Assembly: GCA_963969595.1 (NCBI GenBank)
Contig: OZ018408.1
Coordinates: 22,565,823-22,629,822, forward strand
DNA: 64,000 nt
Direction: 5' to 3'
Source: Neckera pumila
Lineage: Eukaryota; Streptophyta; Bryopsida; Hypnales; Neckeraceae
Shown one piece after another: positions 1 through 64,000 of the stretch; position 1 is the stretch's first letter, and the number at the start of each line of letters is the position of its first letter. The position numbers were made by a program, and so were the translations under genes. The notes beneath the pieces were generated by a model that saw only the letters and a program-made list of their open reading frames with translations, searched no databases and was not told where the DNA came from.

Positions 1-3000
1 ATTTAAGAGCCAAGAATTAATTGGGGAGGTTAGACAAACTTCTTGAAACATTTTTCAGTAAATTTTCCTTGAAAGTCAAATGAATTGGCATCTAATCCAA
101 GTCATTTCATATTTTTTGGAGCTTTGTGGAATTTGTTAGGAATTTTTGAAGTTGAAACGGAATGGTCACTAAAAATGTTCACCTATTGAAATGTACACTA
201 TTTATACATTACTGGTGCAATGAGAGAGTAAAATGTTCTTTTGCATTAGATGATGCTATTAGTGCCCAAGCTCCTATCTTGTTAGCTTTAAATATCATCA
301 TAGATTAAAATACATATCAAATAGATAGATATTGAGAAAAATGGATGATTTTTCAAATTGACCTGCGTTTAAAGGAACAATTCGCTCTAAGCTTAGAACA
401 TTGCCACCAACCACGTCAATTGGCCTTGGTAATGCCATTTTTTGCTTGCCGTGCTCAATTTGAAAAAAACGGCTCTACACCGGTATCTTGTTACGTTAAA
501 AGTTGTGCTGTTCTTCCCGACATTTCTTCATTGCTTGGCAGCAAAAGGTCCTTTGTAGTGGAAATTTTATACTCACATCAACTTGGTCAACTTTGACTAT
601 GGCTCTAATGGAAGACATGGAGGTTAGTGAGAGGTGTAAGAAGAAAGGGAAGAACTTTATTAAGGACTTTAACCCTAACATGCTTTGACGTCCAATTTTT
701 GGATGATGAACAAATGGAAATTCAAGTTTCACCTTCAATATTGTTTGGATGAAAGTCATCTTTGTTTGTAGAGATACTTCATTAAGTTCTTGTCCTATTT
801 GATGGTTGGATTTGGTGTTGTTAGAGTACATATTTTTCTAAAACTGCAAATGTGGATGTATGTCAAGTGGGTTGACTCTAGTCCAAAATTGCATTGATTT
901 GAGTACAAAATTGGACTTGCAAAAATGAAGTTATAGATTTTACGAACACAAAAATCTCAAAAAATCATTGTCATGAGAGCGGGGACTGTTGTTGCATGAG
1001 TGTAGAGCATAGAGCACAGAGCGGGGATTTTGAATAATTTTTTTTCAAATTCTTAGATTTTAGAAAAACAAAGACCTATGACTGTGAGGATTGAAGACCT
1101 AAAACCGTGCAAGAAATAGGTGCATTTAATTTGAGTGGATGTAAAACCAAAATATTTTAAGTAATATAATTTGACTATTTCAGTCTTCTATGTCACATGC
1201 AAGGTTTGTATTGAACTTATCACACATCAGAAGTATAAAAATATACCTTTGTTTAAATTATATTCCATGAAATAAAAACAAGCATTGATCGTATGAGTCT
1301 TCCTACTAAATCCTAAATAATTAAGTTTATACAAGTCATGGCCTCTATTGTGCTACCTTTTGTGAGGAATAATTTTATTTGCTATTTTGATGAAGACTAA
1401 AATCTAGTAGATCAAGATGAAAGAGAGGAGTCTATAGATTTGTCAACACTATGTGCTAAATGACATGTATAGCAACAAATATTAAAAGCATATCCTTATA
1501 TGAGGTTGAATTTGTGTTTTGTTTAGTTCGTTGTTTTGTTGGTTACATAAAGATCTCTGGAATTGTATGTCCCCTAGTTGCATCTTTGGTACTACGAAAA
1601 AGCTCTACACGAAGAGAGGTGCACGGACTATGTTTTGTGGCATTCTGACTCTGAGAAGATATTGAATTTCAATTTTTTTATAAACTAAAAAATTAGAATA
1701 TTACGTTTATTTGAATATTTTATTATATTATGGCAACGGCACACAGCTATATAGTATACTTTGAAATGGCATTTATATTATATATAGATAATTAAAATTT
1801 TAGTATTAAATTGAGTATTTTTTTGAACATGTCCTAAGTAAATTGCTCAGTAGATTTCTTTCATTGTGATTGCACTCCTTAGTCAAATGCTGGTTGAATT
1901 CTTTAAATTTTTGCATTCCACATATTTTGATACAATGCATCCCATGAATCAAGTTTGGAGATGCTTATTGAAGGAAATATATGAGTATGGATGTTTTCTA
2001 AATATCTATGTAGACCAATCACGGGGGGTGCACTTAGTGTATCTAATCCAAACTACGTGCGACCAAAACTTTGTACCCCCTATATTATATCCTAAAATTT
2101 AAATAAATGAAAACAAAAAAAATATGAATATATTTTCCTAATTTGAAAGTTTATGTTTTGAATTATTGATATTTTTATTTGCTAATGATAATTAGTTACA
2201 AATTTTTGAAGTAAATAGATACACTGCAGAACTGAAAAATAACTTTCACACCCCTATATTATATCCTAAAAAATTGTCTAAAAAATGAACAAAAAATTCC
2301 TAAAAATAACTCTCTATTGGAAGCTCATTTTGAGTTGAATATTGATGCAACGGTCATCTAAATGTGTTCTCTATAAATATTTGAGTTGAAAAATATGCCA
2401 TTTTAGGTTCATTTTCAACCTCCTCTAGAAATCATTCCATATTTCATTTGAGTTGGAAATTTTGGCAATAGAAACCTATAGTCATTACCAAATAATGCTC
2501 AAAATTTTAGGTTGAAATTATAGTTTATTAGAAACCACTTGTTCGCACGTGGTTTGAAGTAGTAGAACCAAGTTCCCTCCCCGAGAGACCAATTTCAAAC
2601 AATTAATCACCAATGTGTTTTAATCAATTATCATATAAAACCATGAATACTAAACAAACAAATCAAATAATTCACCCGAAATGGAGTTTTGATTTGAAAA
2701 ATTGAGAATTATTATGTTTGATTGGAATTGTGTAAGAATTGAATGTCACTTATGCAAAACAAAAAATGGCAATTGTATACTATAGTATGCAAAATTCTTT
2801 GAATGGCAGAATAAGCAGTTTATAAGATTATTGGACATGACTATATAACCACGCTTTTGGCACTAAAGCTCTATCTCAAATGATAGATCCATTTCTGTAC
2901 CATTCCAAATAATCTTTCATTAATTTAAGTTACATGGAAAAATATTCAATTATTTAGACTTTTAGATGTTGTCATTGGTGCTCATTGCACTCCAGTTTGC

Positions 3001-3512
3001 ACCAATAGGTATTCTTAACAAGTGGTCCACTACCAAAATTCAGCTCAAAATAAAATTAAAAGATTATAATAATTTCATTTTTTCTGTGCATGTTCACGAT
3101 TCCAATACAATACCAATTACTTATATCAGGTCCCCTAAGTGATTTCAAATACTATTGATCAAATAAAACTAATCTTTTTTTTTTGTATAATAATGTTGCA
3201 CCAAAATGTACCCTTATATCATTGTAAACCTCCAATATTTTATAGTACTACTCTTTTTCTAATTTTTATTGCAATTCCTTGTAAATAATTTGTCAATAAG
3301 TAATTCTACAGAAGATATTTCTAAAAAATTTAATAATTTTTAACACAACCCTAAAGATTCAAAATATCAAGGCAAAGTTTTTTTTTTTTTCCAATTTTTT
3401 GTATTATAAATATGTATATATGTAGAAACCTTATCCGCTTTCATGATGTCCACATACAGACCAGACTACAACTTTTTTGAAAAAGAAGATTGTTCTAAAT
3501 TTTTTTTTGTAT
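1..3512. other. AT-rich DNA without recognisable genes
   Basis: The stretch is AT-rich, with many homopolymer runs and short open frames that have no coding character (isolated, low complexity, no family motif). I see no paired terminal repeats or tandem array. Confidence 0.6.
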
Positions 3513-3925
3513 AAAGTTACAAATTGCACCTAAGATTCCATGCAAATAGCGTTAGCTTTGACAAAGTCTCTAGGAATTCCCAAGTACAAATGCAACCTTA
3601 AGAAAAAAAACTTTTTTTATCTTTTGAAAGTTGCATCTGTATTCAAGTCCCCTAGGAATACCGTCGGTGCTAATGAGGCCTCAAGAAAAAAAAATTTATG
3701 TTGCAGCTATACCCAAGCCCCCATAGGAGTAGGTTTGGTGCCAAACGGGTCTATAAAAAATAAATAAACTTTAAAAAATAAAAAAATAAAAAAACTTTAA
3801 GAAGAATTTTTTTTTTTTAATTTTTTTTTATAGTTGCAGCTGCACCTCTAGGCCCTTAGGCACCCATTCAGTACTGAACCTATCTCTACGGGGGCTTCGG
3901 TACAGCTACAACTTAAAAAAAATAA
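3513..3925. repeat. Degenerate repeat with direct and inverted units
   Basis: A unit beginning GTTGCA(G/T)CT and containing a C-rich core (AAGCCCCC) and GGTTTGGTGCC-like text occurs near 3625, 3700 and 3835. An inverted copy (CTACGGGGGCTTCGG) lies near 3880-3915. Units are separated by A-rich runs. The alternation of direct and inverted copies suggests an old foldback or MITE cluster. It is too diverged to classify. Confidence 0.4.
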
Positions 3926-4447
3926 ATTTTGAGGTAAAATGGTGTAACCATTAGAAGAAGAATGGGTCCTCAGGAGGGCCTCCAAATCTAAGCCAGCAGT
4001 GAATACAATTGCTGAACAGAATAGTACTTTATTTTTTTTGCAAAAAAAAAAATTGAAAAAAATTAAAAAGAATATTATTAAAATCCATAAATGCTGGGCT
4101 GGTGCAATGGTGCCTATAGAAATCACCATTCTTTGTACCATGTGACATCATCTACCTTAAAATAATAAAAAATATTCAGTGGAAGTCAAACTACCGGCAA
4201 AATCTCCCATTTCTGCACAAAATTCCAAGGATGAAGAATTGTAGTTCTATCCTACAAACAAAGATTCCGGGACATTCTTAGGATGAAATCGGACAAAAAT
4301 CAGCCAAGGCACCTTTTATGGATTAAACCCAAAGCTTGCAATACCACATTACATTTGCGAATCCCATCCAAACACCCAGGGATTACAGTACTTGGTGACC
4401 CTACTTGTAAATTCTCCAGCCAGATTATTGATTGTGTACACAATAAG
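3926..4447. other. Intergenic DNA, nothing recognised
   Basis: AT-rich sequence with short open frames only. No repeat pair or coding signal is visible. Confidence 0.5.
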
Positions 4448-5570
4448 CACTATAAGATATTGGAGGTATAAATGACTACAAAGTCATTTATACCCGTCCA
4501 AAACAACTACAGCGCAATTGCACCTTTCTAATTGCACATTTTGGCCTTCTTTGACAACATCCAAGTCATTTATTAGTCGCAGTCACGACTAGGGGATGAA
4601 GATGAAATGAAAGCAGACTTCTTGTGCGTGTTTTTGTTGACGGTTCATTTGTTTTCCTGTTGTGGAGGCCACAGTCATTTTTTGTAACTTGGCCTCATTG
4701 ACCTACGACTTGCAAATGACTAATCTGCGACTTATAAATGACATTTTTTCACTGAAGGTGCCTTTGAAGGAATTTGATGTTGCCTTTGTAGATTTTGCTA
4801 CGCTAACGTATTTGCGGTTTAGGAGTGAATCATTTTCTAGTTGCTTTCTAGTTGTACACACTAGTTGTTTCTTAATGATTTCTTACACTACTAGAAATTC
4901 AGCTTTTCTGTTGATTTGGTTGCATAGATTTGATTCACCTTTTTGTTGATTTGGAGAGTAATTTGTTAATTTGGATAGAAATCAATAGAAAAAGGAACCA
5001 AATGAATGATATTTGAGTTTCAAATCTACATTTCTTTTAGATTTGAATTTCAGATCCACTATTTTTTTAGATTTAGAAGTTCAAATCTGCATTTTTTTTA
5101 GATTTTAGAATTTCAAATCTATTTTTTTTCTAGATTTCAAAATTCTAGATCTACTTTATTCCTAGATTTCATAAATTCAAAAATTGATATTTAATAGATT
5201 TCATTGATTAAGAAAACCTTACAATTCTATAGATTTTTAAGCTTTTTGGATTATAAATATTTTTTGATTTCTATACATTATAGAAATCTACAAGTCGTAG
5301 AAATCTATATTCTACAAAAATCTACAAATCTATACTCTATAGAAGTCTACAAATTATAGAAATCTTGGAATTATATCAAGAAGATTCATTGTATAAGACT
5401 ACAACAACTTACAAGTCTTATATGTTCAACTTCATGATACTCTTTACAATTGATATGGGACAATTGATCCAAAATAAATGTAAATGAACTTTGGAAGCAA
5501 CTAGAAAACAACTAGAAAACAACTAAGAAACAACTAGTGTATGACTTGAAAGCGACTAAGACATAACTAG

Positions 5571-5743
5571 CTTTACAATTAGAAAATTCAGCTTTTTTGT
5601 TGATTTGGTTGCATAGATTTGATTCACTTTTCTATTGATTTGGAGAGTAATTTCTTGATTTGTATAGAAATCAATAGAAAATTGAACCAAATGAATGTAA
5701 CCAAATCAAAACAAAACTGAATTTTCTAATTGTAAAGCTAGTC
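5571..5743. repeat. Self-complementary core of the foldback element
   Basis: This 173 bp segment starts AGCTTTACAATTAGAAAATT and ends with its reverse complement, so it is a complete small hairpin at the centre of the foldback. A truncated relative with a CACTACTAGAAATTCAGC start lies at about 4887-4996. This suggests a MITE family that was incorporated twice. Confidence 0.55.
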
Positions 5744-6169
5744 AAGTAGTCATGTCCTAGTCACTTTCAAGTCATACACTAGTTGTTTCTTAGTTGTTTT
5801 CTAGTTGTTTCCTAGTTGTTTCCTAGTTGCTTCCAAAGTTCATTCCCATTTATTTTGGATCAGTTGTCCCATATCAATTGTAAAGAGTACCATGAAGTTG
5901 AACATATAAGACTTGTAAGTTGTTGTAGTCTTATACAATGAATCTTCTTGATATAATTCTAAGATTTCTATAATTTGTAGACTTCTATAGAGTATAGATT
6001 TGTAGATTTCTGTAGAATATAGATTTCTATAATGTATAGAAATCAAAAAATATTTAGAATCCAAGAAGTTTAAAAATCTATGAAATTGGAAGGTTTTTAA
6101 AATCAATGAAATCTATTAAATATCAATATTTGAATATTTGAAATCTAGGAATAAGGTAGATCTAGAATT

Positions 6170-6510
6170 TTGAAATCTAGAAAAAAATAGATTTGAAATT
6201 TTAAAATCTAAAAAATGTAGATCTGAACTTCTAAAATCTAAAGAAACAGTAGATTTGAAATTCTAAAATCTAAAAGAAATGTAGATTTGAAATTCAAATA
6301 TCATGAAAAAAAATAGATTGAAAATTCTAAAATCTTCAAAAAAAAGGTAGATCTGAAATTCAAATATCTTGGAAAAAGGTAGATCTGAAATTCAAATTAC
6401 TTGAAAAAAGATAGATCTGAAATTCAGGTATCTTGAAAAAAGGCAGATCTGAAATTCAAATTACTTGAAAAAAGGTTGATTTGAAATTCAAATATCTTGA
6501 AAGAACATAG
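6170..6510. repeat. Tandem AGATTTGAAATTC repeat
   Basis: About ten degenerate units of roughly 30-36 bp share the text TAGAT(T/C)TGAAATTCAAAT followed by an A-rich spacer. The mirrored array sits at about 5035-5165 in the left arm. It is part of the foldback element. Confidence 0.55.
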
Positions 6511-6782
6511 ATCTGAAATGACTCGCAAATGACTACAAAATGACTTGCAAATGACTGCTGCAGTGGCAAGTTGAAAGCACTTGCCACATCAGACTTCTTC
6601 ATCCAATGCCCATCCAAGGAAAAAATGGATGGTGATAATAGGCACTGCAGTCATTTATAAACAACTTGTCCGAAATGACAGCAGAGGCCCCTAGTCATTT
6701 AGTTGTTAATTTTGTCTGAAATGACTGTTGGGAGTCATTTTGAAGTCATTTTGGACAGTCATTTATACCCCCATTTTTTGTG

Positions 6783-7601
6783 ACAGATTCTCAAGAAATA
6801 TAGGGAATATGCAATTATAGTGTTATATTAAAATTTCTTCATAGCAGGAGCTACCTATCAAGCCAAAAATATTCACAAGCATATAACGAGCCAAAAGCTA
6901 TTAAGAATGATCTTCATAACTCACCAAAGTATACTTATGTGATTCTGCAAGCTCTCATTCACAGTGCTTACAACACAAAACTTGAAACTAATATAAATAG
7001 TCACTACAAAAGTAGCAGCAATTTATCAATCATCCCACTGCCATTTTTTGATGCATTTTTTAAGCAAATGATTCACACGGTACCCACCAAAAGAAATTTT
7101 CATAGTGACCAACTCATCCTTTAAGGGTTAAAATTTTTAATTCCTTTGTTCAAGTTATAAGGCTCAATTATGCTGCTACTATATGATGGGATGAGCACAA
7201 ATCAATATTAAATGCATTTTTATGACAACAAATTGAACACAAAAAGATTCTTAGAAGAAATTCCAAAAATGATTTTGAGACCTTTGTTGCCTTATGTAAT
7301 TGCATCTAATTGTGACCAGATATTTTAAGATAGCATGACAACACATCCAAAATAGAGGCAAGTAGTCCCATACAGAGAGTCATTTTGAAGGACCAGATTG
7401 TGGGCGCTAGATTATCCACCCTTGGTAATAAAGTGAACACCACCAGGTTTTTAGCTTTTATCCACTTTTGGATTTAAGAGGGTATTGGTGAGTGTGTTTC
7501 ACTGTGCCTTCCAAGCAATGGAACTTGCTAATGTTTCCTAGTTTTTGTGATGGGCAAAAGAAGTACCTAGAGATATGTATGATGACTTCTAATTTGATTG
7601 T
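6783..7601. other. Intergenic DNA, nothing recognised
   Basis: No coding signal, repeat pair or tandem array is seen. Confidence 0.5.
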
Positions 7602-7804
7602 CACTACAAGAGAAAGGTGTCTTTAAGTATAGTCCTAGTAGTGTAGTCTTTTAAGTGATGACCTTCAAGTAAGGTTTTTAATAAAATTTTACTGAAAAAA
7701 TTGTCTTTTTAGTAAAATTTTACTAAAAACCTTACTCAACGGGTCATTACTTAAAAGACTATACTTCTAGGACTATATTTAAAACACCCCTTTCTCTTGT
7801 AGTG
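7602..7804. mobile_element. CACTA-like MITE
   Basis: A 203 bp non-coding element with termini CACTACAAGAGAAAGGTGT and, inverted, ACACCCCTTTCTCTTGTAGTG-like sequence. Almost the whole element folds on itself: the AAGTATAGTCCTAG inner text is repeated inverted as CTAGGACTATA. CACTACAAGA is the classic CACTA (En/Spm) terminal motif. The flanking trinucleotides are TGT and TGC, so the expected 3-bp duplication is imperfect. A sister copy is at 26251-33577. Confidence 0.75.
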
Positions 7805-8009
7805 TGCCGATGATCAGGGATCATAGTGATCTGACGGTGAAATTCTAGCTTCCTAACTATCTCTCCTATGTCAAGGGTAGACTGGATAGTTGACATCATT
7901 TCTAACGTCCCTAACTACGGGAATGAGCGGTGACTAAGTTCCTTCCTTGAACCCCTAAGAATCTCTTCTATTTTTTTAACTTTTGATATAATCCTAGATT
8001 TTATTCCCT

Positions 8010-8640
8010 AAGGTTAATTCTAAGTTTCAACTTTGATTCCCAATTTTCTACTTCTAAATGTAACTCTAGATTTTGACTTCTAACTCTAGAAATTTACTTT
8101 AAAAATCAAATCTAAATTTTAACTTCTAATTTTGACTTTACATTTTAACTTTTAACTCTAAGTTTTTATTGCTAAGTTCAACCTTAAAATTTAGCCTCTA
8201 GGTTTACTTCTATATTTTAACTTTTAGCTCCACATTTTTACTTCTAAGGCTAACTCTAAAATTTACCTCTAAGTTTAACTCTATGTTATAACTTTAACTC
8301 TAGATTTTTACTTCTAAAACTAATTCCAAGTTTTAACCTCGAGATTGAACTCTATATTTTAACTTTTAACTTTAGACTTTTACTTCTAAAATTAATTCCA
8401 AATTTTAACCTCTAAATTGAATTCTATGTTTTAACTTTTAACCTTTAACTCTAGTCTCTAGATTTTTACTTCTAAAACTAATTCCAAATTTTAACCGCTA
8501 ATTTGAACTTCCAAATCAATTCTAACTTGGTTTTTGACTTTCCAATTTTACTCTAATTTTTACTTCCTAGATCTAGCTCTAAATTCTACTTCCTAACTTG
8601 ATGAATTTTTGAATCTAAATTTCTAATTTTCGCTAATCTA
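8010..8640. repeat. Degenerate pyrimidine-rich tandem repeat
   Basis: Repeated variants of TAACTCTAGATTTTTACTTC followed by TAAAACTAATTCCAAATTTTAACC run for about 600 bp with a rough period of 50-60 bp. There are no open frames and no terminal structure. Confidence 0.55.
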
Positions 8641-9654
8641 TTATTGCTTAATCGCGGATTTAGGTCTAATCAAGAAAATCAAGGAGTGATTAGGGGAAAA
8701 ACACCAAAATTCAGTTTAATAACTTACCTCATTGCTACTGGTGTTTGAAATAACTTCGTCCATGTTTCCATGTGCATCCTCATCCATGGTATTTCCTCGG
8801 TTGTTTCTTTTCTTTTCAAAACTCACCACTTAATTTAAAAAATCTTACACCCTTGCGATCTAACTTCCTTCCTTTCCTTCTCCCTTCCTTTTCTTTCTTC
8901 TCATTCCTTCTACACTAGAACTATTCCACCTATCCCACCAACTTATTGATGGTGTCTTACAACTATGGTCTCAACTACAAGAAAATTTAATGGTGCCTCC
9001 TACCCTCTTACACATTCTTATTTTTTGTCATACTAATCTTTTTCCTAACGATCACCAAGCATTCTCTAGATTTTCCTTTTTGGCCTACCTAATCCTAACA
9101 CTAGGGTACTATTGATCATCTCTCTCTTTTCCTCCTCTACTTCATCCCTTCTCCCCTAATCTCCTTCCATTCTTGTTATTTCCATCTTGTTGGTGAGAGC
9201 ATGAAAATGGGAGTGTTTGTGTACAGGTGTGACGCGTAGAGGTGTTGCTTCTATTTTCTCCCTCCCCTTTTTTAGTCTCTTTTCTCGAATTCCTATCCCC
9301 CTACTCTAACCTATACCCTTTAAGAGACCTAATCCCCTTTTCTAGTAAAGGAAAGGGAAAAAAACCAAAAAAAATGTGAGAGAGCCCTAGCTCCTCAAAC
9401 CCCAAGTTGCCTTGCCTGGATCGGTCCAATGCCTGTTGCTTGTCGGCTCCCCTAGTTGGCCGGGTGCAAGTTGGCTGGCTAGAGGGTTCGGGTTTTTTTA
9501 TTTTATTTTGTTTTATTTTTTGTTTTGTTTCTGTTTTCTAGTTCCGGTTTTGAATTTGATTGTCTGTTGTTGACTGGTCTAGATAGGGCTAGTCTTGGTG
9601 CTGGACTAGTTCCTTCTTGCAAAAACTAGATTTTTGTGAAAACTTGGCTAAATT
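8641..9654. other. Intergenic DNA, pyrimidine-rich
   Basis: C/T-rich tracts (about 8820-9330) without coding potential. No transposon ends seen. Confidence 0.45.
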
Positions 9655-9775
9655 GGACTTTACTAAAATCTTGCCAAAACTGGATTTTTGCTAAACTTGG
9701 TCAAACTAGACTTGCTAAAACTTGGTCAAACTGGACTTGCTAAAACTTGGCTAAAACTTGAATCTTGCAAATACT
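9655..9775. repeat. Short tandem repeat of about 27 bp
   Basis: Four to five units of the type AACTTGGTCAAACTGGACTT with TGCTAAA linkers occur in tandem. Relatives of this wording occur as dispersed low-complexity sequence nearby. Confidence 0.5.
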
Positions 9776-12700
9776 AAATATCTTGGAAGCTAAACTTTGG
9801 ATGTTTCCAAAAAGGTCTTGGAAACTTTACTTTGGAACTAAGTACCAGGGAGGTCCGAAGCTTCACTGTAGAATTGGGTTTAATACCAACTTTAGGACTT
9901 TGTGACACTCTGAGGGTTCAAAGCTCCGCCGTCTGTGACTGTTTTAACACACACTCTAAGACTTAATGAGTTAGAACAAACATAATGGCACGGAAAAACT
10001 CACAAGCTAAAGGCCCCCAAAAGCGGCATCGCCAAGGTACGGTGGGGGGTTGCTCTAGGATTAGTGCAATACTTCAAAAGGACCCCTCAACTACACAAAT
10101 TAGCTCACAAAGATATATGGAAGATATCCAAAGCATAGATAAACTCTCAACTCACAACAAGAGTACAACAAATACACAAAGAGTATATAAGGCAAGATAG
10201 AAGGACCCCCAAGGACCTTCAAAGCTTGAAATGCAACAACAATGGAGCCAAAAGTGTTCCGAAAACACCGTAGAGGTTTTTTGGCTTCAAATGCCAAAAA
10301 TATCCAAAATAATTTGGACCCATAGACCCAAAACAAGAATGGGGAGTGATTTTAGAGAGGGAAATGGGGCCTTTATACAGGTTTCAAGGGCTCACTCCCC
10401 CCCCTCTAAATTCATACTAGTAACCTTATCAACTTGGATTTACATCCTCATCTTTAAAGATTTTCATCCTAATCTTAAATTTTAACTTTCTACCATCTAT
10501 GCTGGACCAATATCCTAACTTTTGGAGATCAATTCCAATTGTCAAATAGATTGTGTCGTTGGCTCTAGAACGCCGGTTTTAATCCAATATCCTTCTACCC
10601 CCGTACCGGGACCAAAAATCCATCGTAGTCTAGATTAAAAATCCAATCATGGTAAAATTCTAAATCTTGGAGGTCTCCTATTTTGAGAAAAGTAACTAGC
10701 CTGGGGTCTCCGGTAGGTGCAAGGGAGTAGGAAAAGACTCCTTGTTGACGTTGTTTCACTGCCGTGTGTCCTCGGAATGTTGGTCAACGTCGTGGGGATC
10801 TCGCCACGTGATTAATTTCCAAGGAATCTTGCCTGTTTGGGTACTTGCCGCTATTGGAATGTTGCAAAACTTATTGTAGCGCATTATTAGCATAAAAAAA
10901 TCTATCTTAATTTTTAGTGAGATTTTACCGCAACCTGGGTAATTTACAAGAAACTCCTGTTGGAAGTTAGAACACTTGACTACTCGGAAGAGGTTCTTCT
11001 GCAAATTGGAAGATGCCGGGAATTTTCATGAGACCTCTCAATGAGCCTTACAAAAGATGTATAGGTGCATTTCCAAACCTGGTACAATTGGTCAATAGAG
11101 ATCCAAATTGGCCGTCTCCTTGATGGCACGAGAATCTTCTGCAAATGAAGGAATCTTGGTGAATTGATTTTGTCGTTGGAATCCTGTTATGGGATTAAAC
11201 TCAAAACACCATCCTTGGGTTATAGATTCCTCCACGGGCCCGTCTTGAGTTTAGCGGCTCCTACATGCTAACAATCAAGGTTTTTAAAAATTTGTCGATC
11301 TAATGGTTAAATTCAAAACCTAATTCTAGGACCCAACCTATGGCCTTGCTGTAAATCCCTAGGACCGATTTAGCCATGCATTGCCACCTTCTAGTGGAAT
11401 TTAGCCTTTTGGGGGCTATGTGAATGAAACTTGACAAATATTGCTATCTTGTGATTTATACTCTATCTTTAGGCAAGGTTTGGAGAAGTTTCAGATATAA
11501 AATCAAAATTAGACCAAATACTATAATGGACATGGTACAATCCTATTTTGTTTCTACACTCTTTTTATGGCTTTTCGTATATTTTATCTATTCTAAATTG
11601 CAAATCTCAAAAAAATAAATCCACGAGTCCCAAGTAACACATTGAGAGCTCACACCCTACCCCCGCACCAACTTGTCATCTTCACTATTGTACTACGTGT
11701 GCTTGTAGCGTCCGTCGCCAAATGGTTGTTGCAGCAGCGCGTCTTCAAGTTTTCCCAAAAATTTTGTGTCCATATAGAAATCCCAACATTCACACCACAT
11801 GTTGTTTTTTCCCTGCGGGCGCTTGAGTTGAACCATTCTTGCGAGATTGCAAAACTATGCTTTAATGGATTGTACTGCATGTGCTTGCAGCGTCCAACTT
11901 TGTGCTTTTTGGACATCTGCTGCAGAAAGTCTCATGTATGAATTCCATCGGTTGCTAGAACGTCACAAGGAGAGTTGGTTATGATTGAGGGTGAGAATTT
12001 GGTTTTGGATTTTGGGGAACCCAAAGATTTTCTTTTGATTGATGGATGGTGAGTTGGTGACACAATTGGAGGAAATTATTCTTTCTTTGTTTGTTGTACA
12101 TTGACCCCATTGTTGTCCCGATTAATTGTTGTGGGCTGCAAAGCTACTCTTTGGGTGGTGCAATTGGAAAGATTGCACACGGTTTGCAAACGCCTTCCGA
12201 TTGTTAGTTGAACAGACTCACGGGACTAATTAGTGCCCACATTGTGTTCTCCTCCAAGCATAGCTCAAATGTGGCGGAAATTAGAAGTAATATATAGTAG
12301 CAGCCCTTTTGTTGGGTGGTCAGTTTGAGAACGTTGTGCGAGTTCGTCTATTGGAATTGCTGCAACAATGGGCACTTCTAGTTTCCACAATCATTTTGGT
12401 TGTAAGTCCGCATCATGGACAATGCTCAAGGAAGGAAGCGCAAGCAACCACGTACGCATGTAGACTATAGTTGTACGGTGGGATAAATTCTTCTGCGACT
12501 CAAGGTAAAGAGGGATGAGCCTTCAATAGGACTCGTGTTACCAATGCAACAAGTGCTTGTTGATTGAATAGATTTGCAGTAGGTCAGGTTAGAGATCACC
12601 CAAACCTCCTTTTTGAGACGGCGATTCTTAGGGGATGTAACTGTAGTGCAGTATTGTGGTTGGCAAAGAGAGTATTAGACCTTGCAAATGCTTCAACTGT

Positions 12701-13345
12701 ATGCCTCTAGGGCTTTGAAGGGGTTTTGTTTCAGAAAATGGGAGATAGTGCAAACTCTTGCAACAGAAATAGAAACAATCTGCAGCAGAACGGATTGCAT
12801 TGTTTTAGATCTTGGATTTTCCTAGATATGTTTTTATTTATCACAGTTCGAGATATTGCAACCATGATGTATCCACAACATTGTGCTTTACTTTGTTTGT
12901 TAGCATTGAGTTGAGGGAGTCATTTGTGGGCAATGCGGATTACATTTTGGCAGTTTTGTTTTGCTTTTTGTGGCACTTCCTTTGTCAATTTTCCTTGTAA
13001 ACCTCAACAATCTACTTTCGCCGGAGATTCTTTGATTTTGTGAGGTTTGAGTTTCTTCCACAAACTTAGTTGTATTGAAATTCCAATAGTCTAAAACCTG
13101 ATAGAAGACCCTACTTGTAAGATTTTGGAGCTGAGCATGACAAGTGCTGGAAGACGAATGTGCTCCAGGGTGTGAGAAGGTTAGGATTTGGCATTGGTTG
13201 GTTTTAGAGTGGGGTTCAATCGTTGGGGTTTGATTCTCAAGATTAGGTTGGAATTAGCTTGGAATATGTGGCGACTTTAAGCCATTGGAGAAGTTGATTG
13301 GTTATGCTCTTTTGCTCTTAAATTTGTTTGGTGAGTTTAAGCAAA
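9776..13345. other. Repetitive, non-coding DNA with a dispersed motif
   Basis: No gene recognised. A motif AATTTTTAGTGAGATTTTA followed by CCGCAACCTGG lies at about 10906-10946. It recurs at about 24077-24112 and, inverted and diverged, at about 53551-53594, so this stretch probably holds part of a dispersed repeat. The 11.6-13.3 kb part has scattered open frames of under 100 codons in several frames, none convincing. Confidence 0.4.
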
Positions 13346-13346
13346 C

Positions 13347-13601
13347 ATGGCAACAAGTGGAGGACCTGTTTTGCCCAAAATCCACCGGCAGTTCCAAGCA
13401 CAGACTACAACATCACATTTCCAACCGCGCAAATTGAGTTTCAAGTAAAGTCCTAGTACTAGCACGTACGACCTAAACTTTCCAGTATTGGGTGAATTTA
13501 GGTCGCAAAGAGAAGCCAAAGTTGACGCAAGATTTGAAGAGATGGAGATGCGCAACAACAAGAGGTTTGCAAGCCTAGTGATGGGCTCCAAAGAGGCGTA
13601 A
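13347..13601 (+). pseudogene. Possible decayed coding segment, unknown family
   Basis: An ATG at 13347 opens a frame of 84 codons ending at TAA 13599, broken by one in-frame TAA at 13446. The second half (…EFRSQREAKVDARFEEMEM) has amphipathic, charged composition unlike the surrounding AT-rich DNA. A further frame continues to about 13800. I do not recognise the family. It could be chance. Confidence 0.2.
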
Positions 13602-14035
13602 GAACTCATCTATCCTTTCAAAGTTATCAAATTGAGGTTGACAACAGGCGAAGTTCTTAGTGGGCCATTAAAATGCGGAGTGAGAAACATAGGGATGGGA
13701 GACAATACTATTGCACTTAGGGTTGTCCATCCTGATGTGACACTAGCTATTCATGTTGGGATGTCCGTAGGCGTTAGTCCGTACGCGTCAGGATTGCATT
13801 GGATCCAAATTTTTATTTTATTTTATTTTATTTTTTCTGGACGGCTTGTCCGTCGACCTGGATGGACCAACCGTGAACTTGGACAAACCCACCATCAACT
13901 TAGATGAACCAGTCGTCAATGGGACGGACGGACCGTCCAAAAATATAGTTTTTTATTTTTTATTTTTTATTTATTTTTATATTGACAAACACTAGAATTG
14001 GATCCTGACGTTTTTTAAGAGTCACGTTTGTCTAG

Positions 14036-14445
14036 ATGTGTTGTGACAGTGACAACCCAAATTGCACTACTTTGGAGGTTCTGCGTAGAGTGTTGGTAAG
14101 TTGAATGTATCGTCAATTTGATTTTTTTTTAAATTTGGTAAACTAACTTTCTGATATCTAACAATCATCTTTTTTCAGTTGGCTTGTAGGACTTATATGG
14201 TATATGGCTCCTATCTAAGTAGGGATTGTGTTGATGCATTCAAAGCCATAGCTCAAGGAGTCATTTTTGATGGAAACATTGCAGCTCACGTTGAGACTAT
14301 CAAGGAGTTGATAGAGTTGGTAAAGCATTGTGTTGATGCGTGTAAGGTATATCCATGTTTGATTACCAAATTACCAAAGCAGTGTCAAGTTATCAAAAAG
14401 CTTGCAAACTTCTGTAAATATTTACTAGAAGCATTTTGCAACTAA
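14036..14445 (+). CDS. Possible small two-exon gene, unknown function
   Basis: Exon 1 is 14036-14095 and exon 2 is 14179-14445, joined by an 83 bp intron with donor GTAAGT and a T-rich TTTTTTCAG acceptor. The junction keeps the frame (phase 0) and gives about 108 residues. The product has regularly spaced cysteines and a probable alpha-helical pattern (CVDAFKAIAQG, HVETIKELIELVKHCVDACK). There is no signal peptide or known motif. The start is the ATG just after an in-frame TAG. It may be a fragment of a longer gene or a chance arrangement. Transcript evidence would decide. Confidence 0.3.
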
Positions 14446-14583
14446 AGTGACTAGCATTAGAAAGAATTGGGGCCTTCTTAAAGGCTGCAAGTTTCCACAA
14501 ATTCTGCTAAGTTCCCCACTGTTGGTACTGCGCCTTAGCAACAGGGTGACATGGCCAAACTTCGGCCACATCAAATATTCTAC

Positions 14584-14853
14584 CACTATAAGAAACCCCC
14601 GTTTTAAGTGACAAGTCCTAATTTTTTATGACGGATTTTAGGTGATGTCAATGTTGACAATCCAAAATTTTTATGTCAACAAAAATGTCCAACGTAACAT
14701 CAATGTTGACATAAAAACATTGGATTGTCAATATTGATGTGACGTTGCATATTTTTGTTGACATTATAATTTTGGATTGTCAACATTGACATCATCTAAA
14801 ATCCGTCATAAAAAATTAGGGCTTGTCATCTAAAATGGGGGTTTCTTACAATG
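14584..14853. mobile_element. CACTA-like MITE with TAC target duplication
   Basis: A 270 bp element with termini CACTATAAGAAACCCCC and, inverted, CATTGTAAGAAACCCCC. The interior is a near-complete inverted repeat (TGACGGATTTTAGGTGATGTC and its complement) with a central ATGTTGACATAAAAACAT region. It is flanked by TAC on both sides (14581-14583, 14854-14856), the 3-bp duplication expected of CACTA elements. No coding capacity. Confidence 0.75.
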
Positions 14854-15961
14854 TACCATAAAAAAACTAATTCTTAAAACGAGATTTGGATTTTTTTTTT
14901 TGGAAGTTTTTTGAAAGTTTTAATTCATATAGCCCATACTATGGTTCACATCATGGGGACAAATTGGAGAACAGGACAAAACGGCCCTTTCTTGCCTCCA
15001 AATCCCCTCTAACGGGCTAGAATATATATCGCCCTTTAGCTAGTTTATCCTATATATATTGCTCATTGAGATTTAGCTGGTTTATCTTGTATATATTTCT
15101 CATTAAGCTTCTGTATTGTTGTCCAATCATGGTAATTTTGATTTGACACTTTAAAGGATGATTTTTTTGTGTCCTTGTGTCCATTCCTACGTCCATCTCT
15201 TAGAGGAATCTATACATTAGTGTAGGATTAGAAAGTATTTTTTTGAAATTTTAAAGAGGCTGCAACTTCCTTGTATTTGACTTCCTTTCTCAAGGAAATT
15301 TGTGTCAAAATGTAGACTTAAGGAGTGATTGAATGAGCTTTTAGCTTTAATAGAGGTTTCTCTTGGCGCCATTTTTCCATTTCTCATCATATCATGTACA
15401 TTGGTGTACCTTGTAAGAGTGTCTTTTGAATTTTTAGTTAAGTTGCGGTTTCCTTTCGTTTATGTCATTTTCTTCAAAATCTTTTTGAAATTTGAGCATT
15501 TCCAAAGAGTGTTGTGGTTACAATAGCAAAATTACTTATGGACTGGGAACCTCGTGGAAAAGGGAGTGTAGTGGTGGCAAGTTAAGAAGAGGCAGCTTGT
15601 GGTGCGGTCTCATAGAGCCTCATGTGTCAGCTCTAGGTAAAATTTTGCCTGCAATATTTCTATGCATTGAGGCTTGGTTGATGGAAGAGATCAGGTTACC
15701 TTGCATAAGGGCTTCAATTGTAGAGCGCACTTTCATTCCAAATGAAAAAGTAGTTGAATTCTCGCATTGATATTTATTCCCTTTGACTCCTCTGCTTCCT
15801 CTGCACTTTTGTGACTTGATAACCTGTCGACATGCTTATTATGGCATCAAGCATCATTTTTTGTCCTTGCATTGCCTCTTTTTGTGGCAAATGCTAGATA
15901 ATCAATTGCTTCCCTTCTCCTTAAAATCTCTCTGGTCTCTTCATGATTATTACTATTGATG
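14854..15961. other. Intergenic DNA, nothing recognised
   Basis: Short open frames at 15329-15770 have no recognisable motif. No terminal repeats seen. Confidence 0.4.
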
Positions 15962-16438
15962 TCAGGAAAATAAAGTATCAAATATGATTTGTTCTAGCTT
16001 CAAAAATGAAATACAACAGAGAGATTTTGTCGTCCTCCAGATCATATAGTATCCATGGTCTATGGCCAGGCTTGAAGTAAGAATTTTCACAAATTTTTCT
16101 ATGTGGGCTGAAGGATCATTGTCTCTTGTGCCCGAAAATCGCAGTAGATGATGTGGCATCGGGATTTCTTGTAATCCTTGAGGAACTACGATGGGTAAAC
16201 CTCTAGGTAGTATCATTGGGTCTATTGCCAGATCATTGGAACCTCTTGCAAGTCCTTTGTCTGGTAGTGGAGGCACTTGTGGCCTCCTAGGGTCCATTGG
16301 ATTTGTATCCATAGGTTGAGGAGTCTCAACTTCTTCTTCTGTTGTCTGTGGATGGGGTTCAAGTGGTGTTGAACTTCCCGTTACTATTTGTGATTGCAAG
16401 GTTCTGTGAGATTTGGGTGTGTTTGGTTTTGGTGGCAT
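15962..16438 (-). pseudogene. Ty3-type retrotransposon Gag fragment (decayed)
   Basis: A minus-strand frame of 158 codons begins with a Pro/Gln-rich segment (TPLEPHPQTTEEEVETPQPM), then reaches LLRFSGTRDNDPSAHIEKF. That text resembles the start of the plant Ty3/gypsy Gag domain (family pattern: F-x-G, then D-P-x-x-H-I-x-x-F). After about residue 120 the expected Gag sequence is lost, consistent with a frameshift near 16070. No protease, reverse transcriptase or integrase is seen nearby. Confidence 0.55.
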
Positions 16439-16599
16439 CTAAGACCTTATAGAGTCCAGATTCACACAAATAAAATAAAATCATATATAAAATATGAAAA
16501 TCCACTCAAATACTGCACATAAGTACAGTAGGAGCTATTTGCTCAATACTACAATATTAAAGCTGGTGCTATCTCCTGATCTGCGCAGATCAGGGTACT

Positions 16600-17165
16600 G
16601 ACTATCTCTATAGTAGTTGGTCAAATCTCAAAGAAGTAGGGTGCCGATTGCTCTTCAATCCGCTTGATGGCTCCAAAATGACGCTCCCATGTAGAAGCGT
16701 TGTTGAAGTAGGTTGCATTCTCAATGCGGTCAGATGGGTCCTCTTGCTCCGGCTCGGATAAGTGTAGAACAGCGGGTGAAACTTCGTTTGGTGCAAGTGT
16801 TCACTTCCTAGAGCGGTATTGAACAAACTCGAATGTCCTCCACGTCCTAACATGGCTCACAAGCGGCACAATACTCTGCAATGTACTTGAGCTGATGCTC
16901 TGGCCCGAGCTCTGGCAGTACAAGGCAAGATGAGATGCCCTTGCAACAGTTCAAGGTAATGCAAGCGTCAGTGTTGTGCCAAGCACGAAAGTCTTCCGGC
17001 TGGATGTAAGGGTTGTCGCCAACCCGCTCAACCTCAATGTTTGGTCCATCAAATTGAAAGAGGTTGCCAAGCTGCAGTGGAATGGGTGTTGCCCACCGGA
17101 TTGCAAATATTGGTGGCTCTGCCAAAGGTCCTTTGTCCTAGTAAGATGGATGTCCCACCTCACAA
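16600..17165 (-). pseudogene. Decayed coding sequence of unknown family
   Basis: The minus strand carries overlapping open frames with coding-like composition, for example a stretch reading FQFDGPNIEVERVGDNPYIQ. GC content is visibly higher than in the flanks. Frames change at about 16850, so a frameshift is likely. I do not recognise the family. It may belong to the same old retroelement as the gag fragment. Confidence 0.3.
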
Positions 17166-18535
17166 CAAGCTCGAATAAAAGCTACCTCAAACCTCCACGT
17201 AGCTACCACCACCCTCCAATAGAAGAGCATGCACTGAGAGAACTCCTCCTAGTGCACTCTAAACAGTCCGCTTCCAGTTGCCTGCACTATTGAAGGTATA
17301 TGGTGATTTAGATCTGCCAAGTATTGACGAGCTAGGTGATACCAGAACTCGAATTAAAAAATAAGCCCAGTTCATCTGGTCCCATAAGGAGTCCCTCTAA
17401 AGGAAAGATCTTCTTCTCTTCGTCCTCGTGGGCACCCTCCTTCCAAAGCTAGTAGATCTTAGATGGCCGATCTCGTCTGGTATCCAACCAACATGTGTAT
17501 GAGAGAGTAGGCGGCTTGTATCAAGGGATGTGTTGGTGCTGGGATAGAACCCTAAAAGATTTCAAATAAGTTAGTAAAATAAATTCAAATCAATGCCTCA
17601 AACAAATCTAGATTGTTGTATAGGTAATATGGAAACCTAAGTGGTGTATTAGCTAAAAATAGACACTCTCGACAGACACACCAAAATTACATCTAACGTT
17701 ACATTCTACCACTTTATTTACATCCTTGTAAAAGTTATTAGCGGATGAAGGTTAATCCCTAATCTAAACTAAAAACTTCATCCATGAATTAAAAATAGAA
17801 AATAAATTCAAATAAATTCCAAATTTTTTGGTTGGGGTTTTGAATTATTTTGCTTGTTGTATTCTAAATTCAAACCTAATTTGACCTAATTGAAATAATT
17901 TCATCCAAAATAGGTTTCAAATGTCATCCAAGCTTTTATCCTTCAAAAATAAAGTAATTTTCAAAAGTAAAGTGAATTTTGGAATCTTTTAAGATTCCTT
18001 GATAGATTTCAACTTAAAAGGTAAATGATTTTTATTTCTATTTCAATTCTTAATTTAGTCTAAATTTCTAAATTCTTTTTTTATTCTTTTTAGATCTTTT
18101 GGATAAAAAATCCTAATTTCTCATCCAATTTGTAATTAAAGTTGAATTGTTGGTAACTCCTTTGTTTTTTCAATATTTTTTATGTGTCATATGTTTCTTG
18201 AATCCTCTAAAATTTACCTATTGGTTTCTAAATTGTACTTTAAATTCTAAGACTCTGACCTAAGGACTAATTTCTTATTCCTAACTTTAATTTTAAATTA
18301 ATTCAAAAAGCAAAAGAGAATGTGAAAACCAACATACCTTGGTATCCATGGTTGCTACTAACTGTGTTGTCATTGCTAATCACGAGCATGATGGTTTTGA
18401 CATACCTGTCATTTGCCATCATGTAGTTTTTGTTTGCCTACTCGGGAGTCACCGGGAATTAGATCATGTTTGAAATTTCCTTTCCTACATTTTCCTTGTC
18501 TAATTTCCTACATCAATTTGTTAGTTCCGAGTGTT
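17166..18535. other. Intergenic AT-rich DNA
   Basis: No coding signal or paired repeats recognised. Confidence 0.5.
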
Positions 18536-19463
18536 TTAACCTCTAAAGGACCAAGGCCTTTTTTCTGCCAAAAAACTCTCAAAACTGCCATTTCTAGAGC
18601 AAAGAGTTAAAAAATTAAAAAATTGTTTTGCTTGCACATCTAAACATAGGATCTTATACCCAACTAGTATGAGAATGTGTAGAAAAAATTTCAGAATTTT
18701 TGACCACACAGATTGCAAGATATCTGCGTTTGAAGTGAAAAAAACAAGTTTTTTAGCACATTGCGGGACTTAGGTTTTTTGACTTTGAACATTTTTAACT
18801 TAAATTTTTTGCACTACAGAGTTTTGAGCTTTAAGTTTTTCAAGTGGAGAATTGAGTTGAGAGTCTAGGGAAAAAAAAAAAATTCAAGAAAACTTAATTT
18901 TCATTCTTAAAAAAATGGTTAAGTAGAAGTAGCTACAAGATAGAAGGAAAATCTAAAATATTCATATCTTTTAGATGGAATTTAATTGCACTAATTCCAA
19001 TGTTGAGATTGTTCTAGCACAAAACTAAACCATGTGAAACTTTTTGTTTTTAAATTGCAAAAATTGCATTCCAAAATGAATTCTACAAGTTATTTTTTTC
19101 AAGAAGATGCTCTAATTGCTCGAAAAACAAGATTGTCCATAACTTTCTCATAAAAAATCCAAATGAAATGATACAAAGCTTCCCAAATAGACAAAAATAT
19201 AATCTATAAGGAAAAAAGAAAAGATTTAAAAAATTAAATTTTTTGCAAATTTTTTTTGCTGACCCCTCTCCCTTGTTTTGAGTTTATTGGATCATAACTT
19301 TTGTTCCCGGGCACTAATTGAAAAAAAATTATATTCCCATGAAGCTAATCAGTTTTTCTATTTCCAAAAAAAGTTTCAAAAATTACAACAAAAATTCAGC
19401 CCGTAGGTACCTACCCGAAATCCCATTTGTCCCACAAAGGGACAATGGTCCTTTAGGGGTTAA
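18536..19463. mobile_element. Non-autonomous piggyBac-like element (copy 1)
   Basis: A 928 bp non-coding element bounded by TTAA at both ends. The left terminus is TTAACCTCTAAAGGACCAAGG and the right terminus, inverted, is TTAACCCCTAAAGGACCATTG. TTAA duplication with short inverted ends starting CC is the piggyBac hallmark. Its ends resemble those of the 7.2 kb element at 26273-33453 (GGACCAAGGCCTTTTTT and AACTGCCATTTCT inside the left end; CCCATTTGTCC inside the right end), so it was probably mobilised by such a transposase. Confidence 0.8.
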
Positions 19464-19905
19464 TTTAATTCCTTTAGAATTTTAGGAATTAAATTAAATA
19501 CTCCACATTTCTTAGTTGGATCTAAAAGTAATTTGAAAACTAGATTGAACTTCAAGGACCTAATTCCAATTGTATTGTCAATTTTTTTAGTTTCAAATTA
19601 AATTCAAAGACTAAGAGTTTCTATCAAATTATCTAATTTATTGAATTCAATTTGAGAAGTTAGTTTATTCTTTGTTCATTAGTTTATTAGTTCAATTGGA
19701 TTATTCTGTGATATTTGTTGACTTTTGTTTTTTCTTATTTGGCTTATTAGGCCTAATAAAACAAAACTAAAACAACATTCAATTACTAATTGTCAATGGA
19801 ATCAAATTTAGTGACAAAAATCCAACTTTTTCAATAGTAACGGGAATAAAAGAACAAAATGATTCTAAAATGAATAGTAAAAAGAATAAAAGCAAAGAAT
19901 GATGC
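19464..19905. other. Spacer between piggyBac-like elements
   Basis: AT-rich, nothing recognised. Confidence 0.5.
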
Positions 19906-20838
19906 TTAACCCCTAAAGTTCCATGACTATGTTCTCACCAAAAATGCTCAAAAATTGCCATTTTTAGTACAAGTATCCAATTTTTGGAAAAAAACTTTTT
20001 CTTACACATGTAACCATAGGATCTTGTAGTATGGTGACTTGAAAACATATGGTAAAAATTTCAGGAATTTCTACCACGTGGATTGCAAGATATATGCATT
20101 CAAATTTACTAAAACCATTTTTTTGGCCTTGCAAAAAACAGGGCAGTAGCACTTCACAAGCTCACTTTTCAGTGACAAAATGTCCAAAATGATAATTCTT
20201 CTTTGGATTCTTTTTTCTGGACAAGTTGGATATGTGCTTGAAAATTTTCACTTCATTTGGAATTATACAATATATAGGAAAAAAATAGTAAGTAGATAGT
20301 AGTAGAGAATTATTCAAAATACAAAATTTTCAAGAATTTAATTATGGAATTGAAAAATGCTAATCCCAATGGTGTCAATGTTGTAATAAAGAATCTACAT
20401 TGTATGATTTTATTTTTTTCAAAAAACATTGAAAATTGAGTAAGATAAAGGACTTCAAAGTTTATTTTAGAGTAGAGAATCCATAACTGCCCGCAAACTT
20501 AAAATCTTCATAACTTTTGACTCATTGATCAAAATGTGATGGTTCAAAGCTTTTTACCTATATATAACTCTAGAAAACCAATTTCAAATTTTTGTTTTCA
20601 AAAAAAGTGATTTTTTTTAATCTGCCCGAACTGCCCAATTACAAAAAAAAGGAACATATTAGGCCATAACTTTTGACTTGTATTTCCAAATGCCATGAAA
20701 TTTGGAGAATATGAAAGATATTCTTTGCCCCTACCTTCTATTAAAGTTTCAGCCAAGAACATGGAAATCTCTAGTCGTATGTACCTGCCCAAAAATTCTA
20801 TATGGCCAAAAAGTGCATGTTGGTCCTTTAGGGGTTAA
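19906..20838. mobile_element. Non-autonomous piggyBac-like element (copy 2)
   Basis: A 933 bp relative of copy 1 in the same orientation, from TTAACCCCTAAAGTTCC to the right end GGTCCTTTAGGGGTTAA. The interior shares the AAAATTGCCATTTTTAG text. Its right TTAA (20835-20838) is also the left TTAA of copy 3. Confidence 0.8.
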
Positions 20839-21765
20839 CTTCTAACTGTATTTGACTATGTTTCCACCAAAAATGCTCCAAAACTGCCATTTCTGATACA
20901 AGTACCAAATTTTAGAAAAAAAACATTTTTGGCCATATGTAACCATAAGATCTTGTAGTGCACTGGTTTGAGAAGATGTGGAAAAAATTTCAAAATTTTC
21001 TGCCTTGCAAATTGCAAGATATTAGTGTTTGAATTGAGAAAAGTCCTTTTTTTGTCCCTGCGAAAATCCGGGTAGTTGCAATTCAGAAGGTCACATTTGT
21101 ATGAAAAATGGTCCAAAAGGTGGTTACCCTTTAGGTTTGTTTTTGAAGTCAAGTTGGCTATATTCCTGAAATATTTCAGATCATTTGAAATTGTACAACA
21201 TATAGGAAAAAAATAGTAAGTAGAAAGAAGTTGAGAATGATTCAAAACACTGAATTGTTAATAATTTAATTATAAAATTGAATAATGCCAATTTCAATGG
21301 CTGTATTGTTGTAATAAACAATCTACACCCAATACTTTTATTTTTTTTCAAAAATATTGAAATTGAGTTAAATAAAGGAATTCAAAGTTTATTTTAGAGT
21401 AGGTAATCCATAACTACCTGCAAACTAGAACACTTTGTAATTTTCATCTCATTAATCAAAATGGAATGATTCAAAGCTTTTCATGTATAGATAAATCTAA
21501 AGAATCCATCACAAATTTTTATTTTCTTTCAAAATGATTTTTTAAGAATTTTTTGAACTGCCCGCCGAGCACTGAAAATCACATATCATACAATAACTTT
21601 TTAACCATGTAGTCAAAAATTATGAAAATTGTTGGGCCTTAAAGCTACTCCTTGGGAAAATGTTCTGTGAAAATTTCAAAGAAAAAAAATAGAAACTCCA
21701 TTCATAGTGACCTGCCCAAAATTGCTATGTTACCAAAAAGCGATGTTTGGACATTTAGGGGTTAA
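20835..21765. mobile_element. Non-autonomous piggyBac-like element (copy 3), abutting copy 2
   Basis: A 931 bp element in the same orientation as copy 2. Its left end has diverged (TTAACTTCTAACTG) but continues with the family text AAAACTGCCATTTCTGAT. The right end is GGACATTTAGGGGTTAA. It shares one TTAA with copy 2. The interior is AT-rich and non-coding. Confidence 0.75.
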
Positions 21766-24700
21766 GGGAATAGTGACAATCCTTACCAAATAGTGTTTGA
21801 TTCTTCTTCCTTTTCGTTGGAATGGTTAGTCTTCTTCTTCTTCTATTGCTACTTGCTTCATCATTTTGTTGTTCCTTGAGTTTGAGTTGTGTAGAATTTG
21901 AGAGCTTGTGAGCTCAAGATGGTTTCAAAACTTAGACAAAATTTAAGAAAAAAGGTTATGACTAACAACTGCCAATCTGATGTTTTCTTGCGTGGTTTAT
22001 TTTCTCTCAAATTTTGATCTGGATCTTCGTGAACTGGATCACCGAAGTTGAAATGGAGCCCGAAGTTGAACTGGAGCACCAACTGGCCGATACCCAACCT
22101 CCACCCTTCAATACTTGGTTGCCACCTTCCGATACCTGGTCGCCACCTTCTAATACCCGGCTGCCTCGTTCTGGTCCTTGGACACTGCTTCGTTTGGTTT
22201 TGAACTCTGGTCCTTGAAACTGGTTTGTTCGGTCTTGAAACTCTGATCCTTGAACTGGTTCGTTTGGTCTTGAAACATTGGTCTGAACTCGGGTCCTTGA
22301 AATTGGTTCATTCTGGTCCTTGGAACTAAAAAACTAAGATAGTAATCAAATAGAGGAAAAATGCAAGGAAGGAACTCTGACTAAAGAATTCTTTCCACTA
22401 ATCTAAGTTTTATGGATTTTCTTGAGATTTCTTTAACAAGTCACTATAATTCTAATCTAACTAACTTCTCTACTCTAATATCGAATTTTTGGAAATTGTA
22501 AGGTTTGCTTCAAGGAGAAGAAATTCTAACTACTTCCATCAAAGGCTAACTCTCAACTAAACTTTTCAAGGCTAACTAAAAATCCATAATTTTGGGAAGA
22601 TGGCAAAACCACGTGATCAAATTCATGCGGAAAGAAAGGCAGACATTTGGTTTGGACCATTTAAAAAAACCTACAAGCCAAGGTTCCTACCAAAAAACCT
22701 TGTTTCCTTCAAGTTCATAAAGGTAAACTAGTTTTAAGCTCAAAGCTTTGTCATGCGGGAACAATTCCAGACTAAACTTGCGTAAAGCAGTCCCAATTCT
22801 TCAAAAGAGTGTTTTAATCCTTAACTTAGGTGCACATGACACTGCTTAAACCAAAAATGATGGATTAAAGGGAAGTTCAAGTTCTCTAATAGTTTTAGCC
22901 CTAAATGAGGTACATATGACAGTGTTGAACCAAAATTTAGGAGTTAATCAAGTCAATGATGTTGCAATCACAAGTTGGTTAGTATCTTTAACAATGCATT
23001 AAGTTCTTTGGGGGACTAGACCTCCTCGTATATATTTTTAATGTGGTTTATTGATTTTTAAGGGAATCCCTGCATCCTTTAATGAAGCCCTCTACTAAAA
23101 GGAATTGAATTGAAAGTGAAAGATGGCCGTGTCTAGGCCTCAATAGATAATCCCGACAAAATGTCAATAAGCAAAATCAAAGTGTGGATCTTCCACACTT
23201 TGGACAGCGTATTAGTAAGCAGAGAAGGGGTTGTAGGAAACCTCAGAGGGGGCCTTTTTTACTTTTCAAAAGGTCCCACCACCTTGATTTACCACAAGAT
23301 ATTGTACACTTTTGCCCAAAAACTAATCTAACTAATCCTAAGATATTTCCTAATCTATCCTAGGATAATTTCCAAATTAGCTTTGTTTAATCTAAGAATT
23401 TTCTAGAACAAGCCTTAATTAGCAAGGAAATCTTGTCTAAATAAAATCTTAGATTTTTTCCAATGATATTTAGGATTTAACCTATTTTACTCTAAGATAT
23501 TATGCGTTTAATCAAGATCTTTCCGAATATTCTTAGTTCATTCAAAGATGGTTTTTTAAGGAAAGATTTGAGATCTTAACTAAATCCAATCTTTGTTTTT
23601 AACCAAGATATTTTGTGAATTAACTTAGAATTACTACTAATTACTTTAAAAAAGTAAAACCTACAACTGGATCCTCTCTATCTTTTAGGGAACAACTTGA
23701 AATTGAAAACCGATTGTGCCATTGCATTTAGAAGACCCAAATTAGTCTATTTGAACTCCTATCTCCTTCTGCCAGGCTATTTATGTCTATAAAAACCACT
23801 AACGGTAACTCCAAAGAAAAGGTCAAAACTCCAATTATTGGAATTTGCATTTTTTTAAGGAAATTGACTGGCTAAGGTTGTCTGGAAGGTTTGTGAGAGC
23901 AAGAAAACATTATTTATTTGCAACATTTGGACATCGTGAGCTCTTGGTACGCCAGTCAACCCATCACCACGTTGTAAATTTTTGTTAAATTCAATGTCGT
24001 TGCTTGTTCCGGTACTTCTGACTATTGAAAAATCTTTAAACTTAACAAGTCGCTTATCGGACACATAAAGCACTATCCTAATTTTTAGTGAGATTTACCG
24101 CACTTTGGATAAGTCCTATAAATTTACCATCAGTTTCAACTACTCATGGAGTCATTGTGGAGTTTTATTAAATTCCAAAACTTTTGGAGCAATCTTTGGA
24201 GATTCCCACAAGCTAAAGGCAAAATCAAATCTCCCATAATACAATTCACAATGAGGCTAAAATTAGCAACTCCTTAATAATTTCCACCCAGGGGGGAAAT
24301 TATTCTAGTATTAGGGTTTGTTGTGGATGATTGGCTCCTAAGTTGACCTCTTGGCGTGTTTTTATCCTAAAAGGACCTTTTTATATGCTCCAATCACCTC
24401 GCCCTATGTCTACTTTGCATTCTGGCTTGATGTTCTAGGTTATCTACAATTCAACACCACTTAATCCAAATCCTCTATGAATTGGATCTAGACTCTTATA
24501 TTTAGCCACGTCGTCACATGCACTTTGCAAGCTCAGTTTCATATGGACAAGACACTAAGACTGGGTAATTCTCACATCCTTACTTCTCTCGCAAAGGCTA
24601 GTCTAATCTCTCAGACTCTTAACTAAAATCTAAATATAGAAAAGCGAGGTATTTTGTGCTTTCCACGTTTTTAGAATGACTCCTCACTGACTTGGCCGGG

Positions 24701-26250
24701 ACTTCTACCAAATCCCTCTCAACTACTTATTTCATGTTACTTTGCATAAAATAGGACCAAAAACTAAATATAAATTGAAAAAAAAAAAACCAAAGTCCAA
24801 AGTGCTAACTTGAAGGCTCACACCCGTGCACCCCTCCTTGCCAAGAGTTTTGTGACAACACCAAGAATGCAACCGGGAGACGCATGGCCCAGGAGATTTC
24901 AATGTGACAAACAAACAAAACAAAACAAACAACAACATCATTTAAGGTATAGATATTATATACATAATCTACTAATTAACCATTAAATTAATAACATGTT
25001 ATAATTAGTTGACTATTAATGTTCATATAACTATATTATATTATTTTGACTATTAAATTAAAATGATAATCAGTACCATTGATGAATTATAATTGCAAAT
25101 AAATACTAGTTTATTTTCATATATAATCATGTTTTTATTAGTCATTTTATTAATCAAATTATAATTCTTATCAATAATATAAATCTATCTTTTGTGTTGA
25201 TTTGGTTAATTCTATCAATATTTACTTTTGAATTGATGATATATCATTGTCATCCAAAATAAAAATTCGAAGCTCAAAATCAGAATATAAAGACTTCTAT
25301 TACTTACACAAATGATAAAAGAGATTTTCTAAAAGAAATAAATTGCCCACCTTCCACATTTGTTCAAGTGCACTACCTTTGTGCAAGTATAGTTAGTACA
25401 ATTTTTTTTCTCAATTAAAAGATGCAAATGGTTGCAAAGGAGAACCTTCAATTTTTCTTTTCTTTTTGTGAATTTTCTTACTATTGACTAAAAATCAAAC
25501 ATCAAATTTTTCATTTTTTTATATTTTTCATTGTTCCCTTGGAAATAAAATTTTCTAGGTCTAAATTTTTAGAGACATATTGGTTTTTATGCTTTGCAAA
25601 TTTTTCATATTTTATTTCTTTTCAAAAAATCTATTCCAGAAGTCAAAATACTCATTGAAATAGGTTGTTTTGAAACAAGAATGGCAATTATTTCATGCAA
25701 AATCCACACATCAGTCATACACGTTATAGTAGCAAAATTTACATGTCTTTTTCAAAGTTTGTTGGGACTAATTAGTAAAGCATGGGTAGACTTGGCTATG
25801 CTGAACTACAAGCTGACACGTTTCCTCTCCATGGGCATTGTCATGATGCTCAAGGGTTTCTAAGATTGTAGTAATGCTTGGGTGGATATTAAAAGCAAAT
25901 AGAAGGGTCAAGTCGATGTCAGAATTGGGTGGCTGACGAAATTGAGTTGTTTCACTTTACAGGCCATGATCAAGCAACAATTGGAAGCTCTTCGACAGTG
26001 TTTAATAATTTTGTTTATTGACTATATAGAAGGGGTGGAGGGGTTGAGCTCCCAATTTGTCACTCAAGACTCACTCTTTTTTTTTTGTTCTTGCAAGTTA
26101 GAGTGTAGTTTTAGGTACAAAAGGCCCCCAAAAGAGTGTAAGACCAAAATAGGCATGTCACATGCTAATATATCATTTAATCCCTTATAAGTATATTTCC
26201 CTCAACTAAATCCAATTCCTGCTTGTAAATAGGTCAAATCCACAATTAAT
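21766..26250. other. Non-coding, repeat-derived DNA
   Basis: No gene recognised in 4.5 kb. At about 22060-22330 there are short imperfect direct repeats (CCACCTTC(C/T)AATAC and GGTCCTTGAAACTGGTTCG types). At 24077-24112 is the dispersed motif CCTAATTTTTAGTGAGATTT also present near 10906 and 53551. Small open frames look random. The section may be part of an old long-terminal-repeat element, but I could not define its ends. Confidence 0.4.
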
Positions 26251-26919
26251 CACTACAAGAGAATGGGGTGTTTTAACCCCTAAAGGACCAAGGCCTTTTT
26301 TTTGCAAGAAAGCAATGAAAACTGCCATTTCTGCTGCGGGCAGCCCAGAAGCCTAAAAAAGAAAATGGAATGTAACCATTGGATCTTGTACTTTGCTTCT
26401 CTAAGATGACATGGTAAGAATTTCAGAGAATTTGACCGTACAGATTGAAAGTTATGAGCATTTGAAGTTGAAGAGAAAGTTTTTTTGCTTGATGCCCAAA
26501 AATGAAAGTTGCCGTTGACCATAGTTTTAGGAAAAAAGTGGGTCTGGACAAAGTCAAGTTCTTTTTCCTCTATAAAGTACATCATGTTAGGTACGTGTGG
26601 AAGAAATTTTAGATGCATTGGAGTGTTTCATCATAGAGAAAAAAAATTTGCAATAGAAGAAGGTGCTGAAAGTTGCCAATACACTAGTTGAAATTGAAAG
26701 CAATATGTAAATTTCAGATTTTCAAATTTATAAAATCCAAATGGTGAAAAGCAGCACATCTCTAAGATCTACAAGGTGGTCCAAAAAAACAGTTTTTTTT
26801 TTTTTTGGTGCTCTAAAAAAATAAAACATAGCAAGGCCAACTTTTACATAGGGCTGCTCCTAAATCAGGGGAGGGGCTTGATGGAGGGCGTGACCCGTCT
26901 TGTCTCCAAGACAATGGCA

Positions 26920-27110
26920 GGCGTGTTAGCCTCCCCCTCCCTCCGCTCCCCCTTCCACCAGTGGCCCTGCCCACTATCCCCTGTTGCGGCCCCGCCCCCT
27001 GCTGCGGTACCGCCGCGTAGTAGGGCGGCAGGCTGGGTTGCAGGGCGGCAGGCTCTGATTGCAGGCCGGGCTGCAGGCCACGCGCCTAGCCAGGCATCCA
27101 CGGAGAATGC
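26920..27110. other. GC-rich block inside the piggyBac-like element
   Basis: A block rich in C, G and CpG (for example CGGCCCCGCCCCCTGCTGCG) sits in otherwise AT-rich DNA. It gives open frames on both strands only because it is poor in stop codons. Similar blocks are at about 31430-31620 and 32800-33250. No protein family recognised. Confidence 0.4.
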
Positions 27111-27881
27111 CTGGCAGGCTACAATGGCCAGCCTTCAACACTCCGTCCTCTCCCCCTCAAAGCGTTCCCTGAGAGGGGACGTTGTTCCTTGGGCGCACCC
27201 TCCAGGCGGTTGTATTTCAGCAGTTGTCCACCTTCTCAGCATCCCTCCAGGCAGCCCTTCTTCCACATTTTGGCCCTACATACTGGAATAGCAATTCATT
27301 AGGAGGCAATTTATTTAAATTTTTGATTCTTTTGTACATGGTAGTACTACAAGAAAAAAATTATGCTTTCAAATGCCAGCCAAGTCTGCAGTTCCTGGCT
27401 ACTAAAGTTGAAGAAGAAATTACTTTCTAATGAAATTGGCATACAATTTAGAGTAAAAAGAATAATGACCATGTGATATATGCGATTCACCTTGTCTTGG
27501 CACGCTTCTAGATTCTTTTTTATCAATGTAGTATTGAATAATTACATGAATGACAAAAGGAAGGGAACCAATGTAACATTATAGGGCACCACTTCATGAC
27601 TTTCAATAAATGATACATAACAACCCTAATCATCCGTGTATTCAACATACAAATGATGAAACCACAATTGCATATATAGACCTTGTCATATAAGAATTTC
27701 CACTACAAAGTTCTTTTTTGTATTATTAATTTCTATGGACAACATCTTCCTTCCAATATTGCTTTCAGTTTTTCTAAAGTAAAAGGAATATTTCATACCA
27801 TAAGTTCAGATGATGGAAAATACGTTTTTGTATATGCAAGCAAGGGTGGCATAAGAGGTACTCACATGCGTATATGTGGCA

Positions 27882-29660
27882 TTAGTTCAGGTTTTCGTGA
27901 TACCTTTGAAAACACCTAGCACACCAATACATGAACTTGTTCTCACATGAATGACAATACGTGTAGGGACGCTTCACTGGATGTGAACCATCATTACATA
28001 CAACGCAAGCACCCCTCGTAGAACTTGTTGCTGGATAACAAAAATTTTGAGGCCTGACTGCAACAGGTAACTTTGATTTTGGTTCCCACTTATGTGTCAG
28101 AGCCTCACAAAGTTGGGTTTGAAATTGCAAGTGCATCATTGGTGGACGTGGTGGCTATCGCTGCTTGCACTTGTCTAGGTAAATTATGTACATATTGACG
28201 ACTGTTATATTGATCAGGAAAAAGAAAACCCGGTGCCACCACTTGTGGGACCAAGTTTGACATGTATAAGATGCTCGGAGTTGATCAGCAACATCAACGC
28301 CTCTCATGTACATTGTATACTCCAAGTGCATAGGAGACGTGTGAATACTTTCACGTGTTGCACCATTACGACGGGGCACACTGGCAATAGGGTATTGGCA
28401 AGGAAATTGCAGTGGCACCATATATGTTGACAGTATAAGCATGGGCTTCTTGTCCTTCCATGCAATAGCACTTATTGACCTAAACTCATGCATGAGCCAT
28501 TCCAAACTTCCCTGCGATGCCTTTGCAAAGTTCTTGGTGTTTTTCAAAACCAATGGCAATCCCACTCTGTTGGCCCGGACAGTCCCCAAGGCATATATGC
28601 CCTTATCCAATAACTCTTTGAAGAGGGGAATGCTAGTAAAAAAATTATCCATAGTTATAATATGTCCACGACCACCACTATTTGTCAATAAGCGCAAAAC
28701 AACATTGTGTGCCAATCTCGGTTGTCCACGTGGTACCAGTGCCTCATTTGCAATTGCTGGATCTTTACCACAATATATGTCAAAGTTCGAAATAAACTTC
28801 AAGATGGAGTCAGCGAGGCACTAGACTTTTATATCCCATTTCTGCGACTTCTGTGGCATGTACTGTTGAGCTGGACAATAAGTGCCTTTATACCTGATCA
28901 TCATCTCGTCCACTGTTGCAAACTTGCCCACATTCCATGCTTGTTGACAACTCACTCGTATGACATTTATCAACCACCTCAACTGGCCCATTTTATTGTA
29001 GCCGGGTAAAGCCTTGTCATGCACATATTTCGCTAGATTCGTGAGATGTAAACACTTCGTCAATAAAATGAAGCGATTTCGTAACAGAAGGTTTGAAATA
29101 GTAGCGCAATGGAAAATAGAGCCCTTTTTGTGCCAATAACTTTTCAAATTTGGTTACCGCTTCATGCCCATATACAAAATGATGGCAATATAAACTTGTA
29201 ACTCTGGCACAAAACAAGGTTTCCAAGCGGGACCTCCTTTGGTTTTTCCATCTTTATCTGGTGCGGTGGCATAATTTAGTCTTTGTAACAATGTCTCTAA
29301 GAACATTGAATGGCCAGAACACACGAAATAACTGCAAGAATGTCGGAAAATACCGCTAGTGCACTTCAGCTGTGGAGGCCCCTAAGAACTGTATGTGTTG
29401 TGGCTCATAAGTCAAAAACGCTTGATTCCAAGATTCTTCTCAATATTATATTTTACACTGTCTTTGTCAGTAATATGTCCTCCATCATTTTCATTCTCTT
29501 CATCACTAAAATGCAACTCAACAAATTCCACGTCACTGTTGCTGTTATACTCATAAGGCACTTCCGGAATTATGGCAATTGGACTTTGAAGACCACCTCT
29601 GAGGAGAGCATCACCAGCGTCTAGGTCATCAACAAACCCACTGAAGGTGCGCCCACTGTT
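27882..29660 (-). pseudogene. piggyBac-family transposase (DDE_Tnp_1_7), disrupted
   Basis: Reading right to left: an acidic N-terminal stretch (…SNSDVEFVELHFSDEENEND, about 29520), a segment ELQVYIAIILYMGM before SYWHKKG, then the DDE core. The three catalytic Asp codons are visible: D in ATVDEMMIRYKG (28908-28910), D in ITMDNFFTSIPL (28648-28650) and D in GVDVADQLRAS (28293-28295). The C-terminal tail carries paired Cys motifs (CVVC, CHSC, CARC) and a His, the cross-brace zinc finger known to bind terminal repeats in this family. Breaks: a frameshift near 29270, TAA near 29170, TAG at 28821-28823 and TAG at 28155-28157. The enzyme class catalyses cut-and-paste transposition at TTAA. Confidence 0.85.
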
Positions 29661-31429
29661 ACCCCCCTCTTTTCAACAAAACGGTAAATGGCCACATTTG
29701 CAAACACAAGAAGACATTCACATTGTTAGACATTCCATGCTAGCTCAAACTATAAGGAAGTAAAAATGTGCATTCCAAAAACGGTATAATAAAAATGCAC
29801 ATTGAAAAGACCCAAATAAAGTGCATGCAAAATATTTTTCATATTTTGTTTAGGAGGACTCTACTATTCATGACATTGCGATATGGAATGTTCAATTCTT
29901 GTCCCATATATGAATAGCTGTCCACAATTCTGCAAGGAACATTGTCATAATGCATACCACTAATGAAATATGCTCTTTGCTTGTATTTAGTAGGAAGTAC
30001 AATAATTTCAAAAAAAACTGAAGCAAATTGAAGGCTTCCCATGTCTTATTGTTTTCCATGAGTTTGATACAACGGACATGATTTTGGTGCACATGAAGGA
30101 GAACTTTGAAAAAATCATACTATGTACAATTTCAATGACTTCCAGACAAAGCTGAACATGAACAATGAATTAGGAAGAAAAAAAAAAGCCGGTTCATGAT
30201 TATGAACTATGCATCAGACAAGTAACGGATGTTGAAAAAATTAGAAATAAACAAATTGAAAGGTAGCACACTTACAAGATTACGGCCCTTGAAAATTTGC
30301 TAATTCAAAATTTATTTTTGCAAGATGAATGCAATGACAAGCTGGAAGACTACATGTCCACCATTTACTAGTTGACCTCATACTTAATGATAGAAACTGG
30401 TATAAGAGAAGTCAATCTTCTTCACAAATTTTAGGTCTCAGATGGTTTAAGTGATTAATAATTCTGAAAATTACTGCCTTATATGTCCAACCACATGAAC
30501 CATACATTTTTTTGCAAACCGCATATCATGTGCATAAAAAAGCCACTAGCGAGGAATAATAATTCAATGGTGAAGTTCCTTTTCACTTCATATCCAATTA
30601 TTATAGAAGTAAATGCCTCTCTAACAGCGCACTACATGATCTACTCTCTAAAAATGTATCGGTAACATTCCATGGGAATTTTGAAACACTATGGAGTATG
30701 GAGATGAAAAATTGTCCAATGAACAAGACGTGCATGTATCCCTCTCTTTTGAAGATTGTCATAAATAATTAGAATGTATTATGTGTACGGAACCCCTCTA
30801 TTGGATTATGCATACAGAGTAGGGCATTTGTCTATGTTTGGAACATGCATGAACTATTTACTAATTATTTACGAAGCTGATCAACAGTAGCTTCACAAAA
30901 GCTCGCCCTAGTTCTATTTGGAAAATTTCCATTTGAGTTTATCATAACCTTATACGTGCAGAACTTCTACAACAAATTTTATACAAAGCCAATTCCGGAA
31001 AAGGTCCGAGTAACCCCCTCCAAAAGAAAACCCAAAATAACTCTTTCAAGTAAACATTGGAAATGAAGGACTTTTGGGTTGCCCTTCTAGCAAGAACCCT
31101 TAAGATTTGATGAATTGATTCATATAAGCTAAAAAATAAGTGAATTATAAAAAAGGAAGAAAGAAAAATTTAATGGGAACTAATTTATTTTTATTTTTAT
31201 GAAGAACCTTCATTGATTAATGACTGAATTAATGAACATAAGTAATTAATAAAATTAGAATACAAACATTTATAATTAAAATTTAAAGAAAAAATGAAAA
31301 TTAAAAAAAAAAAATCAATATTCATGAAGTAATGCAGTAATTAATCATAAGTAATAATTAATAAATTTGCACTATGCCGAAAAAATAAAAAATAAAAAAT
31401 AAAAAAATAAAACCCGACTTACTTGAGCT
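29661..31429. other. Non-coding interior of the piggyBac-like element
   Basis: AT-rich. It may be intron between the acidic N-terminal exon at 31588-32031 and the transposase core. I found no other gene. Confidence 0.4.
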
Positions 31430-31620
31430 GTCAACGGGCGTTGCGGTTGCCGATTGCCTCTCCCTACGCGGCTAGTGGTCGCTCCGCTGCGGCGGCGGCT
31501 TCCCTCTCAATGGCTAGGCAGTTGGCCGCTACGGTGCCAGGCTGCACTCGTTGGCCTGGTCTCCGTCGTTGCTGCTGCCTGTGCAGGTCAGAGGTTGTTG
31601 ACAAAAAGGATCCGGGCGCA
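31430..31620. other. GC-rich block inside the piggyBac-like element
   Basis: GC- and CpG-rich block (GCTCCGCTGCGGCGGCGGCT) of unlike composition to its flanks. Open frames on both strands reflect lack of stop codons rather than clear coding. Confidence 0.35.
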
Positions 31621-32031
31621 CTTCCGCCGTCTTTGACTCTCCTCAGTGGCGACATTGTGCAACATCTCGGGGGGCCACAATAATTCTTCTAGTGATCTTG
31701 TTTTGGGATCACCGTACACACCTTCATCGAATTCGTCTTCTGACAGTTCTTTGAAAGAGGAGCAAGGATCTGCCACTGCTTGCTCTTGACTGTCAATGAA
31801 GTCTGGATCTATATCAACAATAAGAAGATCACAGCTTCCATCCAAGAAATCAATGTCATGTTCTACAATTGGAGGGACATAGAGGGGCGTTGGATACTTA
31901 CTGCATGGACACAATGGAAGAGAAATTTTTGGACTAGCGCTTTGGGATGGAGGCACTGCATTCTTGCTTGTAGAGGCTTGCTCAAGTTGAAGTTGATAGC
32001 TTCTCCTCACAGGAAGACCATCCCATGCCAC
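31588..32031 (-). CDS. Acidic ORF, possible N-terminal exon of the transposase
   Basis: A 147-codon frame with a Ser/Pro/Gln-rich start and a strongly acidic section (ELSEDEFDEGVYGD, about residues 95-110). Acidic, disordered N-termini are usual in piggyBac transposases, and this frame lies upstream of, and on the same strand as, the core domain. The last ~15 codons run into the GC-rich block. Linkage to the core by splicing is inferred only. Confidence 0.35.
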   Translation of the reverse strand: MAWDGLPVRRSYQLQLEQASTSKNAVPPSQSASPKISLPLCPCSKYPTPLYVPPIVEHDIDFLDGSCDLLIVDIDPDFIDSQEQAVADPCSSFKELSEDEFDEGVYGDPKTRSLEELLWPPEMLHNVATEESQRRRKCARILFVNNL

Positions 32032-32799
32032 CTACACACAAAGATTTATGAATATGAGTATGCCAACATCACTTACAATTGTGAGTGTGGAAACAATGGC
32101 TACTTCATGTAGAACTTGGTGAAGCAAGAAGTCATGGATCGCAAACCTTGTTGTTGTCATCTACTACATTCTTGAGTCGGGGCATGACTCTTGCAAGTGA
32201 AGACTCTCTGTGGTACAACTATTTCTCTTAAACTAGTAATTGTGAACAAGATTAGCAAAACGCTCATGAACAAAACTACAAAACTATGCACTCCATGATG
32301 AAAGACTACAACATCCCAAGCACATGAACGTAGCTGCATTGCACATGGACAAGTCGAAATTACAATTCTCTCAAAATTGGACTTGTAGTATGCACAGAAT
32401 GCACAAGTGTAGAAGCACTGTGTTGAACCTAAGCAACTCACGTAGCCTCCTCAACAGTAATGAGAAATCAATGCTGCATGCACCAAAAACAAGTACTGTT
32501 GTAGGGTAGAGTCTATGTAGACCTCATGAATTCTTTTTTTGAATATTCTGCTACTGTAGTTGCTAGAATTCAATGCTTGGAAGTGAAGTTGGAGGTCGAA
32601 TTTCCAAACAATGCTTTCATTTCAACAGTACACAAGTAATTTACAAGCATTTCCATGTTTTTGGTAATTGGAGCATGTCCTAAACAAATCTCATGCCATA
32701 ATTTTGACGACAACACAAGAACAAGGAAAGATTTCTCCAATAAAAATCAGGATCAGCTCATGAAGAGCTAATCCAGATCAAGAGCACAGGCGGCACGAC
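32032..32799. other. Non-coding interior of the piggyBac-like element
   Basis: No gene or repeat structure recognised. Confidence 0.4.
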
Positions 32800-33250
32800 G
32801 CATGAAGGACCTCCGCAGCCTGTGGTCGGCGGGGAGGCCTTCCTGTGCCCAACCGAGCTGGAAGGAGCGGCTAGTGGACGGTGTCCTGCGGGCGCCTTCC
32901 TGCCTGCTGGTTCGCCTGCCACGGTGCGGGTTCTCCCGTGGTTGCAGTAGGAGTGTACCGCATCGGGCGGGCACTCCCCCCAATTGCGCACGCCCTCTAT
33001 TGGGCCCCCCAGCAGGCTCACTGTTGCTCCACCTGCCGCTGGCAAGCTCCGACTTGTTGTGGCCCTCCCTAGGCAGGCTCCGACTTGCTCTGGCCCTCCT
33101 AGACCCCTTCCACAAACCCTTGCCACAGGCCTTTGGCGTAGGCGTTGTTAGGTTAGGCCACAATATGCCAAGCCGCCCGACCTGTTGCCCAAGAAAGCTG
33201 CCCACTAGTAGTCAATGGACTCTCACTGGCTCTAGGCCCTACCCAGCCTG
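32800..33250. other. GC-rich block near the right end of the piggyBac-like element
   Basis: About 450 bp of GC-rich DNA with overlapping open frames in several registers on both strands. A direct repeat of GCAGGCTC and GCTCCGACTTG is visible near 33040 and 33075. No family recognised. It is possibly captured host DNA. Confidence 0.4.
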
Positions 33251-33577
33251 CCCCTCCTCCCCCACTTAGCACAAAAAACTTCATAACTTTTTGCCACAAG
33301 GTTCGAATGAAGAATTTTTTTTTCCCACATACATCTCTTGATTCTTCAACTTCACAAAAATTTTCAAAAAATATTCACAACTCAAACGCCCATAGGTACG
33401 TGCCCAAGACCCCATTTGTCCGTTGAACAGACACTTGGTCCTTTAGGGGTTAAGTGAATTTTAAGTATAGTCCTAGACATAAGGTTTTAAATAATGACCT
33501 TAAAGGTCATTATTTAAAATCTTATGGCTAGGACTATACTTAAAAACTCACTTAAATCACCCCACTCTCTTGTAGTG

Positions 33578-33824
33578 CATGTAAGTAAAAGGGTTTTTAG
33601 TAAATAGGACTGGAATCACCAAACCTATGGTGTATATGACATCTTAGGGCAAAAATTGGTCTGAGAGAATACCATTGAGGTTATAAATCCATTTCCAAAG
33701 ATAGGTTTCACTTTCCCCATTACATAGACGAAATAATAGAAATCCCAATTGCTGGCCTACATGAATTACAACCTCAAAACGGACACTTAGGAGGAATCTA
33801 GGGATGCAATACGGCATTCTAGGG
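33578..33824. other. Short interval between the MITE and the giant element
   Basis: Unremarkable AT-rich sequence. The left boundary of the giant element could lie anywhere here. Confidence 0.35.
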
Positions 33825-33867
33825 TAGAAATCACATTAGGAGATCAACGGCAAAGTTGATTTATGCC

Positions 33868-33888
33868 ATATTTAACTACTTTTGGACT
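33868..33888 (+). repeat. Left inverted repeat of the giant unit
   Basis: Begins ATATTTAACTACTTTTGG. Its exact reverse complement lies at 53297-53317, 19.4 kb away. The first palindrome copy follows about 40 bp inside. Confidence 0.6.
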
Positions 33889-33923
33889 TTAGGAGTAATT
33901 TTAGACTATGTCCTGGGAGATTT

Positions 33924-34279
33924 CATTGGGAGAGCTCCCGCTGTATTGGTTTTTGAGACCGCAATGGCTATGAAAGTGGGAACATTAGACTGAAGTAGAC
34001 CATGTTCTCACCCAAGAAGACGGCAAAGAAACATAAAAACTAAGATATTTCACGCATAGTACATTTATTATACATAAATGTACTGAATATAGAGAAGAGA
34101 GAGAGGTTCATCGGGAGAGGTGCCGCTATAGTGCAGATCCCAGACTTTGGGATCTTAAGTGTTGCAAGAAACCAAAGAAACCAAACATTGTTCAACTTAG
34201 AGTATTACAAAGACTAGTAAGTAGGCACTGACCCATTAGTATCTCCCTACAGAATAAGGATCCGTATATCTCCCGATGC
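33924..34279. repeat. Three palindrome copies at the left edge
   Basis: Variants at about 33924-33943 (GGGAGAGCTCCCGCTG), 34109-34129 (GGGAGAGGTGCCGCTA) and 34266-34279 (half site TATCTCCCGATG). They are more diverged than interior copies. Confidence 0.55.
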
Positions 34280-34504
34280 AATCCCCGCATATAAACTTAC
34301 GGTACAAGAGGACTGCTGGCTCGGTGGAATGAAACTTGAAAGTAAAGAAAAGGTGAAGAAGGTTCACCACATTTTATTAACACCGATAAAGAATGACACA
34401 GTGAAGAAGTTGCCCACGAAAAGAAAGAAAGGCAATTCCTATACTATCTAAACTACTGAACTTGACTAATGCGTTCCAAAATTCCCAACTATAAGTAGCT
34501 CCTT

Positions 34505-34954
34505 CTATATATACCATGCATCTTCTAACTTCAGGAGATCAATATCATCCCTCACGCATATGGAGGGACCTATCAAATGAGAACGTGGCCATTGAAGAAT
34601 ATCTATCTGAAGAACTACAATAGTTTGATTGAAAAAAATGCTGCGCAGTCTAGAGCTATTTAAGATCATGTTCACGAATGCCGCACGATGTGGATAAGGA
34701 TTATTCTTGTCAGGGTTGTTTGACCCGGCAAGATACTGAAACCCCTTCCAAATCTTTCGCGGGAAAAGACGTCGCATAAGCACCTCCAAAGTAGACAAAT
34801 GCATGGAGGAATACAACCCACAGTGAGCCCATTCAAGCAACTGACTAAGGAAGTCATGGAAACCAGAAGGAACGTTGATTATTTCAGGAAGATCCAAAAC
34901 ATCACCCTGAACGCATAAAGCACCTGTCAAAACAACCACAGCCGCCTTCTGCAT
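34505..34954 (-). pseudogene. Degenerate second FCP1/NIF-like HAD domain
   Basis: About 149 codons that align in outline with the HAD domain of the neighbouring gene: VVVLTGALC matches VVLDLNGVL, PSGFHDFLSQLLEWA matches RPGVMTFLNWLRCRA, and GLYSSMHLSTLEVLMRRLF matches AFWSSVNAKNMDNLLDIVL. The nucleophile Asp of the first HAD motif is absent and I do not see the later Asp-Asp motif. A splice acceptor (TTTATGCAG) precedes it. It is either a catalytically dead downstream exon of the minus-strand gene or a decayed duplicate. Function unknown. Confidence 0.45.
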
Positions 34955-35012
34955 AAACAGAACACTGCAAGGAGGTCAACTCGTCAGACAGAGGAGGACT
35001 AAACCCCAAAAG

Positions 35013-35090
35013 AACGGGAGATTTCCCGATGATATTCCGAAGGACACTCACTGTATTCAGAACTTCCAGTAAACGGGAGATATCTCGATC
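35013..35090. repeat. Two palindrome copies
   Basis: AACGGGAGATTTCCCGATG at 35013 and ACGGGAGATATCTCGAT at 35072. Both are variants of the element-wide palindrome. Confidence 0.6.
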
Positions 35091-35130
35091 AATTTAGAAC
35101 GGACAGTAATTTCATTGGAAGCCAGTAAAC

Positions 35131-35287
35131 CACGAGAGATATCCCGATGATATATTATCTCTCGTTGATATATTATATCCCGATGATATATTATCTCTCG
35201 TTGATATATTATATCCCGATGATATATTATCTCTCGTTGATATCCCGATGATATATTATATCCCGATGATATATTATCACTCGTTGA
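35131..35287. repeat. Tandem array of palindrome half-sites
   Basis: About 157 bp of alternating ATCCCGATGATATATT and ATCTCTCGTTGATATATT units with a roughly 20 bp spacing, about eight units. The minus-strand open frame across it (repeats of REIIYHRD) is a by-product of the repeat. It resembles a clustered protein-binding region more than a random satellite, because the unit is the same motif scattered singly elsewhere in the element. Confidence 0.75.
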
Positions 35288-36018
35288 ATTACGACAGGAT
35301 AGCCACTTCACTAAGAAACGCTGAACAACATAAGATCTCCCGGTCACCGTAAAAAAGACATTCACTTAATACAGACCTTGTAAATGCTAAGTCTGATCAG
35401 GTTCAAATAGACGATGAATTAGACGGAGAACCCCTGCGCAGCAGGAGACCTTCCAATCCTGTATAAATACATTCTTATAATCATGTCTAGAAACTATACA
35501 TCGATGACATGGACAATGACATGAAAGTCTGCCTATGATATTCTATGCGGTAAGGTAAGGAAGACGGAAATCAACAAGTACAAGAACAACAGGAACCTAC
35601 ATGTACATGATAGCGAGTCCATGCTAAAGAACACCGGGATAGCAAGAACTCCGCACATAAACAGTACTTGAAAAGCAAACATGCTAACTTTCTGATTAAA
35701 CTGGGTATAAATCAGAATCCACAAAGGAACCACAGACTCTAGTTGCATATGCAATGAACTGTAATGAAGTATCACTTCCCTCATGATCCAGTTTCATAAT
35801 GTCTTGACCAGTCGACAACTACAAGTTCAGGAAAATGTAAATGATCCAGAATTTACAATAATTTACAACAGCATTTACAATTAAAACTACAATTCATCCT
35901 TCGACAACTATAAAATATCATTCAATAAACTGTCGTCTACAGCAACGGGAAATCTCCCGATGAAGCCCCATGCCAACAGTAATCTATGACGCTGAATTCC
36001 GGTAGTGATTCCCCAGCC
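35288..36018. other. Non-coding part of the giant unit
   Basis: It contains a palindrome half at 35332-35343 and one full copy at 35943-35962 (ACGGGAAATCTCCCGATG). A minus-strand frame at 35533-35784 has no recognisable motif. Confidence 0.4.
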
Positions 36019-36662
36019 TTAAGTGGATTCGGGATCCACTGCAACTTGGCCGCCAGGAAGGGGATTTGCCTTCACATACACCGGTACCGTCTCATTTGAA
36101 AGAAGGAGGCCGTCAAGCCAAGGCATCAACTGCATGAGGAGGTAGTTCTCGAGCAGTTCACCGCGATAGGACTGCGGAAAAACAGCATTATGTGCATCGT
36201 TTAAGACGTTCTTTTCTGGACTGTCGTCAATTAGAAGAATATTATCCAATGTGGACAAACTAGCCATGTTCGCAAACGTCGTCAGATCCTTAAGGAAAAA
36301 CGGCTTATTTGGTGCAGATGGGGCTCTGTACGTGGACCTCGTGCATGCCCCTTGACACAGACAAATGACATCTCGACGGCTAAAGGAACAACCTGCCAGG
36401 ACAATGTCCAACAAATTGTCCATGTTCTTCGCATTAACACTACTCCAGAATGCAACATCCGCTCTACAACGCAGCCAATTTAAAAACGTCATGACCCCCG
36501 GGCGACGCTCAACATGAAGTCTATTATGGCCGTATGACCTGTGAAGAAGCACTCCATTTAAGTCAAGGACCACAGAATACTTTCGCTGAGCTACTTTTTC
36601 CAATGTGCTTGGCTGTGATGTCGAAGGTCCACCGCAAACTGCAGTGAATGAGGACAAATCCC
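36019..36662 (-). CDS. C-terminal exon: FCP1/NIF-like HAD phosphatase domain
   Basis: Last recognisable exon of the minus-strand gene, ending at TAA (36019-36021). HAD motif I reads VVLDLNGVLL, with nucleophile Asp codon at 36562-36564. The second acidic residue of the usual DxDx(T/V) signature is Asn (36556-36558). The DLNG form is familiar from plant NIF/FCP1-like proteins. Then come FWSSVNAKN (motif II region), a Lys in KPFFLKDL and the double Asp of LLIDDSPEKN (36223-36228), followed by AVFPQSYRG. The family dephosphorylates phosphoserine in proteins. The Asn may weaken catalysis. The acceptor is placed at a CTAAAG, but the frame to the previous exon does not join cleanly there, so the start of the exon is uncertain. 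Confidence 0.65.
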
Positions 36663-36764
36663 CTTTAGAAACAAGTGCATGAAGAAGATAAATCAAGATC
36701 AATCAAACGCACGGAACTATGCACGGTCTAAAATAAAGTACTTGTCAAAATGTCTTCTCCGAAC

Positions 36765-37660
36765 CTCGTCCCTTCTGATTCCACGACAGTCGCAGTCAAA
36801 CGACCCCTCTGTCCATCGGCCCCATTGTCTGATTCCAGCGTTCCACGGTCAGAGGCTATCTGAAAAATGTCGCGATAAAGAAATGAGTGCGCTTCCCACG
36901 CATTCGGTACCATGGACCGCCTGCTACTCGCCAAATGGCGCGTTTGTCTAGCATGAAAATCCGGCAAACACAATAGTTTCTCAAATCTACTCCGCATAGA
37001 AACCATGTCAGCATACGTATATCCCGAGTGTGGGACAACAACTAATGGATTCACCTTCGGATTAGCTGCATCAGGACTCATTTTTATGAGGTCCGCCATT
37101 GTATCCTCCATAATACTGTCCGGCATATCTACGCGCGGTGCAACATCAGGTGCCTCAGGCAACGGGAGATCTCCCAATGCAATAGTAATGGGCTCCTTCC
37201 CCTTTGACTCATGCGGGCCAAAAGTAGGAGCATGTTCATCCAGGATCGGGAGATCTCTCGTTGCTCCAAGGCCCCGCTCTGGCCTCGAAGGTATGTCACG
37301 TGAGGACTCTACGATGGGGGGCACTATGTCTTTGACTGCGTCCTTGGCAGGAGCAGCTCCACCCTCTACTAAACAGCTAACAAGAATGGACGCCGCCTTG
37401 GTCGCTTCAGGAGTCCCCGTCTCAGAAACATGTGGTTCCGACGGTGTAGGAGAGGACATATTGGGTCCCGCCTTAACTGCATCCTGCTCAGGGGCTTGCG
37501 TCGGATTACGCAACAGGACGATATCCAGCCTCCGCTTTGTTCTCAACTCATTGCGCGGAGCTGATTGGACCAGAACCACCGCAGAGTTTGAGCCCACCCT
37601 CGGCTTGATTGTGCCTATCTTCTTCGCCGACCGTCGCGCCACTCTTTGTGCGGACTCATC
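36765..37660 (-). CDS. Middle exon: low-complexity linker of the minus-strand gene
   Basis: About 299 codons from an acceptor TTACTGGCAG to a candidate donor GACGAG|GTTCGG. The product is Pro/Ser/Asp/Glu-rich and basic at its start (RRSAKKIGTIKPRV), with no known fold. Two copies of the element palindrome are translated here (37161-37180 and 37244-37264), giving LGDLPL and TRDLPI. The last part (MRSRFEKLLCLPDFHARQTR) looks helical. The entry junction to the previous exon is phase 0 and in frame. Confidence 0.55.
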
Positions 37661-37719
37661 CTGCCAGTAAAACACATAAGATGTTGTCAGCAGATGATTA
37701 TGCGCAATGCGGAACAGTC

Positions 37720-37740
37720 AGCGGGAGATCTCCCGATGAT
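37720..37740. repeat. Palindrome copy in intron 3
   Basis: AGCGGGAGATCTCCCGATG lies inside the 97 bp intron (37661-37757) of the minus-strand gene. Confidence 0.7.
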
Positions 37741-37757
37741 TAGGTACAATGACTGAC

Positions 37758-38174
37758 CTTTCTGCTTGGACCAGTCCCCACGTCATTGCTCACATGCTCC
37801 AAGTCTTTTGAGGCACGAGGGGTACTTGCGGTATTTTGTGGAGTACGAGTCTGAACTTCCTCTTCCTCGTGATCACTCTCTGTGCGAGAGGAAGTAACAT
37901 CCTTCTCCGAATCGTTGCCCTCCCGTTCCGCGTCGGTTTTAGGGGGTTGCTCGTCTGCTGCATCGTCCTCATCAGCTTCGTTGCCGTCTCCCGGTCCCTC
38001 CTCATCTTCCTCGTCTCCGTCTCCTCCACCTTCCTCATCTTCCTCTTCGTTCTTTTCCTCCTGAGGAACATAGCCTTTGGTATGAATCTGCTCCCATATC
38101 TGTCGAGCGACCAATATTGCCTTAGACTGTGCCTTGGAGTCATAAACAACTTCGATGACCTTGATTTCTTTTGC
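37758..38174 (-). CDS. Exon with acidic tract
   Basis: 139 codons between an acceptor GTGTCAG and a donor AAG|GTCAGT. It starts AKEIKVIEVVYDSKAQSK, continues with WEQIHTKGYVPQEE and then a long Glu/Asp/Gly tract (EDEEGGGDGDEEDEEGPGDG) and a Ser/Thr-rich end. It is likely disordered. Both junctions are phase 0 and give an open joined frame, which supports a real spliced gene. Confidence 0.6.
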
Positions 38175-38262
38175 CTGACACCATTGATGAAGCAAATTTT
38201 AGTGCGATGGACATTGACTGAATTGCGGAGAGAAATGCGGAAGAAAATAGAACGTGGCTTAC

Positions 38263-39603
38263 CAGTCCAAGAGAAGTGAAGTCCGGACTGCCATTCACGT
38301 TGACCATGATCATATTATCGGACATGTGTTTACGGAAAATGGCGATCGCTGAGGCAATTGAGAACCAAGGCATATTTGACCTCCTGTACAATGTGTCTAC
38401 TTCGTCCAGATCTCTGGAGAAATAGACAGCAGACATCTCGACAACGCTCGGGAAGAAATTGTGGAAGCTGCTCGTCGGACCGTGGTTCGGGTCGTAGGCA
38501 AAGAGCATGACCAGATATACAGTGTAATTTGATCCGGTAACTGGATGCGGGAAGCCATCCGCCTTGTCCGGAATGTAATGAACTACATGCCAGTCCCAGA
38601 GGCGGACTTTCATATCTTGCCGCTGCCTCTCCAGGTGTGCGAGAATAGCGTGCAACCCAGCACCATCCGTGATTAGAACTCCTGGGGAACGAGCTCTCAC
38701 AAGGCGTCGATCCGTATCCTTGTATTCGAGGGCATCGAATACCCGGCACAAATTCCGGTTCTCCAGAAATTTTGCACGAGCGTCGCCGCTGGTCATTTTG
38801 AAGAGAAACTAGAAGTACATGTGGGTCTTCGCTTCACCTCGCCATGCCTTTACGGAAGGTTCTGATAGAATCTTGCTGATGTCCTAGCATTTCTCGTCCA
38901 TGACTTTGCAGAGGTAATCTTTTTCGAAGTCCTCGGCAACCCATTTCTCGATCTCCTCTATATGGGCGTGCATGAAATTCTCCCACATCTTTGTCACCGC
39001 CTCTGGACAGTTCTTTGGATCGTGAGTTTTGTTCAAAGCCTTTGTACAACCCTCCAGCCACTCTAGCCCCAACTTGGTGGCCATGCTCTTATCCGTCCAC
39101 CACTCCACTTGCTCCCGGATGATCTTCTTCTCAGCCGCGAATGTATCCCACTCTTGTGCCGTGTAGGGAGAGTACTCTGGCTTCTTGCTCGGAAGGGGGT
39201 GCTGCCTGTAGTGGCACATGAGCTCGTTCTTCATGGCCCTTAGCTTCTTCTCCCGACCTGCTGCCACGACCATCGGAGTGACCGGCATTCCCATGATATC
39301 GAGATTGATAGCCGTTTTCTTCATGCAGACGATTCCCTCCTCCACCTGGCCAGCCAAGTAGTTTAAGTCCTCATCTCGCAATCCCCACAAGGGCTTGAAG
39401 TCCGAGTATGCCAGCGGCTTACGGATGCCCTTTGCTTTCGGTCCGTTACCGTCTGGAAGCTTTCTGCTTAGAAACTCCTTGTCAATCTGAATCCAGCGGT
39501 TGAAGTCCTCATCCTTCTCGATGAAGAGCAGCGGGATTTTTAAATCTGGGTTGTCTACATTCTTGAACCCAGTGAAGATTGAAGACATCACAGCATAGAA
39601 TCC
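38263..39603 (-). CDS. Large central exon with two in-frame TAG codons
   Basis: 447 codons between an acceptor TGATGCAG and a donor CTG|GTAAGC. Recognisable blocks: FYAVMSSIFTGFKN, a Trp-rich helical part (EVEEGIVCMKKT region, WDTFAAEKKIIREQVEWWTD), then AHIEEIEKWVAEDFEKDYL. After the first TAG (38884-38886) the same frame continues DISKILSEPSVKAWRG, then a second TAG (38809-38811), and then a conserved-looking region: VRLWDWHVVHYIP, YLVMLFAYDPNHG, SMPWFSIASAIAIFRKHM-like text. No other stop interrupts it. I do not recognise the fold. It lies directly after the ParB-like region in the same predicted protein. Confidence 0.55.
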
Positions 39604-39676
39604 CTGCATCACAACGCCGACATCGCGGGTTTTAATAGGAGTTCTCAGGAAATCCGCAGTTAATGAAACTACATAT

Positions 39677-39697
39677 CATCGGGATATTTCCCGTTGA
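39677..39697. repeat. Palindrome copy in intron 1
   Basis: ATCGGGATATTTCCCGTTGAT, a few tens of bases upstream of the splice acceptor of the central exon. Confidence 0.65.
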
Positions 39698-39809
39698 TGC
39701 TCTGATTGGAGGTTATGCTCTCAAGAAAGAGAAAAATTTTCACTCAAAGCCTTAGACAACTCAGTTCAGTTGATGGACATTTAGATCTCTCTCGACTAGT
39801 AGGAGGAAT

Positions 39810-40011
39810 ACCATGAGCCTGTATACATTGGGAGTTCTCTTGGTGGTGTATTCAACGGGAGATCTCCCGCTGATTTTAGGGAAGGGAGAACCATTATATA
39901 AGCATTGATTACCATGAGCCTATACACATTGCGACTTCTCTAGGTGGTGATTTCATTGGGAGATCTCTCGCTGATTTTCAGGAAGGGACAACTATCATAC
40001 AAGCATGGATT
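39810..40011. repeat. 101-bp tandem duplication containing the palindrome
   Basis: Two direct 101 bp units (39810-39910 and 39911-40011), each starting ACCATGAGCCT, each carrying one palindrome copy (39853-39873 and 39954-39974) followed by CTGATTTT(A/C)AGG and a closing GCAT(T/G)GATT. They lie in intron 1 of the minus-strand gene. Confidence 0.75.
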
Positions 40012-40035
40012 CTACTGTTGTTCCGTAACACTTAC

Positions 40036-41398
40036 GAGGTACGCTGCTGAGTGCGCTCGTCCTCCATATGACAGGTGAGGGGACCCCATGTCTTTCCACT
40101 TTACTCTAGCGTGCGCAAGCTGCTGTGCGAATCTTTGCTCCTTCTGCTCACCAGCGAGGTTCTGGTTGAGGGCTCTTGAGAGGTGAACGATGTCATTCTT
40201 TTTGGTCTCATATGACGCCCAAATGGGAATGATGTTGAACGTTGAAGCGTCGGCCTTATCGGCCTCACTGATATTGTTATTCTCCACCAAATCCTTATGC
40301 GCTGCAACAGTATGCTGACCACTAATAATGTAGTAGTGCAATTTGGTGGTCATGCTCTCCTTCTTTGGACAGTTCATCCAGAACTCTACCAAGTTCTCCG
40401 GTCCGTATGGTCCTCTCTTTAAAGGCAGAACGGTAATGTATCGGTTCTCCGAGTGGAAATCGTTATCCACGAGAACCTTGTTCTTAATTCCTTTGAGCCG
40501 ACCCTGGTCAATTGCTCTGTATACGAGATCCCCGGCAGTAGCTTTGTGAAGGAACTTGTAGTGCACACGCAGGAGTTCACCTTTGGCATTCGCTAGTGGC
40601 TTCCTGTCCCATTTGTACATTGGCTTAAAAACTTGATTGTTAGAGCTTGTTAATTTCCTTAATTTCACCAGGCTCGAGCTTGCTGACCTCAACCTCTATC
40701 ATGTTCACCGCCTGGGCAATAGTCAGCGGGGAGGCCTTCTTCTTCTTTTTACCCTTGCCCTTTGCATCTGCTTCTTCCACAATCTCATCCCCTGGTCCAC
40801 CCGCTATGGCTTTCCTCTTCTTCTGCTTCTTCTGAGTAGAAGGCGTTGAAGCTGTAGCAACTACGGGCACTATAGAAGTATTGGACTCGCCACGGCTGTC
40901 GTCTATAACGACCCACTCGTTGGCTATCTCCGTTGGTGTCCAGGAATGTGATCCGTCTGGCTTGTCTAGAAATCCTTTTACTGTCATTGTCTCACAAATC
41001 TGTGGATCCATAGTGGCGTAGTCCAGGATCAAGCCGTATGTTCTCGCTTCCTGCTTTTTGGGCACTATTTCCCGAACAATGGCGAGGACGGTACAGTTGT
41101 CGAGTCCTTGCAGCTCCAAGACGTCTAACCCAGTTGTCGTGTGACCCTTGCCATCGAAAGATAGCTTAGGACATATGATCGTTGCTGCTCCTGCTTGGTC
41201 TGTCCACTCAAGGCCCCACGCTGTTACTTTTCGGCAGCAACGAAACACAACTCCGGGAATGTTGTCACCGATGTACTGGAACGCATGCACCACTGAGTCG
41301 ATGAACTTGTATAGCCTGATGGGTGACAATTCGGGAGGCAGTTCGTTCGATGTATTCGCTCTGTGCAATGCCACATGATTGTCAGGCGGCCGATTCAT
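40036..41398 (-). CDS. First coding exon with ParB/Srx-like GQH region
   Basis: ATG at 41398 opens about 250 codons with a structured N-terminal half (YKFIDSVVHAFQYIGDNIPG, VTAWGLEWTDQ, VLAIVREIVPKK) and then a Lys-rich basic patch (AKGKGKKKKKASPL, a possible nuclear signal). Near 40645-40655 the frame shifts by one base. In the new frame there is SNNQVFKPMYKWDRKPL, then YYIISGQHTVAAHKDL (about 40290-40335). GxH/GQH followed by A-x-x-K resembles the signature of ParB/sulfiredoxin-fold proteins (GxHRxxA). RALNQNLAGEQKEQRFAQQL follows. The exon ends at donor CTC|GTAAGT. The ParB-like reading rests on this motif alone. The frameshift or an unusual tiny intron means this copy may be inactive. Confidence 0.5.
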
Positions 41399-41937
41399 GC
41401 TTGCACCTGTTAGTTTTCATCGGGATTAATCCCGTTGATAGTCCTTGCCGTCGGACTCTACATCGTTCCTTGACTGCATCCGTTCACCATATTTAATGGG
41501 AGATCTCCCGATGATTCTTGTTATTGGATGACGGCTGAATCAGCAACTTTCTTATGACACTGATCTCTCTTTTGCTATTGCACTATTTATTATTTTTGCA
41601 AAAAATCAACGGGAAATCTCCCGTTGATTTCCTATTTTTACAGACCATTCTCAATTTACAGTGCATACTATACTGTCGACAGAAACCGTAGGATCCTTGA
41701 GTTGCGGTTCAACTTCAATGTGGTCATTCCACTTCCTCATTTCCTTGAGCACTTTAGTTAGAATCTACTATGATTATCGGAAGAATTCCCGCTGTTTTTT
41801 ATCGGTAGATCTCCCGCTGTTTTTTGGTTCGTTGTTTCGCTTTCTGCTCTATGATTTCCCATTCGATTGCGCGGTTATAGGGCATTTTCAAATTTCTACG
41901 TGTACTCTGGACTACTGTGCTTACTATAGTGAATTAC
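41399..41937. other. 5' flank of the minus-strand gene with five palindromes
   Basis: Copies at about 41418-41439, 41495-41515, 41606-41628, 41775-41795 and 41800-41820. A CTAACAG acceptor-like site just before the ATG suggests a 5' untranslated intron. The density of sites immediately upstream of the start codon makes a regulatory role plausible. Confidence 0.5.
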
Positions 41938-42204
41938 AAACAAACAAACAAACAAACGACCACAATAACAAGCAACAAACACAAACAACCACAACATTAA
42001 ACAACTAGTACACCGCTGACAAATACAAAAATCGTTGAGGAACAAACAACCACAAAAACGCAATCAAACAATCATACAACCACAGTAACAACCACAGAAA
42101 CAACCACAAAAACGCAAACAACCACAAAAACGCAATGAAACAAACATACAACCATAGTATCGACCACAGAAACAACCAGCAAACAAAAACAACCACAAAA
42201 CATT
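41938..42204. repeat. CAACCACAA low-complexity tract
   Basis: Degenerate repeats of ACAACCACAAAAACGCAA and similar over about 265 bp. The plus strand is almost free of T and G. A second tract of the same composition lies at 42684-42866. Open frames on the complementary strand (Val/Cys/Leu/Phe-rich) are artefacts of this composition. Confidence 0.65.
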
Positions 42205-42263
42205 AGGAAAAAGTTGAACCCTAGAAGAGGCCGTGAGACCTGAGAACGCAGGGAACGCAAGCC

Positions 42264-42304
42264 AAAAAAAAAAAAAAAAAAAATTTTTTTTTTTTTTTTT
42301 TTTT
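42264..42304. repeat. Poly(A)/poly(T) junction
   Basis: A run of about 19 A followed directly by about 21 T, a simple inverted repeat that could extrude as a hairpin. An AT-only simple repeat (TTATTATTTTT units) follows at about 42475-42600. Confidence 0.6.
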
Positions 42305-42683
42305 CTTTGCGACAGCGAACTGCAGACGCGGAATAGCGCGGAACAGCAGGGAACAGTGTAGCTGAACTGCTTAAAAAAACATTAAATTTTTTTTTTATTA
42401 AAATAAATTCAAAATTACAAAATTTTCAGATCTGACATGGCACTACACATGCCATGTCAGACTGCAATCATTACAATTTTTATTATTTTATTATTTTTTA
42501 TTATTTTTTATTATTTTTTATTATTTTTTATTAATATTTTATTAATATTTTAATATTTTTTATTTTTTAAATATTTTTTAAATATTTTTTAATTGTAAAT
42601 CACTGTTGAGTTCCCTTGAGTTCCCTGGAGGGGAGGCTTACACTACGAAGCAGCCCCTTCCAGGGTTCATTTTTTTCCTAATG

Positions 42684-42866
42684 ACACAAACAACCACGAA
42701 ATTGCAATCACAGAAAAAACAACAAAAGCGATAACAACCACAGATTGAAACAACAAGCAACCATAAAAACAAGCACAAAAACAACCATGAAAACAACAAC
42801 CACAATATAACAAACAAACAACTACAAAAACGCTCACAAATAAACAACAGACAACCACAAATTAAA
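42684..42866. repeat. Second CAACCACAA tract
   Basis: Same composition as 41938-42204, including AACAACCACAA and ACAAACAAC units. Confidence 0.6.
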
Positions 42867-44488
42867 CAATTAACATAATCTTACGAGTCATTCCAGAATG
42901 CTTCGGTTACTTCGGTTGCCGATGATGTTGCCATGAGGATCTCCTCGTGCCGCCAGAAGATGGTGCTACTCGTCGAGAAGGACCCCCCCGCCTCGTTTTT
43001 CGTTGTTCACTACTTCCTGCACAGTCCAAAGTTTGGCTTAACACACGTTGAATAACCCCTCCAAAATACACCCCACACACATCCCTACACACCGCGCACA
43101 AAGCTACCCATACCACGCACAGGTTTCAGCATAGCACGAACAGGTTTGAAACGCACACAACGGACAGATACCTAACCCATAACACACACCCAAAATTCAA
43201 ATTTTGACCGCCACAGCATCAACCCTGTCATTCAACCAGAGTTCATCTCAATTGAACTATGACCTCGTAAATCGTTGTCTTACAAAAGACAAAAACGAAG
43301 AAAACACTCCAGTCTCAACTGCGCTGCAATTGACGTAATTTCTCGCTGCCAATTTCTTGCTCCACCTCTACTTCAAAAAAAAACAAATATCCGAGGCAGA
43401 AGAAGATGCAATGCTCCCAATGTGCAAAAGACATTACATTGCTAGACGACTGTCAGTATCGGTACTGCTTGACCAGTTACTCAATAAAAGATTACTGAAC
43501 TGACTTAAAACCTAGTTATCTTTTTAGTGCAGAGCAAGCCAACATCCCTTCAGACATCTCATGACATCGCGTCTCTGATTTTTGTAGTGAGTGCCTCACA
43601 CAGACAACCTGCTTGTTCAAAATTACAATCTGCTCCTACAACGCATAAATGGAGTGCTCATACCTTGCGGGCGCGCGGAACTCTCCAACTCCACGACGGC
43701 AGCAGGGTGTCAATGCAAGGTGGCCGCGCCCCAACTCCGATATCGGAGGACAGAACTAGCGCGTAGCGGGCCGGACTCAGGGTGCCTGCGACAATGCCTA
43801 AGCGGGTGAAACTCCAGGGTGGCTGCGACGCCTAGACGCGAACACCCACAAGATCCTCCGCAAAGCCTCTGAACCGCGCAAAACTGTCAATCGGTATCGC
43901 GTCAAACCGCTGTCGCAAAACAATGAGAACAATTGCCACCGCGCGAGCCGCTCACGTTGCAACGGGAGAAAACAATGACGGCGCTTCGTGGGAGAGCATG
44001 GGAGGAGGACCCTGAGCAACGGGAGAAGGCAACAGGGCGCGGCAATGATGGCGCGCCGCCTGCAGGGGGGCTGCTCTGACAAGGTGGGATGAATTGACCT
44101 CGGGCAATCTGGGGTCATCATGAATGGGATCCTACTTACTATGTAAGTAGGGGGTAATAAGCTGAAATTACTGCGAGGGGGTGGGGGGGTAATCTCATAC
44201 GTGGCAAAATCATGTAGCCATTTGGGGATGGAAAGAGTTTTCATCTACGAGTTCATTCAAATCTAATGATTTCATTTCAATTTTGTTCATTACTAGCTAT
44301 CACTTGATACCGACATTGTCATTTTTTTACCCCCAAAAAAGTTAAAAAATAAATAGTAAGTTCTAAACGTTCACCAATAGATGAAATTTTGTTGCCCAAA
44401 AAAAAAAGGTAATATAGTGAAGTTACTGCGAGGGGATGAAATACCCTAAAATAGGTAGGGGCTCCAGTCATCACGTTTTCTACAACCT
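42867..44488. other. Central region with a GC-rich block
   Basis: About 43640-44250 is GC- and CpG-rich compared with its flanks and has open frames on both strands without recognisable motifs. It may contain the promoter or first untranslated exons of the minus-strand gene. No palindromes were noticed here. Confidence 0.35.
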
Positions 44489-45500
44489 TTAACCCCTAAA
44501 TGCCCAAGGCACGCAATTTGGGTGTCCACAATATTCAAAAGTTAAATTAAAATCTAGCAAACCTACTATTCTTAGTAGTTTCTATTTTTTGAATATTCTT
44601 TGTAGAAGTCTACTTTTAGCATCAAAAACCTAATATGAAAAATGCAATCCATATTTTTTATTTTCTGATTTGAGATTTTGTACGAGGGTGTCCACTGCAA
44701 TTTGCAAATGAAAATTAAGCGTTTTCCTCTTCAAAATTTTTTTCCTAAATTATTAGCTCAAATTTCTGATTTAAAGAATAAAAAATCTAAATCCAAACTG
44801 CAGCCAATCATTTTTAGTTACAGAGATTCAAAGCCAAGAATTCTAGTCATTACAAGTGAGTCAATTGCAAAAGTACTTGGTTTCTTCCCACTAAATGCAC
44901 ATGTCTTGCAATCTATATGGTCAAAGTTTCAAAGAATTCTTTGACACATTCTTAACCCCTAAGTGCTCGAGTGACCATTTTATGGTCGTTGTTTGACTTT
45001 AGGCCAAATTTTCGGCCAAAAAAAAAACTTTGTTTCAACTTTTTTTTTTTTTCCTCCAAAATATTGGGTTGTTTGACAATATTTATACTCAAAATTCAGA
45101 TCGCTACGATCAAACAAAAATTATATTAAGAGAAAAAGCACAAAGTGTACAGTTTTGCCTAGTGTTGAAAAACTTACTATTTGGAGAAAGTATTGGTGTT
45201 ATCATTATTAGATCTCATGCATTTTTACACAAACCAATAGAAACCACAATTTTGACCAATCAAAAAAAAATTCAAATGCTAAAAATAGAAATTGTATTTT
45301 TGGTGAATTTTTGAAGTTATATCTTCAAAATTCATTTAAAAATAATCTAAAAGTCAGTTTATAATTTTGACCGTACAGATGCTTTCTATTTTTTGTGCTT
45401 CACATTATCTTCTTTGATGCAAACTTCAAAAAAGTTTTAGAACTTATATTTTATAACACGTTTGTATTTTGTCCAAACCCCTTGGACTTTTAGGGGTTAA
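44489..45500. mobile_element. piggyBac-like element(s), possibly nested
   Basis: A left end TTAACCCCTAAATGCCCAAG at 44489 and a second left end TTAACCCCTAAGTGCTCG at 44952 are followed by one right end (CTTTTAGGGGTTAA) at 45500. Either one element spans 44489-45500 (1012 bp) or a 549 bp element (44952-45500) abuts a fragment. The interior is AT-rich and non-coding. It is a different subfamily from the ~930 bp copies. Confidence 0.6.
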
Positions 45501-46178
45501 AGAAGTCTAGTATAAGATCCTATTGCTAGAGTGCCAAAAAAATAATTTCTTATGTTCAGGGTCTCTTTGCTATAGACATGGCAAGTTAAGAATGGTTTTG
45601 ACAGAAAACGCCCTTCGTCTTCTAGGGTTTAAAGTGAAGAAAACAAGTTTCGCAGCACCTTCTATGACTACTATTTTTCACTTTCAATGTTCTTAACTTT
45701 ATATTCTTACATCCAAGCTTTTGCATTGAGAACTTTTCATATGGTCTGAAATTGAGTTTTGAATGTAGAACTGGAAATGTAGGGAAAAAGCACATCATTT
45801 CTATCATCCATGGAAGGGGTCATGAAAGGTGTGTCCAAGATAATTGAACAAAAAAATAACTCATTAACAACTCTAAGATAGAATTGAATGAAGGAAATTG
45901 CAACGGTGAGATTGTTCTACCAAGCATATCTGACAAAGTCATTAATTATTTCTTGAGAAATTGTAATATGGATTGCATTTGAAAATGAATCGTACAAGTT
46001 AATTTTTTCTAAGACATGTGTAGATGACCCCCCCCCCAAAAAAAAAACTACAAACTCCTCATATTAATCCAAATGCAATGCATCAAGGCTTCCATGTACA
46101 CAAAAACGTAATCTTCTAGAAAACAAATTTAGAAAATTATTTTTAAATTCACTTTATATTAATTTCTTACATAACCTT
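45501..46178. other. AT-rich interval inside the giant unit
   Basis: No gene or palindrome recognised. Some text (about 45610-45730 and 45895-46130) resembles internal parts of the TTAA-bounded elements, so this may be another decayed copy. Confidence 0.35.
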
Positions 46179-46330
46179 GAGCCGTGAACCCTAAGCCGTA
46201 AACCCTTCTTTTGGATAACACAAAACCCAAACCCAGAACCCCTAAACCCTTTTTAGTAGCCAAAAATTGGAGATAGTTTCCTTAACAAAAGATTAAAGCT
46301 TATTTAAAAGAAAAAGAACCCTAAACCGAA
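46179..46330. repeat. Degenerate telomere-like repeats
   Basis: Scattered AACCCTAAG, GTAAACCC, AAACCCAAACCC and CCCCTAAACCC units, then GAACCCTAAACCG near 46317. These are decayed CCCTAAA-type plant telomere repeats in the same orientation as the cluster at 46701. Confidence 0.55.
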
Positions 46331-46700
46331 AATGGAATTACATGTAGTTCATCTCTATAAACGAATATATGTATTTGCCTTTAAAAATAATAGAAAAGAT
46401 AGATTACAATGCTATACTTATTATTAGGTACTATAGAACTTTATAACAAAGAAAAGGTTTTTAATTTCTTTTTTCTTTTGGCCCAACCAACCACCCTCTA
46501 AGCTTGTACTAAGTATATCAAAAGGGAGTACTGAAGGCTTCAATATAATAGAAATTATATCGAGCAGTGTACCAACCGTGAATTAGTAGGATTTATGGTA
46601 TAAAGTTCAGCAAATCCACTTAGCAACACATCGAGTACATTTACAGTTGCTTTGAAAAAGCTAAAAAACCTCCATTTTCAAGTCAGTGAACAAAAATCTG

Positions 46701-46753
46701 TAACCCCAAACCCCAAATCCTAAACCCTAAACCCTAAACCCTAAACCCTAAAC
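46701..46753. repeat. Interstitial telomeric repeat (CCCTAAA)n
   Basis: Two degenerate CCCCAAA units lead into at least four perfect CCCTAAA units ending at 46753, directly joined to the interior of a piggyBac-like element. CCCTAAA is the canonical plant telomere repeat. Confidence 0.85.
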
Positions 46754-47635
46754 TGCCATTTCTAGTACAAGTACCAAATTTTTGAAAAATATCATTTTTT
46801 GACACATGTAACCGTAGGATCTTGAATTACTCTAATTTGAGAATATGTGGAAAAATATTCAGAAATTTTCACCGTGTAGATTGCACGATAATAGCATTTG
46901 AAGTGGCAAAAATCCTTTTTTGACCACTGCGAAAATCCGGGCAGCTGCACTTCACAAGGTCAGATCGTTATGAAAAAATGTCCAAAATGGTTGTGCTTCT
47001 TTTATTTCATTCATTAGGGCAAGTTGGCTACATACATAAAAAAGTTCAGATCATTTGGAGTTGTGCAACATATAGGAAGAAAATAGTAAGTAGAAAGAGT
47101 AGAGAATCATTCAAAATACTAAATTGTTAATAAATAAGTTATAAAATTAAAAAATTCCAATCCAAATGGTTGAATTGTTATTATAAACAATCTACATCCA
47201 ATAGCATTATTTTTTTTCAAAAATATTGAAATTTCAGTAAAATAAAGGACTTCAAAGTTATTTTTGGTGTAGGAATTCCATAACTGCCCGCAAACTAAAA
47301 AGCCTCATAACTTTTTTTTTCAACTATTGAAATGCAATGATTCAAAGCTTTTTGAGTACATATAAATCTGAAGAACAAATTTCAAATTTTATTTTTATTT
47401 AAAAGTGTTTTTTTCAGGTCTGTCCAAACTGCCCGAGTTGAAAAAAAAGTAACATATTATGCAATAACTTTTTACTCATATTTTAGAACGTCATGAAATT
47501 TGTGCATATGAAAGATATTTCTAGTACCCACATTGTATTAAAATTCCAGCCCAAAATATGCAAAGCTCCACTCTCACGTACCTGCCCAAAAAAGTTATAA
47601 GTCGGTCAAACGCAGTCCGGTCCTTTAGGAGTTAA
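46754..47635. mobile_element. 5'-truncated piggyBac-like element joined to telomeric repeat
   Basis: Begins with the family-internal text ACTGCCATTTCTAGTACAAG, which in intact copies lies about 50 bp inside the left end, and runs to a normal right end GGTCCTTTAGGAGTTAA (TTAA 47632-47635). The missing terminus is replaced by (CCCTAAA)n. Confidence 0.75.
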
Positions 47636-48689
47636 TGTGGAGTCCTGATCCCAAGAAATGCCAATCCCGCAGCTTCAACGGATCCTCTACAGCGATGATG
47701 AATGTTGCACAGTTGTTGAATCTGAATGAGATTCGAATTCAAAGACCGCACGTTTCCCTTTGCTAAACTCAAAGGCCTCGAATTTCGTGTAGAGGCACTC
47801 ACGCGCGGCATTTCTGCATTCAATAAATTGGAATGAACAAGAATGCAGTCAACATTCCATAATAATGACCGCATCTCAAGATTCTGCCTGGACACAATAG
47901 TGCACGGCTTTGAAGAGTGCACGTGTAGGTGGATCCTGTCCAAGTGAAAGCGGGAAACTGGAGCTCCCACGTCTAGCCCAATATTGCGAATCCTCTGCTG
48001 TATTTTCTCCCTTTTCGCCGGCAGGAGTTCACGTGAGTGAGGAATGCCAATCGAGGAGCGTGGACACGGAGCTCTTGAGAAGTGACAGCGCTTGTGGGTC
48101 GTCGGGAGCTTGGCGATCCGTCGCGGTCCTTCATTTCTTCTCTAGGTATGAATTGCTTGAATCCCTACTTCCTCAAGTGCAGATCATCCAGAGCAGTTCA
48201 GTGGTTCGTGGGCAGTAGTGAATTTGTGAAGGAATAGTAACGAGGCAATTGATAGCAGCAGTGACGAAGGGCCGGAAGGTCGACTTCTACAATTAACTAA
48301 ATCCGTTCGCAAATCAGGATTTGTTAGTTTGATCTATGAACAACAGTAGCGTATCGCATGAGTGCTGTTTGGTGAATTTGGATTAGTGTGCGCCATCTTG
48401 AAGTAGTACAGCGTACTACCGTTTGCTTCGTCTTGGCATACTGCTGTAAGCGGCACTGCGCAGATCACTAGCAATGGCAGTTTCGAATGATAGTTTCTGA
48501 TGTGATGATTGGCCTTAGTCACTGCGTCAATGGACCAATAGACAAATTTATAAACCGTGACATTGTAGACATCATCCTCCCGTATAGTATGCGTCCGTAG
48601 ACTACGAGTATACACAATGTACGTAGTCAATGCTGTATATGTACGCCGGGATGCTCCGGCATCTGATGATCTCCTTTCTCTCGTTTATT
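47636..48689. other. Upstream region of the plus-strand gene
   Basis: Mixed composition and no recognisable protein. It may hold promoter and untranslated exons of the gene starting at 49088. Confidence 0.3.
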
Positions 48690-48837
48690 TCATCGGGAGA
48701 TCTCCCGCTGTTTTCAGCAGGAGAAATCCCGCTGTTTTCATCGGGAGATCTCCCGCTGTTTCCATCCGGAGATTTCCCGCTGTTTCCATCGGGAGATTTC
48801 CCGTTGTTGCCATCGGGAGATTTCCCGTTGTTTTTAT
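48690..48837. repeat. Tandem array of six palindromes
   Basis: Six units of about 24-25 bp, each CATCGGGAGATCTCCCGCTG or a close variant (GGAGAAATCCCGC, GGAGATTTCCCGT) followed by TTTTC or TTTCC. It lies about 250 bp upstream of the predicted start of the transposase-like gene, suggesting an operator-like or maintenance role. Confidence 0.8.
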
Positions 48838-49087
48838 GAGCTGCCCTGAGTTGGTCAGTGTGGGACATTATACATGATAGGAGCTACCCTTAACCTTAGT
48901 CCACCGCAAGCGGAGTTGCAATCCTCCCAAATGATTGAGTCAGGTGATAAATGAGCACATCAATCCTTGCTGTCGGCGTCGTGTGCGTAGTACATTTTTG
49001 ACTTATATTCTGATATTCTTGTCTCCAGGATCACTCTTCATTCCCTGGTTCTACTTTATTGCTTCTGGCTCCAGAGAGTTAGTGACA

Positions 49088-50368
49088 ATGGATTCTTACT
49101 CTGACTTGTTTCGGGATCCCATAACGCCTTACGTTGGCGAGTCTGCTGAGGATGCGGACTCTCAAGAATCTACTGCACGGAGTGCTGCGCTGAACGATGG
49201 TGATTTAGTGAGGCTCTATCTCCCAGGATTTGGCAAAGTTGGAGTGGGATGCGTTGTAGAGGCCCGTCCTCAAGGTCAGTGGTTGGGTGTTCCGATTCCT
49301 TTCGAGCCCTGGATATTTGTTCTGGTAAGGCCTTCATTGGTCGTCCTAGAAGCTCAGCATATGAGGGTATCTCCTTGCCAGAGAGGCTTGCAGACGCTTG
49401 GAGATGTTCTAAACAGGACCGTGTTGTGGAGGGCAGCCGACGTGGTAAAGGTCATTGCGGATCCCCATGCGGATGAAAGCCCATTCGTTCGTCAGGAGGA
49501 TTGGATCGGGCTAGAGGTGCATCACCTTGATTCATTAGGTGTCCTTCAATCTTCAGGTCGAATTACTTGCTAGAAGGCGGATGATTATTTTCAGAGTTCT
49601 ACCCTCGGTGAGGACCACGTAGGCGTGACTGTCCTTGATGTTTTCGTGGGAAATCCAGATACGATTATGACTCATGCTCGCTAGCCCATTTCAAATTGTT
49701 GGTTCCCTGGTGGTCGGTGCTTGAAGGATATAGTTGACCACTTCTCTGCTTTTGTTGTTGAACCAGATCCACTCGCCTACTTGGGTGGAAGACAGAAGGC
49801 ACCCTATCGCTTCATAGTTTGTCGACCCTCTCTCAGTGAGAAGGAGACACAGTTCACGCGGAAGACATCGGATGACGAGATTCAACAGGTCAGCTCAAAG
49901 CGATGCTGCGACAGGAATTGCTGCCAATTTTTCCACCGTGAAACGACGCTGAAGGTCAGGCAGAGATACTTTTCAAAATCCTTTGAAGAGCGTCGGGAGT
50001 ATGGAATCGCTGTAGGTGGACAATTGCATTCGGTGCAGTGGACACGGAAGCGGAAGTACATTACTCTAGAAGAAGCAGAAGTTTGTGCCACAGCGTGGTA
50101 CATTATACATGGAATTCCAAAGTCAACCTTTCACAATTACCTTGACAAGTACAAGGAAGGGATTGTTTCTTCCACACACGGGAACAAAGGGGTTAAGCGG
50201 CCTCGACTTCAGACTGTGCAGGTTACTGGTACAATGAAGGCGATAATCGAAAATACTGCTGACCAGATGCCGCACCAAATGCGGTGCATTGGAAATGGGA
50301 GAGTAGACACGCTTAAGTTCATGCCTGCTGGTAATAATTGGAAGCGCGTTCACGCTGACGCCAATGAG
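49088..50368 (+). CDS. DUF7869-type transposase-like gene, exon 1
   Basis: ATG at 49088 begins MDSYSDLFRDPITPYVGE. 427 codons end at a donor GAG|GTAGGG. Two TAG codons interrupt the frame (49571-49573, codon 162; 49682-49684, codon 199) but coding character continues in the same frame. The second half has KRCCDRNCCQFFHRETTLK, a Cys-rich element, then a basic helical region (VRQRYFSKSFEERREYG), a pattern I associate with the N-terminal part of DUF7869-domain proteins. An in-frame ORF extends upstream to 48935, but an acceptor-like TCTCCAG at about 49028 makes 49088 the safer start. Predicted role: DNA recognition domain of a mobile-element recombinase. Confidence 0.6.
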
Positions 50369-50689
50369 GTAGGGCGATGAACCCGTCAGTATTCTGGTTT
50401 TGATCACTGATGCTTTGTTTGGACTCCGGTAGTCATCGGGAAATCTCCCGTTGATACTCTTATACGGCCTTCTGTTTGTTTGTTCCCCCTTTGGAGAATC
50501 TTCCAGACACAGTACTCCATGGAGATTTTATTTTCTTGCTTCTTTCATTGGGAGATCTCCCGATGCGTTTCACTGTAGGAGTTGAATGCATTCATCTACT
50601 CAGCGGGAGATCTCCCGATGTTTTTCTGCGGATTTGACTGTGCTCATTGCAGCTGGTCTATTTGCTTGTGTGTATTTTTGAATGCTCAG
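50369..50689 (+). other. Intron of the transposase-like gene with three palindromes
   Basis: GT at 50369 and AG at 50688-50689; removal keeps the frame at phase 0. It carries palindrome copies at about 50433-50455, 50545-50567 and 50601-50621. Confidence 0.65.
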
Positions 50690-52666
50690 AGTGGTACTGC
50701 CGTCGGTGCTGATGCTTGTGTTTTTAGTAATTTGCAGTTGAATGTGGAGTATGGCCTTCCTCCCGTGAGCCAGACGACTATTAATAGAATAAAGAAAGAG
50801 CTATTTAACAACGTCGCGGTTAAGCCTGTTGGGAGCTCTTTTGCGAAGTGTACGGTGTGCGACGACCTACAGCAGTTCATTCAGAAATCACCAAAAGGAA
50901 GCTCGGACTTCGTGGAGTTTATGAAGCAACGAACTGAACATCTTAATCATCAAGCATCGTGCCGTCGTCTGTATGCCTCGTGGCGTGAGGAGTCCAAAAG
51001 GAATCCTCAAGAGATTTTGTGCATTATTCACGACAAAATGGACACGAGGAAGACGGCTCTCCCACGAATGCGCGTGACGACGAAGGCCACACAAGGTTTG
51101 GGTCAGCTTCCTATGAGTATAACTGGAATGGTGGCTCATGGTCATGCCGATGGTGCGTATGCACATTATGCACCAGCGTGCTGGCCGGGCGATTCGAACT
51201 TTACCATTTCATCGCTTGCTAGACTATTAAGGCGACTTGAAGGTCCACCAATTCGGGAGACGGGCGACTTCTTTCCCTATCCGCCGGCAAATGCAATGTT
51301 CAACGCGCTACTCAAAGGAAAATCTCGGTGTATGGACGCCTTGAAGTTGATTCCGTAGGAACTTCGTCGTGGATCTCGTCCCCTTCCTAGCAAGCTCTAT
51401 CTTCAGCTTGACAACTCCGCGAAGGATAATAAAAACCAATACCTCATGGCCTTCTTGTCTTTGCTTACTGCACGTGGAGTCTTCATGGAAATTCAGGTCG
51501 GTTTCCTACTAGTCGGACATACTCACGAAGATATTGATGCGTATTTTAGCCACCTATCGAAGGCTTTAAAGAGCAAGAATACATTTGTTGTCGCCGACCT
51601 CATGAAGTCGTTCATGGAGTCCCAGGAATTGTCATTCATGCCGGAGTTCATCCAGGAGGTGGCAGATTTCAAGTCCTTTGTGAAGGGATTCCTGTGCAGT
51701 GGCACGTCTAAACTAATTGGTTTGGGGGAGATGCACCTTTTCCGGTTCTATGTGGACAGTGATGGAATCCTTGTTATGAAGTACAAGAAGTCTGCAGTTG
51801 ATTCACAGTGGCTACCATCTGATACTCCTTCTCGATGCCTTTGGAAGAAAGACTGCATGGGTCGGGTGACACTCCCTCGAGGTTGCCCTAGGCCTGTTCC
51901 TTTCAAGCCTATGTGGGGTAACGAAGTTCCGGAAGCCATAGGAAATCAAGAGAAGGCGGTGGAGGCGGCACGGAAAGCGACCTTAAGCAAGGGCTTGATT
52001 CTGTTAGGAATTGAGAAGTACATTGAGTATTGGCAAAACGGAATGTCCAAATGCAAGGGATTTGCGGCCACCTTCGCACCATACGTTGATTACTGGAAAT
52101 GTGTGTTGCGAGAGCTCAAGGAGCCTCTTCCCGACTTTGTTCCGGAATTGGTTGAAGGCTTCTGGCCACAGTATGATTGGAGATTGCGGGAATCTTCTTG
52201 CCAGCGGCCGACCATCAACCCTGTCGACATGGTTCCTGAAGAAGAGGAATTTGAACCTTATTGCGGACCCGCAAATGAAGCGCCAAGGGAAAGCTTTAAT
52301 CCTTGGGTTGATATTCGCCCAGATTCATGGCTTCTGCTTAGACCTGAGGACCCCTCAGTATGTGCTGTCTGGCAAGGAAGAGCACTATCTGACGTCTGCA
52401 GAGAGGAAGGGCATGAAAACAATGGGAAGTTTATGCTTCAGTATTGGAGACCAGATAATTCCGAAAGTAACTTGGAATTGATGTACCAGAATTGTTGGTA
52501 TGGGAAATGGGTTGTGGAGAACAGGCCTCCCACTTGGGTGGACGCATCTTGTGCATTGTACGCCAATTGGTCCAAGAAAGTGAACCCAAAATCTCGTACT
52601 ATTCCTAAGAAAAGTAGAGAAGCTGTCCTAGCGAATTTGAATAGGGCAAACGAGGTGGACCCCTGA
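50690..52666 (+). CDS. DUF7869-type transposase-like gene, exon 2 (DDE core)
   Basis: 659 codons ending at TGA 52664. One TAG (51356-51358, codon 650 of the joined frame) interrupts it, and the next in-frame residues ELRRGSRPLPSKLYLQLDN are clearly coding. Three acidic sites look like an RNase H-fold DDE triad: D542 in IIHDKMDTRKTALPR, D668 in LQLDNSAKDNKN and E707 in VGHTHEDIDAYFS. A CTVC element (putative zinc ligands) lies before the core. The last ~350 residues are conserved-looking with many Trp/Pro. From memory, proteins with the LQLDN...NKN and GHTHEDID pattern form the DUF7869 family. A catalytic transposase role is inferred from the triad and context. Confidence 0.65.
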
Positions 52667-53296
52667 TCGACTAACGTCTCGTCGCCCACCACGACTATCG
52701 GACGGGAGATTTCCCGATGCTTTTTTTTATTCAATGTAACCGTGGCAGGGTTATCGGGAGATCTCCCGATGGTGTCTTTGTTTCGGCTTCATAATGGCAC
52801 CATTTCTTTCTTTGGTCACTACAGTAGTTCTCAATGTCTTTTCAAAAGTTACTAGTGGTGGTAGTGGAAGCTGATGTGAGTAGGATGGAGTTATTTTATC
52901 ACAATTTATCAGAATGTGCGGTTTTTGTTATTTCTTGAGGGTACCTTCCAAATCCCATGTCGTAGTCGTAGCAAATGTCCACGCTCTGTGTCCTTTGCTA
53001 TTCTTTCTTTTCTTGTATTCGATCTCCTTTGGGATTTTTATAATGTTGCAAGCGATTTTTTTCCTTGCCACTTATTGTTCTCAATATTCATCTCCACTTC
53101 CCACCTTGGGAACCTGCATTCGAACTTGTAGCATCATTCGGAGTTTATATTGTCCCTGACATACAAGTTTGAATGCAATTGACCTCTTGGGGTTTCTAAA
53201 GCATACTTAGGAAAATGAACTTGAAGGTATCTGGATATCTCCCGGTGTAATGCCTAGCACCATGCATCGGGAGATTTTTAATTTTGGACTTTGAAT
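52667..53296. other. 3' flank and right edge of the giant unit
   Basis: Non-coding. Palindromes at about 52700-52720 (ACGGGAGATTTCCCGATG), 52751-52772 (ATCGGGAGATCTCCCGATGG), 53230-53248 (half-degenerate) and 53261-53280 (half site GCATCGGGAGATTTTT). Confidence 0.5.
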
Positions 53297-53317
53297 AGTC
53301 CAAAAGTAGTTAAATAT
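53297..53317 (-). repeat. Right inverted repeat of the giant unit
   Basis: Exact reverse complement of 33868-33888. On the plus strand it reads AGTCCAAAAGTAGTTAAAT and onward. It sits just outside the last palindrome half site. Confidence 0.6.
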
Positions 53318-53361
53318 TGCATATTTGTCAAGATTCTCTCCTACCAAAAAAAATTCCCTAG

Positions 53362-55191
53362 GTGCCAAAATCAAAAGGTGAAGCCAGAATTTTATTCTCT
53401 TATGACCTTTGTGCAAAATAAAAATATGAGCTTGCATATTCTTTGTAGAATTCCATAAGAGATTCCATAAAAAAGTCCGGAGTTTTTTGACTTGCAAAAA
53501 ATACTCTTCTAGATAGTCAACCGCCAAAATTTTGATGCTAACTTCTTGGAAATTATCCAAGTTGCAATAAAATCTTACTAAAAATTAGACTAACTTTTCT
53601 TATGCTAATAAGATGCTTCAACAAATTTCAGGACATTCCTATAGCCAGAGGTGCCCAAATCGGCAAGATTCCTTGACAATTGACAAATTTGAAGAATGTT
53701 GTGGAGTTGGCCACATCCCAAGAGCACACAAAATTTGAATGAGGTCAAAGTTAGGTCATTAATTTCTCCCTTACACCTTTTAAAGAACCTAGGCTAGTTA
53801 CTTTTCTTAGAAAAGTCAAATTCCAAGAACTGGATTTTTATCCATTTTTGGTATTCAATTAGTGTTAAGTTTTATTGAGTTTTTGATGCCAAATTAGGGG
53901 TTACAAGGATTGCCAAATTAAAAATGGCCTTTTGAAGCCAATGGCGCAATATTTTTGTGATTTGGAGTTGTTCTCTACAAATGAGAGTTTTGGACCAATG
54001 TCGAAAGTCAAAATTTAGAAGATTAGGATGAAAAAGACATTATCTTACATAGTCTGAGCTTGATGAATTGGGTGCACCAAAAGTGGGAGTCCAGTTCTTG
54101 GCCTAGGGAAAAAAGATTCATTTCAATAGAATTTTTTTTTTGATAAATTATTATTTTTTCAATAAATTGGACCTATTAGATTTTGTACAATCAACCTTTA
54201 GGTGTAAAGCAGCCTTGATAGAGAGAAAGGGATTGAAATTTTCTAGATTTTCTTGAATCAATTTGACTTCTTGGCCTCTAAGCCTTTACATATGGGAGAA
54301 TTGACTTCCATTACAATCTTACTCTAATGAATAGTTGTGAAGACTTGAAAGGGGTTAATATTTTGTGCGATTGGTTTAAAGGGGAATTGACCTAATTTGT
54401 AGATGAAGAGCATTATTTAGAGTATGAGCATTCTTAAGCGCTAAAGGTTTGACACTCTTCAAAAGTGGATGAAAAGTGCTATGGGCCTTTTACAATATTT
54501 TCTTGAGATTCAATCCTAGTGTGCCATTAGAAGAGATTGGAGGGCATTGGAGGGCTGTTTCAGGCCCGTTCTCCAATCTGGCCAGATTTGAAAACAACCG
54601 GTACGCGCTATCAAATATTTTTTTTTCAAAAAAAAAAAAAAAAATCCCTCCCAAATATCATTTCAGACAAGCAATTTTTTTTATTTTTTTTTTCAAAAAA
54701 TGACGTGGCACTCTCTCGACCACATCAGCCCAGCAGCTTTCTTGCATTCCACAACGTGGGAACATTGCGGGAACGCAAAATAACTCGCAGGCTCTTGGAG
54801 GCCTCAAATCTCTTCTAATGCAAGGAATGGCTCTTGAAATTATTATTCGTCTTAAGTTTAGATGCTTTATCCTTTATTCTACTTAATGAGTGGTCACTTG
54901 ACTATTTATGGGTTGTATTTGGTGAGCAAAGGTGAGGAACAAGGAAATTGAGGGCCCTTCAAAATTAGATGGAAAATTTGAACATGCCAAATTTGCGAGT
55001 GAAGGTAGTCATACTCTAATTTACTAAAGTCACATTAAGGTGTAAAGAAATCATTCTAGCATGTGAGCCTAGAAATGCGAGTCTATAAGCCATGAGTTTA
55101 AGTGTAAAGAGGTACTTTACAACCATTACAAGTGCATATAACATATGAACCTATAATATAGGTACCATACAACCATGGAGGTGTCTATAGT
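53362..55191. other. Non-coding, repeat-derived flank
   Basis: It contains an inverted, diverged copy of the dispersed TTTTTAGT(G/A)AGATTTTA motif at about 53551-53594. The giant unit may have inserted into that dispersed repeat. No genes recognised. Confidence 0.4.
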
Positions 55192-55250
55192 TTAACCCCT
55201 TAGTGACTAGTTGACCACTTTTTGGTCAAATTCTATATTCTTTGTCTTTT
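55192..55250 (+). mobile_element. Solo piggyBac-like left end
   Basis: TTAACCCCTTAGTGACTAG followed by TTGACCACTTTTTGGTC, like the 44952 left end. I found no partner right end nearby, so it is probably a truncated element. Confidence 0.4.
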
Positions 55251-56963
55251 ACTGCCCTCAATACATGGTATTTGAAAAAACTCAAAGAGTAACGCAAATA
55301 GAGCTTCAGCATGCGTTCTAAACAAATCCAGTTTCAGAGAATTCTGTACAATAACAAGGTAGCTCTGCTTATCCAAAGACAAGAGGGCCGACCTGAGTCA
55401 TATCTTCTAAGTTGCATATATATATTTAGCAACTCATGTGATTCTATTTGAAATTGACACCTAAGAACAATAAAAACGTTGCTCAACAATCCCATGAATT
55501 GTGGAGGCATGTTTCAAAGTTACGGGCAATAATGTATTATGCTGCTTCAACTAAAGGCTACTTCGATGCATTGCACTTTGAAGATCACTCACAACAAATT
55601 GCACTGTTGGATCATGTTCACTTTTTGTTTTTTTCACAGATAAAGCCTACAATATCAATTCCTACGGTTTGATCTAGGATTACTTCCTTGGAGTAGTGAT
55701 GAAATTTTTCTTTTCCAAATTTGTATTCAAAAACTATGCTTGCCTCCCAAATCAACCACGGTCACTAAAGTATTAAGTATCGAGGCTCCTATGCTCAAGA
55801 TCCTAAGTTCACATATTAGCAATCTTAAGGTAGAAGGTCCTAAAATTGGTTAGGCTCTAATAGTATCCTCTAACACAAAGATACATTTTGATTGTTTGTT
55901 TTAATGCACCAATAATATACATTTTAGAAGGTGGCGCATTTAGTGACCATTGCATTCCAACTTCAAAAATTTGTAACTAATTCCATGAAGGTTCAAAAAA
56001 ATATGAAATAACTTGGATTATATGCCAACTATTTTCTTTTTTCTATGAAAATTCACTAAAAAATATTTCAAAGAAACTAACTTCTTAAAAAATGTCATCA
56101 ACTTTTAAAGGCATGCTTCCTGGACCTCATACCTTATTTTGAATTATTGCAAGTTGAAATACTATTGTATAATACAAATTTCTATATAGATGAAATTTTG
56201 TAGTGATACTAATTTTCTAGGTTCGCAATGTTCCTTCCTCACCGGTAGGACAAATTAGTATAGTGTAGTTACAAATGAGCTTAAATTCATTTTCCTAAAT
56301 AGACAATTCATAATGAGATCCCTAGGCAAATTTTTAATCTATTCTTACTTAGAAATATAAATTATTTTAAGTAAAACTGCAAGAAATAACCCAAACATAT
56401 GAATGAATAACTATATAATTATACAGAACTTGATGCATTAGCTGGTTGCATAGTTGTAGTGAATTTTTTAAGGATAAAGGTCGGAGGTGCAACACACAAT
56501 TTCATGGATGACTTGGGAAGGATGGATGGCTAATGTGCATTCTTCTCTCTCTATATAGATTTCACTGTTGCCTTTGCCGGAATGCAATATCGTATTCCAG
56601 ATATTGCATTCTAGAATATTTCGATGTTGCCTTTGCCGGAATGCAATATCCCCATTTATCATATAGAGTTCACCTCCTTGGCAAATTTAGACTGCAGCTA
56701 CCTAGTTATCACAAACACTTGATTTGAATGTGTAAATTCATCAAAGAATCCACACAATCTAGCAAAGGCTCAAAACATGATAAAAAAAACAAGTGCCAAG
56801 ATCACCCAAGATGCAATAGTTGTACTTGAAAAAATCCTTTGTAGACCCCCTTTGTTTGGCCACCAGCTAGGGACTCATCACAACTGCATCCTTACATTTT
56901 CACAATCAAAGTCTCGTACTCTCCCATGATCCTCCTTAACAGCTTAAGAAGAGATTTGAGCCC
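55251..56963. other. Intergenic AT-rich DNA with a small 59-bp repeat
   Basis: No genes recognised. A direct repeat GTTGCCTTTGCCGGAATGCA (56567-56591 and 56626-56650, period 59) flanks an inverted GATATTGCATTC. Confidence 0.45.
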
Positions 56964-57342
56964 TTAACCCCTGAAGGAGGTTGGTGCCAGAATTGGCCTA
57001 GGAGCAGTATATGGTATGTTGTGGATTTAGGATGTAAGTATTTGCAAAAACATGTTACAACAATATTGTAGGCATTGGTCTCGCAGATGACTAGAATTTT
57101 ATTTTGGAAAATTAAAAAAAAGTATGAAGGAACTGTGGCTACTGGAAGAGAGGAAATATTGTACTCTGGAGGGCAAACCGTATGTCATACGCCCACGTCA
57201 CATACTTCCGTGTGTCAGAGACCCATCTACATAGTGACCAATTCAGTCGGTTTAGGGTTGTTCTAGTACGTGTGTGCTGAGAAGGCACACAAGGAGAAGG
57301 TGGTGAAGGTGGGAGTCGTCTTCCAAGCATTGTTTGCTGATT

Positions 57343-57660
57343 TTGGTGATCATGGGCACAACGATCTTCTTTGCGCAAGCGGGGTTCTTTGAGTTTCTCT
57401 AGTACAAGTCGCCAATGAGGATGTGGAGCACAGGGACGGTGGTGTCTATGTTACCAATTGCCTTGTGATTGTATACAGAATGGAGGGTTTATGGACGGAT
57501 TACTAAGAGTGTGAGTGGGAAAGGATGGTTGCAGGAGGAGAATCTTGATCAAAACCATTTGAGTTACTTCTACTTGCTCATGGCTGTTTTGAGCTTGGTG
57601 AACTTCGCTGTTCATTAGTTCTTGGCGAGGTTTTATGAGTATAAAGAGTTCATCAATATC
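57343..57660 (+). pseudogene. NPF (NRT1/PTR) transporter C-terminal fragment
   Basis: A frame reading LVIMGTTIFFAQAGFFEFL, stop, YKSPMRMWSTGTVVSMLPIAL, stop, LYTEWRVYG, then GWLQEENLDQNHLSYFYLLM and AVLSLVNFAVH, stop, FLARFYEYK. This is the last part of an NPF proton-coupled nitrate/peptide transporter: the FFEF...SP...MRS loop, the GW...NLN..HL.YFY motif and the final membrane helix with SLVNF and ARxYxYK. At least three in-frame stops show it is non-functional. It lies inside the TTAA-bounded element, so it was captured. Confidence 0.7.
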
Positions 57661-58104
57661 GCCACGGTGGGGACGAAGACGATGTATCCTGAAATCTCGG
57701 ATTCCCAGATCCTGGTACGATCCTCTTGCTGCAAGCTCGCACTTCGGATTGCATGAGTTGAAGGATTGATATCTCTCTTCATTGGGCTTCAGAGATTTGA
57801 CTGAATTCACAAAATCCTACAATGTTGACAGAGTTCAGAGCATCCTTCTAAGGGAGCCTTGCAATGTGTGGAATTCGATTTATTGTTGCAGAAGTAGAGG
57901 TCATTCTGTAATCCTCTGCCATGATTTCCAACTACATCAAAGTTTTTGTTGGCCAGCGCTGATGTTGCCATTTTCGATGGGCTCAAGAATTGGCCGGTAA
58001 TTTCCTTTGGGGCAGCTACGTCTCTGGTTTTGTGAGCACGTTCACTTAAACTTTCTTTTGATTTTACTTCGAAATTTGAGAAGGGCCTGTCTGGTATGTT
58101 CCAG

Positions 58105-58225
58105 GAGAGGTACATTGGCGTTACAAAGACTATGCCAGTTGGTGGATGCAGAACGAGTTTATCGGGAACTAGCCACCATTTTGGAACAGAAGGTGGACCT
58201 CGAATTTGCCACAATTATGGTTCAG
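58105..58225 (+). pseudogene. VAC14-like exon fragment
   Basis: A 121 bp open segment between an acceptor TGTTCCAG and a donor TTCAG|GTGAGC encodes RRGTLALQRLCQLVDAERVY continuing with RELATILEQKVDLEFATIMVQ. This matches my memory of the VAC14 scaffold (PIKfyve/FAB1 complex), in which RRG...LC.LLDAE..YR.....L....DL.FAS.MVQ precedes the C-terminal domain. The exon is intact and its borders look like genuine splice sites, so the capture was genomic. The neighbouring VAC14 exons (ALN.ILLTS...) are not seen downstream. Confidence 0.6.
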
Positions 58226-60222
58226 GTGAGCTTTAACAAGTGGATACGGTGTCATTGAATGGATTTCGGATACTTTAATCATGGATCTGAATTTGATCAT
58301 CTATTGGACACTTGAATTTTCAAAATGGGAACTCCGAAAAATAGTTTGAGCATACTGGTTTACCCCTAAGGATTCAACCACACCAAGGGTGATGAAAAGG
58401 CTTGTGCACGCAAGGTTAAGTGTGTATGGGGGAGTGCTTCATCCGGACCCTTCCCCCAAATTCTATCTCATGTTCCAACGAGCTTACTGAGTCTGCAGAC
58501 GTCTATGGAGGTCATTGCCGACTATAACTTAACTCTTGGCTTAGTGAATTTCCCTCTGGCAATTCAGCAAAGGAAACTCTGGTATTGCCATTTCTGATCG
58601 GGTCAAGAATTTGACGAAGAAACCGAAGTGGCTCGCTTTCAGGTATTGCTGCAGTTTTGAAAATAATTGAGATGTATTTAGTTCTTTTGTTCCACGGTTT
58701 GAAGTTGGCTTTTGCAGGCTTGGAAGGTTGTGGATGTGGCTCTTGCTCCGACATGGCTTTTTGTTGTTGAAGCCTCTTTGGTGAGGTCCGTGTAAGCTCT
58801 GATTTGTGCAAAAGTGTCTAAAGAAGATGGACAAGGCATACTTGTCCTCTTTGGCATTTAGGTTTTAGTATCCTTCTTCAGAGTAACTGCATCAAAACGA
58901 ATGAATACATTAGTATGCACCTTGGTTCTAGAATGCATACATTGAGAATAAGGTTTGTGACTATTTGCAGGTTATTCAATGCTTACTAAAATTCAAAATA
59001 TCTTGGGAGGTGCTGAACTAGGGCCACGCCAACAAAGACTTCTAGTCGATGCCAAAACCGCTTTTTCACATTAATCTCCACTATTCACCCGTTGAGAATC
59101 TCAGAAGAACAGACATTGAAGCTGAACGTAATGAGCTTCCACCTCCTCTACTTTTAGATCCCTGCTCAGTTGGCTTCGTCTCATCTGTATTGTTTTGATG
59201 TAGGGGCTACAAATGCATCTATTTCTTCTTGGAAGTCATGCCATGGACTTGAATGGTACTGGTATTTCGGTCATTCTCTTCTGTGGGGTGCATTTAGCTT
59301 TGTTCTTATGTAAATATGACAAAATCCTCTTTTAAGCACATCATACGTTTGTTGGATATGAATTTCTTGCAGATTGATATGCTGGAAGCATTGCGTGACA
59401 TTGAAATTGCGGCGAGACGTAGCTGAAGACAAAAGATGAAGACCCTGCGTAGTAAGTAGCGTAGATTACTGAGAGATGAATTTGAGAACACCACCATAGA
59501 TTTAGGATAATGAGTCTCAAACCTCATTCTATAAGTAGTGCCTCTGCTTGTACTATATGGTGTATTTGTCATTAAAGTTTTTTATTTCCTGGAAATCTTC
59601 TGATCTTCGAGAGTTCAGAAACTTCAATTCTTAGTGAATCTGTCGCACTACACTAATCATGCAAAAAACAAACGGGCAATTGGAAGAAAGCACACCATCA
59701 CCAAACATCACTAGGGTTTACAAAAGTGACCATCGTATCGCACTGCCATTTCCGGAATTCCAAGTGACAGTTTGGAGACGCTTTTCTGCCAAGCAGGCTT
59801 CAGCTGAAGTCTGAGAGTCAGTGGACAAATATTTTTCAATGAAGTCCCTCGTCTTGATTGGCCCACCCTCCAAGGCGTCCTTTGTACATCGCCCCATAAA
59901 CTGGCAGCACTTGTCTGCATGTGACCGGGAAACAGGCTAAGCATCGTCCTGACATGCACGGCACAGCAATGGAGTAACGTCACCCAATACATTGGACCCT
60001 TGAATTGCCCATACTTCTACTATTTCTAGCTTTGATAAGATGAATTTATACACAAAATTCTCTGAAGCACTTCCGCAGCTTCAAAGGCGGGGAAAATTTG
60101 AGAGGAATATCCTACCTCCTTATTGTATGTTCACCAAAATTTTCAACTTCATATAATCTTCTTGGAGGCAATTAAGCTCTACTGTATTCATTTGCTGGTG
60201 GTGTACAGTGCAAGTATAGAAT
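58226..60222. other. Remaining interior of the gene-carrying element
   Basis: Several short coding-like stretches, for example near 58590-58640 (DRVKNLTKKPKWLAF) and 58700-58790, with AG/GT borders. I do not recognise them; they may be further captured exons. No transposase. Confidence 0.35.
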
Positions 60223-60242
60223 GCACCAACCTCCTTTAGGGG

Positions 60243-61167
60243 TTAACCCCTAAAGGACCATTGTCCCTTTGGGAGACAAATGGGAATTTTGAGTAAGTAC
60301 CTACGGGTAGAAATTTTGTCTTATTTTTTTGAAACTTTTTTGAAGATAGAAAAATTGATTAGCTTCATGAAAATATAATTTTTTTTCAATTGGTGCCTGG
60401 GAACAAAAGTTATGTCCCAAACAACTCAGAATTTGGAAGGGAGGGGAGAGGGGGCAACAAAAAATTAATTCAAAAAAATTAATTCTTTTTTCTCATAGAT
60501 TATATTTTTGTCAACGTGAAAACCTTTGATTCATTCCATTTGGATTTGTTCTGAGAAAATTATGGGCAATCTTGTTTTGGGGGCAATTAGAGCATCTTTT
60601 TGAAAAAATAATTGGTAAGATTCATTTTTGAATGCAATTTTTACAATATTTCAAAAAAAATTCTACATGGTTTAGTTTACTTGCTGGAACAATCTCACCA
60701 TTGGAATTAGTGCATTTTAATTCCATTTTAGAGATATTGATAATTTAGATTTACCTTCTACTTTGTACCTACTTTTACTTAACACTTTTTTGAAATATGA
60801 AAATTGAGTTTTTTGAAATTTTTTTCTTCCTGAATTCTCAATTCAATTCCAAATTCCAAATAAAGAATTAAAGCTCAAAACTTTCTAGTGCAAAAAATTA
60901 AAGTCAAGAAAGTTCAAGGTCAAATAATCTAGTCCCGCAATGTGCTGAAAAATTGGTTTTTTTTACTTTAAACGCAGATATCTTGCAATCTGTGCGGTTA
61001 AAAATTTTGAAATTCTTTCCACACATTTTTCATGTTAGTTAGGTGTAAGATCCTATGGTTAGATATGCAAAACAAAACAATTTTCAAATTTTCTTACACT
61101 TTCCTATAGAAATGGTAGTTTTGAGTGTTTTTTGGCAGAAAAAAGGTCTTGGTCCTTTAGGAATTAA
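60243..61167. mobile_element. Non-autonomous piggyBac-like element, opposite orientation
   Basis: 925 bp, starts TTAACCCCTAAAGGACCATT (the right-end type of copy 1) and ends GGTCTTGGTCCTTTAGGAATT then AA, so it is reversed relative to the copies at 18.5-21.8 kb. It shares its first TTAA with the element ending at 60246. Confidence 0.8.
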
Positions 61168-61282
61168 ACGATGGACTAAAATATGGCTAAAATATGCATA
61201 AATAGCTTGGCACAAAGTCTACAATCTAGACACCAGGGGTAGGTTGGACAATAGCTCCATGACAAGATTCGTATAATGTGCC
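61168..61282. other. Degenerate upstream part of the Helitron helicase
   Basis: An IAP-like codon triplet (near 61254) where helicases of this family have LAP suggests that helicase coding once continued upstream but is broken. Confidence 0.25.
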
Positions 61283-61921
61283 ATGAAATCGCCCTCAATC
61301 AACCGTAAAATCACTGACCATATGCCTAGTGATGTGCATCAATGTTTTAGCGCTGATTTTATTCACGAAAATGATGAACATGCCCATCATTATCCAGTAG
61401 AGTTTTTAAATTCTCTACATCTTAGTGGTTTGCCACCTCATCAATTAAATCTTAAATGTGGTCAATATGTGTTGTTGCTAAGAAACATAAATCCGGCAAA
61501 AGGTTTGTGCAATGGTAGTCGCGTACGTTTGTTACAAGTATCTCCATCTGTATTATTGTGTGAAATTGTGGAAGGGCGTCATCGTGGCCAAGAAGTGTTG
61601 ATTCCAAGAATCACACATCATTGCAATGATAGTCGCTTGCCATTTACACTATGTCGGAGACAATTTCCTATCACTGGTGCTTTTGCAATGACAATCAATA
61701 AATCGCAGGGCCAATTATATAATCGAGTCGGCATTTATCTTCGAAATGAAGTATTTAGCCATGGTCAATTATATGTGGCTTTGTCTTGTGGTAGACATCC
61801 TGCAAACATTAAAGTTGCTAATGATAATTCACATGCCGTGGGAACGGTAAAAAATGTGGTTTACCATGAGGTTTTACATGACATTGTCTTGGAGATTCCT
61901 ATATATTTACACCTGAATTAG
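61283..61921 (+). pseudogene. Helitron helicase C-terminal fragment
   Basis: 212 codons matching the C-terminal end of plant RepHel/PIF1-type helicases: YPVEFLNSLHLSGLPPHQLN, then LRNINPAKGLCNGSRV, then FAMTINKSQGQ (motif V region) and FSHGQLYVALSCGRHP (motif VI). The usual Arg of ALSR is Cys (codon TGT at 61787-61789), a likely CGT-to-TGT change that would remove the arginine finger. The protein ends a few residues after NVVYHEVL, as in the family. The Rep domain and helicase motifs I-IV are absent. This family drives rolling-circle transposition. Confidence 0.75.
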
Positions 61922-63319
61922 GTGGATGGAAAAGTTAAGAGTTTGTTTCAAACTCTGCATGTTTAGGGTTCATGCACACTTCGGCGACGTCCCCTTCCAT
62001 CCAAATGCATTCTTTTGGTGTCCATTATTATTTCATTGTCTCAATTGAGACAGCATATTATATCAATAAATATGGTAGGATGATATTTGTAGCCATTTTA
62101 CTACTTTCTTTTATAGTCAGTGGAAAAATATTCCAATGCATGCATCTTTCGATGCAAAACTATTTATAAAATTTATCACTTTTCTTTGAGAGTATGCAAA
62201 TAGCCAAATATGCAAAGATTCTAATGTATAAATTTTAACTTGGATATATCTTTTTTTTATATTCTAGATTGCAATATATTCAAATGATTATGAAGATATT
62301 TATAATTTACTATTTGGATCTTTTGAATATCTTTTAAGTATCTTAAATATTATTTAAATATTTTATTTTGTAATAAAATTTATCATATAAAGATTTTTGC
62401 TTAATTACTTTCTATTGCACTATATATATATTTTCAAAGAATATTGTATGAAGATGTCAATATTTTCCTTTAGAAATTATACATAGTTACTTTATTTATC
62501 TACATTCTATCACATGAATAATTGATGAAAGTAATATCTTTTATGCGTAGCAAAGCAAGCACCAACCGCTAGTCATGTATAAAAACACATAGCTCTTCAC
62601 AATAGTCCAAACCAAAGTTGAAAAATCCATGGTCTAAAATGGTTTTGTGCTCAATTTGAAATGAAATTAGCACAATTGTGTTAAAAATAAGATAAATGAA
62701 ACACAAAAACATTTTGCTAGATGGATTTTAAATGTAGATTTTGTACTAGTCTTAGTTGCATAGTAACCACCTTATGAGATCCCTCAAAAGTAGACATTCC
62801 ATTTCTCTCCAAATACACCAATCTAACTACGATTTGATCTTCATTAAGACCAACATTAGAAGAAACTTGAGCCTTCCATCAAGCCGCTTTCCTTTGTCGC
62901 AATGTAGATGCAATGCAAAGATGACGTAGAGCACCAATAATGGAATTCATTGATAGAATCAACAAAATATAAGATCAACAACAAAAACTAACCTCGCAAG
63001 TTCATTCATTGACTTTCAAACCGATGTGGTTGGACTCTCAAACTATTTGGTGACATGGGAAACGCAAGGGGATATTGACGTATTCCATTCTCAAATCCAT
63101 GCTTAAGTTGAACTTTCCTTCTAATGTATGTATGCCAATGGACCAAGGCCATGATAACTTCTCTAATAGCATCAATCCCATTTCCATCAACCAAAGGCAT
63201 GAGACTGCCAACAAAATAGAGCAAGTCAATGGAAACATAAGTATGCAAGGATAGCTGGCTAGGTTGTTTCTCGGACGATGGCAAATTTCAATAAAATGAC
63301 AAATGAAATATCCCACTTT
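61922..63319. other. AT-rich DNA, possible Helitron 3' part
   Basis: No genes. A CTAG followed by T at 62569-62572, preceded by ATGCGTAGCAAAGCAAGC, is a possible Helitron 3' terminus (family rule: weak hairpin then CTRR, insertion 5' of T). The hairpin is poor, so this is tentative. Confidence 0.25.
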
Positions 63320-63401
63320 CAGAACGGCATATTTGAACCATCTAGGATAGGTATAGATTTCAGAATGGCCGGTCTAAACCATCTAGGACAGGTATAAATT
63401 T
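63320..63401. repeat. 41-bp tandem duplication
   Basis: Two 41 bp units (63320-63360, 63361-63401), each CAGAA(C/T)GG followed by AACCATCTAGGA(T/C)AGGTATA(G/A)ATTT. A partial third unit follows. Confidence 0.7.
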
Positions 63402-63537
63402 CAGAATGGTTGGCAGTTGAACTGGAAAAACACTAAAGTACTCGAATGACACCATTTTAATGAAATTCGCCATGACGTGGTTACCTCATCGTCAGAGAGA
63501 GGGAAACAACGAGCCTGTAACATCACTTTCTTCGTAC

Positions 63538-63813
63538 TAAGGTGGGTACACCCAAATGCGCCACTGACCTTAAACCGCCATCTATACTCTCTGTACATCT
63601 CCAAAATCAGTTCTGTACCTATGTGGAAGAAACGCTTTTAGAACCAAACTTTGTTCCTTAATAACTTTTGCATACAGTATCCAAATGCTACGTTCTTTGG
63701 TGCGTTGGAACCTCCTTTCACTTGCCAATAAGACTGTATGAAAATCTGACCAGCCTAGTAACAGTAACTAGGCACAGTACCAATTTGTGGCGGTTTTGGG
63801 TGTACCCACCTTA
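63538..63813. mobile_element. MITE with TA target duplication
   Basis: 276 bp non-coding element with terminal inverted repeats AGGTGGGTACACCCAAA and its complement, flanked by TA on both sides (63538-63539, 63812-63813). TA duplication points to Tc1/mariner-type mobilisation, although the ends do not match the standard Stowaway terminus. Confidence 0.65.
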
Positions 63814-64000
63814 TGCTCTCCCACGACATGGACAAAATTGTTGGTCATGATCTCCCACTTCCAGCCCCCAGTGACACTGGGGATACTCAAGCACCTCTCC
63901 CAAAGTTCTTCATAATTATTCATTGGGCGGTTGTGTAAGTCGGAGAAGCCAGAATTGAAGTCAAATGCAAAATTGAACTAGCTTCGGAAGTGCCTCCTCT

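Follow-up and report, generated by a model that had tools for sequence, protein, structure and literature searches.

A decayed giant mobile element with a DUF7869 gene and a dispersed palindrome in a moss genome

The window analysed here, a 64-kb stretch of Neckera pumila DNA, contains an element that spans positions 33,863-53,322 (19,460 bp, with ATTT on each side) and carries two genes and a short palindrome repeated between its ends (Table 1). All findings on the element come from this one copy within the window. The terminal inverted repeat is 26 nt long, with 25 of the 26 positions matching between the two ends. It includes the perfect 21-bp inverted repeat reported in the first-pass annotation (33,868-33,888 and 53,297-53,317), which is nested in a 27-nt repeat at 96%. 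The two opposed spliced genes of that annotation are borne out by the gene model, which consists of two divergent genes with introns. The original size estimate of about 19.5 kb agrees with the distance between the ends, but about 3.15 kb of this distance is nested DNA, so that the element without it amounts to about 16.3 kb. The nested block (3,147 bp) has TTAA-flanked ends of the CCCCTAA type, a kind of end with 12 occurrences in the window, matches the segments at 18.5-21.8 kb and 60.2-61.2 kb of the window, and has a GC content of 0.31, compared with 0.46-0.47 in the rest of the element. The foldback piece at 42,201-42,683 is probably a later arrival, too. The flanks of the element are rich in other repeats; the search of Rfam over the DNA yielded no match at gathering scores.

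Table 1. Coordinates of the element and of the associated features in the window.
Feature	Position	Strand	Basis or remark
Related repeat, unbroken at the insertion point (empty site)	10461..11371	-	alignment to both element flanks
Left target-site duplication, ATTT	33859..33862	.	direct repeat outside left end, and empty site
Left terminal inverted repeat, 26 nt	33863..33888	+	25/26 with right end; 96% over 27 nt
Palindrome copies, up to 3 mismatches (n = 25)	33925..53246	.	fuller consensus CANCGGGAGATCTCCCGNTG
Palindrome starts 1-9	33925, 34260, 35013, 35072, 35944, 37161, 37245, 37720, 39678
Palindrome starts 10-18	39854, 39955, 41495, 41608, 41801, 48692, 48740, 48764, 48788
Palindrome starts 19-25	48812, 50435, 50547, 50602, 52701, 52753, 53229
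Tandem 36-bp units with half-palindromes, downstream of left gene	35139..35287	.
Left gene, five exons	36019..41398	-	gene model
Left-gene exons	~41,398-40,036, 39,668-38,263, 38,174-37,758, 37,660-36,742, 36,638-36,019	-
Last exon of left gene, NIF/FCP1-like HAD domain	36019..36638	-	motif I = DLNGVL
Acidic-tract exon of left gene	37758..38174	-	translation
Left-gene in-frame TAG codons	38,886; 38,811	-
Two tandem 101-bp units with a palindrome in each, first intron of left gene	39805..40011	.
Conserved region with ParB-like motif YYIISGQHTVAAH	40036..40665	-	alignment with P0071 and P0072
Left-gene frameshift	near 40,640-40,665	-
Nested TTAA-flanked repeat block, later than the original element	44489..47635	.	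ends TTAACCCCTAA / TTAGGAGTTAA
Tandem array, 24-bp unit with palindrome, upstream of right gene	48688..48834	+
Right gene, DUF7869 DDE-type transposase	49088..52666	+	exons 49,088-50,368 and 50,690-52,666 (gene model)
Right-gene in-frame TAG codons	49,571; 49,682; 51,356	+
Right terminal inverted repeat, 26 nt	53297..53322	-	pairs with left end
Right target-site duplication, ATTT	53323..53326	.	direct repeat outside right end

The right gene encodes a protein of the DUF7869 family: the segment 51,359-52,663 matches PF25273 with a score of 130.3 bits (cut-off 26; E 8.5e-38), and this is the only Pfam family matched by the gene, with no match to the Mutator-like transposases. The product has a DDE-transposase-like fold of the RNase H-like catalytic type, so that the DDE recombinase initially proposed for this gene is backed by both family and fold. 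In 69 relatives, D241 and D281 are invariant and D115 is nearly so, and these residues, which sit near the strands and the helix expected of the DDE/RNase H-like fold, form a candidate acidic triad. In a tblastn search with one of the relatives, P0001, the right gene is matched at 68.6% over residues 12-661 of the query. The nearest named relatives are moss proteins, P0006 from Physcomitrium patens (UniRef A0A2K1KXP1) and P0007 and P0009 from Ceratodon purpureus, which belong to the same PF25273 family and the same clade, with 51-54% identity to the right-gene protein over the core; these are named just hypothetical or DUF7869 proteins and were compared as proteins alone.

The left gene has three detected relatives (P0070-P0072; 67, 70 and 55% identity), all aligned over exons 1-2 only; these were retrieved with a shorter query, the whole protein having matched 0 of 5,970 candidates. 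The junction between these two exons is approximate rather than base-exact. The first-pass annotation assigned to this protein an acidic tract, an FCP1-like HAD domain and a ParB-like motif, of which the first two stand. The last exon matches PF03031 (NIF) with an E-value of 7e-14 (52.3 bits; cut-off 21.8) and, below the curated cut-off, TIGR02251 (4.3e-08). Phosphatases of the FCP1/NIF branch of the HAD superfamily share the DxDx catalytic motif, and those of the FCP1 type act on the tail of RNA polymerase II. In the left protein, the corresponding sequence is DLNGVL, with the second aspartate replaced by asparagine. No Pfam family other than NIF was matched at E of 0.1 or better by the pieces of the gene and its relatives, and PDB sequence look-ups with the HAD part gave nothing at the thresholds used.

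The ParB label has fared less well. The motif YYIISGQHTVAAH, with a ParB-like GQH, is largely kept in the relatives, but Pfam yielded no ParB family, even at E values as high as 10, with either the region in the window or the relatives as the query, in scans where the HMMER filters drop most weak matches. The structure model of the region failed, with a pLDDT of 36.8, and the one PDB match found there, a putative lipoprotein at 0.004, comes from a three-row profile and was given no credit; BEFA, a PDB profile match at 3e-4, was set aside on the same grounds. The ParB-like label, which is drawn from the motif, is unproven.

Neither gene is intact: between them, they have one frameshift and five TAG codons in the reading frame. 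An alternative code with TAG recoded was considered, given that TAG accounts for all five internal stops, whereas TGA and TAA end the two genes. This is rejected because relatives have tryptophan at three of the TAGs, namely P0070 at both positions in the left gene and the moss proteins P0006, P0007 and P0009 at the second position in the right gene (all compared by eye), and ancestral W (TGG) and Q (CAG) codons fit deamination. C-to-T changes in the CHG context, on one or the other strand, would account for all five TAGs, with a chance probability of about 0.005 at equal per-site rates in a test that is post hoc and for which two ancestral codons were assumed. Transposons of P. patens are described as carrying CHG methylation at about 80% (PMC9994747), and TAG decay of the CHG type fits this pattern of methylation in moss transposons.

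The site of insertion can be traced within the window. The right flank belongs to a repeat family with a further member at 10.46-11.37 kb on the opposite strand, and the left flank aligns to the same repeat, stopping at base 11,162, with the right flank resuming at 11,158. The flanks being joined in this repeat, the ends are therefore placed at 33,863 and 53,322, with ATTT outside; this corrects the edges originally given, 33,825 and 53,361, the true ends being 38 and 39 bases further in. Longer end repeats reaching out to those edges, considered because of a loose similarity between the flanks, are rejected given that the 10.46-11.37 kb repeat continues across the outer flanks; a search for direct repeats of 5-12 bases around the two edges found none longer than 6 bases. 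The alignment of the left flank with the adjoining 300 bp of the repeat scores 73, against a maximum of 48 among 768 control segments. When a longer stretch of the repeat is used, 6 of the 770 controls score 73 or more, all of them at 23.6-24.5 kb or 25.8-26.4 kb and none ending at the insertion junction; under a looser control, with members of the repeat family kept in, segments score up to 198, and 200 shuffles of the left flank score at most 44. A 4-bp target duplication would be matched by chance at one of three symmetric offsets with a probability of 1.7%. The full 26-nt end has, at 8 mismatches, 3 further chance-like matches in the window. Because the 10.46-11.37 kb repeat is the empty site, the DNA between the ends arrived as one unit, and the earlier proposal of a single mobile unit is supported by there being a single such pair of ends, by the 4 bp repeated directly outside them and by the empty site in the window.

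These same features, the ends, the target duplication and the empty site, tie DUF7869, a family without a function name, to transposition. As to the initial remark that no described plant element with this gene pair and dispersed palindromes was known, no paper mentioning 'DUF7869' by name was found in the literature searched, but a ParB-like accessory gene that lies opposite the transposase in a giant algal transposon had already been published (PMC12477816).

The palindrome, which is 18-20 bp long, is matched 25 times in the 64 kb when as many as 3 mismatches are allowed, whereas 100 shuffles gave no match. Allowing up to 5 mismatches gives 33 non-overlapping matches, all of which lie within the ends, which confirms the confinement noticed at the outset. 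The copies are found on both sides of the nested block, with none inside it. With the nested block set aside, 51% of the element is non-coding, and this part holds 23 of the 25 copies (P = 1.5e-5), or 18 of the 20 that remain after the arrays are collapsed (P = 2.9e-4); the density is highest in introns, and the two coding copies are in exons of the left gene. For this placement, the end of exon 1 was taken as 40,044, 8 bases short, which shifts no palindrome.

The end pair, the 4-bp duplication, the empty site, the DUF7869 gene, the FCP1/NIF accessory gene and the palindromes confined to the element within the window, all of which are observed, are best explained by a single inactive copy of a giant cut-and-paste DUF7869 DNA transposon of about 16.3 kb, whose accessory protein would bind the palindromes (probability of about 0.6 for this reading as a whole). 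Judging by the family, the ends and the target duplication, the DUF7869 protein would cut and join the ends with a 4-bp stagger, and the palindromes would be bound by the accessory protein or, with lower probability, by the transposase. The palindromes sit mostly in introns and other non-coding DNA and would have multiplied partly via tandem duplication. Binding would serve to label the DNA of the element as its own and to maintain its expression in spite of host methylation, as VANC does for VANDAL; anti-silencing as the purpose of the binding, suggested by this analogy, has about one chance in three. The copy would later have been silenced and would then have decayed, its stops resembling the products of deamination at CHG methylation sites.

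The targets of VANC21 in VANDAL21 are described as a short motif that lies outside coding sequence, introns included, and is multiplied as tandem repeats (PMC5735166). An element-coded binding protein, likeliest the left protein, is favoured because the layout of the palindromes matches that of these targets: as in VANDAL, a short, dense motif lies in non-coding DNA and is partly tandem. No copy lies outside the element in the window. Unlike in VANDAL, the motif is a palindrome and the transposase belongs to DUF7869 rather than to the Mutator-like group; the 4-bp target duplication also differs from the 7-12 bp given for Mutator elements (PMC10741241). A more specific version, in which the left protein, with its ParB-like motif, acidic tract and FCP1-type domain, would load on the palindromes, recruit or modify the transcription machinery and keep the whole element active against CHG methylation, as an independently evolved counterpart of VANC in VANDAL elements, is unlikely. 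If the element's own protein does bind the palindromes, plant transposons would have a second instance of sequence-specific self-recognition, unrelated to the first; the lineage is one with strong CHG methylation of transposons, and the moss relatives allow direct testing of the idea.

The main rival to binding by the accessory protein is subterminal binding by the transposase, with the palindromes as its own sites that function in end recognition and synapsis rather than in anti-silencing. CACTA (En/Spm) elements, which have CACTA termini, a 3-bp duplication and short repeated motifs near both ends, provide a precedent, their subterminal repeats being bound by the transposase. The present element shares with these the repeated short motifs near both ends, the outermost palindromes lying at a distance of 62 bases from the left end (the copy at 33,925) and of 76 bases from the right end (the copy at 53,229-53,246), but it has ATGC termini, a 4-bp ATTT duplication and motifs throughout its length. 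Most of the palindromes lie well away from the ends, within introns or between the two genes, and the coding exons of the left gene contain two, so that this alternative, too, appears unlikely.

A further alternative, rather improbable, takes the left protein for a degenerate relative of the accessory proteins of the ParB-DNA-methyltransferase type that are encoded by algal giant transposons, with the marking of element DNA as its action. The GQH motif does lie in a hydrophobic context in this protein, and the layout is shared with the 21.5-kb Sola1-1_Ec32 of Ectocarpus, likewise a giant with a second gene on the strand opposite the transposase, which is said to encode ParB-like and methyltransferase domains (PMC12477816). 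However, the left gene here has an FCP1/NIF domain, and neither the ParB nor the methyltransferase family was matched in Pfam, PHROGs, NCBIfam or PDB sequences at the thresholds used; a degenerate methyltransferase domain, suggested by the Ectocarpus paper and a glycine-rich stretch, is backed by no library and was rejected. Sola elements, for their part, are reported to have 4-bp duplications, to exceed 15 kb in some cases and to be present in Physcomitrella (PMC10741241), so the element may be of the Sola type as judged by duplication, size and host range; a 4-bp duplication, found here as ATTT together with the empty site, says little when taken alone.

That the palindromes are functionless small mobile or gene-converting repeats spread within the element is quite improbable: there are many near-identical copies, some in tandem arrays, but none of the 33 lies outside the element even though the flanks have many other repeats. 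Additionally, 10 of the 18 positions are constant or changed once across the 25 copies, which weighs little because similarity to the consensus was how the copies were chosen. A juxtaposition of two elements or genes that are unrelated, with end repeats paired by chance, is highly improbable: inner ends could be hidden by the nested repeats that fill part of the middle, but, with up to 5 mismatches allowed, the inner 21 nt of this repeat are found in the window at the two ends only, both flanks meet in the empty site, and the same palindrome lies on either side of the nested block.

Protein and alignment scans of viral contigs revealed no relatives, the tblastn search with P0071 in phages gave no match, and neither did the viral fold library at E of 0.001 or better. 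The palindrome itself was found in two stretches of the viral contigs scanned and in 6 bacterial or archaeal records among the prokaryote genomes, where about 4 are expected by chance in 257 billion bases.

The TTAA-flanked repeats of the window carry CCCCTAA-type ends, with 12 such end motifs counted, and the members of this family resemble one another at ~66–84%, as measured over the aligned pieces only. These repeats, one of which is the nested block inserted within the giant DUF7869 element, are probably non-autonomous piggyBac-like elements. A possible source for the family is the transposase fragment that matches PF13843, a family tied to piggyBac. Within the nested block, there is also a short run of AACCCTA, a unit like that of plant telomeres.

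Other features are present as well, including stretches that resemble the repeat that received the giant element, and a Pif1-type helicase fragment that perhaps originates from a Helitron (see table).

Repeats and gene fragments of the window
Feature	Position	Strand	Basis
TTAA-flanked repeats with CCCCTAA-type ends	18,535–21,765; 26,273; 33,443; 44,489–47,635 (nested block); 60,236–61,168		
Telomere-like run	46,702–46,753		
Transposase fragment	28,158–28,820	−	PF13843, 2e-35
Stretches resembling the recipient repeat	10,461–11,371; 23,551–24,469; 25,801–26,419		sequence likeness
Helicase fragment	61,277–61,918	+	PF21530, 1.4e-17
Inverted repeat	33,459–33,545		43 nt at 95%, loop 1 nt
Foldback piece	42,201–42,683		arms 31 nt at 87%
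Weak microRNA-precursor matches	3,710–14,826		seven, each far under gathering score

The seven matches to microRNA precursor families are probably foldback repeats. The tabulated inverted repeat lies close to the left of the giant element, and the foldback piece has CAACCACAAA-type simple repeats on both sides.

The gene for P0009, a Ceratodon purpureus relative of the element's DUF7869 protein, is named M758_UG068900 and is carried on a 112-Mb record; to go by the name alone, the UG tag suggests a location on the female (U) sex chromosome.
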